64,000 nt of DNA from Polytrichum commune (lineage: Eukaryota; Streptophyta; Polytrichopsida; Polytrichales; Polytrichaceae): positions 32,818,527 to 32,882,526 of the forward strand of contig OX485808.1 in the NCBI GenBank assembly GCA_950295325.1. The letters are read 5' to 3'. A model generated the notes under the pieces. The model saw nothing but the letters and a program-made list of their open reading frames with translations. It was not told the origin of the DNA and did not search any database. Shown here in pieces: positions 1 through 64,000 of the stretch. Both the position numbers and the translations under genes were made by a program. Position 1 is the first letter of the stretch. The number at the start of each line of letters is the position of its first letter.

Positions 1-190
1 ACTGCTTTGCAGCTATAGGCTTGTTAAAGGATAAATAAGAGGTTTTCAAGTGACACAAAAGAGATTCCTGGTTACTAAGTTCAGACTGCAATAGGTAAGG
101 TTCCTCATAATTTTAAGATGGAACTTTAGGCTAGTTGTTAGAGATAGTGTTGAAATTGGAATCATCAGTGTGTTTGATTATTGATGGCAG

Positions 191-275
191 GGTTACATTT
201 GCCACTCAGTGCTACAAGAAGGGCGACCCAACTCTTTTACTTGGTGGACAAGCTGTTGCGCTTCTTCCTGCATGA
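191..275 (+). CDS. Possible last exon of an upstream + strand gene (unidentified)
   Basis: An AG acceptor at 189-190 is followed by 27 in-frame codons ending in a TGA at 273-275. The reading begins VTFATQCYKKGDPT and ends GGQAVALLPA. Composition looks coding, and the first 190 bases would then be intron. I do not recognise the family from so short a piece. It could equally be a chance open stretch, because the rest of the gene lies outside the window. Confidence 0.3.
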
Positions 276-1623
276 AACCACATCCCAATCGTGGCAGTTC
301 ATAAATCTTTGAGAATTATCTGTTTGGTACAGAATGGATTTCTTTCCTGACAACAAAGTTCATCAAAAGTCAGCAAGTCAGTCTGGGGCACACATAGGCA
401 GCTAAAGACTGACTACGCTAGTTGCAAGATCAAGAGCTCGATTTTGTGAACTTGTGATGAACATACAATTTGATGGATGCTGGACAAGGGTGACAAGTAG
501 TGCAAAAAATCTGTAACACTGGCATAAAGAGTATATGGAAAGCTTATTCTGATCATTGAAATGGATTTAAATTGAGGCCATTGCTTATGCATTTAAGCTA
601 GCAGTGATTACCAACACAATTACCTGCTTGTAGGAGACTGGAGTATATTGGAGTATCCATGTACCTTAACTCTTTACTGCCTTGAGCCTTTATCCATATG
701 TTCAACCATATCTTGCACCCTCATTTACACCACTCATTTATGATAAAAAATTTCATGATATTTCATAGCAAGTAATATATCTCATCTTATTCTGAAGATT
801 TCAGATTTTTTAACAGTACAAGAATATACCACTAGTTGTAGAAAATGAAATAATAATTAAGTCTCACCAATTATGAAATCCATGAATCACAAAAGTCTAG
901 AAACTATGTTGCATTTGTATGTAAAGGTGAGGTCCAATTGAGCTATAAGCATAAATTTAAGAAACTAGGACAAGTGACTGAACAAATCTAAATGAAGAAT
1001 GCAAAGTGACCAGTCTGGTTCCCCAGTTTGAGATAAACCTTGACCTGTCCATGCCAAAAGAACCAGGTAACAAAAGAAATTGGGACAACAAAAGCAGAAC
1101 CTTTGTGTTGAGAAACTAAAAATTTGTAAAACATAAGTAAATAGGCAATTGGCCAGGAGTATTTTAAAGTAATGCCAAGAACCCATTTGAATACCCATTT
1201 ATCCACAGGTATGACACATGAAAAGAACTGAGAAAGTAGCACATGAAAGATTGTCACATCAGATGTGCAATGACAGTATTAATGATAGGACATTCTCCAC
1301 ACCATATGAGCAGCACAACATCATGCTACAAACAAACATTATTTACAATGGGCTTCACAATACAATGTGTCAAAATAAAACCATTGCACAACTGAATTTT
1401 CGTCCAATTGCCTTAAAGCTAACAAAACTTGGTTCTACTTTACAACACTTAAAAACAATTTGCCACTTTGTGAGTAATCAACTCTCCTAAGGAAATGCCA
1501 GAAATATGTCGACACTCTGTCTCTTTATTGATGACCTGTTAAGCTGCCTACACGTCCTTCCTCCTTCGCACACAAAACTTTGCTCAGACCACTACAAAGA
1601 AATTGTAAATTCACTTACTCAAC
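276..1623. other. Intergenic / 3' flanking sequence
   Basis: AT-rich sequence between a possible + strand gene end and the 3' end of the minus-strand rhodanese-like gene. It should include both 3' UTRs. The open frames here are short, overlap on both strands and show no conserved motif. I see no other gene. Confidence 0.5.
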
Positions 1624-4600
1624 TCACTCTGCCGCTGGTGGGGGTGGGGGTGGGGGTGGGATCCCATCCAGGCTTGATTGAACGGGCAGAGGCTCCTGTA
1701 TAGATAGGGATGATGAAGTTTCCACCTCAGTCCCAGCCATAGCCTCCCCAACTTTTCCAGCCCCCAAATTTTCAGCCTCCTCAGTCTGTTCTGGTTCTGA
1801 TTCTGAGGCAAGAGGCCCATGTTTAGCTGCTGCTTGAAGCACACGATCTTGCACAGCAGATGTGGAAGGGGATGTGGCCAGCTGCAATGTGGATGGCTCT
1901 ACTTGTCCCACTGCCCACAAAATCTTCTCGCCTATGAATCTGAATGGTCTTAGCAGTATTCTGTACACAAGAGTAATCAGTTAAGCCAGGCATTCATGCA
2001 CAGTGACAATGCGAAAAGAATTTGCAAAACAGTGGAGACCCAGCTTATGCAATACCCAGTGCATGGAACGTTTCTGAGTTATCTACCTCTCATCGTGTTC
2101 AATTGGTGCATTGATAGATCATTACAAACCTCTATCCTATTGTTTATCGTAAAAAGAGCTCAACCCACATAACCAAAGCTTATTGGACACTTTTTCTCCA
2201 ACCCTGTAGTATTATTGTTATTATTTGATACTAGAATCCTTGTCTAAAGTGGCAGGCTAAAATGGCCAGCTCTGCATCCATGGGCGCCTACTTTTGAGGC
2301 TATGAACTAAGTTGTGGACGTTAGGCTAGAGTATAAGTGCGTGTCCTCCTGTCCAGCAGATAAAGATGACCTGCTGGAAGTATGTGACCTTATATGAGTG
2401 AATTTTATATGAACAGGGCTCAAAACAATATCAAGTGACGATAACAAAGGGCAAACCTGAAATCCTCTTGCACGTCCTCTACAGTCTCATAATTTTTAAC
2501 CCTTGAATAGATGCCCTGCAAGACCAATAAATGTGTAGATGAGGACACTCACCATGTATATCTGTCTCCAATTGTCAGATCATTACGGCCTTTATGTACT
2601 ACATGAAGCAGATTGCAAACGTAATACAAAAGGCATCCTAACATACTTTTAGGCTTCAAACTCATGCTTCTAGACAAAGGGAGGTTCCTCACCTGGCTGA
2701 GGCCAATCACACCTATTAGTTGTAGTGATTTCTCCCATTCTGCACAGAAAGAGCCTCACTAGATTAGCAATTGAATATTACTGGTTTTTCTTAAACAAAT
2801 AACAAAATGTTGAAAAATAACAAACTCGGAGTTCATCATTACACAATGAAAGGTAGTATCTTGTAGAAGAGAATCTAAAGAAACGTTACACTTACCAAAG
2901 GCTGCATAAATTCCTGCTATTAGACCCTGCACACATTGGTGGAAACGTCAATACTTTCTTGAAGCTACAGAAGCAAGCACATAGTGTTTTAAATTGGACT
3001 GCAAAGGAGGCTTGGTCTCAGAATTACACTGCATATACGAAGAACTTTTATAATGGATATCTCAGACCTTTGGATGTAATGGGACTCAAGACGTGCTAGA
3101 TTGAACAAGGACGTTGAAAGATTCTATACCAAAGCCACTAGTACAACACCATCTGAGGTAGGCTTCACTTCCTCCACGATCTCCTCCGCATCCTAGACAA
3201 GAAGAGAGAGGTGGAACAACATCATTTGTCTAGAGTAGGAACATAAAGTGCACACAAAAATTTCCAAGAGGATGAAAAAAAGAACCTTCCCCATTAAAAA
3301 ATTACAAGCAAAATTTGGGAAATAAGGACAACACGTAGAAAATGACTGTAGCACTAAAATGACCATCAAAACCAGCTGTACTACATCTTGAAATAAGTCC
3401 GCCTTATGTTTGTACTGTGATCTCCATTAAGAACAAGAAGCTAGTGTAATTATGTTGACTAGAAAGAGATATATTTTGCAGATGATGTGACAAGATCACA
3501 ATAGAAAGGCAGCCCCCCGGCATCTAAGTGACAGTTCAAAGTGTAGGTATTGTGCTTTTGCTAAGATTTCTAACCTCCTTCAAAATCTCAATGGGGGAGT
3601 CTACGCCCTCGGATTTTGTCCGTAAACCGGCTGCAGTCCAAGCTTTGAATCCACCATCAATTCTATATCGTCTCTGTAATAAGCCCAAATGACACCAGAA
3701 AAACCTTTTAAAAACATAATGAGCCAAATTTCCAGACTGACATCAGACTAGATCCTGAAACCACACACCCAACAAGCTAGAATGAGCATGAGGACACAAT
3801 TGCTTGAAATTGATTGATAACTAGTAAATAAACCATCTGAGTAAGATACTTTATCTTCTATTCCTGTGTAAAGCCAAGAACAAAGAATGTATTGGTGCAT
3901 ATGTGAACTTACATTGATTCCAAATTTTCGTAGAGCTCGAGCCACCTCCTTTGATTGGCTTCCATCAGCATCCATCACAATCACCTTGGTATCTCGCTGT
4001 GAGCAACCAAAAGTTAGCATCATCAATCACAAGACTTGTTGCATCCCGTAACTAGAAATTAATGAAGGAAGACATCATAAAGCATCAATATAGAAGACCT
4101 AGTTTGAGTTGGAAGATAAGAAAAAAGTCATTACAAAAACATAGAATGAAATAACTGACAATCAAGTTACAATGATACAACCACAAGCAGTACAAATTAA
4201 CCCACCTTCACAGTTTTGAGGTCGCGGATCACTGCTGCTGTCAAAGTGCTATCAATATCTTTGGCATTTTTTAACATACTTCTCAAGGACCCATCCACCT
4301 GCGCAATATAAAGAATAAGTCTAAACTTGGCCTCCATCGACAAAACGAAAATAAAGGAGATCATTATAATTTCATTAAAACAAGAATTCAAGCACGAGGT
4401 GCCAAATCACTCCAAGAAATTTATGACTTTCAATGTGCCGCAATTGTGTACACTCAAGAATCCACTTAAGATTACGGCAACAAAAAGAGATACCTTAATA
4501 GCCTCAACAGCAGCAGACCTTGATCTGGCTCTTCTTCGTAGATCTGGGATGCCTTGGCTCTCTCTCAATGCCTGTTTTACATGTTAAACTATTAGTGAAA

Positions 4601-7600
4601 AGCATTGAGATAAATACTATTGTTCAGGAAACTCATCCTTCTATACGCATTTATCAAGTAGCCCATAAGTCTGCTGTTTTAACACCATTTTCTTCACATG
4701 CAGTTTGAGCCACCATGAGAATAAAAACTGATATCGTGTCAAAACACCAGATTCTTTGGTTGGTCCCGAGGTCAAGTAGCTACAACATGAGCATTTCACA
4801 TCAAACAAACACCATTATTGAAAAGGTAGCCTTGCCTGAGGCCGTATGTCAACTAGAACAACATTGCCCTCTTTCTTTATGAGTTCTATAGCAGAACTTG
4901 GCATCAAATCCCCTGAGTAGCCACCATATCTGGCTTGCCAATATGATACCCTGAAACATTCTCAAGACAGGAACACCGGTCAATTGACAACCAAGGAAGG
5001 AGATATCTAATCAAAGACATCGTTCATAAACATTCAATGAACACAAATACATGAGATGCAAATCTATTACTTAAGTGATAATATTTATCTGCAATGTGCA
5101 TCAGCATATCTTAAATCCTGAATAAGGACGTAAACTAAAAGAGCGCCAAGATGTACATCCATACAAAGTAGACCAGTTAAGTGATAAGATGCACATACCC
5201 AACATAGAAGGTACCACCCACAACCAAAATGACAGGAATGACTGGATTGTCTGGGTCTACACCTACTGCTCTTTCAAAATTCTCAATACCACCATATGCC
5301 TGCACATACCCTTTGTCTCCTCAATCACCACTACATACAACAAACTCCTAACCTTGGTGCTCACTTGCTTTTACAAAGAGTGAGAAATCAGAGAAATGCA
5401 ATGTTTACAAAATGTCAGAGGCAGGATGTTTCTTTAGCGCAATAAATATCATGTCATGGATATGACCCACCACTGAAGGTCACAAGTGAATAGACCACTC
5501 TCTGAATGCTTCAGAAGGACAGGAATCACTCAATTGTGTGGATCTGCATCTATTGCTCTTTCAGAATTCTCAATATCAGGATATCCCTGTAAATTCATTT
5601 GTCCATCAACCAACACTACATACAACAACCTCCTATCATCGCTGCTTGCTTGGTTTCACAGATACCAAGAAACGAGAAATTCACACACATGTCTTTTTGG
5701 TGTCCGTTCTTAGATCCACACCTAACCACAAACAACTCAAATGTAGGAGTCCACATTTTAGGGGTGTTGAATCAGCACCGGTCTACCTTAATGAAGGTCA
5801 CAAGTGAACAAACCATATTCTGAATGCTTCAAGTTGACATAACAACAACAACAACAATGCATTCCGCTCACCTGTTCGAGCAGATATCTCAAAGACCCAG
5901 AGACTTCTTGGACTTTTTGTTCCGCTGTACTCAGATATGCTTGCAATTCGGGAGGAAGAAGAGCTGTAGTTGCACTATAGATCTCCATCACCACTTTCCC
6001 TGCACCCTCGACCACTTGACCTGTTGCCCCTTTCACCACCACCACCACTTCCTTCAGCTGGTTGTTAAGAGGGGTGCCTGTACGGAAGACACTAGTGTAA
6101 TCTGCAACCTCTCCCCCTGCTTTTGACACACTGCTGTCGACTGATGTCTGAATGTCCCCCACAGTCTTATCATACAACCCAGTCACATTGTTTATTGAGC
6201 CCTTTACAGAGCCATTGAGGTTGTCATATGCACCCGTTACAACTCTCCCCGCAGACTCCACCGAGTCTTTAATTGCACTTTGAATGTCTGCAAAAGCCTT
6301 GGTGATTGAGTCCTGAGCAGATGCCAATGTATCTGTGACAGAGGACAAGATGTCCTCCGAATCAACTTTGTTTGTTGGCGATGTTACCCCACTTTTGGTG
6401 CCATTGATCAGGTCTTCGTAACGCTTGCTCAAACTTTGGGATGCAGAGGGCTCCGGAGCACTCACAGCATTCTTGCCATTGATCAATGCTTCGTAACGCT
6501 GAGTGAGGCTTAGAGGTGCAGATGGTTCTGAGGTAATTACAGTTTCTCCAGCAGTATTTAAGACATTGGCTCCACTTTGTCCCGCAGCTTCCACAACACC
6601 GGGGTTACTAATTGTGGCCGATTCCGCAGAAGGGGCGGTGATGGTTGTGTCGACGGATGGCAAAGATGGAGATGGGGTGGGCACACGCAATTCCACTTCA
6701 GGACTAGGTGCATCAATTGTTACCGATGGGGAAATAGGCAACTGAGTGGAAGCCTCCAATCCCAATGCCTGTGTTGTTACACTGTCCAACTGCATTGCAC
6801 CGGTCAGTCAAAATTGTAAATGGTTTTTCCAAGAAATGCTATTGAACCAACCTATTCATCACAAACCTCTAAAATCGTATATCAAAACTGATTTCACATT
6901 ATTCGATCACAACAAACTGCAAGAGTGATAACATGCCTACCAAACAGAGGGTTACACTTGAAAAACTTGTTTCTAAACTTTATAGTTGGAAAACCTGCAA
7001 GGTTGTAACACTGTGTAGCTGCATTGGACGGGTCAGCCAAAATTGTAAATGGTTTTCCAAGACATGCTATTGAACGGACCCCTAGATCATAAACCTCTGA
7101 TTTCATTATTTCGATCACACAGACTACTTGCAGAAGTGATGGCATGCCAACCATACAGAGGTTGCAATTTTAATCATTCTATAATTCTACATTATAGTTG
7201 CAAGACCTGAAAGGTTGAATTCTTAGTTGAATCAATGTAAATATTATGTATTATTAGCTAAATCCGGAGTTCAAGCACTCAAGATGAAAGGCTGGTCGCT
7301 TGCATTTTGAGATGTTGCAGTGTCAGCAATTTTCTCGTGTCGGCAGCTTCGTTGCCCACACAAGCAAAGAGAATTCGGGGTGATCAAAGTGTTCGAGATC
7401 TGCAAACAGGACATAAGAAAGATGTGCCAGCAACTCCGAATTGCAACAACGAAGGTAGGTAAGAGTTTGAAAGTGCCTGGGGTTCGGAATCAGTTAAGAG
7501 GTCAGCGGACACTCGTAATCTTGCGGCATTCTTGCCCCTCGGCGCAAGGGAGGATTGAGAGTTGTGGCGAGTTTTGAGCTTCGCCCCATTGAAATTCGAA

Positions 7601-8915
7601 CCGAAGGTGAGCGGCGCATACTTCTGGCGAGCCCACACGCAAACAGAAAAATAAGATATCCAATTTCAATTTGCAATTCAAAGGAGTAGAATTCACCCAC
7701 CCAGGCAATTGAAGAAGATGCGTTCTGTTAGAATTTGCTATAACGTGGAACAATTTGCGGCGATTAAATTTCCTTCCCAGGGATTTGAAAATAAGCCCTA
7801 TTGAAGAGCATTAAAGAAAACTCAATTCAAAGTAGAGCAATTCTGTGTGATACACTTCTCTCCATACTCACGCATCATGCTTTCAGAAAAAAAAACAGGC
7901 CAGAAGCCAGTTACCAAAATTCCAATAATTTGTAGCAACCGGAATAATCTCATTGCTATCACTCGAACTTTCTCCCCAATGCACAATGCATTCAGAAAAA
8001 AGGGAAGAACCCAGTTGCCCCAATTCCTAGGATCCAAAAAACTGGATAATTTATTACATTTTCATGATTTCAATCTTTCTGCATGACGCAAAATACATCC
8101 AAAAAACAGGGAAGAACCCTATTGCCAAAATTCCAAGAATCCGAAGAACTGGATGACCAATCTCATTGCTATCACTCAACCTTTCTCCCGGGAGCAACAC
8201 GCATTCAGAAAACGGGGAAGAACCCAATTGCAAAAAATTCCAAATCTTTAAAATCCGGATAATCATTCTCATTGCTCTCACTCAATTTTTCTCCCGGAAG
8301 CAAACATGCAAACTGAAAACAGACAAGAGCCCAATTGCCAAATTTTCAAAACCTCGGAAAAACAGGGTAACTAAGTCATCTCATCATTGCTCTCATTCAT
8401 TCCATCTTCTTCCTCCTCTTTCCTGCTGCTGCCGTCCAATGGCGCCAGTCCTAGGTGCATTCCAAAATGCATGCAGGTAACATGCGAAGGACCCAGTTGT
8501 CAAAACTACCAGAATCCGAGAAACTGGATAACTAATCTCATTGCCGTTATATAATCTTTCTCCCGAACCCAAAATGCATTCAGAAAACAGGGGAAGAAAC
8601 CAATTGCCAGAATTCCGAGAATATGGATAAGTAGTCTCATTGCTATCATTCCATCTTTCTCCTGGACCCAACATGCAATCAGAAAACAGGGGAGGAGCCC
8701 AATTGCCAAATTCTCAAAAACTTGAGGAACTGGATAAACACTCTCGTTTCTCTCGTCCAATCTTCTTCCTCTTCCCTTCTGCTCACCTCCAATGGCGCCA
8801 ATCCGAGGTGCACGCCAGAGGGCGCTACTACAGGGCTACGACACGAAGTCGTCGCCGTCGCCACGGTTGCCGTCAAGGCTGCCACACCTGACGACAACAA
8901 AGACGCCTGCGCCAT
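1624..8915 (-). CDS. Chloroplast CAS-like / At3g59780-type rhodanese-domain membrane protein, 14 exons, ~789 aa
   Basis: Exons read on the minus strand: 8915-8787, 7623-7408, 6789-5872, 5299-5199, 4950-4836, 4571-4494, 4298-4206, 3996-3913, 3673-3575, 3192-3130, 2926-2896, 2739-2693, 2515-2457, 1960-1624. All phases join without a stop, giving about 789 aa. Residues 1-115 are Ser/Ala/Arg-rich like a transit peptide. Residues 116-421 are an acidic, repetitive region with two RYE(A/D)LING motifs. A membrane helix (PVIPVILVVGGTFYVG) lies near 440-456. A rhodanese fold follows (GGYSGDLMPSSAIELI, DIRPQALRESQGIPDLRRR). A second helix (VVLVALGLIAGIYAAF) and a soluble tail with LQAAAKHGPLASESEP end the protein. 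Domain order and the tail match Arabidopsis At3g59780, a relative of the thylakoid calcium sensor CAS. The rhodanese active-site position reads VMDADG with no cysteine, so sulfurtransferase activity is unlikely. The start is the first ATG in frame with the transit-like sequence. Exon 2 borders are the least certain. The intron after exon 5 is GC-AG. Confidence 0.88.
1637..1660. repeat. GGGGGT hexanucleotide tract inside the last coding exon
   Basis: About four GGGGGT units on the + strand encode a run of prolines two to three residues before the end of the rhodanese-like protein. The tract keeps the frame and may vary in length between alleles. Confidence 0.7.
5231..5830 (-). repeat. Tandem duplication in intron 3 containing a decayed second copy of exon 4
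   Basis: Sequence from 5231 onward, holding exon 4 and its upstream intron, is repeated from 5518 onward at an offset of about 290-318 bases. On the minus strand the second copy still has a CAG acceptor and a frame starting GYPDIENSERA, against AYGGIENFERA in the true exon. It then meets a TGA after about 18 codons and lacks the donor. It is a dead exon copy. Confidence 0.8.
6790..7216. repeat. Intronic tandem duplication (two ~220 bp units)
   Basis: The unit 6790-7015 is repeated at about 7020-7216, at an offset of about 230. Both contain the same order of landmarks: gtcag(t/c)caaaattgtaaatgg, a ttcgatcaca motif, and catgcc(t/a)accaa. It lies in the intron just upstream of exon 3 of the rhodanese-like gene, and the 3' splice site (6791-6790) abuts the first unit. 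Confidence 0.8.
7846..8800. repeat. Diverged ~100-110 bp minisatellite in intron 1, about nine units
   Basis: Units begin near 7846, 7949, 8050, 8160, 8266, 8376, 8534, 8634 and 8742. Shared landmarks are tctcattgctatcactc, ctttctcccg, catgcattcagaaaac(a)gggg, aagaacccaattgcc, aattcc and a final ggataa. The array runs through intron 1 of the rhodanese-like gene into the end of exon 1. The sixth unit also carries a diverged copy of the exon 1 end (near 8436-8462). Confidence 0.85.
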
Positions 8916-8952
8916 GCTCACTCACCTCTCACCCCCACAAACTCCCTTCGCT

Positions 8953-9024
8953 GCTTCTTCTTCTTCTTCTTCTTCCTCCTCCTCCTTCTCCTCCTCCAAT
9001 AACAACAACAACAACAACAACACC
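8953..9024. repeat. TTC/TCC/AAC trinucleotide microsatellites in the 5' leader of the rhodanese-like gene
   Basis: Consecutive runs of TTC, TCC and AAC (on +) lie just upstream of the ATG at 8915. On the transcribed strand this is a purine-rich (GAA/GGA) leader. Poly-Ser/poly-Asn reading frames across it are artefacts of the repeat. Confidence 0.75.
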
Positions 9025-11533
9025 GCCACCTCCTTCGATTTCTCTCCTTCACCTGCTCTGCCCTCCTACATCTCTCCGCAGCTTGTGATGATGCGTTGAG
9101 GCGGTGCCATTGAATGCCATCCCATCATCATCCCCTGGGGAGGTGACAATTCCTGATTGTTTTTCTCGTGTTGCATCTGCAATGATGCTGAAGTACGTAT
9201 AAAGCTTGTGTTGTGTCGGGGCGAACTTGATGAAAGGGATGGGAAGAAAAGGGACTCGACCTTGGATAGAAAGCTGAGGGAGTGTGGTGTTTTGTATGTT
9301 TCTTTTGCAGCAGCCAATTGCTGTTGCTCTTTTGCTGCAGGCCAATTGTTGCCCAGTTTCGCAGCCACGGTGGAGACGCCATGTCGATAAGGTCCACCAC
9401 AGGGTTCGGGAGATTTTTGAGCTCAACCAGCTAAAATCCGCCCCTTCACAACTTCTACCGGTTTTTCCAGGATTTGACCGCTTGCAAACTTGTTGCCATT
9501 ATAATTTGGACCGGTCAATATCCTATATTTTTTTTCAAGCGCCGGTTAATTTCCTCTTCATTGTAATGACAACCAGCCAAAAACCTGGGCATTGATAAGT
9601 AAGCCAATTTCCAATGTAGCAAAATTATATCTACAAACAATATACACCATTCAATAACAACGTCCAAAGAACATATCAACATACAATAATAATAATATGT
9701 AATGATATCAACATCCAACAACAATGATCAACAATTCATTACATATAAGAAACAACAATAATGATCAACAATTTATTCATAGCAGGAGCTGAACCTGAAA
9801 TAACCCATCAACCGGTTGATGGCCATGGATTTACTCTTCTATCATACTTAGGTCTTGAGGCCACAACATGATAAAAGAGTAACCTAACATACCATATTAT
9901 ATACAAAAATGAAATTCATCAACTGTTAGAGTCAAAATCAGCATGCAGTAGCATCTTCACCTTCAAGAGGAAAACGCCCTGAAGGTATCTTTGCGGATGT
10001 GAAAACAACCATCTAAACTTTGTAGAGTTTCTCCATAAAGCTATGGCTTTCATTAGTACGTTATCAAGATCACCACAAAGATCTTTCATAGACACACGCA
10101 TAATACATTCTAAACGCTAGCCATCAACAATGAAATGCAATAATGAAGCAAAAGCTTCGCCTATCCACCATTCACCAAATCGCTACAAGCCTACAACAAA
10201 CACATAACCTAAACCCTAGAACTAGATGATATCCGGCCCTAGATGAATCAAACCGGATGAAATCCGCCTATTTCATAATTCATCCGGGTAAAATTCCTCC
10301 TCCTCAAAATGGTTGCCGGTTGAAATCCGGGTTTTTTTTAAAAGCATTGGTTTCACATCCTCCACTTTCCCAATTCAACCAGACTTTTCACAAAACCAAC
10401 CTGCCGTCATTACACTAAATACCGGTTATCCTTGGACATTGGTCCACCACTACTCCAAAGTGGCAGCCCCTGGACCCCGGGGAGATAGTATCCCCATCCA
10501 TCACTATTGCACTAAGCTATGTGGACCTTATGCAGTCACTTGGCTTAGTTGGACACCTTATGTAATAGGTAAGTAATGCACTTCCCCCCAATCCATCACC
10601 AGACATAAAGGGCCAACAACAGATTTTAGCAGCACTAATTGGTTGGAGAAATGTAATGTTTGTCCATATTCATAATGCATTCCAAAATACGCAAGGCTCG
10701 TTATGCAAAGTAAGGGTACCTCAAATTGCAATAGGAAATTCAGCATGAGTCTTTATGAGTACTTGAGTGGTACCCTGCCAGGTTTATAGTTAAGAACAAA
10801 CATCAAAACAGATGTGTGTTGCAAGAAGATTGGACCTATGCAAGGAGCTCAAACAAGTTTTTTTTTGGGGGGGGGGTGAGGGTATAGCGGCCCCCACAAG
10901 GTTTCCAAAACGGCTAAAAAATGGGTACTATTGGGAAGGGGGATAGCTATTGAGAATTGAGGCTATCTAAAGATAGCAACTATAAATACTACCTCAAATG
11001 GCTAGCATGAAGCACATGCTTTGGGCCACCTACGCTGCCACCTAGTAGTTTTTTAACCAACCATATAATTTGGGGAGGGTTTCCCTTCGCCCATATGTCA
11101 ACACCTAAGCAATCAAACATGGGTTTTAGCAGTCACCTATAAAGGCCAGTGATAATAACTAGGGCCTTAAACTCAAGTTGTCAGGTCTAACCCAAGGGCT
11201 AACATTGTTTGAGTTAGCGGATAACTTTATTCTTTGTTGTTGTTGTCTTGTTCAATGTAAGGTCATTGCACAAACAATATAAACTATAACTCACAATTTG
11301 TAGAAATAAACAAAATTCAATATTTTACTAAGCATGACTTTCATGACCAAATCAAACGCCTTCCGCACTGGCTTTATAAGTAGTGATGAGGTGCAAAATG
11401 TATAAGATTTATTGACGAAATATCTTGTTGTCTCCTAATTGAAAGCAAGGAGTGGACATAGATTGAGAACTTTTTTTTGAATTGAAATAGTGAGAGTGGT
11501 ATAATTTTTGCCTTTTGCGTTTGAGGCATTGAG
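9025..11533. other. Intergenic sequence, no gene recognised
   Basis: Promoter side of the rhodanese-like gene followed by AT-rich sequence. Visible items are repeated aataatgatcaacaa motifs near 9690-9780, several atccgg motifs at 10220-10330 and a T-run/G-run at 10859-10876. Open frames are short and without a conserved motif. Confidence 0.5.
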
Positions 11534-11917
11534 AACAACACACTATATATTGTATTCAGTGTCATATGGCATTTTATGTCATTGTGGTACCTTTTCTGAT
11601 GACACTTCTTAAAAATAAGTTTACAAATATTGTCATCCCGACTTACTTTAGTTCATCCACTTCTGGTATGCCTGCATCCTAACATTTATGTGATGAAATA
11701 TTGTCACAAATGATTGAAATTTGGATGAGAAATCACTTACCAAGTGACCATAACTATAAAATTGTAAACTATAATGCACAATTTTTTCTTACGAAGAATG
11801 ACAATTAATGTTAGGTTTACAATTAGTGTCAGTAACTTCTACCTGGGCGGTTACAATTAGTATTGAGCAAGACAAATACTAGAATCAGTGACATCAAATA
11901 CAATATTTAGTGTAGTT
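11534..11917. mobile_element. MITE, family TIR-AACTACACTAAATAT, copy 1
   Basis: The right end (11889-11917) read in reverse gives AACTACACTAAATATTGTA. The left end (11534-11562) is a diverged version. The interior near 11550-11720 matches the reverse complement of about 17000-17130, and the same TIR bounds the element at 45145-49180. No clear target duplication was found for this copy, and the superfamily is unassigned. Confidence 0.65.
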
Positions 11918-12297
11918 ACTTGGAATTTCTTTCATTGTGTACTTTATCAAATCTTCAATTATTGCGTGCAAGTGTCGCTGGTTTTCTGGGCCAATGTTAT
12001 GAGTTTGCCTTGTTGCTGATGTCTTCTGACTTAGCCTAAATTGTGGGTTGGGACTTGTTTCAATCCGCAACATTTTGACAATGCCCTTATATTGTGTCTG
12101 TCACCTATCTAATGATTAAGTGCATTCTCGACTTTGTATGTGGTATGTAGAGAGTTGCTCTAGGTTGTAATTATGCCATGGAGTTGTAACATTCTTAATC
12201 TTTGAGTTCAAGCATCTCAAGGCCAAGTAATCAAGATTCATGCAATTTCAAGTTTTTGATTACCGATTACTGATACTGATACTGATACTTGCTCCAT
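11918..12297. other. Intergenic sequence between MITE copy 1 and the methyltransferase pseudogene
   Basis: AT-rich with a short ctgata microsatellite near 12270-12288. I see no gene. Confidence 0.4.
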
Positions 12298-13866
12298 TCA
12301 ATCCACGCCTCCAGCATGCACCAACAGTAATAGATCCATTTGAGCTGAAATTAATCTTTGTAAAATGTAATCACCCTCGAGTGGAAGCACGGGATCAACG
12401 ATCAGAACTTTGCCATTGGGTGGCAATGCTTGTCTACAGTTGTGAAGAATTTCGATACAGTGCTTGTCGTCCAAGAGATGCATCACATTCTGCACATTTG
12501 AACGTATCACATGAATTGACATATGTAGATATTGCACATGTAGGCCCCAACTTTTTTAATATGAAGATACAATGATTTGAGGATACACTCTGTCAGAATC
12601 AGAAATTCATGGAATGGAAGGACACCGTGCACGGTTTGGTCAGCAAGCCTTCATGAGAATAGCATCACCACTAGGTATGCTCTCAAGTACGCTTCCACCC
12701 ACGTGCTCCATTCCTGGAATCAAACATGAAATGAGTAATTTCTAATTATTTAACCTGATGCAAGCTGATGGTCAGGGCTCCTATACAGCCTCCAATTGCA
12801 ATCTCACATGACAACACCTCCGAGATTACAGTCTCACATTGTTTAGACTTAACGATTGTTTTGAGGAGACGATTAATTATTAACACAAATTAGGGCCGGA
12901 CCTGAAATTTGAGGTGCCTGAGCGACGATTCCAGGCAAGTTCGAATTGATCCCGTGCAAGTGAGGATGCGCAGCCACTATCTTTGCAAGGACGGTACCGT
13001 TGCCACCACCACCATCGACAAGAATCTTAATATCCTTTAAAGCTGGATAGCCTTTGATCAGAGACTCACCCATCTGCTCCGAAACGGATGCCCCTCATGC
13101 GGTCTGGAGGTCCTTGAACTCTAGGTTATCCGCTGCGTACCTCCAGCAATTCTGTGGCAAATGAGGAAGAGATCAGATTCTTCGGACACAATGTCCTCCT
13201 CGAACTTTCCAAAGCTATGGTAATTGTTGTGCACAAAGTTTTTGCACTGAATGTATCGATTTATATTCAATTCAGGTGATGTTTTTGTGAGCGACCTATG
13301 CCAGAATTGAGATACCAGTATGACAAATTTGGTCCTAAAACTGTTGCATATATACCTTTCTATGTGTAGCTTCCCATGCGCTTTTCGCCATATAAGATGG
13401 TCTCGTGAAACTGCTGCCAAGGTTTCTATGATGCTTTAAGATTGGCAAATTACACCATATCTGCAAGGCTCTTCGCGTTGTTCTCCCGAACTAACATCTT
13501 TGAAGCAGTTGTCAACCCAGACTGAGTGGATTCTTTTTTCTGGTTCTGAACCTCGTTTGGCAGAGGAGATCCCATACTGCACCAGCGCCCTCATGAAGTG
13601 GGAAAGTGCTTGCTCATCCACCGAATCACTGGGAAGTTCAGCGGCGATTTCTTGAAGAGACAGAGTGCCCTCGTGGCCTGCTTTGGCAATTATGTCGGGG
13701 ATGCCTAGAACGACTGCTGTCATGAGCGCCATTGCTGTTGAATGTCCAAATATGAGAGGGGATAGAGTCTTCATGCCTGCTGCCACTCGATCAAGCACCA
13801 GAGGTGCACGTTCCATTGATTCCCCAATTGCGTTAGTTTCAGTAGCTGCAGACCTCTGCAGGTGCC
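12298..13866 (-). pseudogene. Broken COMT-like O-methyltransferase gene
   Basis: In minus-strand order the pieces are: an N-terminal dimerisation region (13866-13436) with GHSTAMALMTAVVLGIPDII and LSLQEIAAELP; a piece in another frame near 13380-13420 with QQFHETILYGEKR; a SAM-binding region (about 13130-12890) with ILVDGGGGNGTVLAKIVAA and LPGIVAQAP; EHVGGSVLESIPSGDAIL (about 12719-12640); and HCIEILHNCRQALPPNGK (about 12500-12300). Order and spacing are those of plant caffeate/flavonoid O-methyltransferases. Lesions include frame changes after 13436, a TGA near 13097, a stop after LMKAC and loss of the C-terminal catalytic end. The loop is GGGG where the family has VGGG. A functional protein is not possible from this copy. 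Confidence 0.85.
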
Positions 13867-14051
13867 AGAGGAAGAAAAATTAGTTTCAAGCCTCTCAATC
13901 ATTTGTTGCCAACCAGTTGAAAACAGTAAAGTTAGAATGTTCATGTGTCTCTTGAAGCCAATAGGATAGACATTGGTATCAGTGTTTATTTCTTGCCAGT
14001 GCTCATCGACCTCGCCTTGATTCGCCTCCAACGACTACTTTGTTTTATCAG

Positions 14052-14465
14052 AAAATGTCACCAACGGCGTCCAGAATTCCACATTCACGATTGCACAAGC
14101 ATCTAACAAGACCTGGTTCCTATTAACCATTACTTGGAACTCATAGACTTGAGTGTTTCGATCTGCAAACACAATGACTACCTTTTTTACAAAATTATGC
14201 CATCATCAGCTCCTGAAGATTTTGAAAGCCCCGCTTGGTTTCAAACTTCTCGTGTAATCCGAGCTCAGTCACTTCTCATTAGCCATGGCGGACTAGCCTT
14301 GAATACATCCGTGTCTCTGCTCTGACTCAATTCGGACACCACAAAGAATGTCCAGAATTCCATATCTCACATTGGCGCAAGCAACTAACAAGAGTTGCTT
14401 CCTATTGAACATCACTCGATCGGACTCAACCATGGAGAGTGTTTCGATCTGCAATCACAACTGCC
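14052..14465. repeat. Tandem duplication (~290 bp offset) upstream of the methyltransferase pseudogene
   Basis: Sequence 14068-14180 (gtccagaattccacatt ... gagtgtttcgatctgcaa) recurs at 14351-14465 with moderate divergence. It is probably part of the duplicated upstream region of the broken gene. No reading frame is conserved. Confidence 0.65.
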
Positions 14466-15643
14466 ACCGAAGCCACCTGATCATCGCCACTGGGTTGTAA
14501 AAATGATAACACGTACGTCACAGTGTGGTAAAAGATTAAATCCTTTGATGGGTGGATCCGAGGACTTATCTTGACAGTAGAGGAGTACAGTCATTCTAAG
14601 ATGTCCACGAGAATGCAGAGGAAATTGGAATGAGCTAAGATGAACGTAGTTCCCTGCACAAAGAACCAATCTCCTGCAGGACTTGATGATTAAACTACAA
14701 GAGAGAGAAATGGCTAACTGTGCAGGACCTGTGCACAGGTTTCTTGATTGAAAGCGTCGGAAGGAACGTTAAGGATACGAGTATACACACCATTGATCAC
14801 TACAAACAGCAAATCCGGATATGTTGGAGTTTTACAACATCCTCGGTGAAGCCATCGATTGTCATACAAACCATGCTTTGGAGGGAGCTTCCAGCAGGAT
14901 TCCGAACAGATTCTTCAGGTTCTGATCATGATGAAATCATCAACACCAGAGTTATGTGGGTGTTATTCGATTACTTTTTCTTTCTTTTTTATTGTTCTCC
15001 TTCTTCAACTGTTGATCATATTTATTTTCTAATATTTAAGTTGAATTGGAAAATCTCTAATGAAACATCAACATGAATCAGATTGGAACCGGACCTCCCC
15101 TTAAGTCTTTAGTTATGGTTAAGGTAGACGTGCTCAAGTTGTGATAAGCATTCTTGCCTATTAAGATATTCATATGAGCTCCAAAAATTATGAGGAAAGT
15201 GGCTATGGTCTTGGTTTGGAATTGCTAACCATCTTTTACTAAATTGTGTGTTTTATAATCAAGAAGAATTTGGCTAGTTGAAAAAAGATAACCATTTAAG
15301 ACCCACCTATCTTATGAAAAGTGCTTGTGTGTTGACTATTAAATGTAGAGTACTTAATAAAGTTGGAAGACATAGTGCAATCTCTTCCAAGCATGTTTCT
15401 TTATGGTGTATGTTCTTAGATCCATAATCAACCACGTGCCATTCAAAAATATAGGTGTCCGATTCAGAATAGTAACCAAATAACATTGCCTGCATAGTAA
15501 TAAAAAAGCAAGCTACCACATATTATGAGGCCGCGAGAAGTGTGCTCGAAGGCTTCTTGGTAATTAGTCTAATATATATATATATATATACATGCACACA
15601 CACTCTACTCTCCCTAATATCACACATGTTGCAACCAAAGTGC
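14466..15643. other. Intergenic sequence with TA/CA microsatellite
   Basis: No gene recognised. A (TA)n tract followed by (CA)n lies at about 15571-15604, immediately upstream of the hAT-like MITE. Confidence 0.45.
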
Positions 15644-15988
15644 CTCGGGGGGGGGCAGTGTGTTAAAAAGTTAAGGATATAGGTGCGAACAACCACTATT
15701 TTATAGGGGGGTATTACTTTCAATTCTCTTCTTTTTTTTCACATGCTATCATTATGTAAATTTCTACTTTGGGTTAATAGAAAATGGCTTGCATTACTTA
15801 TAATTCCAAATTACCTATTATTCCATACCCTATAGTACTTTAAAGATGTCCAGTGTCATGGTTGATACCCTATATTACTCTTAACTCCATTTATAATTTT
15901 TAGCCCCCATGTTTTCAAAATACCCTATCATTTGTTCGCACGTATATTGCTACTCCAACCAATGACTACCCCCCCCCCCCCCCCCGAG
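15644..15988. mobile_element. hAT-like MITE with G-tract termini, copy 1 (345 bp)
   Basis: Begins CTCGGGGGGGG and ends CCCCCCCGAG. The flanks CAAAGTGC (15636-15643) and CAAAAAGC (15989-15996) look like an aged 8-bp target duplication (6/8). The inner termini GTGCGAACAA and TTGTTCGCAC form a further inverted pair. The interior is nearly the same as 54490-54825. It has no coding capacity. The 8-bp duplication suggests a hAT-type transposase in trans. Confidence 0.85.
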
Positions 15989-15996
15989 CAAAAAGC

Positions 15997-16667
15997 ACAT
16001 GATATTAAGAAGGTATGTAGCATTCACATGGATGTGTCGTAATAGATAGTTAGTGCAACGTACCTACAAGTGAGCAATTATATATATTATGATGAAATCG
16101 GGCAAAATTTCCCTTGACATCAAGGGTGGTATATATATATAGGAAGTTTCGGGTTCATTGGAATGGAGTTGGGACCAATAGCGGCTTGAAGATCAAAGAG
16201 TGTATTATGAAAAGTGAGAGGATTTAAGTTGATGGTATATATGTTAATGCTCAAATATTGTTTACACTAAAATAACAAGCTTTCATAAATCACTTTTAAG
16301 ATTATATCCATACCATCCATAAAGATTAAAATTTCATAGGAAGGTATTAAATAATGGAACTATGACTAAAGGCTCAAACCTAACTTATGTACAAAATGAT
16401 TGGAAAGACGGAAAACACAATTATGTCTAGAATTGGAGTTAAAGATACTTAATTATAGCATAAGATTATAGAGAGTATATCCTTCATGTATATGATTGTG
16501 GTTGCACCCTACATTTGAATTATTTCTTTAATTATAGGATCACGTTTTTCTTTTGGAAAAACATTGAGAGTTGATTTTACTAAGAAATGGAAAAATATAA
16601 AGTCATCAAAAACAAAATTTCATACATGCTTAGGAATTAACCATAAGTATTGTTTGGGAGTGTATGT
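15997..16667. other. Intergenic sequence between two MITEs
   Basis: AT-rich, with no motif or credible reading frame. Confidence 0.4.
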
Positions 16668-17146
16668 GTCAACACTGAATTTTGTATTTAGTGTCACCAA
16701 CTCTATTTGTCTCACTTCAACCGCATGTAAAACCACATGTGTAGTGTCATTGACACTACATGTAACTTAACATAACTTGCAATTGCTTGTAATGAAAATT
16801 GACCATTATAGGTTGAGAATGTTGCAATTACTAACACTCACTATATGATTTTTCATCCAAATTTCATAACATTTCTTAGCGATATGGGCCCTCATAATAT
16901 AGCAATGGGATGTTGGGAGCTCAGTCTAAATATGAACCTCCATGTGCAACTTTTCAACATCCCATTATTTATGTTTTGAGGGCCCACAAAACAAGAGCTG
17001 AACGTTGAGCAATGTTATGGGATTTCATCCAAAGTTCAATCATCCATGACAATACTTGTAAAGTTATTCATAAGAAGTGTCATCAAAAAGGTTACAGCAT
17101 TGACATAAAATAACTTATGACACTAAATACAAATATTTTCAAAGTG
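16668..17146. mobile_element. MITE, family TIR-AACTACACTAAATAT, copy 2 (inverted relative to copy 1)
   Basis: Ends carry TTTTGTATTTAGTGTCA on the left and TGACACTAAATAC (in reverse, GTATTTAGTGTCA) on the right. About 17000-17130 matches the reverse complement of 11550-11720. The outermost ends are too diverged to call a target duplication. Confidence 0.6.
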
Positions 17147-17459
17147 AAGTGATTCAAGCATATTTTTGAATATTCAAGCATACGGTCCGCACTAAATAGT
17201 TAGTGCCCACACTAGTTCAAATTAGTGGTGGCAGTGAAGGTGGGAAATGTGTAGAAATTTCCCAAAGGCCATGTGAGTCTGTTCCCCTCACTTCTCAGGC
17301 CTTTCTCAATTGCCTTTGCCTCTTCACCTCCTCTGCATTCCGCTGTGCGACGGTGATCCTGCTCATGGGCCGTCCTCTTCCCTCCGAGTTAGTGGATTCG
17401 GTGCTCTCCTCAACTCTTGCTTCGAAAATTAACTAATCTACTCAAGTCAACACGTATCT

Positions 17460-17945
17460 CATTGTATGAGAATAGAGAGAAAGGGATGTGGAAAGGTCTG
17501 TCAATTAATGTAAGCACTCGAGAGAATGTGGGGAAGCTCCAATAGCACATCCGTGCATTTTTGTCAAGTATGATTATTTCCGGAGTTGTGGCTTGTCTTG
17601 CAAAAGTGATGGGAAGAGACTGGAGTGTTTGACCTAAGTTGGGTTGCTCACTCACGGCTTCTGAGGATTTTTTTTCATGTGAATTGGTGCTGTGAGTATG
17701 ATCCCATGTAAGTGTGGGGGGCTTCTGCAATGTTGTTTTTTTGTGACGTTGAGGATAATGGATGCGAAAAGGGTCTGTGAATAAATGTAGAGGATGTGGC
17801 AAAGATGGTGGAGCATTGATGCATGTGGGAGCTCTAAGCATCGTGTGATCTATGAGTCGATGGCTGTGCATTTTGTGCGTTTGTTCCGTGAAGGGAAAGA
17901 GTGGAGTGTTTGACCTAAATTGGGTTACTCATGGCGTCTGAATTT
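17460..17945. repeat. Tandem duplication upstream of PDCD2
   Basis: The block 17470-17690 recurs at about 17745-17945. The clearest shared stretch is tggagtgtttgacctaa(g/a)ttgggtt, at about 17620 and 17900. It lies in the 5' region of the PDCD2 gene, where the first exon or promoter should be. This makes the true 5' end hard to place. Confidence 0.6.
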
Positions 17946-18333
17946 TGTATGCCTTGGATCAATGCTCTGCTAGAGGACCGATCTTATATATATTACAAAG
18001 TATCATTTCGAGGGGAGTATAAGTTGAGCCGAGGCGTTTGAGAACCCAGAATTAGGTCAATCGTGGCCTTCTTCCCCAATTTGAGAAAGTTACGTATAGA
18101 ATTATTTAGTATCTGGTAACATGGTTATGAGTGTTTGAGGAACATGATTTCAAGTGTCAACGGTGTCCCATCATAGAGGAACGTTAAGATACGATGAGAA
18201 GTTGAAACTATCCTAACGTGATAGTTCTGACTGAGGATGATGGGAATTCTGGGGAATGAATGTGTCCATGTTGCTTAAGAAAAGCTTTCTGAAATGGTCT
18301 GACATCCGATAATTTGGCATATGAATTACACAG

Positions 18334-21229
18334 GATGAGAAGGAGATATTACTTGGCTTGCCCGGGGCATGGGCGGAGGAGATCAATGAACCTGCCGATC
18401 ATTACACAACTAAGATAGGAGGTCAACCGGTAAAGCTCTGGCATTCGCTAATCCTTGTTGTCGAAATGCAAGTATTAGGGTTTCTCTACTTACACATCGA
18501 AGCTGAACACAGGCGCCTTCTGAGATTAGGATCGTTGCTTGTGGATTTTTTCCATCTATTGAGACTGTCATTTCAATTGACATGGTTCAGTTGTGACCTG
18601 TTGTTTTGTTGGTATTTTCCCCTTCAAGGCTGATGTAAGGGTTTCTGGACTGAAAAAAGGCAAGTACGTGCAGGATTGGCCAGTTCCTGTGCAAGACATC
18701 AATGATGAGCTGGTGAAGTGTGGAATCTGTGGGGGCTATCTTGGGCTTGTTGCACAGGTTCTTGCCATGTACTCCTTCCTCCTAACTTTTCAATCTCCAT
18801 CGCTTTTGCACTTCGTAAGTGAGATGGATGCTGCAAATCACTTCTTTGTCTCCACCAAACTTGACCCTGGTTCTGCTTCTCTAGTTGCTCAAAACCATAT
18901 CTGTGCACTTAATGTTCATTGCAGTCATCTCATGATCTCAACGCATTAGATTGTGACCATTGCATTCCGTGTTTCTCCATCAATAGAGCTTGCAGTCCAC
19001 TTGAGATTGCACTTACACTTTCCATTTTTCATGTGGTATTGTTCACGAGAGACATCTGGATTTTTCCATTGAGAATTTTCCCTTGTCCCGCAGATATATG
19101 CACCTCTTACACTCTATGGATCAAAAATCGATGAGCGATCCCTGTTCATTCTAGGTTGTCCGTCTGCAAGTTGTGGTACTGAACGTGCAAGGTTAGTTGA
19201 TTTATTCCATTTGATGCATTTCTGTGTAGGGATTATTCTGATTATCTACTTTTGTGGAATGGTTCTACTTAATAGGATTTATCTACTTATAGGATTTCTG
19301 ACCAAAGGAGAGGGAGACTGAGAGAGAGTGGTCATCAATTCTGGAACACGAGAATGTAACCTCTCTGGGTTTTGCACAGTTGGCGCACAATCAGGTTTCA
19401 AAAGGAGGTTCCTAGTGAAAATTCTTCTCAGCAAGGCCAGACAGAGAGTGAAGGATCTAGTGCTGCATCACCAAGCGAGCCCCACAACGGTTTGAATGAA
19501 GTGCTGCAAACTCAGGGGTATGGTATCTGCACCTGTAGATGTTCAGTGTTTATTCATAAAAGAAACAGTGTATTACAGATGGTCTAGTTCTAAATTTTTG
19601 GTTGTCATACAGGTGGGGCAATGATGCTTCAACAAGCCAACAGGAGACAGAAGAGCAAGGCAATGAATGGTGGGATCAAAATGCATGGGACGGGTTTGCT
19701 GCCGGTGATGGTGGCAATGAAGAGGAATCCATGAGTTTGCAAGAGTTGGAAACTTCACTTGTAGAGGCTGGATATTTGGCAGCAGAAACAAGGCCTCATC
19801 AGCGTCCACAACGTCGCCGTCCTAACCAAGAAGATGAACATGGTTCAACTTCACAAGAAGCTACGACCTCAAACCGGACAATTTCTGAAAGCAGTCTCCC
19901 ATGTATGTATGCATATTATCAACCATCTTCTTAGCCTCATGTGCACTCACTTGCAAAATATGAGTATTTCTGATACACAAGCAATGGCTTATGTGTCTTT
20001 GTTGGATGTGTGCAGCACTTCCGTGTTTCTATGTTTACACTCAAAGTGAGGAGTCCACTCCCTATGAGAGTGCCACCACGGATAGTGAGCCTGTGAGTGA
20101 GCTGGAGGGAAATAACCTGTTGAATGACATAGAGGACCCCTATGGCATTGTGGAAGGAGTTGGAGAGCTTTGGGAAGGTGAAGAGTATGAGCCTGAACAT
20201 GCAGTAAATGCCGACCGCACCTATCTCAAGTTCAAGAAAAAGCTGGATTTAAGTCCGGAACAGTGCTTCAGGTATGACATTCTTGTATCCTCGCATCATT
20301 TGGAACTGCCAGTTGCTGGGGGTGTATGATCAGAGTTTAGGTATGCTGCTTTGTAGTAACATGGGCTAGTGTATATACAAATGGACATATAGATCTCACA
20401 TACGAGTGGCAAAGTGCAGTAGTCAAATTAATCTTCTGCTTTTTTAAGGTCTGAAACAAAGCTATTGAGGATGGGATCCTGATTCTTTTCACTTCCATCA
20501 AATTGGACAGGCTTTATCTCGTGCCTAGGAGTTTTGTAGATTTTCTCTCCTTGATACATATAAGCTTTTGGATTCCTGTTCCAATTGGTCTCAAACACTC
20601 CACTTGGTAATATTCATCTAACCGTTTTTGATTATGACGGGAGGTGAGGTGATTGAGGCCCTTATCCTGCACCTTTGTTTTTGCAGATATTGTTTTGGTG
20701 GTCGACCCCTGTGGGCTACCGAGGCCCATGATGAACCAGGCACGTGTGGTGCATGTGGAGGGCCTCGCGTGTATGAGATGCAGCTGATGCCTCCATTGCT
20801 CTATTTTTTGCAGCAAGCCACAAAGGACCTTCCTCCTTCATCATATGGGCCGAATGATTGGGAGTGGTCTACTCTTGTTGTTTACTCTTGTGCCCATGTA
20901 CATATCCTCTCTTGTTCTCGAGTAATTTCTTGAGTATGGTGTCTCCTAGATCTGCCCGTTTTGATGTAGATGTCAAGGGCTTTGTCTAAGCTAAGAGGCC
21001 TCTGAAATTTTAAGATGAATACACCTGAAAAGCTACAATGTTGGTCAAAGAGGGGTGAAATTCTACTCAGATTATTGTGTTTTAGAGATATATTCCTGAT
21101 TATGTGTTGTTGTATTTGTTTTGACAGAGCTGCTCACAGAGAGCCACAGAAAGAGCCATGGTTAATGGAGAAAGAACGGATTGGAGTGTCATTGAAGAAG
21201 GCACCATATTACAGGCAGAGCTGAGCTGA
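18334..21229 (+). CDS. PDCD2: PDCD2-type ribosomal-protein chaperone, 8 exons, ~424 aa without initiator
   Basis: Exons: 18334-18429, 18674-18757, 19094-19191, 19380-19517, 19613-19902, 20016-20271, 20687-20897, 21128-21229 (TGA). All phases agree. The N-terminal half has [20 protein letters not shown], a C-x2-C ([18 protein letters not shown]) and CPSASCGT. The acidic, Gln-rich middle (exons 4-6) is unstructured. The PDCD2 C-terminal domain spans exons 6-8: [35 protein letters not shown] and VVYSCAHSC. PDCD2/Tsr4 proteins bind newly made uS5 (RPS2) and escort it into the 40S subunit. The first exon must start at the acceptor CAG at 18331-18333, because a stop lies four codons upstream in frame. 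The initiating ATG is therefore in a short upstream exon that I could not place. The last exon is the least conserved. Confidence 0.9.
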
Positions 21230-21266
21230 TGCTGATGCTGATGCTGATGCTGGTGCTGGTGCTGGG
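21226..21266. repeat. GCTGAT/GCTGGT microsatellite at the PDCD2 stop codon
   Basis: Tandem gctgat units followed by gctggt units start at the stop codon and run into the 3' UTR. Confidence 0.7.
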
Positions 21267-24200
21267 GGTAATCTTTGTTCCAAAAATCTTCAGATAGATG
21301 GCTTGCTACTAAAAATTACGAGATTCAGATCAAAAACTGCAACTAGGTAGAAGAAATGAAAAGAACAAAGAAAGGGGAAATTGTAACATGTTTCTTGACG
21401 TTTTTCTGAAATATTCAAGTCTGGTGCTATGGTCTTGGTGAGGCGATGTGACTAAGTAGAGTTTAGTCCTGTAGTCTGCCCTACCGCATGTCTGCAATCA
21501 TCACAATTGTCTCCTTTCACCAGCTGTGTGGCAATCTGAATATTAAGCATTGTGGGCTTTTGCACTTGAAGAGGTTTTTCTGCTAAGGCCATGACCTTGG
21601 AACATTTCCAACCTGTTGAAATGTAGTTTGTAAATTTGTTTTCTAACCAATATCATATCAAACAACTCAATCTAGTGTAAGAGTGGGTTTTCATTGGCCA
21701 GAAAGAGGGCCCCTCCTTACTGTAGGAGTAAGATCTCACATGACATGGAGTCAGAAATGGTTCGAAATGGTACAGTATTTCTGAAAATTATCATTGGAAT
21801 TTCCTCAATGGTGGATGAACCTGAGCTAAAACCATGCACATTGGAGCTGCCAATGTCAACAGACTTCACTATCATTTAAATCACCATTCTTAGCTGGCCA
21901 TGTCTGGAGTGTAGAAACAGCCTGTTGTGCAACATTGCCTGCTTTGTTAAATTGATGGCCTTTCACATTTCTTCCTCTGCACCCACTTCTTGCAGGATAT
22001 GAATTAAGAGGAAGAAATTTGAAAGTCTCTATAGCACCTCTGACACATTTGTCTTAAGCTCGGTCTATGCCCAAGGGTGAAGCGGCTTTCATTGAGAGAG
22101 TCTTCTTTATAACTTTGGTTTCTAGAACCATTCAGGTATCACTTTAAAATATGGCACCTATTTGTGTTCCATAAATATGGACTATAAATATTTAGCATTA
22201 ATTTTGGGCCATTGGGGGTCCAGAAATGAAACACCTCAGTTGAATAGAGGCTGTTAAAACAATATGGCAAAAATATTGGAGTTGAGTCAACTTGTTGCTA
22301 TTTTGAAACTTGCCAATATTTGGTCAAGAGCTAAACAAAAATATATAGAGGTGTTACTACATCATCTCAAAGCTGCAGTACTTGTACTAATGTAGCATCT
22401 TCCAACCAAAATAACAGAAATCAGTCTCTTCCCTTTCTACCTTCGTAGTTTCTCCTAGCCCCATCTTTCTTGTTGATTGACTCTTCATCTCTCTTCTCTC
22501 TTCCTTCCCGCCAAACTTGTCATTCATATCTCTTCCCTGTCTTCATGTATATTTGTTCATTCGGCTTTCGTAAGTATCAAAGCTGTATGTTTTTGAAGTA
22601 CCAAAAAAATGAGATCTCCCAGATCAACTCAAGTTTACTGTTTTTCTCCCCACAAGTGCACATGTCTTGTTATTTTTTAACATATAGTTTGTCCAAATAT
22701 ACTTAAATGTCAGTTTTGATTGTCAAAACATGTACCAAAGCACATGATTGCCCAAACATTTGTGGATGTCCTAATAAGCCAATACCCCAAACTTTTAACC
22801 TAGTTTTTAACTTTATCCATCCTTTCCCCTTGTTCCCGCTGGCCATTCCTATTCACCTTTTTAAGAAAAATGTCCATCTAACTAAGGGAGGCTTCCATGT
22901 TAGTGACGAATGTGTATCATGGGCAAGAGTGAACATTGTAGTTTAAAACTCTTTTGTCTACAAAGGACAAGGTCATAACATTATTCAAATCCATAATAGT
23001 GTTTTGTGGGATTGACTATATTTGACTATTATAATTAGGAAAGGTGTTGGTTGGAAATCTCAATGAAGACTTAGGGGAAGACCCTAGGTCTTGGACCCAT
23101 GTTATTTCCACCCTGACTAGACAATTCAAACGTAATGGCCTAAACTTAATTGTTTCCAAGATAAAATTTCATCCCACACTATATGACTATATAGTGAAGT
23201 GTGCTTTTTACACAATTAGTCCATTGATTCATACATTGAGAGTATTATATTCAATGTTTCATGTACGATTTTTATGAGAGGGTTAAATTTATGAAGTCTT
23301 TTTTAAAGTGATCTATGTTTGTAGGTTGTCATTGAATACCATAGAGGTCTCTTTATTTCATCTTTATGTGTGCCGGAATGTAGTTTTCACGTGGGATACA
23401 AGTGGATTTTAGCAAATGTGAGCACGACATGTGGCAAAAGTTGAGAGAAAGTAATCATTTTATGTTGGAATAGAGAGCCCACTACAATATATGACAAAGG
23501 GTCACATATGATGTAAGTGAGAACTTTCTATATGTCTAATGAGGGGCAACTTTGTCAATGTTCCCTTTCATGTGGCATTGGTCGGCCAAAGGTGTCTTTG
23601 GCTAGCCAACTTTGAGGAGGTGGGCCCTAATCCAATACTACTCTTGACTTTCATTCATTGCTCCGAAATCCCTTGTCCTCTCCTGGCCCGCACTTTGTTG
23701 TATAATGACATCATTCAAATAAAACTTGTCCATTATACCCATTCATTGCAACTCATATTGAGAAAATACATAAAATGCATAAAGTTGATTGTTCATATGA
23801 GGTTTTGGGTTGCCAACTACAATCAAAAACCTCATGTTAATAACAAAAATGATTTATTTGAGTATTTCTCGCCATGAATTGCAACAAAGGGTTGTAATGG
23901 ACATGCATACTGATGGCACATGCAATGACCAAAAAAAAAGACGAGCTATCAATAATTCTTAACTAGTTGTTGGTTACCCACATTTGATTGCAAATCCCTT
24001 GCATTATACAATCATTTCAATAGAATCATTTTTGTGTAAACATCGTCATGCATAATGGGTGAGAATCTTTTGCATGCCATAGAGTGTCATGTGTGAACAA
24101 GGGTGGGCATTTTAACTATGGTATTTTTGGCACTCAAGTTATTATAAGAGAGTTATTTCCAGTCAAATATTGTTATTCATCTCATTTATTTCCTAGAAAA

Positions 24201-24779
24201 GTAATAATATGTGCATCACACTAATTTTAAATTACACTGAGTATCCCAATTAGTGCATGTGGTACTAATTCATGAAACATGCATTGTTTTTACCAAGTCT
24301 CAAATTGTTGAAGGCTGAAAATTTTACTAATTGATACCAATACATTCTCATTTACAATACATTTCAAGAAAATTAATGCATGCTCTAAAGTGATTGTAGA
24401 GTGATCAATAAAACTATATGAAAACACATGTTTGTCAGCGAATAGTGCTAGGATGAATAGTGCAAGTACTTTCAGTGAATAAATGTTGCTATAAATAATG
24501 TTGAGATGAATAGTGCTTCCTAGTTCTTTTGGCGACACTAATTTCGTAGTCTAAAGAAATTGAGTATCACCTTCATTATTTTTCCACATGCACTATTAAG
24601 GTGAGTTTTCATGTAGGTTGCTTGCCCACTAGATTCTAGATACTAGTGGGTCGCAAGTGTTTGCATGTAGTTAAGCACAAGCCACCATCCAACCACATTA
24701 TGGCGGTTTACTAGAATGTGAAGGGTCATGAACATAGGCATCTAGACTTCCATGTGCCCACTAAAGAATCTCTAACCTA
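21267..24779. other. Intergenic, AT-rich, no gene recognised
   Basis: PDCD2 3' UTR and then unannotatable sequence. A piece near 22970-23040 (gtcataacattattcaa) resembles one arm of the foldback at 30.7 kb. Reading frames up to about 110 codons are present but have no conserved motif or splice context. Confidence 0.45.
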
Positions 24780-26240
24780 CAAGTATTGGTCACCAAAGGA
24801 TTAAGAAGGTGGAGGCGGACAAAGGCATTGTGTCCTCTAACCCAATAAATGAGCGTCTGGATGTGATACCGGGTCATCATTTAAATTTTACTCAAATTCC
24901 AAAACAAAAGTAGATTGATCTCGAGATTGGACTTTTGATGAGTTTCACAAATTTGAATCCGAGTTCGAAGACATGAGCAAGGAGAAGCCTGGAGTGGTTG
25001 CCTTGACCAGCTACATAAGATGAACAATTCTTAGCAAGGAATATTCAAGCCCAATATATATTGTGTTTGAACCATAGACTTAGGTGGGTTTTCTTAAAAT
25101 TCCACCTCAAATGCCACTCATTGACGGAGATATTGAGAGGCGACCATGCATTTGTGATGGAACTAGAGGATGGAGAACAAGTCATTGAAAAGGTTGAAAA
25201 AATATTCGAGCTAGTTATATGAAAGTAAAGAACCTCCTACTCCACATCAAAGGTGACACAGTACGGGAGCATACCATGGCAAGCATCTTCAACACACTAG
25301 TACGGGAGAGCTATTACAAAGGAAAACAATACGAATTCCTTAACTTGACTACCCGGATATTGAGAAAGATTACGCTTTCCACACACTAGCCGCCGAACAG
25401 GCTAAGGACTCAATCTTGAACTTTTGGCATAATCTAAAACCATGAGAATCTCAAATTTAGTGTAACTTACAACCAAGAAACATGAAATCCTTCTAATTTT
25501 TGTATTAGGTTATGCTAGTAGTCAACAACATCCCCCAAACGTAGTCACAATTTGCCCTAGTTTTCTTCAAGAAACTTTTCACCGAAGATAATACAGTCAG
25601 AGTGAGCTTTGGACACACCCCAAAGCACAAGGAACATAGGCAAGCCGGGTGGTGTCATGTTCAATGTCTCAATGCCGCGGTTAACACCGAGTGGTTGAGC
25701 GAATTGGCATCCGTTCTCGAGAGGCGTATCGACTTCACCCCCGACCATGGAAGCATCAATAGTTCAACACCAAATCCAACTGTCATCCACCTAGCTCAAG
25801 CTCCAACTCGCTAGGTAATCGCTCAAAAAATCCAAGCAATGCACAACACCATTGACCTACCAATTTCCAAGAAACACTTCAACTGGGCAATGCAACTTTG
25901 GAGGAGAAGATAGCCACGATGGTATCTTCAATCAACCTCAATATGGACAAACGGGTGGAAGTAGCTACTTACACAGTCAAGGCACAAACCGCAAGCATTT
26001 CCTTACCCATGGGAACATTGGCCATGGAGTTTCAACTTTCAAACCAACAATTGCAAGCCATAGCATAGACCTTGGTTGCCACCATACCAAGCCTACCAAC
26101 ACCTTCGCACCCAACCGCACACCCCTTGATGCACGAAGGAAGAGCACAACTCCAACTTCAAAATCCTCTAAGCTTCCCCCATCCACCTCCTTCCATCAAC
26201 CATGTCCATGGCTACAACAACTACAATGAATAGTTCCTCC
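24780..26240 (+). pseudogene. Decayed retroelement-like (gag-like) coding remnant
   Basis: Several stretches look coding but are broken by stops and frame changes. Examples are NLLLHIKGDTVREHTMASIF (about 25229-25290), DYPDIEKDYAFHTLAAEQ (about 25345-25400) and ATLEEKIATMVSSINLNMDK (about 25885-25945). Charged helical composition is what one sees in retroelement Gag-type proteins, but no protease or polymerase motif is visible. The assignment rests on composition only. Confidence 0.3.
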
Positions 26241-26637
26241 CTAACCTCCCAACAATGGCTTATCCTATTTGCTTTTAATACTAGCTACACATGCATCAAT
26301 AAGGAGTTCCAGCTCCTTCCTTGCATTTTCATAATTCTCCCAAAATGAATATTCATGAATATCTCATCTCGATCACTCGATCACTCCATACACACAACAA
26401 CCACAACAACAACACACACCACCTTCCAATCACCACAACTATCAATACAATCCAAACACACACTTAAAAACATCATAGCCCCTCCCCCCCCCCACACACA
26501 CACACATTGGCATACATACATCCCTATCCAACTCAAACACATAATATTCATACTAATGCTTATAAGCCTCATACATATACAACACCCACAAATATCCACA
26601 AAGCTACCCCACACATACACCCCAAGATGGTTTATTC

Positions 26638-27624
26638 CACTACAAGAAAAAACGGTTCCGTTCCAACAGAGTTCCAACAGAATTCTGTTGATTCTACCTG
26701 TTGATTCGGAACAATTTTAACACATATCTCTTGATTGAGGCATTCGTTAAATGTCCAAGTTATACTAGTAAAAATGATATAAATTAGTAATTCCGCTCCT
26801 CACATCCCGGGCTACACACCTACTACCAAGGACCACCTTGCCTAGCCTAGGCTAAAGACCTAGCCACCTACCTAACCTAGGCTAGGCCCAAGGGTGAAGG
26901 CAAAGGGTATCAATCCTTGACCTCTTGGCTACCGCGAGGAGGCCTTAGCCACTAAGCCACCACTCATCACATGATGTAGAACGAGTATGTAAGACATTTG
27001 TATAAAGAGGCCGTAAAATTTATAAATTTTTGTAAAATTTATAATTACATAGATTACATAATTACATAATTATAGTAATTATGGTAATTATAGTAATTAT
27101 GGTAATTGCAGAAATTAGTAATTACTATAATTACTATAATTAGTCATTTATGTAAATATTTTAATTATTAATTTCTGTAATTACTTTAATTACTATAATT
27201 ATGTAATTACTGTAATGAGTAAGTACAATAATTAGAGTAATTGCTAATTAGTAATTAAATCTACTATAAATAGAACAAAATTACAATCATTCACAATTTA
27301 CTATAATTGTAAATTTAAGTAATTCAAATAATTAAATATTTCAAATTAATCAAACTATTTAATTATTGTAAATTATAGGAATCATAGTAATTGATTACTT
27401 TAACATAATTAGTGTTATTTAAAAATTAAAATACAATAATTAAAATTCCTCTGCTGAAATCAACAGATAAATGATCTTCCTCTGTTGAAATCAACAGATA
27501 AATGTTCCCTCTGTTGATTTGTGTCGCACAATGGATCCATTTCAACATTGTTTTTCCCAAATCTGTTGAAATCAACAGAAATTAGTTGATTTTATGTTGA
27601 TTCGGACTGCGATTTCTTGTAGTG
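26638..27624. mobile_element. Non-autonomous CACTA (En/Spm) element, 987 bp, TSD TTC
   Basis: Starts CACTACAAGAAA and ends TTTCTTGTAGTG. It is flanked on both sides by TTC (26635-26637 and 27625-27627), the 3-bp duplication expected of CACTA elements. Subterminal copies of the palindromic motif CTGTTGAAATCAACAG, or half of it, occur at both ends, as in transposase-binding regions of this class. The core (about 26990-27430) is almost pure A/T and has no gene. Confidence 0.93.
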
Positions 27625-30600
27625 TTCCAACAATCACAACAACAAGTATCACCATAACCACACGAACAAATCCATTTACCCACCCACCACTTGTAACATC
27701 AAAAACATATTCATACAAAAGGTAAACACAATAGGGGGCATTCACGGTTGGGGTACCAACTGTGAATGGGTGACTAACGGTTAAAGGACTAAATTAGATA
27801 ACTTTACATAGTTGGTGTGCTTAGATTTGTATTGTGGAGCATATTTTGGATCATACCTACATTTAGTATTCCATATTGAGTACACCTACAAAGTTAATTT
27901 ACAAGGAATGGGGATATCTAAGATATCATTTTGATTCCTTAACGGACATCCATGGGTGCTGTAAAAATTCTTGACCTTAAGATCAAGGAATGAAAAGAAG
28001 AACAAAAATTAATTGAAATGATCCCAATTTTTTTTTTCTCATAATTATTGTTCAATTGTGTACCAATATAACTAAAAATGTATTGCATACCAGTTGTATA
28101 GCTTTACGTATGACACCAAACATGGCCAATAATACACAATAACATGGCTACATGAAAAAAAAGAATGTTTAGTATTAGAATTGGACATAAGAATATATAT
28201 GTATGGACACATGACACTTGCACCAAGGTACTAGGATGGAAAACATGAAATAAATTACCTCCGATGTACACTTCAATATTGAAATTGCTATTGATGTGGC
28301 CCAAACAAGTCATATGACCTTTTTACAAGTCCTATGACCTATCTACTCAAATTCATAAAGGATTTATCTATTATTGGTGACTCTTAAATATTAAATAATA
28401 GATTTCTTGATAAATCCTATGACCTCTCTACTTATTTATTTAGAATTTATTGATCAAATAATAGTAAATCATAATAAATGCGGAGATCAAATGCGACATA
28501 GTCCTTAATTCCTTTGTCCCAAAAGTAGTACCCCAATTGTGAATGAACCCAATACACATACATAACCCAATATTACACCTACATAACACCTATGCTTTCA
28601 TCTAAATAAAACACATCAACCTTATTGGAATTCTCCTCCTCATAACACACACACACACACACCTAAAAACCCCAAAATTCACTGTCACATATGGAATGCA
28701 TCAATCCTCCTCTTACAAAATGGAGACATCTCCCCAAACCCCAAGCTAACATATGAAATCCTAAAATGTATGCCTAAAGCATTTAAACAAAGACATTCCC
28801 AATATTTCCAAGCCAACTCAACGGCACTCAAACCCCAATTCACACTCTTAATGGATGCATTCCTCCCATACCCACGATCCTCCACCCTTCAAACTAACCC
28901 CGTACAAGAACTCCCGGGATTTTGAGCTTTGCGACATAATTTTTACATGTGTGGGAGTTGTGTCATTTTAATGTCATGCAAAAGGTCCATGAAGGAATGT
29001 TCTATAATTAATTAGTTATATAAATCTTCTAGCTAGACTTAAACCTAGATGTAAGTCACCTACTTCATTAACTACTAAGGTAGGAGAGAGGCAATTACCG
29101 CATACAAGTGTATCTTTCATTCATCCGACATCAAAACATTAAGATAGTACATAGTAAATAGTAAACAATAAATATTTCACAGTAAATAGTAGACAATTTC
29201 CAGTATATAATAAATAATAGACCGTTAATAGTAAAATAATTTACTATAAATAGTAAATAATAAAACAGACAGTTAATAGCAATAATATACTAAAATACTA
29301 AAATACTAAAATATCATATGATAAATAGTAAATAATATACTATATACAATAGATAATAATAACATACTGAAAATAGTAAATAATATACTATATAAAGTAT
29401 ATAATAAAAAATACTATCAATAATAAACAACTGACCATTAATATTAACAATATATTATAAATAATGAATAATGAATATCAGACCATAAATAGTAAACAAT
29501 ATACTATATACAGTAGATAATAATAACATATTATAATATATTATAAACTGTAAATAATATTGAAATACTATAAATAATAGACAACATACCATTAATAATA
29601 ATAATATACTATATACATTGGATAATAATAACATACTAAATACCAGCTAATATAATATATAAAATAGATAATAATAAAACACTACAAATAATAGATAATA
29701 TACTATAAACAATGAATATTACTCTTTTCATCAATATGGAAATTGCTACGAGTTTTGAAGTGGTAAAGTTAGGTTAACATATAGTCGATCTATAGGTTAA
29801 CCCAAAACCACTCATCTAAATGCTTGTGCTAATTGTCAAAACTCATATGAGTGTCATCAATCACAAGTTGCCACCGCATAAACCTTAAATTCGTTCGCCT
29901 AAAAAATATAGATCTCATCCATTTCAACATTACATGACCCTAGTGAGTGGTTAAATGGACATGATCAACTATGGATGCCTCGACTTGATATTATGCATCC
30001 TTAGAGCTCCACGTACTAGTAACCCCCTTTATTCTTAACCTCAAAGTACAAATAATTGAATTTACTATTGCAACGACAAATCCCCCCAATGGTTACAACC
30101 TGAAAATTGGAAAAATATGCAACCTTCCCCCTTTTAATTTCACTAGGATGGACAGTCCTACCACCCATCATTATCATTGTAGGGATTAAGAGGAACCATA
30201 CACACCACAACCACGAAGATCCTCCAAGACCTCCAAATCCCCATTACCAAAATACATAAACATTCTCAGAACTTGCCTTCAAATACTTAGCATATATCAT
30301 CCTCAACAAAAGAAAATTAGAATAAAAAACAAAATCCGGACTCACTCGATTGAATGTACGATATTGTAGCAACGGCGGCCATAACTGATCACTTAAGAGA
30401 TTTTGCGCCAAATTTGGAAAAGTGTAAGGTGGTGCAATTTTTCCCTAGGTACGAAGATAGAAATGAAGAGGATTGCAAATTTTTTTTGAGTAATTTTATT
30501 CCTCAAATTGAAATTACCATGAAGTTTTGAAGCCAAAACTTGGCTTGAACATATCACCAATGTCTAGAGTTTGCCATAACTGCTCATTTTAATCGCTCAT

Positions 30601-30700
30601 TCCTCATCACTTTAGCACTCAAAACCAAGACATGTGTCATGTCACTATATGGTTTTGGCTTGATCGAAATTTAGTCTAGCCTGATCGAAATTTAGGTACC
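27625..30700. other. AT-rich intergenic sequence with CA microsatellite
   Basis: (AC)n lies near 28642-28662. No gene is recognised. The imperfect tandem array at 29140-29720 is listed separately. Confidence 0.45.
29140..29720. repeat. Imperfect AT-rich tandem array
   Basis: A block of the type aaataatatactatatacaa followed by tagataataataacata recurs near 29320, 29485 and 29600, with many shorter atagtaaataat units between. Period and copy number are irregular. No function is visible. Confidence 0.6.
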
Positions 30701-30707
30701 CTATAAA

Positions 30708-30880
30708 CTGATGATCATAACATTATTCAAGTCCATAACAATGTTATGTGGGACTGACATTATTATGTGGAATATTCCACATATTTAGTACGAATGTGTG
30801 AAATATTCCACAAAATGTTGTTAGTCCCACAAAACATTAATATAGATTAGAATAATGTTATGAAAAAATCTTGATTGGGA
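30708..30880. mobile_element. Foldback (hairpin) element, arms ~80 bp
   Basis: The left arm begins ATCATAACATTATTC and includes TGTGGGACTGAC and GTGGAATATTCCACA. The right arm carries the complements in reverse order (TGTGGAATATT, GTTAGTCCCACA, GAATAATGTTATGA). A similar half-element occurs near 22970. No target duplication was assigned. Confidence 0.65.
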
Positions 30881-31080
30881 AAAGGTGCATCTATTATAAC
30901 AATGATGGCATAGAACTACTAACCTCCGGTCCACCTATGAAAATAGGCACTAAGCCACCCTCGGTCCTCAACATCGCATCTCAATGTCATAAGCACCCTG
31001 AGACTTTTCTTTAGCCAACCCTAACACCCTGAAACTCCTCCCACCATATCCTCCGTCCGATCACCTTCATCGATGGCTCC
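30881..31080. other. Intergenic sequence before the unidentified fragment
   Basis: No feature seen beyond CT-rich sequence near 30955-31070 that could be a leader. Confidence 0.3.
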
Positions 31081-31472
31081 CCTGCGTCCTCAGTCCTTCC
31101 ACAGTGTTTCTCGCAGCTCAACCCTCAACGTGCGTTCGGTGGGAGTATCTTCTCAGAGGGAAGCTTCGTCATCGCCATCGCGCTGCCATATGCGGAGTTT
31201 CATGTTATAGAGGGTCCAGCATATCCCCAGGAAACAACGATTCGATTCATAGTGCCGGAGCAGTGGAAGAGCCTAAGGTACGCCATTAATTTTGCACACC
31301 TTCATGTGAACTGCTGTTTGTTGCAATACTTGCAGAACTGCTTTCAGGTGTAATAAGGGAAGAAATATCTCTGTTGAGTTGCCGAGCTGCATAACCAAGG
31401 TTACAGGCGGCATTTCCCCTGTCATTTCTCGAAACTTGAGACCTCCCATGCCCTTAGAAAGATCTTCTTCAG
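31081..31472 (+). CDS. Unidentified two-exon coding fragment
   Basis: Exon 1 runs to 31277 and exon 2 is 31336-31472. They join in phase (AG|A) and read without a stop through FGGSIFSEGSFVIAIALPYA, HVIEGPAYPQETTIRFIVPE and, in exon 2, CNKGRNISVELPSCITKVTG. Donor GTACGC and acceptor TTGCAG are good. The frame has no ATG in exon 1. An ATG in good context at 31074 is in another frame and stops after about 45 codons. Either the start lies in an upstream exon or a frameshift has broken the gene. A third exon after 31472 would have to begin in phase 1, and a candidate acceptor at about 32768 was not convincing. I do not recognise the family. Confidence 0.4.
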
Positions 31473-31480
31473 GTTAGCAG

Positions 31481-31519
31481 GTCAGGGTAGGTCAGGGTAG
31501 GTTAGGTTAGGTTAGGTTA
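31481..31519. repeat. GGTCAGGGTA / GGTTA tandem tract
   Basis: Two GTCAGGGTAG units followed by about four GGTTA units. It resembles short telomere-like repeats (TTAGG) but is not the plant TTTAGGG repeat. Most likely it is a simple microsatellite. Confidence 0.6.
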
Positions 31520-32039
31520 TGTACGAAACTGCCGCTCCTGCGGTACTTGATTGTTTCTTCTACCATATGTCAGGTTGTGAGAGAATGTTGCTCTGGTAAT
31601 TTGCAAGTGTACTCGGCCTCTTTTCTGCGATGCCATTGTGATTGACGCTTGAGTTGACGATTTCGTGTTAGAAACGAGCCCCTTGTGGACTTGACCGGAA
31701 TTTGTCTAAGGTATGAATTAGTTCTTGCATGGACAATCGTATATTGTTTTGAAATTTCAACCATATACATCAGGGCAAGCATCGCACAAATGTATAATGT
31801 TTCGCTTGTCTAGAGTTTGAGTTTGGGGGGGGGGGGGGATTTCTGTCGGGCTCGTGTTGACAATCGGTGGACGTGAAATTTCTAGAGTTGTAGAAAATTT
31901 AGTGGAACCCTTTCCGACGCAAATAGTATACGGGACACTAAATGTCATAAACAGTGTATGTAGTGAGTACGGTGATGTCGTAGTGTTCCAATACACACTT
32001 AGATCCTGTGCACTCACGAGAAGGAAGCAAAGCATGTGA

Positions 32040-32675
32040 ATGTGCAGCAGTAGTTTGAAGTGTTGCAAAGGTGGATGGGGTTGTAAGTGAAGGAAGCGAG
32101 GAAGAGAGATGTTCATTTGATGAGCACTTTGTTGAGGAGGTTTGAAGAGGATGCAGCTTCTTGCGTTGAATGAGGTGTTCTGTTCTTCCGAATGTGGGAA
32201 TTCGAGCCCTAATTTGTGGAGGTAGCTCCGCTCTAGGGCTTCTAGCACCTTCACATGCAATGACGATTAATCGTTCTCTGTAGCTGAAATTTTCTGAATG
32301 TGAGAATGAATGTAGAGACTTCGGTATAGATCATAGGCAGCCATGGTAAGTAGGTGGTGAATGTGCGCTGGGAGTTTGAAGTATTTGGAAGGTGATTGGG
32401 GTTGTAAGTGAAGGAAGTGAGGAAGAGAGATGTGCATTCGACGAGTAATGTGTTGAGGAGGTTAAAAGAGGATGAAGCTTCTTGCGTTGAAAGAGGTGTT
32501 CTGTATGTTCCGAATGTGGGAGCAATTCCAGCCCAAATTTTTGGGATGTGCCCCCGCTCTAGGTTTCTATGCACCTTCATTCGCAATGGCGACTTAACCT
32601 TCCTCTGTATCTGGAAAGTCGCTGAATGTGTGAGTGATTGTAGAGGTTTTGGTATAGATCGTAAGCAGTCATGGT
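32040..32675. repeat. Tandem duplication, two ~318 bp units
   Basis: Unit 1 (about 32040-32345) and unit 2 (about 32360-32675) share gttgtaagtgaaggaag, gttgaggaggtt, gcagcttcttgcgttgaa and ggtatagatc in the same order. Neither unit has a conserved reading frame. Confidence 0.8.
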
Positions 32676-33714
32676 GCAGTCAGGATTTAAGGCATGAAAT
32701 CATGGTGACTTGTATCATGGTTTTTTTTTATTGTGTCCTGTTGGTGGATTATAGCTCAATTGCAGTGTCTACACAAGCGTGCTCAAGAATCTGTCCTTGC
32801 AGACTTCAATTGTACAATTTTGTGACCATCTCCTTCACTCGTCACTTGCAGCTTATCAACTTAGCCCTTCTCATAAGCTTTCAGGCCTTAAGTCTCATCT
32901 GCATGTTTGTGGTGTCCGTCCTCTCCCAGTCAACCCTGCCACCTATTTCAGGATTTCCCTGGAATAAGGAAAACCATCTTCCTCAACTTGCCAGGACTTG
33001 CATTTGGCTATAACACTGTATTGGGAAACTTGTATTAACAATATGAATGTGCTTCTTAGCTGCATGGACGTGCACAGAGAAGTGACCTCCAGAGCGGTAC
33101 CAGAGAACATATTTCCATTAATTGGACCTACACTTGGCAAAGTAAACTGCAGCATCTGTGCGGTCTGCAAAACAGTAGGATGTGTTGTTAAGAGTCCTTT
33201 GTACAATTTCATACATAGTCAAGACAAGATGAGTACCAGAAAATACATATTTACTGGAATTTAGATGAATGAGATAGCTTTGTGCTTTAAAGGTTGTGAT
33301 TGATGAATAATGAAGTATTTACTGCTGCTATTATGTTGGAATCAGTTTAGTGCTTAGAACCCATGAGGCATTTCAAAGTTATTTGTGTTTCTCTTTTTGA
33401 GGCAGGTATTTCTGAATTCTCAATGACCTTAAATATGATTTCTTTATCTTCGAAGTTGCTACTAAAAGGTAGATTGCATATAGTTGTGTATGAGTGGATT
33501 GCATTAAAATTTGCTAAGCTCCTTGGTGTCTGCAAAGCCCCCAGAGGTACATGCATGTTTACCCCCCCTGTATTAATCTCATCCCAACCTCTTGGCGTCA
33601 TCATTTGATTCAGGTTGGAGTGGTCAATTAATTCAGGTTGGAATACGTGAGGTTGAACGTGGGCGTGCGGCTTGATTCACCTCAGCAGGTGGTGTGGAGA
33701 CTGACAACAGCAAG
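32676..33714. other. Leader region upstream of the SR gene, no separate gene seen
   Basis: Two reading frames of about 60-200 codons overlap here in different phases, and neither has a recognisable motif. The sequence just before 33715 (ctcag at 33681-33685) could be a 5' UTR intron acceptor of the SR gene. Confidence 0.35.
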
Positions 33715-36700
33715 ATGGCAAAAATAAGGCCTGTGTACTGTGGGAACTTTGAGTACGATGCTCGACAGTCTGAGATCGAGCGATTGTTTACAGCTTATGG
33801 GAGGGTTGACCGAGTTGACATGAAAACAGGCAATCTTTCATCTTTGGTCTTGGGTTCCCTCAGGCACTACTTTCCTTGCTTTGGTCGTGGTCTATTATAC
33901 CTTGCTCTCTTTGGTGACTTGGATTGTGTTCCAACCAGTTCTTGCTGAGTGGGGCTCATCAATTAGTTTTGGAGTATGTCCAGTCTTTTTCTCAGTGTCT
34001 TATCATCAAATAATGGTTCAAATGTGGTTGTGCTTTGATAATCACATAATGTTATATATTGAATTGCCTTCTCTCTGTTTCTTTCCTATAATCAAGACTG
34101 TCCCCATGTAGACTAGTCTAGTCCCTGAACTACAGGAGATTACAAAATTGAACCAGCAACCCTTCACGCTGAGGAAGTGGATGTGGTGTCTCTTTGTGGA
34201 TTAGTTTCACATTTTCACCTACCCCATCCATCTTTTAAAATGTTGCGGTAGTGGTTGTAGCTCCTAAACTGCCCTGCCCTGATGGGATAATAGTCTGGAG
34301 GAGGAGCACAGATAAGAGGATCCATTTTATATACAAATATCACAGAGCCTTGTTTTTTTGGGGGGTGGTAGATTTATGAATTTTTAGGGTAGCCTATTTT
34401 GGGCTGTACAAGCATTGCTAGTCCTCAATCTTACTTCGTCATACTTCAGGATAACCTACTAACCTTAAATGTGAACTGCAACACAAACATGTAGCTGGAA
34501 CAAGGGGTGAATTATTGTAGATTCTCAAGGATGGGTGTGGCACCGCAGGCATGAGCATGATGAGCATGGTAGCTCTCATGCTGGCAATTTGGTTGGGGAT
34601 ATCCCACTTCCACATGGCTCCTTCTGCCAACAATTTGCTTCATTGTGTGTGACTTTCTGAACAAATCAGAAGAAAATCTGCAGTAACAACCAGCATTCAT
34701 CACCTTGTCATCAGTCATCAGACCTCTTCTCTATTGTACAATGGGTGACAACATAATGACAACATTCTGGCCTCTCATGTGTGCGTACAAGGCCTGATCA
34801 TCCTAGGTTGTCATCACTGAAGTCACGTCAGCACCAAGTGTCCGTCCCAGCTTCTCTTTTTCCTACATGTGCCCGTCATCTAGAATCATTCGGCAGCAAC
34901 TTCGGGGATCAACATGATTGGTGGAAGCTTGGCTAATCTGTGTTCTTTTGTCAACAATTGACACCTGACCTTACTTTATGCAGACAACTGGCAATGAGTA
35001 GTGGCCAGGTGGCTATCAAAATATTCCCCCTTGAGATTGGTTAATTGCTACAAATGGTTTAGAGAAGCGCATGACATGACCCTGTCGCATAAACTTTGCC
35101 CTGTCTTTTGTGTGTGGGATTTGTGAATTTATGCTGATGTTTTGCTTTAAGTTTTGTTTTGGAGTGTTGTAATGTACAGAGCCTCCAAAGTTTCATGTCT
35201 GCCTATACGAGAGACATGCTTCTTAGTTTGTGGTGGGTTCTTCAGCTTATGCTTGCGTTTCATCGAACAGGGTTTTCATTTGTCTACATGGATGATGAGC
35301 GCGATGCAGAGGATGCCATTCGAGGTCTTGACAATGTTGAGTTTGGTAGGCAACACCGTCGGCTTCGTGTGGAGTGGGCCAAGGTACATGAGCACACTTA
35401 TGCGTTACATTATGTGAAAGTCTGTTGTATGATGACAGGGTGACATCACGCAAGTATAACAACTTCTGATTTCTATAATTATTTTGTACATGTCTTCTAC
35501 ATCAACAATTAAATTAAATTTCACATACAATGTATGATGCAATTTCTAACTACATGCATCTGTAAGATGCAGCAAGGCGATGGCGCAATCCGCAGGCGAG
35601 AGGATGCCCGCAGGAGTAATACCAAGCTGCGACCCACTAAGACTCTTTTTGTTGTAAACTTTGACCCCATCAACACAAGAGTGCGAGACTTGGAACGTCA
35701 TTTTGAACCATATGGAAAGCTAGAACGTGTGCAAATTCGAAAGAATTTTGGCTTTGTCCAATACGAGACTCAGGACGATGCAACGAAAGCTCTAGAATAC
35801 ACTAATATGAGGTAGTACTGTTCTCCCTCTTTAGTATGACACGTTTGGGAAACACACAAAAAGTCGTATTATTGAGGTGTTGTCTTATCATTAATATGAC
35901 AAATGGCGTAAAGTTGTCGTATTCTTGAGGGAATACGAAAACATAAGTAATACGAGCTTAAAAATATGGACAACGAGTTTAAGCAATATAGATGGTATGA
36001 AATAATAACTTATAACTCCAAACAAGTACAAATAGGAGTTCAAAGATCTCTGGTGTTGCCTACCCAAGTTAGCAATTGTCATCTGATGTAAATTTCCACC
36101 TAACTATTGAAAACTAATAATTTCATGAAGTAACAATGATGCATGACCTTTAGCATCACTAAGCTTTATTGTAGGTGGAGCAACATCATCCACATCAACT
36201 AAATGTGGATCAATATTAAGATCAAAGTCTTGTGCATAATTGGTTCCCACAGCAACATCCACCAACTCATGAGTACTCATTTCACGGCAACATACTAGAC
36301 AGGAGGCCACTCTAACCCTAACCATGTCCATTCTACAATAGTAAACCTAATCATCATTAAGTTCCCAACGATAAGTGAAGGTCCCAAGTAGTTCCCAAGT
36401 GAAAATGGATATATTTTAGATGTACATAACATAGATGAAAGGAATTTTAGCATTAACTACCTCTTTAATATGACACAACGGAGATTCTAAATGTCGCATT
36501 ATCGAGTTGTTGCAGTCGTATAAAAGAGGGAGTTACGAACTAAAAAGTTTGGTCTTGCAAAAATGTGTGGTAATATTGAGGGTGTCGTATAAACGAGTGT
36601 TGTATTAATGAGGTTAGACTGTATTTGCAACCTGCACTTAAAAAGGGTGAAGGTGCTTTCTTTCATGTCAAGCCTTGTGCTGGTGCTTTAGTCACTCAGT

Positions 36701-37505
36701 CACAGTGCTCACACTTCTTCATTGTCGACATTTGTAAGTTACTTCCTTTTCTATGTATGTTCTCAAAGTGTCTTGTTTTTGTATGTACCTTATACTAATA
36801 TCTGTGTTGTTGTACTTGAGTTGACTGTGGACAGTTTTTCCACCTCTATGTGGTCTCATTTATATTGGAAACAGTCAAGTCTAATCAGTTGGAGAAATTT
36901 GCTTGTGGTATTTGTTGCAGCAAAGTGATGGACCGTGTCATCAGTGTGGAGTATGCAGCACGAGAGGATGGAGATTCAGGGGGTGGGCGACGTGGTAGTC
37001 CTGTTCGCCACAGGGGAAGCACAAGGGATAGCCCCCAATATGGCCGGGCTCGGAGTCCTGTCCGAAGTAGTGGCCGTCACCGCAGGTAAGACATCTTCCA
37101 GAGGCTGGCTCAAGTTACTGGTGAAGCTTTTATAATATTACCACCTGATGAATTTATGTACTTACACATCTGTTGAATGCTTCACTCTTCCTGCATATAA
37201 TGTGGCACTGTGATTCTCTGGCTTGATTGCCAAAAGTTTTTTTAGAGAAAATTAGAGAATAAATATATAAGGGTTGTTGCTTTAATAATAATGTTTTGTT
37301 TTGGCAACTATATGCTGCATGTGGTGCATGTATGGGAACAATCTGGTAGTAAGAAATTCTGTCCAGAAGTTTTACTCATAGAGTAGAAATAGACGTGTTG
37401 AAAGTGTACTAGTTTTGATAGAACTTCTTGATGTGCAGCCCATCACCCCGAGCGTATCGAAGCCGATCTCCTGATTACCGACCATATGCGGGAGCACGCC
37501 GTTGA
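33715..37505 (+). CDS. RS31-like: RS-subfamily SR splicing factor (RS31/RS40-like), 5 exons, 232 aa
   Basis: Exons: 33715-33829, 35271-35383, 35573-35811, 36921-37085, 37439-37505 (TGA), all in phase. RRM1 (residues ~5-75) has RNP2 VYCGNF and RNP1 [11 protein letters not shown]2 (~100-166) has RNP2 LFVVNF and RNP1 KNFGFVQY. The tail is RS/RG-rich ([28 protein letters not shown]). Two RRMs without a zinc knuckle, plus RQSEIERLF and [14 protein letters not shown], place it in the plant-specific RS group. The protein binds pre-mRNA in the nucleus and affects splice-site choice. It is a little shorter than Arabidopsis RS31 (264 aa), mostly in the tail. Intron 1 (33830-35270, 1441 bp) is the longest and begins GC rather than GT. 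Intron 3 holds a transposon. Kozak context aagATGG supports the start. Confidence 0.94.
35818..36621 (-). mobile_element. Pogo/Tigger-like element inside SR intron 3, TSD TA
   Basis: The right end in reverse reads CAGTCTAACCTCATTAATAC. The left end reads CTGTTCTCCCTCTTTAGTA. Both are flanked by TA (35816-35817, 36622-36623). The right TIR closely resembles the CAG-starting TIRs of plant pogo elements such as Emigrant/Lemi1. A minus-strand frame at 36331-36104 ending [14 protein letters not shown] looks like the C-terminal part of a Tigger-type transposase, so this is a deleted derivative. It starts only six bases into the intron. Confidence 0.75.
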
Positions 37506-39919
37506 AAGCAATAGGACGCACAGTAGTCTAGGAACTGCTTTGATACTGGTGGTTTGTAAACCACATTCTGTGAGATATATATGCCCACACATGTAGATCT
37601 GGTATTGCTGTGAACAAGTAACCTTGTGAGGTCTTAGTTGAATGTTTTCGGGTTTGTCAATCTGGATAGGGGTGGTTTATTAGGCTTCAGGGTAGAGGTA
37701 GCTCACAATGAAGATTATCAATGTTCTTATTTTGTTATGACTAGGCTGTCGGATTGTGAAGTTAATTACATCAAAGGCAAAGTACAGTGGCAGTAATTCC
37801 CAACTAGAATTGTAGCTGGAGTCTGTGATTCAGGTTTTATATCTCAATTAGGCTAATTGATAATTACATGTGTGTCAAGTAGTTATTGAGACCCGCCATA
37901 CTAATTTGTGGGTGTGAAATAACGGCTGGAGTGTTGTTATGATTCAGAACATGTGAGCTTGCTATGGAAGGTTGGCATGTTGGTACTAGGTTTCATAGCA
38001 TTGTTGTTATTTCCAATATTAGAAGAGTGTCACATAGTATCATTTAACAAGAGGAAGTGCTTGCGTGACACTAGTTTCAAGCAAATTGGTTAAGTATGGA
38101 CATAAGTATGGACATAAGACTGAAAGTGCGCCAGGTTTATTAAGTGTTGATCCATATTACCAATAAAACTTGTTGGATGGAATGAGGGGAGAAATTGAGG
38201 AGTGCATATTCCTAGAAGTTAAGAATATATTCAAATCAAAATCACAGAATAGATTGTATATTGCACGTAGAGTTGTAAGTTGTTCGATTAACATTATTAT
38301 TCACATGGGGGACTTCGAAAAAGGTGAAGAATACAGCTGAGGATATTTTCATTCACGAGGTTGTTCATGCACACGCCCAAGTGCCCTTTCACATTATGTA
38401 GGTGAGTTACCAAGAGAGGAAGTCTGAGGGAATGCTTACATGTGGAATGCACAAAGATTAGTGGATCATATTGCATAATGAAGTATAATTGGTGCTGTGT
38501 TCCATGTGGTCGAATGGACCAGCACCTCTCACATCTGAATCCCAAGGTGTGCTGCATGCTTTTTTGGTAAGGGCTGTGTAGGTCCATTAAAGCACTAGGA
38601 TGGCTGCCCCTTTCACATGTGAGTATGTCCTGAGAGAATAAGCTTAAGGCCAGTGTCCAGGGAGATTTTTGGGCATAATTGGTCTAAATGCTGGCGTTTC
38701 CAAATCCAACCGGGTACATGTTGTGATCTTTTGGTTTTCCTTTGTCAATTTGAAGTATATTACATATATTCCTCTAAAATGATGGGCAATTTTCCTAGAG
38801 TCTTGAACTTCAACCAATTCATCCGTAACTGGTGGTTGGTTCTCCCCATTCCATGCTGAAGGTAGTCCAAGTGGAATACACCAAGACCTGTGCCTCGCAT
38901 TTCATGATGCATTAATATTGATGCTATGTTCGATGTTGGCAAATGCGCACACACACACATGCAGAAAATCCTGGGGTATGTTTCATGTTTGTAGAAAGGG
39001 CTTTGTATTTGTCGTTATTGCACTAGCATGAATGCCCTTTCACATGTATGTATGTCATGAGAGACGAAGCATTAGGGATTCTTGCATGTGGAATGCACTA
39101 AAACCAATGCATCACACTGCATATTGCATAGACAATTAGCATGTATTTTGTGTGGGAGAATACACCACCACATCTCACATTAAAATTATGGGTTGTATTA
39201 AGGTGTGTGGGTGTTGTTCAATTGCTTTCTTACTTGGACAACTCTATTTCATTGGTGTGTGATAAGGTGAGGATCAAAGAACAAAAACCATAAACGCACA
39301 TCCTTAAAAAACACTGAACCGTGCCTTTAGATTCTTAACCACCCCACACTCAATAGTGAACACAATTATGTGTGTGTGTGTGTGTTGCGGGGGGGGGGGG
39401 GGGGGGGGGGGGGTTATGTATTCGGTTTAGAAATCAACAAACATGCATATCGGATAAATATGACTAAATTAAAGGAGGTTTGATCTTCAAATTGGTTCTT
39501 GTTAATGTTTCATCATAAATTCAAATTTGATAGATGGAGAACAAGAAAAACTAATCGAATATTGCCCACATACCTTACTACATGTTTATCATTATAATGG
39601 TCAAGTTTGGTTGATTATAGGGTTGACAAAAGGTGACATGTTGAACTTGCCACTTGTCAAATCACTTTCAACAAATGCTCAGAAGAATGGTTGGCAAATA
39701 CCAGTCCAAATTCGGTTCCAGCAAGTGTTCAGAAGGGTTAACGCACATGATGCATGAGCATTCTTACCATGACATAGGTCTGATGTCATGATCGCATTCC
39801 ATAATACACATTCATCAATACTGTAAGATCTGCAAACCTCTGGTTTCTGGCATGCATCTGGCTGATGGGGTAGGAGTTTTTGGGCTTAATCGGTCGAGAT
39901 CCTACTGTTTGCAAGCTAA
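37506..39919. other. SR gene 3' UTR and repeat-rich intergenic sequence
   Basis: The blocks near 38380-38580 and 39030-39210 are diverged copies of one another (ccctttcacat, catgtggaatgcac, catctcacat in order). A third piece (38690-38820) is a diverged copy of sequence at 40316 and 43060. A TG microsatellite and a run of 25 G end at 39413. No gene is recognised. Confidence 0.5.
39389..39413. repeat. Run of 25 G after a TG microsatellite
   Basis: A pure homopolymer G tract preceded by (TG)n at about 39370-39385. Its exact length is doubtful in any assembly. Confidence 0.8.
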
Positions 39920-41345
39920 GAGCATCCTCAGTTGATCTAGGTAAAGCTCACTGCAAACCAAAACCTATCTTTTGACTGACCTAAAATTAGAAACTGAAAT
40001 TACCATCATTAGAAGCACACCTAAATAAACGTGAGATATTTCTCAAGAAAAAAGAATTGTAAAAATTTGACGTAGGTGAAATCCCTCATTGAAAACACCA
40101 CATTTTCAAAATTTAGAGGGAGTGCACCAAATCTTGCTTTAAAATGGAAAGATCCTCCCACACTCCCTCCAAATTTTTGACATTTAGAGGGAGTGTGGGA
40201 GGATCTGTCCATTTTTAAGCAAGATTTGGTGCACTCCCTCTAAATTTTGAGCAATTTTAAGCAAGATAGGTTTTGGTTTGCAGTGAGCTTTACCTAGATC
40301 GACTGAGGATGCTCTAATCCAGTTACATGTTGACATCTTTCGGTTTTTCTTTGTTAATTTGAGGTATATTCTCTAAATTCCTCTAAAATGATCGGCAATT
40401 ATCTTGAAGTCTTGAATTTCATTAAAGAATACTCATAATACAAGTTGTTGGGACCTCAATGCCACCTCCTAATTTGCCCACCTTGAGCACAATAATGAAA
40501 TGTGTCATAGCTTGGTGTGTAGCACTCCTCATTATGGAGGATGGTGTTTGTAGTTTCACTTTTGAGAAGGTGACTAACCCAAATATCATGAAAGCCACGG
40601 CTAAATCATCATGTATTACTCACCCACCAAATTAAAGCAATTGTACCGCCGATTAGGAGCCAAAAAGAGGTGTGTCCGATTAAGGAAGCTAACGGAATTA
40701 GCCTCATCTACCTTATGGTTCAACAACTTTTTGAGAAAAGATTCGTTGCAATACAAATTGCAAGTTAGACAACTAATTTATTGATTTCAGTGAAAGCATT
40801 TCATTACAAGCGAATCAAATGCATTGCAAGTTTTATGCGGTTACAGTTCTTATCTATTTGGTTATGTGCATCACCACCTTACGCAATCGGTCTTTGTAGT
40901 TGGACACCTGTATTTGAGTAGCAAGTATATGACAAAGCTTGTAGGCAAGAATGGACACCGAAAAGACAAGTTAATTAATGATGAGATTGGACTCTTCGCT
41001 CAAAATGTAGACACCAAATTCTAGGTTAACTACCTAGATAACACGATTAGGAGGGTCTACGCGTTCGTGTTACGACGATTGGACAAAGTAGTAGAGGATA
41101 TCTATTTTGACGTATAAGTTTTGCATCTCAACTTCGATTTCTAAGACATGGAATGACAATCTTCATGGTTGAGAGATGCTACTTGCGGCCGTATGACCCA
41201 ATTTGCATCTGGTCCAATGGTCAATATCCTTGTTGGAGTTCTAAGTTGTCACAGTACCACCACAAAGCACTATAACATATGTGTCCTAGGCAATTTATTT
41301 AAGTCACTAGAAAACTTGTCTTATGTAATCGGAAAAGTTGCAAAT
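39803..41345. repeat. Segmental duplication, unit 1 (paralogue of 42941-44215)
   Basis: Collinear with 42941-44215 from acattcatcaatactg to ggaaaagttgcaaat. Differences are the MITE at 39920-40314 present only here and a block of about 120 bases (near 43165-43285) present only in the other unit. Both contain the same 66-codon frame (40824-41024, 43693-43893), which has no recognisable motif and is probably kept only because the duplication is recent. Confidence 0.88.
39920..40314. mobile_element. Tourist-like (PIF/Harbinger) MITE, 395 bp, TSD TAA
   Basis: Inverted ends of about 50 bp begin GAGCATCCTCAGT on both sides, with TAA at 39917-39919 and 40315-40317. A 3-bp TAA duplication is typical of PIF/Harbinger. 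The interior is itself a large hairpin (arms around aatttagagggagtg and cactccctctaaatt). The duplicated locus near 43050-43068 lacks the element and shows the unoccupied site. Confidence 0.92.
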
Positions 41346-41758
41346 ATACCACAACGGTAGATTTATTGTTCTTTCACTAATGTGACATGATTGTGTAGGA
41401 CTTGAATGCTATAAATATAGGTTATAACACCCGGTTTCTCTTTAGTTATTGCACGTGTTACAATTCTCTTGCGTCATTGCACACGAAATTTTGTTGGTAT
41501 GCACTACAAGCATATGAGTCCTAGGGAATTGACATGCGTCACTAGAAACTTCTTCTATGTCATTAGAAAATTTACAAATGTAGCATAGTGAGAGATTTGC
41601 GTCACAACCCCAGTTATGGTCACGATGGGCCACTAGCAGTGCAGAGGATTTCACTTTTTGTCCACATTGATGGTGATAGTCTTATGGGTAGATTGGTAAA
41701 TCAGAGACGTGGGGAAATGTGTCACTCATAGGGGGGCAAGACCAGGCCTTCAGAAGAG

Positions 41759-41765
41759 TATAAAG
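41759..41765 (+). promoter_or_regulatory. TATA box of secreted-protein gene copy A
   Basis: TATAAAG lies 127 bases upstream of the first base of the ATG. The same sequence and position are kept in copy B. An ACGTGG motif is about 50 bases further upstream in both. Confidence 0.65.
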
Positions 41766-41891
41766 AGGGCCATGCATGGGGCTATTCTCTCACAGCAGCC
41801 AACAGTCTCCCAACTCTCTTAAGTTTTAACCTAGTTGTATATGCAAGACTGCCGGAACTCTCTCTCCTGATTCAATATCCAGCCCTTGGTC

Positions 41892-42723
41892 ATGGCGAAT
41901 GACAATGTGGCGAAGGGCCTGGTCCTGGTCTTCCTCTTGGTGGCCATGTACACTTCGGGAGCCCAAGGTTTCACCACCTACATTACCAACCAATCGTCCA
42001 GATCGATCGTTGCGACAACATCCTACCCAACTGGAGGAAAGTCAAAATTTGTAAACCGCGTCATTGCTCCCGGAACTCACCGTAAGTCTTCTCACCGATT
42101 GTTAAAGGAATCGTAAGCATAGTAGCATATTACCCGTGTATCTGATTGAGTGTAGCATTGATATTGGGGTGCTGTGTCAATGAGAGTGGCCTTCATGACT
42201 TGTGATCGATATGTGGTAGCAAGCATCGCATGCCATTGGTTTTCTCGGTGTCGTTCAATGATTGCAAGATTATTTACGTGGGTTCACACTATATTCAACC
42301 ATATGTAAAGTGTAATTTGATTTAGTGACATCATTAGACATGTGTCACACGTCACATGTACATCACAAATTCATGAATCTACCAAATTCACCTCGACGCG
42401 CTCCCTAATCATCGACATGTGTTGCAAAACCTACCTACCTAGTTTGTTCAAGTCCACTTAGGACTCACATACACCCAAAATCGGCAAGATGTGCTAAACT
42501 AATGTTCAATAATGCATATGGCGCATCTAGAGACATGGTTAGACAAGTGATTCTGGTCACATCACCCCTGGGTACGAACATGCGTTTTGTGATAGGCCAT
42601 TTGATTTTATTCATTATGTGTTTTTTTTCCACAAATCTTATTCTCTCAATGATATTATTGACCTTGTTGCAAAACACTCAAGAAATTGAATCTCATGGTA
42701 TTGTATTTGACATAGTTGACCTT
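41892..42723 (+). pseudogene. Secreted-protein gene family, copy A: exon 1 and part of the intron only
   Basis: Exon 1 (41892-42081) encodes 63 aa with a signal peptide (core GLVLVFLLVAMYTSGAQG) and the mature start FTTYITNQSSRS, then the donor GTAAGT. Intron sequence follows copy B up to about 42723 and then switches to unrelated DNA. No second exon is found before the next duplicated block at 42941. The promoter and exon 1 are almost identical to copy B, so truncation was recent. Unspliced, the frame would stop 12 codons past the donor. Only a signal peptide and a short mature stub could be made. Confidence 0.8.
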
Positions 42724-42940
42724 TGAGTTTGAGAAATAGCCGGTTGAAGATCAAGATTTCAAGAAATTTTTTTGGTGATTTCTGAACATTAATGGTAAAA
42801 TCATACCATTTCCAAGTCCAACGAGAATGCAGAAAGCAGGATGAGTGGCAGTTTTGCCTGGGTCTGCATCTACATCCTGGAGGGAGGTCACTTTTCATTC
42901 CTGGATGCAGATGCAGATCCAGGAACGAATGGGCTTGCTC

Positions 42941-44215
42941 TAATGCACATTCATCAATACTGTAAGATCTGCAAATCTCTGGTTTTTGGCATGCATCTGG
43001 CTGATGGGTAGGAATTTATTGGGCTTTATCGGTCGAGATCCTACTGTTTGCAAGTTCATCCGGTTACATGTTGACATCTTTCGGTTTATCTTAATTAATT
43101 TGAGGTATATTCTCTAAATTCCTCTAAAATGATTGGTAATTTTTTTGAAGTCTTGAATTTCGACAACATCGTTAGTAAATTCCACATGGGTCATTTGTCA
43201 ATGACAACCAAGTTTAATATCAATATTGGTTATATCATGTTTCTAAAGTGGTCACATGTAAGATAAGATGTTGCCGAATTTTATTTTCATTAAAGAATAC
43301 TCATAATCCAAGTTGTTGGGACCTCAATGCCACCTCCTAATTTGCCCACCTTGAGCACAATAATGAAACGTGTCATAGCTTGGTGCATAGCACTCCTCAT
43401 TATGGAGGATGGTGTTTGTAGTTTCACTTTTGAGAAGGTGACTAACCCAAATATCATCAAAGCCACGGCTAAATCATCATGTATTACTCACCTACCAAAT
43501 TAAAGCAATTGTACGGCCGATTAGGAGCCAAAAAATAGGTGTGTCTGATTAAGGAAGGTAACGGAATTAGCCTCATCTACCTTATGCTTCAACACCTTTG
43601 TGAGAAAAGATTCGTTGCAATACAAATTGCAAGTTAGACAACTAATTTATTGATTTCAGTGAAAGCATTTCATTACAAGGGAATCAAATGCATTGCAAGT
43701 TTTATGCGGTTACAGTTCTTATCTATCTGGTTATGTGCATCAACACCTTACGCAATCGGTCTTTGTAGTTGGACATCTGTATTTGAGTAGCAAGTACATG
43801 ACAAAGCTTGTAGGCAAGAATGGGCACCGTAAAGACAAGTTAATTAATGATGAGATTGGACTCTTCGCTCAAAACGTAGACACCAAATTCTAGGTTAACT
43901 ACCTAGATAACACGATTAGGAGGGTCTACGCGTTCGTGTTACGACGATTGGACAAAGTAGTAGAGGATATCTATTTTGACGTCATAAGTTTTGCATCTCA
44001 ACTTCGATTTCTAAGACATGGAATGACAATCTTCATGGTTGAGAGATGCTAATTGCAGCCGTGTGACCCAATTTGCATTTGGTCCAATGGTCAAAATAGT
44101 CGTTGGAGCTTGAAGTTGTCACAGGACCACCACAAACCACTATAACATATGTGTCCTAGGCAATTGATTTAAGTCACTAGAAAACTTGTCTTATGTAATC
44201 GGAAAAGTTGCAAAT
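42941..44215. repeat. Segmental duplication, unit 2 (paralogue of 39803-41345)
   Basis: Direct copy of unit 1 at an offset of about 2.87 kb over the right part. It lacks the Tourist-like MITE. It is followed at once by a block inverted relative to 41353-41605. Confidence 0.88.
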
Positions 44216-44309
44216 CTTCTGTCTTCCTTACGTAGCAGCCCCAGTAGTACTTACATCTACTAGCCTACAAGTTCAATGCAATCATCCCACATTTCTGGAG
44301 AACCAAAAT

Positions 44310-44665
44310 GCAAATCTCTCACTATGCTACAGTTGTAAAATATCTAATGACATAGAAGAAGTTTCTAGTGACGCATGTCAATTGCCTAGGACTCGTATGC
44401 TTGTAGTGCATACCAACAAAATTTCTTGTGCAATGATGCAAGAGAATTATAACTAAAGAGAAACCAGGTGTTATAACCTATATTTATAGCTTCCAAGTCC
44501 TATACAATCGTGTCACATTAATGAAAGAACAATAAATCTAGGGGATTGATATTTCCACACCTTTTTCGGCTAGATTCACACCTTTTTGCCGGTTCGGTTG
44601 CCGTGTGAGGGGATTGATATTTCCACACCTTTTTTTGGCTAGATTCACACCTTTTTGCCGGTTCG
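44310..44665. repeat. Inverted-repeat arm, partner at 49415-49720
   Basis: Reverse complement of the promoter-distal region of copies A and B (41353-41605 and 49551-49720), followed by two copies of a ~60-bp block ending ttgccggttcggtt. The other arm (49420-49545) also has two copies of the block, reading aaccgaaccggcaa. The two arms enclose the minisatellite, the MITE and the PIF/Harbinger element. Confidence 0.82.
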
Positions 44666-44869
44666 GTTAATTGGACATGTATATTTGAGTGGTATATGTG
44701 CAAGTCTTGAAGTTAGGTATGGACACCTATAAGTGTTGAGATATAATAAGATTACACTATGTACTTGAAGGTAGACGAGGATAATGTGGAAATCTCCATC
44801 CATGTAGAATCATCCAACTCATGGATTTGAGCATTGGAAGGTTGAGCATGTTAGCAATTTTGAATCAAG

Positions 44870-45141
44870 ACCAACTAGTCATTTAGTAAGTAGAGTAAGG
44901 CTAACCAACTAGTTATTTAGTAAGTAGCGTAAGGGTAACAAACTAGTTATTTAGTAAGTAGAGTAAGGGTAACCAACTAGTCATTTAGTAAGTAGAGTAA
45001 GGGTAACCAACTAGTCATTTAGTAAGTAGAGTAAGGGTAACCAACTAGTCATTTAGTAAGTAGAGTAAGGGTAACCAACTAGTCATTTAGTAAGTAGAGT
45101 AAGGGTAACCAACTAGTCATTTAGTAAGTAGAGTAAGGGTA
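44870..45141. repeat. 34-bp minisatellite, 8 units
   Basis: The unit runs from aaccaactag to gtaagggt (34 bases). The last five units are identical and the first three differ by one or two bases. The array ends exactly where the outer MITE begins. Confidence 0.92.
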
Positions 45142-45689
45142 ACCAACTACACTAAATATGATATTTAGTGTTAGATACACTAAATACAAACACTACACTA
45201 AATATCACTAACCCTATGAAAGTAAAAAACATTAAATGTAAACTCAAACACTAAATTTCATCTATGGTAATATGTGAAAGTTGCATGCACGAATTTAGTG
45301 TTTAGTAGGAAAGAGGTGGCAACAAGGAAGGCGATTGACTTTTTCTAGGAAAGAGGTGGCAACAAGGAAGGCGGCGGTGGCGCATTTATATCTAAGGCCC
45401 TCTTTACACTAGAAACGAGAAGTCGTGGAGAAAACCGGCCAAGGGCCATGGCTCATTCTTGAGAAGCCAAACTTTGAATTTGACGTCCTTTGGATATAGT
45501 GTAAAGTGAGAAGGGGCCACAAAATAATGTGCTGATTTTTTTAATATAATTCTAATATAGGGTTGATCGCAACTTCCACTCCACTACCTCTCTTTTCTAC
45601 CCCAAGACCGGTCTTTCTTTCTAGTTGTTGGCGGTTTCTTTTGCTTCTTTCTTTCTCGTTTTTGCCTTGTTTACTGAAATTTCAGCACT

Positions 45690-47105
45690 ATGAAGGAGAA
45701 GAGGAAGAAGCTTGTGGTGATGATGGTCTTGTATTGGTGTCTCTACATGATTACACAGCATGTTAACAACATGCAAGCTTTGATTTTACAAGGTGAGTGG
45801 ACGAATGTTGCAATTTTCAGCATTTGCCTTCAAAGTTTAGGGTTTAGAGAGAGAACTGTTTGGAGTTTTGAGAGGCCATCTGGCTTTGTAGACCGGTATT
45901 TGTTGGGTTCGTTTACGGAGAAGATGTTTAAGGAAAGGACTCGTGTCTCGCATGCTACATTCAGATTTTTATGTGAGAAATTAGGTCCGTTTTTGAAAAA
46001 ACAGCATACAAATTTCAGAAGACCAATTTCTGTAGAAGAGAGGGTTGCAATGTCTTTGGCTAGACTTGGTACAGGAGATGGGTTGCGTATGGTTGGAGAG
46101 GTATATGGGGTGGCGGAATGTATAATTTCAAGAATTGTGAGAGAATTTTGTAAAATGGTGAGACTTCATTTGCAAAAGATTTTTATTCAAGTTCCAAATG
46201 AAAACAAATTTAGGGTTTTAGCGAAAGAGTTTGAGAGATTGCATAACATACCTTACATAATAGGAGCCATAGACGGTTCACACATTCCGGTGCTAGCTCC
46301 AGTTATTGGTGGAGAAGATTATTACTGTCGCAAATCTTTTCATTCAGCTTTGTTGCAAGGAATTGTTGATACCAATTGCATATTTTGGGATTATGAATTC
46401 GGCTGGGCTGGAAGCTTGCATGATTGGACTGTTTTTCAACAAACCAAAGTAGGAAGAGCTTGTATAGAGGGAAAATTTCTACCGTACAAGTTAATTGGAG
46501 ATGCGGCATATCCGGTTCGCCCTTGGATGTATTGTCCATTTAAGGGTTGTAATGATGGACTAGAATCTTACAAGGCACATTGGAATTTTATCCAATCTTC
46601 AACCCGAATGTGTGTGGAGCGTGCGTTTGGAATTTTGAAGTGTAGATGGAGAATTATACAAAAAAGAACAGATGTTCCTTTACGATCAATGGCAGATATT
46701 GTATCAACTTGTATTGTTTTGCATAATTTATCCATCATAACAAATGACAAGTTTGATGCAATATGGATTGAAGAAGCAGAGGTGGAATTACATAAACGGG
46801 TTGAAGAGGGCACAGTGAAGGGAGGACAAGTCTTACGAGGAGAGCAAGCATCCATTGATGAGGTAAAAATATGCATTTTGAAATCTGGTACTACAAGAAC
46901 ATTTCAAAATTTTGAGCAAGAAGAAATTGATGCTGAAGAAGAAACTTTTTTAATCAAACAAAATGATAAAGATGCTGATTTATTGAAAGAATCTACCATT
47001 GCTCATGAATCCATTGCCAAAATATTGTGGCAATACAATTTGTCAAAGGACTCGACCATTCAATTTTCAGAATCAAGTAGTGATTCTGATGTTATGGAAG
47101 AATAG
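45690..47105 (+). CDS. PIF/Harbinger transposase (DDE_Tnp_4 type), 471 aa
   Basis: A single uninterrupted frame. An N-terminal helix-turn-helix-like region (ERVAMSLARLGTGDGLRMVG, then GVAECIISRIVREF) lies at ~115-160. The catalytic core has D195 in GAIDGSH, D271 in LIGDAAYP and E310 in CVERAFGILKCRWRI, so the DDE triad is complete. YYCRKSFHSALLQGIVD and HNLSIITND are typical family motifs. The acidic C-terminal tail is low complexity. The stop abuts the stop of the convergent Myb-like gene. The first Met may not be the real start, because the first ~40 residues are hydrophobic and unlike the family. A shorter start downstream is possible. Confidence 0.93.
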   Translation: MKEKRKKLVVMMVLYWCLYMITQHVNNMQALILQGEWTNVAIFSICLQSLGFRERTVWSFERPSGFVDRYLLGSFTEKMFKERTRVSHATFRFLCEKLGPFLKKQHTNFRRPISVEERVAMSLARLGTGDGLRMVGEVYGVAECIISRIVREFCKMVRLHLQKIFIQVPNENKFRVLAKEFERLHNIPYIIGAIDGSHIPVLAPVIGGEDYYCRKSFHSALLQGIVDTNCIFWDYEFGWAGSLHDWTVFQQTKVGRACIEGKFLPYKLIGDAAYPVRPWMYCPFKGCNDGLESYKAHWNFIQSSTRMCVERAFGILKCRWRIIQKRTDVPLRSMADIVSTCIVLHNLSIITNDKFDAIWIEEAEVELHKRVEEGTVKGGQVLRGEQASIDEVKICILKSGTTRTFQNFEQEEIDAEEETFLIKQNDKDADLLKESTIAHESIAKILWQYNLSKDSTIQFSESSSDSDVMEE

Positions 47106-48508
47106 CTACAATTTTTCTAGAATTGCTGCCATATGCCTATCCATGTTCTTCAATAAAGCTGTGCTTTCTTGAAAAGTTGTAAGAAAGCTAGAAGAATTTG
47201 AGACAACCTTTTCCAAAATGATTTCCAAATTCTCTTGGAATTTTTTCTTTTTCTTCTCTTGTTTTGGAGTAACCTCACGATCTTGCAAATCTGATGGTGT
47301 TTTGTCTTCATCGTTTTCATCTTCACCTTCAGTGGCACTTGCTGGAATTTGGTTCTTTACACATGCATGTGTAGAATTCCAGACATCCAGTTGGTCAAAC
47401 CATTTACAGTCTTGATGCCTATCCGAACCAGAAATCTCATTGGCCCTCTTGTCATTTTTGTACTCTGCGTAAATGGTTTTGTACTTCTTCTTGCATGATT
47501 CCCATGAGCGGTCAAAGCCACGAATGACCGCCACCATCCTTGCTTGCAATTTTAACCATGTATTAATCCCTGAAATTTTACATTATAAGTCATTAGTGCA
47601 ATTATATACAAGCATATGATAGTCAATACGTCCTCAAAATGTCAAAAAAACAACCGAAAGGACCTCATTTGAGGCCCTCAAGAATGCAGACAACATAGGT
47701 AGTGACCAGAAAAACCCATAATGTTCGTCAAGACACGTGCATGACTCATTTCTGCCGGGTATAAACCCCCCACCCCCCCCCCCCCCCGGTTGAGAGTTGG
47801 CCGTAGAGCCTAGAAAATGCATTTGGCAGGTAAGGACCAATAGACTTGGGAAGAAAGCTAGGTAGGCCAATTCCTGGTTGAAGCTTTGAAAAATTATGAA
47901 AACCATTCATGTGTACAAAAAGTTATAGAACCAAAAAATAAAACACATATACAAACCTTGTTTTTTTGCACATCTTGAAAATTCTTCTTCTATCTCTCCC
48001 CGAATTGATATCAAGGTTTCAACCTCGTAATCTCGCCACTTTCGACTTGCATTTTTTTCTTCCGAATCTGAACCAGCCAAATTCACCACTTCTTTTGTTG
48101 CCTTCTTTGTTGTGATCTCCATTTTCTTCTTCTTTGCTGGAGCATTTTTTTTCCTCCTTTTGGTGGTCGTCCTCTCTTCTTTACTACAGGTACATCTTCT
48201 CCATTTAGTGCCTTTACTGCAGCCCGGATTGCCTCCTCCTCCTTCATATTCATCAAGTAATTTCTTGCATTTGAACTCGGTGTCACTTCCTCACTTGATG
48301 GTTGCAAATCTGAACCATTACAAGGAGGCATTCCAAGAGGCATAAAATATCTAGGACTACCAGTACCAAAATGATCAAAATTTGAAACATGCATTTGAGG
48401 AGAAATGGGCTGAAATTGGGGTTGAGAGTAGTTCATCCAAGGCGAATTTTGACTCCATGCTTGTCCTTGAGATTGAGAGAATTCTCCATCTTGGGAGGAG
48501 CCTTCCAT
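47106..48508 (-). pseudogene. PIF/Harbinger second gene, Myb/SANT-like DNA-binding protein, one frameshift
   Basis: Reads MEGSSQDGEFSQSQGQAW from 48508 through a Gln/Pro/Ser-rich region to KKRGRPPKGGKK (AT-hook-like). The frame is lost at an 8-base A run (plus-strand T, 48145-48152) and resumes one base over with KKKMEITTKKATK. The SANT-like region (SRKWRDYEVETLISIRGEIE) is interrupted by an intron, 47956-47570 (donor GTTTGT, acceptor CAG). It continues GINTWLKLQARMVAVIRGFD and SWESCKKKYKTIYAEYKNDK. A Lys-rich coiled region ends the protein. In this superfamily the Myb-like protein brings the transposase to the ends. The frameshift lies in a homopolymer and may be a sequencing error. Confidence 0.82.
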
Positions 48509-48832
48509 TGTAATAAACACAATGCAAAAAATATTTGGGCAAAATAATATCGATGGTGCAAAATAATTTGAGCAAAAATAAATAGCAAATAATTGGGCAA
48601 AAAAACATGCAAAAACAAGCAAATCTATACTTCTTTCTGGTCACACATGAGGAAGAAGAAAAAGATGACTTCGAATGATCAAGGAGCTGCCTTTAAGGAC
48701 GAAAATCGGGAATGAATAGTAATAGCTGTTGGGTAGAAAACGGGTAAACAAATGGCCGTCAGTAAAAGTGGCCGTTCTGAAAAATTATTAAAAAAATGAA
48801 AATGATTGGCTGTGAGAATTTCGGCCAAACGG

Positions 48833-48892
48833 CCCCCCGGATTTTGCGTCAGGCCCACCTCTCGAGGTGGGCTTGACGAAAAATCCGGGGGT
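48833..48892. repeat. Subterminal hairpin of the PIF/Harbinger element
   Basis: Arms 48833-48861 and 48864-48892 are near-perfect complements (GCCCACCTC / GAGGTGGGC next to a 2-base loop, and CCCCCGGATTTT / AAAATCCGGGGG at the base). It could be a transposase or Myb-protein binding structure, which is inference. Confidence 0.75.
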
Positions 48893-49084
48893 CTTGGAAA
48901 ATGTGTCTTCTTGCTGCCACCAAGGACAAAAGTGTTGTCCATGTCATTTTCTCCTCGTTTTGTCCTTTGGGCTGAAAATTTCGGGTGTAAAGTGACCTGG
49001 AATGGTCTTCTCGATTTCTACGCATCCCATTGGCTGAAATTTCTTTTCTCACGGCCCCTCGCCTCTAGTGTAAAGAGGGCCTAA

Positions 49085-49414
49085 CACTAATTATCAAAGA
49101 ATTGAAAATTAGTGTTGAGCATAGTAGGGTGGTAAAACACTAAATCTAATCAAACACTAAATATCATATTTAGTGTAGTTATATAATAAGTAGGCCTAGA
49201 CACTGGGCCCGCCTAGCCACTAGGCCCGACACCACCCTAAATCCGGCCTCCCCAAAAAAGACATGAGGCCCACGGCCCCACCCCGCCTTGGTGGCAAGCA
49301 CCACCCCCGCCCCCCACCCCACCGCCACCTAGGATCATTGAGGCCCTTGGATGGGCCTTGGTGGATCAACAGTCCGGATGCACCACGAAGAATCTCATAT
49401 ATAGTGCCTCAGTG
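49085..49414. other. Remainder of outer MITE and GC-rich spacer
   Basis: 49085-49180 is the right part of the outer MITE. 49190-49400 is GC-rich (ggcccgcctagccactagg type) without a frame or motif. Confidence 0.5.
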
Positions 49415-49720
49415 ACACGGTAACCGAACCGGCAAAAAGGTGTGAATCTAGCCAAAAAGGTGTGGAAATATCAATCCCTTGACAAAGCAACCGAACCGGC
49501 AAAAAGGTGTGAATCTAGCCAAAAAATGTGCGGAAATATCAATCCCCTAGATTTATTGTTCTTTCATTAATGTGACACGATTGTGTAAGACTTGGAAGCT
49601 ATAAATATAGGTTATAACACCTGGTTTCTCTTTAGTTATAATTCTCTTGCATCATTGCACACGAAATTTTGTTGGTATGCACTACAAGCATATGAGTCCT
49701 AGGGAATTGACATGCGTCAC
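49415..49720. repeat. Inverted-repeat arm, partner at 44310-44665
   Basis: Carries two copies of the block aaccgaaccggcaaaaaggt, then the agatttattgttcttt sequence shared with copy A at 41353. It leads directly into the copy B promoter. Confidence 0.82.
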
Positions 49721-49907
49721 TAGACATAGAAGTGCATAGAAGAAATTCTATGTCACTAGACATAGTGGTCACGATGGGCCACTAGCAGTGCAGATGATTT
49801 CACTTTTTGTCCACATTGATGGTGATAGTCTTATGGATAGATTGGTAAATCAGAGACGTGGGGAAATGTGTCACTCATAGGGGGGCAAGACCAGGCCTTC
49901 AGAAGAG

Positions 49908-49914
49908 TATAAAG
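49908..49914 (+). promoter_or_regulatory. TATA box of secreted-protein gene copy B
   Basis: TATAAAG lies 135 bases upstream of the ATG at 50043, in the same setting as in copy A. Transcription would start near 49940, leaving a leader of about 100 bases. Confidence 0.68.
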
Positions 49915-50042
49915 AGGGCCATGCATGGGGCTATTCTCTCACAGCAGCCAACAGTCTCCCAGCTCTCTTCAGTTTTAACCTAGTTGTATATGCAAGACTG
50001 CCGGAACTCTCTCTCTCCTGATTCAATCTCCAGCACTTGGTC

Positions 50043-51429
50043 ATGGCGAATAACAATTTGGCGAAGGGCCTGGTCCTGGTCTTCCTCTTGGTGGCCATGT
50101 ACACTTCGGGAGCCCAAGGTTTCACCACCTACATTACCAACCAATCGTCCAGATCGATCGTTGCGACAACATCCTACCCAACTGGAGGAAAGTCAAAATT
50201 TGTAAACCGCGTCATTGCTCCCGGAACTCACCGTAAGTCTTCTCACCGATTGTTAAAGGAATCGTAAGCATAGTAGCATATTACCCGTGTATCTGATTGA
50301 GTGTAGCATTGATATTGGGGTGCTGTGTCAATGAGAGTGGCCTTCATGACTTGTGATCGATATGTGGTAGCAAGCATCGCATGCCATTGGTTTTCTCGGT
50401 GTCGTTCAATGATTGCAAGATTATTTACGTGGGTTCACACTATATTCAACCATATGTAAAGTGTAATTTGATTTAGTGACATCATTAGACATGTGTCACA
50501 CGTCACATGTACATCACAAATTTATGAATCTACCAAATTCACCTCGACGCGCTCCCTAATCATCGACATGTGTTGCAAAACCTACCTACCTAGTTTGTTC
50601 AAGTCCACTTAGGACTCACATACACCCAAAATCGGCAAGATGTGCTAAACTGATGTTCAATAATGCATATGGCGCATCTAGAGACATGGTTAGACAAGTG
50701 ATTTTGGTCACATCACCCCTGGGTAGGAACATGCGTTTTGTGATAGGCCATTTGATTTTATTCATTATGTGTTTTTTTTCCACAAATCTTATTCTCTCAA
50801 TGATATTATTGACCTTGTTGCAAAACACTCAAGAAATTGAATCTCATGGTATTGAATTTGACATAGTTGACCTTTGTATTTTCCACGGGCAAAAAGAAAT
50901 AAAGAATAGGAAAATTATTTACGCATGGGTGTAAGGATATAATAATATTTTTCAAAAGCCTTCTTAATTAGGAATATATCCAAGTATATTATACTTTACT
51001 ATACCTTATATGATAAATTGGTGCTTTTCTTAACAAAATTTCATGCTTTATTATAATCTCATCAAAATTTGTGTCAGATTCTCATTTTGCTAATGACGGG
51101 CTACTTGTTATATAGTTGTTGCTGCCCAAGGCCCATCACATCACAAACATTGTGATTCCACCTTGTGATTCTCTATGACATTAACATCATGCAATGTGTT
51201 GCTTGTTGTGCATGTAGAGTCTGATCAATATGGCACTCCATTGGGGATTCATGTGGAGCTCTGGGTGGATGGTGCCCACCAACATAACAGTGTCAATATT
51301 TTATCTGATTATAGCCTCGTGGCCTTCGACCATGGTGCCGGCTCGACGGGTGTTGATATCTACTACGCTACATATGGAACCTTGACTGAGAAGAGCGGCT
51401 CTCTGTTGGTAACCATCTACTTGAATTGA
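50043..51429 (+). CDS. Small secreted Cys-free protein, family copy B (intact, 133 aa, 2 exons)
   Basis: Exon 1 is 50043-50232 and exon 2 is 51218-51429 (TGA). The intron has GTAAGT and TGTAG ends, and the codon CAG is split 1/2. The signal peptide is MANNNLAKGLVLVFLLVAM to about residue 26, and the mature protein starts FTTYITNQSSRSIVATTSYP. Exon 2 encodes GIHVELWVDGAHQHNSVNIL and SLVAFDHGAGSTGVDIYY, ending LLVTIYLN. Alternating hydrophobic residues suggest a beta-sandwich. There is no cysteine after the signal peptide, unlike most small secreted plant defence proteins. I do not recognise the family. Sequence context shows recent duplication: copy A upstream in direct order, copy C downstream inverted. 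This is the only copy in the window with both exons in frame. Confidence 0.78.
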
Positions 51430-53287
51430 TTATGTAGCAATCGCCTCTTCGTTGATAACCATCAACGACATCATTAGCCCAATTTATAACTGGTGTTGCA
51501 AGTTTATTTAATGGTTGTGATACTATGGAAATAACACTTGGCATTCCAATATAGAGACTACCATTTCTTGGCGGAAATGGAGAATCTATATTAATTGTAC
51601 GTCTGTAGTTGTATACGATAGTTGTGGATAAGAATAACAGATGTAACTTAGTTTGATGCTCTATGTCAAAATATGAACTAATCCTCCATCTGTACTACAC
51701 TTTGCATATTTAGTCATGCGCAAAGTCTTCAATAAAACTTGGTTCATAGACTACCGACATGGTTGTTGTGTAGTTGTTGTTCATGTATGTCCGTGTAACA
51801 TGGACCATTATTGATACATGTTGATTAGAACTAGGATAATGATGGTCTAGATTGCGTTTAAAGTAAACGAATAGAGTTCATTATTTTTGTGTTATGAGTT
51901 TTGCAATTTTGCATTGACATAAAAGATGCTTTTACTTTGGAAAGAACCTGACACAACTTGGCATGGTGGGGAGGTATATAATTAAAGGTTTCTCAAGCAA
52001 GAGTAGAATCCTCTTTAAATCTTATGATGTTATAATATGATGTTAGAATCTTATTGGAGTCTGGAGATCCCGAGGTTGGATGCCTGGGGAGTGCAATGGG
52101 TTACAAATCTAAGGCCCTACGAAAGCAATAGAGATTGAATTTTTTTCAAAAATTGAGATTAAATCTTAAATTCCCCCAAAATCTAGTGTACAAACATGCT
52201 CTAGATCTGTTCAGTAAAAACATTTGAATGTAAACGTAGTTGATTTGATAGTTTTTTAAAATAATCTTCTATTGAGCAAATCTACCAATTTTGGACATAA
52301 ACAAAATCTTCTTCATCAAATAGCTTCATCATTCATGTTCAAAAACAATTAATTTGCCAAGTTGATGATATTTTTGCATTGCAAATACTCGGAGCGATCA
52401 CACCCCTTTACGTATTTGTAACCGCGAGGGATAATGGGTTGTTTAATGAGGGGATATTTATACACCTCTCAATATTTTTTCCCTCCCTTTTTGTAGATAA
52501 AAAGCTACTTTGACGTATTCTCTAGCACCCTATATTTATTTTTAATTGTTTAGAGAGGCTAATTTTTGGTACGATATGTTTTTTAATAAATCGTACAAGT
52601 ACCAAATAATGGATGGAATACTCTAGCATTGCGAAACCAACAATGTCAGCAAAACAATTTCCATACCATTCAAATTGTCATTCATTTGGTTTCAATTAGT
52701 AATATCAATCCTAAACCATTCAAAGTACCATTCAAAACACAACCAATAGCACGTAGGACTAGCTAAAGGGTTACCAATAAATATGGAGATAACAAAATAT
52801 ACAAGTTGAAACAGACAAGCATCTAGGGAGGTCCCACATGTTTAGCACCGTTGCATATCCAACGGCCGTTGAGGAGCACCAACACATTCCTTCCCCTAAC
52901 ATTATATTCGTTAATCGGAGACGTTGGATAGTTTCAAGATAAAATACACCCATCGTTTGGGTTGCAAATATTTTGAGTATACGGAACAATTGGAACATCA
53001 AGAACATGACGGTTTACAAATTCACACGTGGAGAATATTCACATTACTAAAAATAACAAGTCTTCAAATCATAATCAAAACATGAACCACGGGTGGAGAA
53101 AATAATCGAATCCCAAAAGCAAATGGTTTTATGTCACTATAAAGTTTAGGGTGCACATCCCAAATGTATGTATAAATTTGAATATCATAAATTTGAATAT
53201 AATAGCTACAATTAAACCAAATCTATAAATTGCCCCTATGTTTTGCCATTAATTCCAACCTATATTAAGTTTCCATGTCTCCATCTT
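50043..53287 (+). repeat. Left arm of a large palindrome (partner 60892-64000)
   Basis: Copy B, its intron and about 1.85 kb of 3' flank are matched in reverse on the right arm, ending near 53287/60892. Shared landmarks include the sequence after the stop (ctcttcgttgataacca), ctccccaggcatcc and the block around 52771-53007. A further piece (53395-53560) matches 59590-59745 in reverse, so the left arm has lost about 1 kb of element sequence. The arm as far as shown contains one 78-codon frame (53007-52771, minus) also kept at 61200-61448 (+), of unknown meaning. Confidence 0.9.
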
Positions 53288-53595
53288 CCGCTTCATACCC
53301 ATTCTCGATGTCATTTTCCGCAGCTGCAATACGTGCCAAGTTGTCTTTGGCAAAATCTATATGTTTTTGGGGGATGGTCATTATTTCCGATTTGGAACCC
53401 TTGCGTAGGAAGAGACTCTACAACAATTATGCAGTTGAGGACACCATCGCTATAAGTAGTGAGGACGAGGACGACATGGAGTTTGCCAAATGGCTTAGGT
53501 CGGATCCTCCTTCTCTTACAGCTTTTGCCAGCATGGTGAGGGTGAAACCTGTAGATTTCAACTACCTCCTCTTGTTCCTGGGGATGACCGTATAG
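53288..53595 (+). pseudogene. Fragment of the acidic element protein
   Basis: Encodes YAVEDTIAISSEDEDDMEF and LRSDPPSLTAFASMVRVKP, a diverged copy of part of the frame at 59590-59740 (minus), YAVEETIAISSEDEDDMEL. The upstream part of that gene is deleted here. No start or end is preserved. Confidence 0.7.
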
Positions 53596-54300
53596 TAGTG
53601 ACTTAGAGCGTCGTCCGGATTATGATGACCTAACTACCTAATTTCCTCGTTGTGCTTTATTATCATCTCGTGGTTTTCCTTTCTTTTACATCCGGTGAGT
53701 AGCCAAGTAGTCGTCTTCAATGAGCCAAGTTTCCTTTCATTCCAAAAATTTTCCCTCTCTTGCAAGTCTTATCTTTAGTCTCCTAATTGTTAGTTTCCAC
53801 CACCAGAACTCCCTCCGTTGAAACATGTGTTGATAGTATTTTAACAATAATGAAGTGATTGTTAAATAATCTTTTCCCATGTAAAGGAGATTTCTTCTTC
53901 ACATGTGTAGTAATGCCTCTACTAATCTGCCATTTTCTTATCGACTCTTGAGGAGGCATCCTTGAGTTTATTAATTCAACTTAGTCAGTGATGATCGGAT
54001 GTTCTTTAGAATTCCTTTACTTTGTATCTCTAATGATGTAACTTTTCATGCCGTCGAAGGAACCTCTCATCTTGATATCTCTCCAAGTGGTTCTTTCTAT
54101 TTAATCTTATTCGTAATCTTCTCTTCATGTTGTAAAGGTCTTCATGTGCCGTAATTGTCTTCCCACTTCTTTTGGATTTTTAATTCTAGTAGGCTAAGTA
54201 CCTTCTTTGAATGACTAAGTAAGGGGGGGGGGGCACACCCGGGGTGTTCATGCCGGAAACGGTGCCGGGACCGTTGATTAGGGCCTAACTGACACCGCAC
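53596..54300. other. Palindrome spacer, no gene recognised
   Basis: AT-rich then GC-rich from about 54220, where an 11-base G run precedes cacacccgggg. No motif is recognised. Confidence 0.4.
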
Positions 54301-54998
54301 ATGGGGGTGCCAGAATGGAGGGTGGAGGAAGGTGTCAGGGCTTGTCGGCATGTACTTCCTGCCGGAAGTAGTGACATGGCTGCTATTTGCACCGCTTTCC
54401 CACCGCTGGTGAATACCAACGTTTTGATGGAGTCCCTGGATGATCCAACTGTTCTCCGCAGACGGGCGACGAAAGTCATCCGCTCCGACCTCGGGGGGGG
54501 GGGGGGTAGTGTGTTGAAAAGTTAAGGATATAGGTGTGAACAACCACTATTTTATAGGGGGGTATTACTTTCAATTTTTTTTTTCACATGCTATCATTAT
54601 GTAAATTTCTACTTTGGGTTAATAGAAAAATGGCTTGCATTACTTATAATTCCAAATTACCTATTATTCCATACCCTATAGTACTTTAAAGATGTCCAGT
54701 GCCATTTTTGATACCCTATATTACTCTTAAGTCCATTTATAAATTTTAGCCCCCATGTTTTTAAAATACCCTATCATTTGTTCGCACGTATATTGCTACT
54801 CCAACCAATGACTACCCCCCCCAAGGCTCCGACAGATGGCGAGCACTGGTGGGGAGCGTTTGCGAGCTCGGTCCGGGGTTCGCTTGCTACAGGCGGGGTT
54901 TGTCGGAGGGTGTGCGTGGAGTTGTTGGCGGCGAGTCGATGCGGCATGCGTGGAGCGGTCTTCTCCGGCGACCCGAATGGGCTTATGGTTTGCAGCAG
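54301..54998 (+). pseudogene. GC-rich reading frame interrupted by the hAT-like MITE
   Basis: From the ATG at 54301 the frame runs MGVPEWRVEEGVRACRH through PTVLRRRATKVIRSD to the target site GCTCCGAC. After the element and the second GCTCCGAC the frame resumes in phase with RWRALVGSVCELGPGF and ends WAYGLQQ at a good donor (GTGAGC at 54999). With the 336-bp element and one 8-bp duplicate set aside, no stop separates the two halves. Base composition is much more GC-rich than its surroundings. I do not recognise the protein. The 3' exons are not identified. Confidence 0.5.
54490..54825. mobile_element. hAT-like MITE with G-tract termini, copy 2 (336 bp), TSD GCTCCGAC
   Basis: Starts CTCGGGGGGG and ends CCCCCCCAAG. 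A perfect 8-bp duplication GCTCCGAC lies at 54482-54489 and 54826-54833. The interior matches copy 1 (15644-15988) with few differences, from agttaaggatatagg to ctccaaccaatgactacc. No gene is present. Confidence 0.93.
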
Positions 54999-55124
54999 GT
55001 GAGCATTTTCCGCGCCATGAAACTCTCGGCGTGCTGGAATGTCGGACACACATACAGAGGGAAAGACAGAAAGATAACAAGGGGGATGAGTGTTGAGTGC
55101 GCATGTGTTTTTGATTTCTTTGTT

Positions 55125-55820
55125 CAGTTGTCAATGTCGTGAATGGGTGCTGCCACACTCACCGACCTTGGGGGTCGTGGGTGTCCGCCTGACTCCTGCT
55201 CTGAACGTTCGCCTTACCCCTTGTGCGGCACCAGCCACCGCCATGCATAGCAAATTCAGTCCATTCTCGGCTGTTACGTCCATAGCAAGCCACTGTGTGC
55301 TGGGGTTCAAATTGAAGCAAAAATCCGAAAACTTACAATGTTTGTTGGAGTTGAAATTGAAGCAAGAACCCGAATTCTCGCCGACTGGTTTGTTGCTGTC
55401 CCGGATTGGGCTGCAGTTGGGGCGGAGCTATGTTGGCGTGGAGTGCCCTGGTCCATAATAAACGGGTTCAGTCTTCGTTGAGTCGTCAATGTTGTGAATG
55501 GGTGGTGCCACACTCACCGACCTTGGTGGTCCTGGGTGGCTGCGTGGGTCATGTTGTCAACGTGCGGCCTTAACCTTGTGCAGCACCAGTCACCGATGCA
55601 CGGAACATATTCATTCCACTCTTAGCCGATACCTCCATAGCAAGCCAGTGTCTACTAGAGTTGAAATTCACGGAAAAAGCCGAAAATTGCCATTGTCTGC
55701 TGGAATTGAAATTGAAGCACACAACCAAAAACTCACCGAATGCCTTGTTGTTGGCGCAGATTGGGCTGGAGTTGGGGCGAAGCTTTGTTGGCGGGGAGTG
55801 CCCTAGTCCATAATAAACGA
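55125..55820. repeat. Tandem duplication, two ~345 bp units
   Basis: Units 55125-55459 and about 55480-55820 share cacactcaccgacctt, ccatagcaagcca, ggagttgaaattgaagc and ccataataaac in the same order. They are clearly diverged. Reading frames are not conserved between units, so this is not a protein repeat. Confidence 0.85.
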
Positions 55821-55837
55821 AAATGAATTGAACCTAC

Positions 55838-56650
55838 TGCACAACCTTTGCTGTCTTCATATTTTTGAACATACCCAGCATCGCAATCGAGCTCCGGGTC
55901 AACTTGGATCGCTGTCACTAATTCCCCAGGTTCCTTGCCATCCAGCGGAATGCTTTGAACACCATTCCACTTGAGTAGGATAGAGGATAGTGGAATTTCA
56001 TGTGTGGAAATAAAATTGTTGGCAAGGCGCACGACCGCTGTGATCGTGGCCTCTGTGATTTTTTAAAAGTCATGGCAGGCGTGTCCAGGCTAGGTCATTC
56101 ACATATCCTTAACATTCAATTGGTCTTGCACATGTGTGTTGGACTTCCATATGGTGTGCAAGAGTTGGCAAGAGGGTTTCAGTGTTGGTTTTGGACTCTT
56201 TGCAAATTAAATAGGTGTCGACATGTGTAGGTGCCCATTATTGGTTACTAAGTGCCCGCAGTGCTATGATCCATTCATGTTTATGAAGGAGTCTGCAAGC
56301 TATTTTGGCACCATTTCGTCGTTCATGTTTTTGTTCGGACGCACGATTGTCGTCCTTATTGTTGATGTTCTTCCAGGCAGTACTGATTGGATGTTTGTGC
56401 ACTTGGGTGTCGACACTGCTTGGCAAAGGTGTGCTCTATGGTTTGAAGTTTGGCGCCCGATACTTTGCGCACAATATTTGAATTCAAGGAGAAATTTCTC
56501 TGGGCCAGCCGATCCATCCAAAACCAACAGTCGGATCTCCTCTACCGCAGGTTCATTTCCCAAACTCACTTTTTTTGATGTGTCACTGGCAGGTGGAGGT
56601 CCCATTCCATACATAGGTTCCATATATTGGCAAGGGCTCAATGTTGTGAA
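55838..56650 (-). pseudogene. Possible retroelement-type coding remnants
   Basis: On the minus strand, 56060-55838 reads LANNFISTHEIPLSSILLKW and PGELVTAIQVDPELDCDAGY. Around 56600-56400 it reads NEPAVEEIRLLVLDGSAGPE then KFLLEFKYCAQS, reminiscent of plant Gag-like proteins (…DGS-x-PEKFL). Frames are broken and no protease, RT or integrase motif was seen. The 239-codon + strand frame over the same DNA looks like its shadow. Confidence 0.3.
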
Positions 56651-56948
56651 CATATTTACAAATCGAGATGTGTTGTTCTGCTCCAATATATTTCCGCACA
56701 TTCCAAGGCTCTTTGTTATTCTCTATTCTTTGTGGCTTGTTGAAACTTGGATTGCTATGATTTATGTGATGAGGGAAGTCCATGTGCATTTATGTTCTGC
56801 ACAATTTTTTGGAGACTCTGATTATACTCGGGGGCCCAATACCATTTCAATATGCATTCAATTGTTGTGTGCATCTTTGTGCGTATGCTACTGCAGAAAT
56901 TTGGATTGTTCATTTCCCATGTGCGTGGACTGGGTTGTTTGACGAATT

Positions 56949-57749
56949 ATGGATGAGATTGTGCATTTGGGGGAGAGCTCACAGTGTCCATCCACCCAAG
57001 TGCACATTGACGTGGATTGTGACTTTGGGTCTGAGTACGTGGATGACCAAGATCCCGTTTCTTTACCGCCAACGGCTGGAAGAGGGGTTGTGCATGGTAG
57101 ACGTGGATCAAATACTGCAAGATCATCATCGGCTCCATCGCAATCACAACCTGCACATCATCACAAGGTTCGAGGACCGAACTGGACCGAGGCGGAAATG
57201 CTTGTCCTTATCTGTCAGAAACGAATTGAGTGGGACGGGAGGCATAATTGCAATCAACCGTCTCTTGCCAAGTTTGTGTATGGAACCACGGCATGGAAGT
57301 TGGTCTTGGCGGGGTGCATGGGTGTGGTGGGTTTCCGGGCTAGGGATACCGACCAAATCACCAACAAGTGGGATGGCTTGATTAAAGATTACAAGAAACG
57401 TAAGGAGTACATAGAAGGGTCAAGTTCAGCCAATTGGTGGGGAATGAATAGGGAGGAGAAGAAACTGTTGTCCAAAACTAGGAAAATGTCGCTAGAGTTC
57501 AGTGAGTCCATGTACATCGAGATGGAAGGGTTTGTTGGAAAGAGAAAAAAATTTGGCCGTGCAACGGATGTGGTGGACTCCGACCGCGTGGCTCCGACAA
57601 CGGCGAGAGATTTTGGTCGCTCCCCTCTTTCTCCACGTGCATGTTCTCTTGGTGGCTTGGGAAGCCCCATTCCTAGCGCCACGACCGCATCCGGGTCCCC
57701 GACTCGTGGAACACCAGGAGACGACACGCCTTGTCGCAACCCTTGCTAG
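56949..57749 (+). CDS. Trihelix-type (Myb/SANT-like) DNA-binding protein, 266 aa
   Basis: A single frame from ATGGATGAG to TAG. The acidic N-terminus (VDCDFGSEYVDDQDP) is followed by a Ser/Gln/His linker. A trihelix-like domain sits at ~75-165: GPNWTEAEMLVLICQKRIEW, a second helix near WKLVLAGCMGVVGF, then TDQITNKWDGLIKDYKKRKE. The Trp spacing and the KW..L..DYKK third helix fit the Myb_DNA-bind_4 group. The C-terminus is Ser/Pro/Gly-rich. It probably acts in the nucleus. In some plants such proteins are transposon-derived, and the position inside a repeat-filled palindrome spacer makes that possible here. An upstream exon cannot be excluded. Confidence 0.68.
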   Translation: MDEIVHLGESSQCPSTQVHIDVDCDFGSEYVDDQDPVSLPPTAGRGVVHGRRGSNTARSSSAPSQSQPAHHHKVRGPNWTEAEMLVLICQKRIEWDGRHNCNQPSLAKFVYGTTAWKLVLAGCMGVVGFRARDTDQITNKWDGLIKDYKKRKEYIEGSSSANWWGMNREEKKLLSKTRKMSLEFSESMYIEMEGFVGKRKKFGRATDVVDSDRVAPTTARDFGRSPLSPRACSLGGLGSPIPSATTASGSPTRGTPGDDTPCRNPC

Positions 57750-58545
57750 CCCCCCTTGACAATCTTGCCAATTTTCAATTCTAGCAAAGGTTACGAGCGC
57801 TAACCATTCGCATTCCGCCATGCTAATGGTTAGCTCCTCCTACCCCGGACCATATAGTTCATAGGAGGAAACCAACCCTCCTACTTTGCTTTCGGGACTC
57901 ACCCCTTGTGAGCCCAAAATTGATGCCCACATTGGTTGTTAACACTTGTAAAACATTACAAGTGGTGTTTTGGTGATTTATGATTATTCACAAAAATATA
58001 AAAAGAGTGAAGCTTGAAGAAAACTTAGTTTGAAGCATTAGGCTTTTGTGGAGTGGATTTAAGTAGGAGAAGGACAAACCTTGGTAAAGTGTGGTAGGTA
58101 GAAAGCCAAGGTTAGTTAAATGTTTGAATTAGGATCCTTGTTGATCATTTGAGGGAGGAAGACTTAGGAGATAAGATTAGAGCCTACAAAGTAGGAGGAA
58201 ATCTCGAGGGCTTATCGTGAGCCTTGAGGGTGCTCACCCCCTCAAACTCACTATATAATCCCTCATTCTTCCCTCACTCATCCTCTCTTTCCTTCGTGCT
58301 CCTTGGCACTCCACGTGTTATAAGTGTGGGTGCGTGGGAAGCAAGATAGGAGCACGTGTGTGTGCATGGATGTAAGGTTAGGGGCCAAGGCTAGTTGGCC
58401 TTGAAGAGGGCTTGACCTCTTGTTAGTAATAGTTGGGCGTGAATGATTTAAAGTTCAATTTATGGCTTTGTTTGAATACTTGGATTTACATTGATTAGCC
58501 TTATACTTATGCGGATGTGCAAAGTCTCTTATTGGAGCATTTAGT
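57750..58545. other. 3' flank of trihelix gene, no gene recognised
   Basis: Contains aacacttgtaaaacattacaag (an imperfect palindrome) near 57942 and otherwise unremarkable sequence. No clear LTR ends were found. Confidence 0.4.
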
Positions 58546-58549
58546 TTTG

Positions 58550-58809
58550 TTGGACTTCATATGAATTTTTGAGAGCCAAAAAACCGAGACTATGTCCAAA
58601 CTTCCAAAAACTAGTGAAAAAGTGTAGGTTTAAAGGGAACAGCGTAGAATTGCGACCATATACTTTGTGGCAGTAGAAATATTATTGCATATTCATGTAG
58701 AGGACTTCATTACCTATCCATGGATACCAAGAACTCATTTTTTGGACTTCATATGAATTTTTGAGAGCCAAAAAACCGAGACTATGTCCAAACTTCCAAA
58801 AACTAGTGA
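58550..58809. repeat. Direct repeats of 67 bp, about 190 bp apart
   Basis: 58550-58616 and 58742-58809 are essentially identical (tggacttcatatgaattt ... caaaaactagtga). Confidence 0.9.
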
Positions 58810-58981
58810 CACACTCTTATAGTTTTTGACTTATGATGTTTAGACTTAAAGTGTTGGATTCATTAGGTAGGAAGGGGTGTGTGTAACTTTTGAATGTATT
58901 GGTGATTGACCATTGAGGTTGAACTTAGTAATGGAATGTGAAGGCCTGTAAAGGAGAGGCCACCATAAGTTACACAAGTAT

Positions 58982-59176
58982 TTGTTAATACTTAAACTTA
59001 TGTGCTTCATGGAATCAACAAGCGAAGGCTCGTGCAGTAGTGTGAAATCAACGGCGAGGACTCGATTCACACGAGGGATATCTTTGAAGGCATGCGTGGC
59101 CAAAGCGGCTGGGTGGACTTTAGAGAAATACAAGGATGTGACATTACCCGAGATTAAGGAGTGTAAGAAGACATAG
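58982..59176 (+). CDS. Short frame resembling a tyrosine-recombinase C-terminus (tentative)
   Basis: A 64-codon frame with STARTRFTRGISLKACVAK then AAGWTLEKYKD. The spacing resembles the H-x2-R … AA-x-W end of DIRS-type or Crypton tyrosine recombinases. The usual HxxR histidine is absent, and no upstream part is seen. It could be chance. Confidence 0.2.
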   Translation: MLILKLMCFMESTSEGSCSSVKSTARTRFTRGISLKACVAKAAGWTLEKYKDVTLPEIKECKKT

Positions 59177-60762
59177 TATAGACTTGGCTAAGTTGTGTAT
59201 ATTCCAACGATAGATTGGAATCATACATTGTGTTACAAAGAGAGAAATCTCTACATGCCATTATAAACTTCTCCATTCGGGCTAGGACTAAATTGAAGGG
59301 TGGAGGCTTTTTGGTGACAGGAGGGAAGCCGGCGGGCAAATGAGGGAATGCACTCGAGGGAACCATCACCAATCCCTGCGCCAGCATGCCCTGAATCACT
59401 TGCGTGATCAGTTCCGCTTGGGAGGGAGGTTGGGCCATCGCCCTTTGCCGCTCCTGCTCCAAAAGGAGAGCCCTCAACTCCGCGACTTCGTTGCGGACCG
59501 AGGGCTCATCCGCGGCAGCCTTCTCCAATCGGACATGCTGCTCCTCGTCCCGGAGCATTTTCGTGTTGGCCTCCTCCGCGGTGAGGACTTCCGGTTTCAC
59601 CCTCACATTCCCGGCGAACGCTGTAGGGGAGGCAGGATCCGACCTTAGCCTCTTCGCGAGCTCCATGTCGTCCTCGTCCTCGGAGCTTATGGCGATCGTC
59701 TCCTCCACCGCATAGTCGCTGTACAATTTCTTCCCCTTCAGCCTTCGCCGATCCCTGAAGGTGGCCGTCGCGTCCCTCGAGTACATCTCCTTCGCGTCGT
59801 CCACCGTGAGCACGGGCACCAGCCTGCTCTGCGGCGTGGCAGCCCGCATTGCCTTCTTCCGTTGAGGGGCTTCGGATTCTTGAGTGAATCATGTTGCCCC
59901 TTCCTCCACCTCCCCCTCCACTTTTTCTGCTTCCTCCTCCTCCTCCTCCTCCCCCTCCTCTGCAACCTCGCCACCTGCTCCCATTGACTGATTGCCCGGA
60001 TGCAACCCGATGAGCGGTTCTGGCAATTCAACGGAGGGCCGCATGGCAAATTCTTCCGGGTTGATTCGCCTCGCCATATCAAGCGGATTCTCACCCCCCT
60101 GGAGGATCTCGCCGATGTAGGATCCCGGTATCCAGTCGAGGATGTCTATTCTCGTAGCCAGAGACTTCTGGGTCCTGTAGAATTGAACATTGGCATCCTC
60201 CACATAGAAGTAGATGTTCAACCCAGACATCTGCACAATCCATATCAATAGCGTTAGTATCACCAATGAAGAATAGAGAAAAATGACAACCAATACAAAA
60301 CTAGTTTGGGTCGCTCGACCCAAACCAAGCACATTAACCCTTCAGGGTAGTTGCTTACCATTGCAGCGAAGACCGGTTTCGAGCCCCCGAAGACGTTGAA
60401 GATGCAGTCCCCCCTCTTCGTGAGGGTCCTCATCATCCGCAGGTAGAAATCCATCCGCAGCTCATCCGCGGGGTAGTTGGCGTATTTCGCCTCGTCGTAC
60501 AAACTCCTGCTGGTATCCAACCCGTCTGGGACCTGGAAAAGCTTTTCCATCCGGGCTATAGGATGGTTTGGCACCTTCAGCAGCTCAGCTTTGTACACGA
60601 AGTACAAGCACAGCACATTGACGATCTTCGTCTTCTTGTCTTTCAAAGTGTTGTACGCCCCCTCCGCCGGTGCAGCAACGTAGTGGGATTTCGAGACGGC
60701 GTACTCTGGCTGCAATTTCCGCACAATCTCGTAGACCTGCTCCGCCCTCCTGTCCTCAACAA
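59154..60762 (-). pseudogene. Multi-copy element gene: methyltransferase-like plus acidic coiled-coil protein, one TGA
   Basis: Minus-strand exon a (about 60762-60359) encodes EQVYEIVRKLQPEYAVSKSH, KIVNVLCLYFVYKAELLKVP, NYPADELRMDFYLRMMRTL and TKRGDCIFNVFGGSKPVFAA. Intron 60358-60237 has GTAAGC and TGCAG ends. Exon b starts MSGLNIYFYVEDANVQFYRT, passes a Glu-rich stretch and meets TGA at 59889-59891. The same frame then continues AATPQSRLVPVLTVDDAKEM, AISSEDEDDMELAKRLRSDP and a coiled-coil-like region (VAELRALLLEQERQRAMAQ) to 59154. The segment IFNVFGGSKPVFAA faintly resembles motif I of DNA methyltransferases, but no catalytic motif was found. A partial second copy sits in the left palindrome arm, so this is a repeated element gene. 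I do not recognise it. Confidence 0.55.
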
Positions 60763-60891
60763 TTAATTATGCCAAAATACCACGGTTATAGGATAACATT
60801 GGGTGTAATTCCAAATGTTTTTTGTCCCTCACTACTCACAACTTACCGCTCATTGCTCACCGCTCACATGATAGCACCCCCCAAGATGAAG

Positions 60892-63800
60892 ACAGGGAAA
60901 CATAACATAGGTTGGAATTAATGACAAAACATAGGGACACTTTATAGACTTGGTTTAATTGCAACTATTTTATTCAAATTTATAATATTAAAATTTATAC
61001 ATACGTTTGGGATGTGCCATCCAATTCCATAAGACCCTTATATATGGGATGTGCACCCTAAACTTTATAATGACATAAAACCATTTGCTTTTGGGATTCA
61101 ATTCTTTTCTCCACGTGTAGTTCATGTTTTGATTATGATTTGAAGACTTGTTATTTTTAGTAGTGTGAATAATCTCCACGTGCGAATTTGTAAACCGTCA
61201 TGTTCACCGTCATGATCCTGATGTTCCCAATGTTCCGTATGCTCACAATACTGGCATCCCAAACTATGAGCGTATTTTATTTTGAGATTGTCCAACGTCT
61301 CCGATTAACAAACATAGTGTTAGGGGAAGGAATGTGTTGGTGCTCCCCAACGGCCATTGGATATGCAACGGTGCTAAACATGTGGGACCTCGCTAGATAC
61401 TTGTTTATTTCAACTTGTATATTTTGTTATCTCCATATTTATTGGTAACCCTTTAGCTAGTCCTATGTGCTATTGGTTGAGTTTTGAATGGTACTTTGAA
61501 TGGTTTAGGATTGGTATTATGGTTTATTGAAACCAAATGAATGACAATTTGAGTGGTATGGAAATTGTTTTGCTGACATTGTTGGTTTTGCAATGCTATA
61601 GTATTCCATCCATTATTTTGGTACTTGTACGATCTATTCAAAAAAAATATTGTGCCAAAAATCAGCCTCTCTAAACAATTAAAAATAAATATAGGGTGCT
61701 AGAGAATACGTCTAAGTAGCTTTTTATTTACAAATAGGGAGGGAAAATCTATTGAGAGGTGTATAAATATCCTCTCATTAAACACCCCATTATCCCGCGC
61801 AGTTACAAAATGTAAAGGGGTGTGATTGCTCCAAGTATTTGCAATGCAAAAAGACCAACTTGGAAAATTACTTCTTCTTCTTTTGTAACATGATTGATAA
61901 AGCTATTGATGAAGGAGATTTCGTTTATGTCCAAAATTGGTAGATTTGCTCAATAGAAGATTATTTTTAGAAACTATCAAATCAACTATGTTTACACTTA
62001 AACAATTTTAGTGATAGATCTAGAGCATTTTTGTACACTAGATTTTTTGGAAGAATTCAAGATTTAATATCAATTTTTGACAAAAATCTCAATCTCTATT
62101 GCTTTCGTAGGGCCTTAAGTTAGATTTGTAACCCATTGCACTCCCCAGGCATCCAACCTCGAGGTCACCAGACTCCACTAAGATTTTAATATCATATTAT
62201 AAGATCATAAGATTTAAAGAGGATTCTACTCTTGCTTGGGAAACCTTTATATACCTCCCCACCATGCCGAGTTGTCTCAAGTTCTTTCCAAAGTAAAAGC
62301 ATATTTTATGTCAATGCAAAATTGCAAAACTCATAACACAAAAATAATGAACTCTATTCATTTGCTTTAAACGCAATGTAGACCATCATTATCCTAGTTC
62401 TAATCAACATGTGTCAATAATGGTCCATGTTACAATCACATACATAAACAACAACTGCACAACAACCATGTAGGTAGTCTGTGAACCAAGTTTTATTGAA
62501 GACTTTGTGCATGACTAGATATGCAAAGTGTAGTACAGATGGAGGATTAGTTCATATTTTGACATAGAGCATCAAACTAAGTTACATCTGTTATTATGAT
62601 CCACAGCTATGGTATACAACTACAAACGTACGATTAATATAGATTCTCCATTTCCGCCAAGAAATGGTAGTCTCTATATTGGAATGCCAACTGTTGTTTT
62701 CATAGTATTACAACGATTAAATAAACATGCAACACCAGTTATAAACTGGGTTAATCATGTCGTTGATGGTTATCAACGAAGAGGCGATTGCTACATAATC
62801 AATTCAAGTAGATGGTTACCAACGGAGAGCCGTCTTTCTGAGTCAAGGTTCCATATGCAGCGTAGTAGATATCAACACCCGTCGAGCCGGCACCATGGTC
62901 AAAGGCCACTAGGCTATAATCAGATAAAATATTGACATTGTTATGCTGGTGGGCACCATCTACCCAGAGCTCCACATGAATCAGCAAATGGAGTGCCATA
63001 TTGATCGGACTCTACATCCACAACAAGCAACACATCACATGATGTTAATGTCACAGAGAATCACAAGGTGGAATCACAATGTTTGTGATGTGTTGGGCCC
63101 AGGGCGGCAACATCTATATAACAAGTAGCCCGTCATTAGCAAAATGAGAATCTGACACAATTTTTGATGAGTCTATAGAAAAGCATGAAAATTTATCAAG
63201 AAGACCACCAATTTATTAAATAAGGTATAGTAAGGTATAATATACTTGGATATATTCCTATCTAAGAGGGTTTTTGAAAAATATTATTATATCCTTAAAC
63301 CCATGCATAAATAATTTTCCTATTCTTCTTTCCTTTTTGCCCGTGGAAAATACAGAGGTCAACTATGTCAAATACAATTATACCACGAGATTCAACTTCT
63401 TGAGTGCTTTGCAACAAGGTCAATAATATCATTGAGAGAATAAGATTTGTCAAAAAAATAAAACATAATGAATAAAATCAAATTGCCTATCACAAAACGC
63501 ATGTTGCTACCCCGGGGTGAGGTGACCAGAAACACTTGTCCAACCATGTCTCTAGATGCGCCATGTGCATTATTGAACATATATCAATCTAGCACATCTT
63601 GTACACTTTACATATGGTTGAATATGGTATGAACCCACGTAAATGATCTTGCAATCGTTGAACGACAACGAGAAAAACCAATGGCATGCGACGGTTGCTA
63701 CCACATATCGATCACAAGTCATGAAGGCCACTCTCATTGACACAGCACCCCAATATCAATGCTACACTCAATCAGATACATGGGCAATATGCTACTGTGC

Positions 63801-64000
63801 TTATGATTCCTTTAACAATCGGTGAGAAGACTTACGGTGAGTTCCGGGAGCGATGATGCGGTTGACAAAATTTGACTTTCCTCCAGTTGCGTAGGATGTC
63901 GTCGCAACGATCGATCTGGATGATTGGTTGGTAATGTAGGTGGTGAAACCTTGGGCTCCCGAAGTGTACATGGCCACCAAGAGGAGGACCAGGACCAGGC
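60892..64000 (-). repeat. Right arm of the large palindrome (partner 50043-53287)
   Basis: Reverse-oriented, collinear with the left arm from 60892 to the window end, so the arm may extend further. Relative to the left arm it has lost about 160 bases of the gene intron (left-arm 50462-50636) and carries many single-base differences. Confidence 0.9.
62799..64000 (-). pseudogene. Small secreted Cys-free protein family, copy C: frameshifted exon 2, exon 1 cut by window end
   Basis: Exon 1 (64000-63836, start codon outside the window) is open and reads GLVLVLLLVAMYTSGAQG then FTTYITNQSSRSIVATTSYA. The donor GTAAG and acceptor GTAG (63013-63012) are conserved. Exon 2 (63011-62799) is 213 bases instead of 212. 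One extra base after GGCACTCCATT shifts the frame and gives a stop about 23 codons into the exon. The rest of exon 2 (IHVELWVDGAHQHNNVNILS) is preserved in the shifted frame, so the lesion is recent or a sequencing error. Substitutions relative to copy B include P to A and K to N in exon 1. Confidence 0.75.

Follow-up and report, generated by a model that had tools for sequence, protein, structure and literature searches.

Does this moss locus, with its three copies of one small predicted gene, still hold a working copy, and what kind of protein would that copy make? The window, by which we mean the whole stretch of 64,000 nucleotides that was analysed, comes from Polytrichum commune (contig OX485808.1, positions 32,818,527 to 32,882,526), and the copies, here called A, B, and C, lie in its right-hand part. 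A preliminary description, made by reading the letters, presented them as a recently duplicated family of cysteine-free secreted proteins. Extracellular proteins of non-seed land plants are thinly described, and copy B, if expressed, would be a secreted protein from such a plant without a family in the libraries searched.

With slightly better than even confidence, we regard copy B as what looks like a real gene, lineage-restricted and probably ordinary, for a predicted secreted protein in a course of local birth and death. The case for a gene draws on an intact reading frame, canonical splice sites, a start resembling a signal peptide, the depletion of gaps in the exons, the dN/dS ratio, an older relic elsewhere in the genome, the restriction of the family to three copies genome-wide, and the lack of a family match.

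Structure of the Three Copies

The three copies have in common about 280 bp of promoter, a predicted signal peptide, a splice donor that reads GTAAGT, and the intron. In copy B, exon 1 (50043–50232, + strand) runs from the ATG through the predicted signal peptide and 37 residues into the mature part, up to the donor site. It is followed by a GT-AG intron of 985 bp (50233–51217, +), predicted from the open frame across it, and by exon 2 (51218–51429, +), which includes the stop codon at 51427–51429. Ahead of exon 1, 49766–50042 (+) holds the proximal promoter and 5′ leader, which A and C also have, with a TATAAA-like motif near 49908.

Copy B had been called intact and its mature protein free of cysteine, and both statements hold: translation across 50232/51218 yields an uninterrupted preprotein of 133 aa with zero cysteine. 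The mature part is computed at about 107 aa, 11.5 kDa, and pI 6.2, with one N-glycosylation sequon. Residues 9–19 form a hydrophobic stretch, GLVLVFLLVAM (hydropathy 3.1), and the N-terminus is likely a signal peptide, as was first supposed.

Copy A consists of exon 1 (41892–42081, +) and a truncated intron (42082–42725, +), and if read unspliced it reaches a stop at 74 aa. Only two bases separate its exon 1 from that of B, and the encoded protein is 97% identical; for C the corresponding protein identity to B is 92%, and exon 1 of C differs by about 5% from both A and B.

Copy C is read on the minus strand as 64025–63836 joined to 63011–62799. The window contains 63836–64000 of its exon 1 together with its exon 2 (62799–63011); the ATG lies 25 bp past the window end, and the first 25 coding bases (64001–64025) were read from the adjoining DNA. 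The one-base frameshift that had been reported for C was found again: exon 2 carries one extra T near 62988, at the position of B 51240, which leads to a premature stop and a product of 86 aa.

Duplication History

The duplicated unit spans about 38238 to 53287 and comprises, in order, an upstream block, the promoter, exon 1, the intron, exon 2, and a downstream block. The part that holds A (38238–42725, +) includes the upstream block, the promoter, exon 1, and some of the intron; the part that holds B (42941–53287, +) is broken up by a transposon, described below. A further, inverted occurrence (60883–68633) carries C; 60883–64000 (−) of it falls in the window.

Recent local duplication, both direct and inverted, was the central claim of the preliminary description, and the similarities bear it out. 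Blocks of 300 nt in A and B (41858/50009) are 99% identical, and inverted blocks of 327 nt (41917/63674), 96% identical, tie A and B to C; both are far beyond chance. The view that A had lost its exon 2 at a breakpoint needs some adjustment. No exon 2 was found between A and B, so that part stands, but the breakpoint itself has a different character. Within the intron, A and B cease to be similar at 42725, equivalent to 50876 in B; from 42941, equivalent to 39802, the sequence is upstream block once more. Copy A is thus, as the alignments read, the truncated end of a partial tandem duplication that repeats 39802–42725, rather than a gene from which an exon was removed.

Divergence between A and B is about 1% for exon 1 and the intron, 2.2% for the promoter, and 3.8% for the upstream block (929 bp); either conversion between the two copies or a further event would have homogenised the gene part.

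A repeat of about 330 bp, with 95–98% identity, is present at 54493–54822, 15647–15976, and 69664–69994 (the last being past the window), near both sides of the C unit. It is possibly a short non-autonomous transposon.

The Transposon Upstream of Copy B

A PIF/Harbinger DNA transposon of about 5 kb (44541–49548, no strand assigned) has inserted about 0.5 kb upstream of B. Its ends are GGGGATTGATATTTCC and the reverse complement of that sequence, and the terminal sequence is repeated in the genome. It carries a transposase open frame of 475 aa (45678–47105, +) that matches DDE_Tnp_4 (PF13359, E 1.4e-26), and on the opposite strand a Myb/SANT-like frame that falls just under the family cut-off. 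Eight tandem units of 34 bp (97%) occupy 44870–45149 within the element. Although this neighbour is a PIF/Harbinger element with a DDE_4-type transposase, the secreted-protein gene stands apart from it, for A and C are without the element.

The insertion site is uninterrupted in both A and C, and the right flank of the element, TAG, fits that empty site. On the left, the flank duplicates the right one in inverted orientation, which leaves no readable direct repeat of the kind expected for a 3-bp target-site duplication. This stretch (44216–44540, −) is inverted promoter DNA and not the original flank, which would suggest that insertion or repair took an aberrant course, as though it had folded back.

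The shared promoter of the preliminary description needs narrowing. The proximal 280 bp or so is common to all three copies, and this promoter and leader, with the TATA-like motif, still stand in front of B; farther upstream B carries the Harbinger element with its inverted promoter duplicate.

Copy Number and an Older Relic

Further copies beyond position 64000 and genome-wide had been suggested as a check. In the genome of 408 Mb, exon DNA occurs in these three copies alone, and the only addition is an older relic of exon 1 on another chromosome (C3). There the protein-level match is weak (E 0.0076), and the DNA is 81% identical over 59 bp, including the donor site. Because a stop and a probable frame shift interrupt the relic, and because no exon 2 was found within 4–6 kb, we interpret it as a dead older copy. 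The motif SKFxNRxIAPGT survives in it; the 12 codons concerned show 4 synonymous and 2 conservative changes, a sign of past coding constraint.

The copy number also bears on whether the three copies might be carried, or used as coding sequence, by a transposable element. In favour of this, a Harbinger element adjoins B, and dispersed repeats lie on both flanks of the gene. Those flanking repeats, however, gave over a thousand first-look candidates, whereas the exon DNA is confined to this locus; A and C do without the Harbinger element; and no transposon family in the Pfam search matches the B protein. The preliminary description had itself set transposon homology against its reading, and none was found for the coding part. 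We consider an origin as cargo exceedingly improbable and reject a transposon-encoded protein, an idea already largely refuted by the low copy number of the exons.

Evidence for Coding and Selection

The alignment of B with C has a one-base gap in 402 exon bases, compared with 179 gap columns in the intron. The dN/dS ratio between the two is 0.37 by NG86 and 0.57 by YN00. Of 20 substitutions, 11 are nonsynonymous against 14.6 expected (P 0.058), in a comparison where one of the sequences is a broken copy. Together these values suggest, though they do not prove, that B is a coding gene. We infer the splicing of B, its signal peptide, and its past coding selection from the DNA alone.

Against B as a working gene, one must set the weakness of that selection signal and the fact that the relic is dead, as are two of the three copies. 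On a less favourable reading the family is dying, and B is a non-functional remnant whose frame is open through youth and not through use. In favour of this reading speak the breaks in A, in C, and in the relic, a dN/dS that departs little from the neutral value, and a transposon 0.5 kb upstream. Yet the promoter, donor, and acceptor of B are intact, its exons are depleted in gaps, and past constraint is seen when it is compared with the relic. We judge a remnant unlikely, albeit deserving of serious attention, and hold to B as a putative gene.

Searches for Relatives

That the protein could not be placed in a family was borne out for the libraries searched. Pfam, NCBIfam, and PHROGs, all searched at E 10, returned zero usable matches for the B protein, and the sole PDB match at the same threshold was dihydroorotate dehydrogenase (E 1.5), which we take as chance. 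A tblastn search of plasmids with B gave chance matches alone (E 1 or worse), and scans of prokaryote genomes and viral contigs, which reach close relatives only, were empty. Copy B is thus without a homologue in the known families searched, this genome being the plant genome covered. A structural model of exon 2 by itself was all strand and of low confidence (mean pLDDT 47), too poor for a fold search, and the beta-rich character proposed in the preliminary description stays a prediction.

Acquisition of the gene from a fungus or bacterium might be proposed, as the family is narrow in this genome and microbial genes have entered non-seed plants (PMC12454661). The prokaryote species collection, in which the scan reaches close relatives only, the viral contigs, and the plasmids yielded no relative, and we think such an origin very improbable.

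A known family could also be present in a form too divergent for sequence searches to reach, for example a beta-sandwich such as S1/SPH (PF05938). The two are alike in size, in predicted secretion, in a short I-x-N start, and in several suspected strands, and S1/SPH proteins are plentiful in this genome. A profile built from five S1 members, all from this genome, nevertheless placed B among its own shuffles (rank 64 of 837 scored; rank 171 for the mature part), and profile–profile comparison returned a probability of 0.8%. S1 proteins have conserved cysteines, also visible in the members from this genome, whereas B has none of these and no cysteine at all; it differs further in having an intron in its coding part. 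With no Pfam match at E 10 and profile scores within the shuffles, membership in S1/SPH was rejected, and descent from any known family past the reach of these searches seems to us decidedly unlikely.

The Putative Protein and Its Setting

If copy B is the gene that we take it to be, its preprotein of 133 aa would enter the secretory pathway, and a cysteine-free mature protein of about 107 aa and 11.5 kDa would be released. The locus itself would have arisen through a partial tandem duplication, whose product A ends within the intron, and through a segmental duplication in inverted orientation, whose product C has since acquired a frameshift; a PIF/Harbinger element would have inserted upstream of B, while an older dead copy persisted on another chromosome. 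Read in this way, the locus catches gene birth and death in the act, from the partial tandem copy and the frameshifted inverted copy to the upstream transposon and the distant older relic.

The B locus is most likely unplaced but of a known kind. Its closest parallels are the orphan genes for small secreted proteins that lie in local birth-and-death clusters, which it resembles in small size, a predicted signal peptide, the lack of an identified family, and a few tandem or inverted copies, some of them broken; it differs from them in having no cysteine and one intact copy only. Lineage-restricted genes for secreted proteins are usually guessed to act in binding or defence outside the cell. Tentatively, and with rather less than even likelihood, the mature B protein might be a small binding or defence-type protein outside the cell, with turnover in copy number; the part in biotic interaction that the preliminary description proposed is likewise conjecture. 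We think it improbable that it represents a previously undescribed fold or extracellular activity, from a family that is specific to the plant lineage, is maintained by biotic conflict, and has one working gene left in this genome.

Assembly and Neighbouring Genes

The assembly has seven large contigs of 42–78 Mb, read as seven chromosomes, several of which begin with CCCTAAA telomere repeats; seven is also the number of chromosomes proposed for the ancestor of mosses (PMC13120521). The plastid contig, of 146,561 bp, carries rbcL, whose sequence looks more like that of bryophytes, lycophytes, or ferns than that of seed plants. The first 300 bases of a 47-kb contig (L039, G000:C10:1-300) are 71% G+C, unlike plant chromosomes, and this contig may be bacterial.

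The genome holds about 43 S1/SPH (PF05938) matches above the cut-off, some of them clustered near 20.65 Mb on C5 and near 40.77 Mb on C6. Within the window, two ordinary neighbouring genes lie to the left of the family: one (19964–20329, +) has a weak PDCD2_C match (E 0.0014) that is below the cut-off, and the other (13436–13879, −) encodes an O-methyltransferase dimerisation domain (PF08100, E 3.8e-11).
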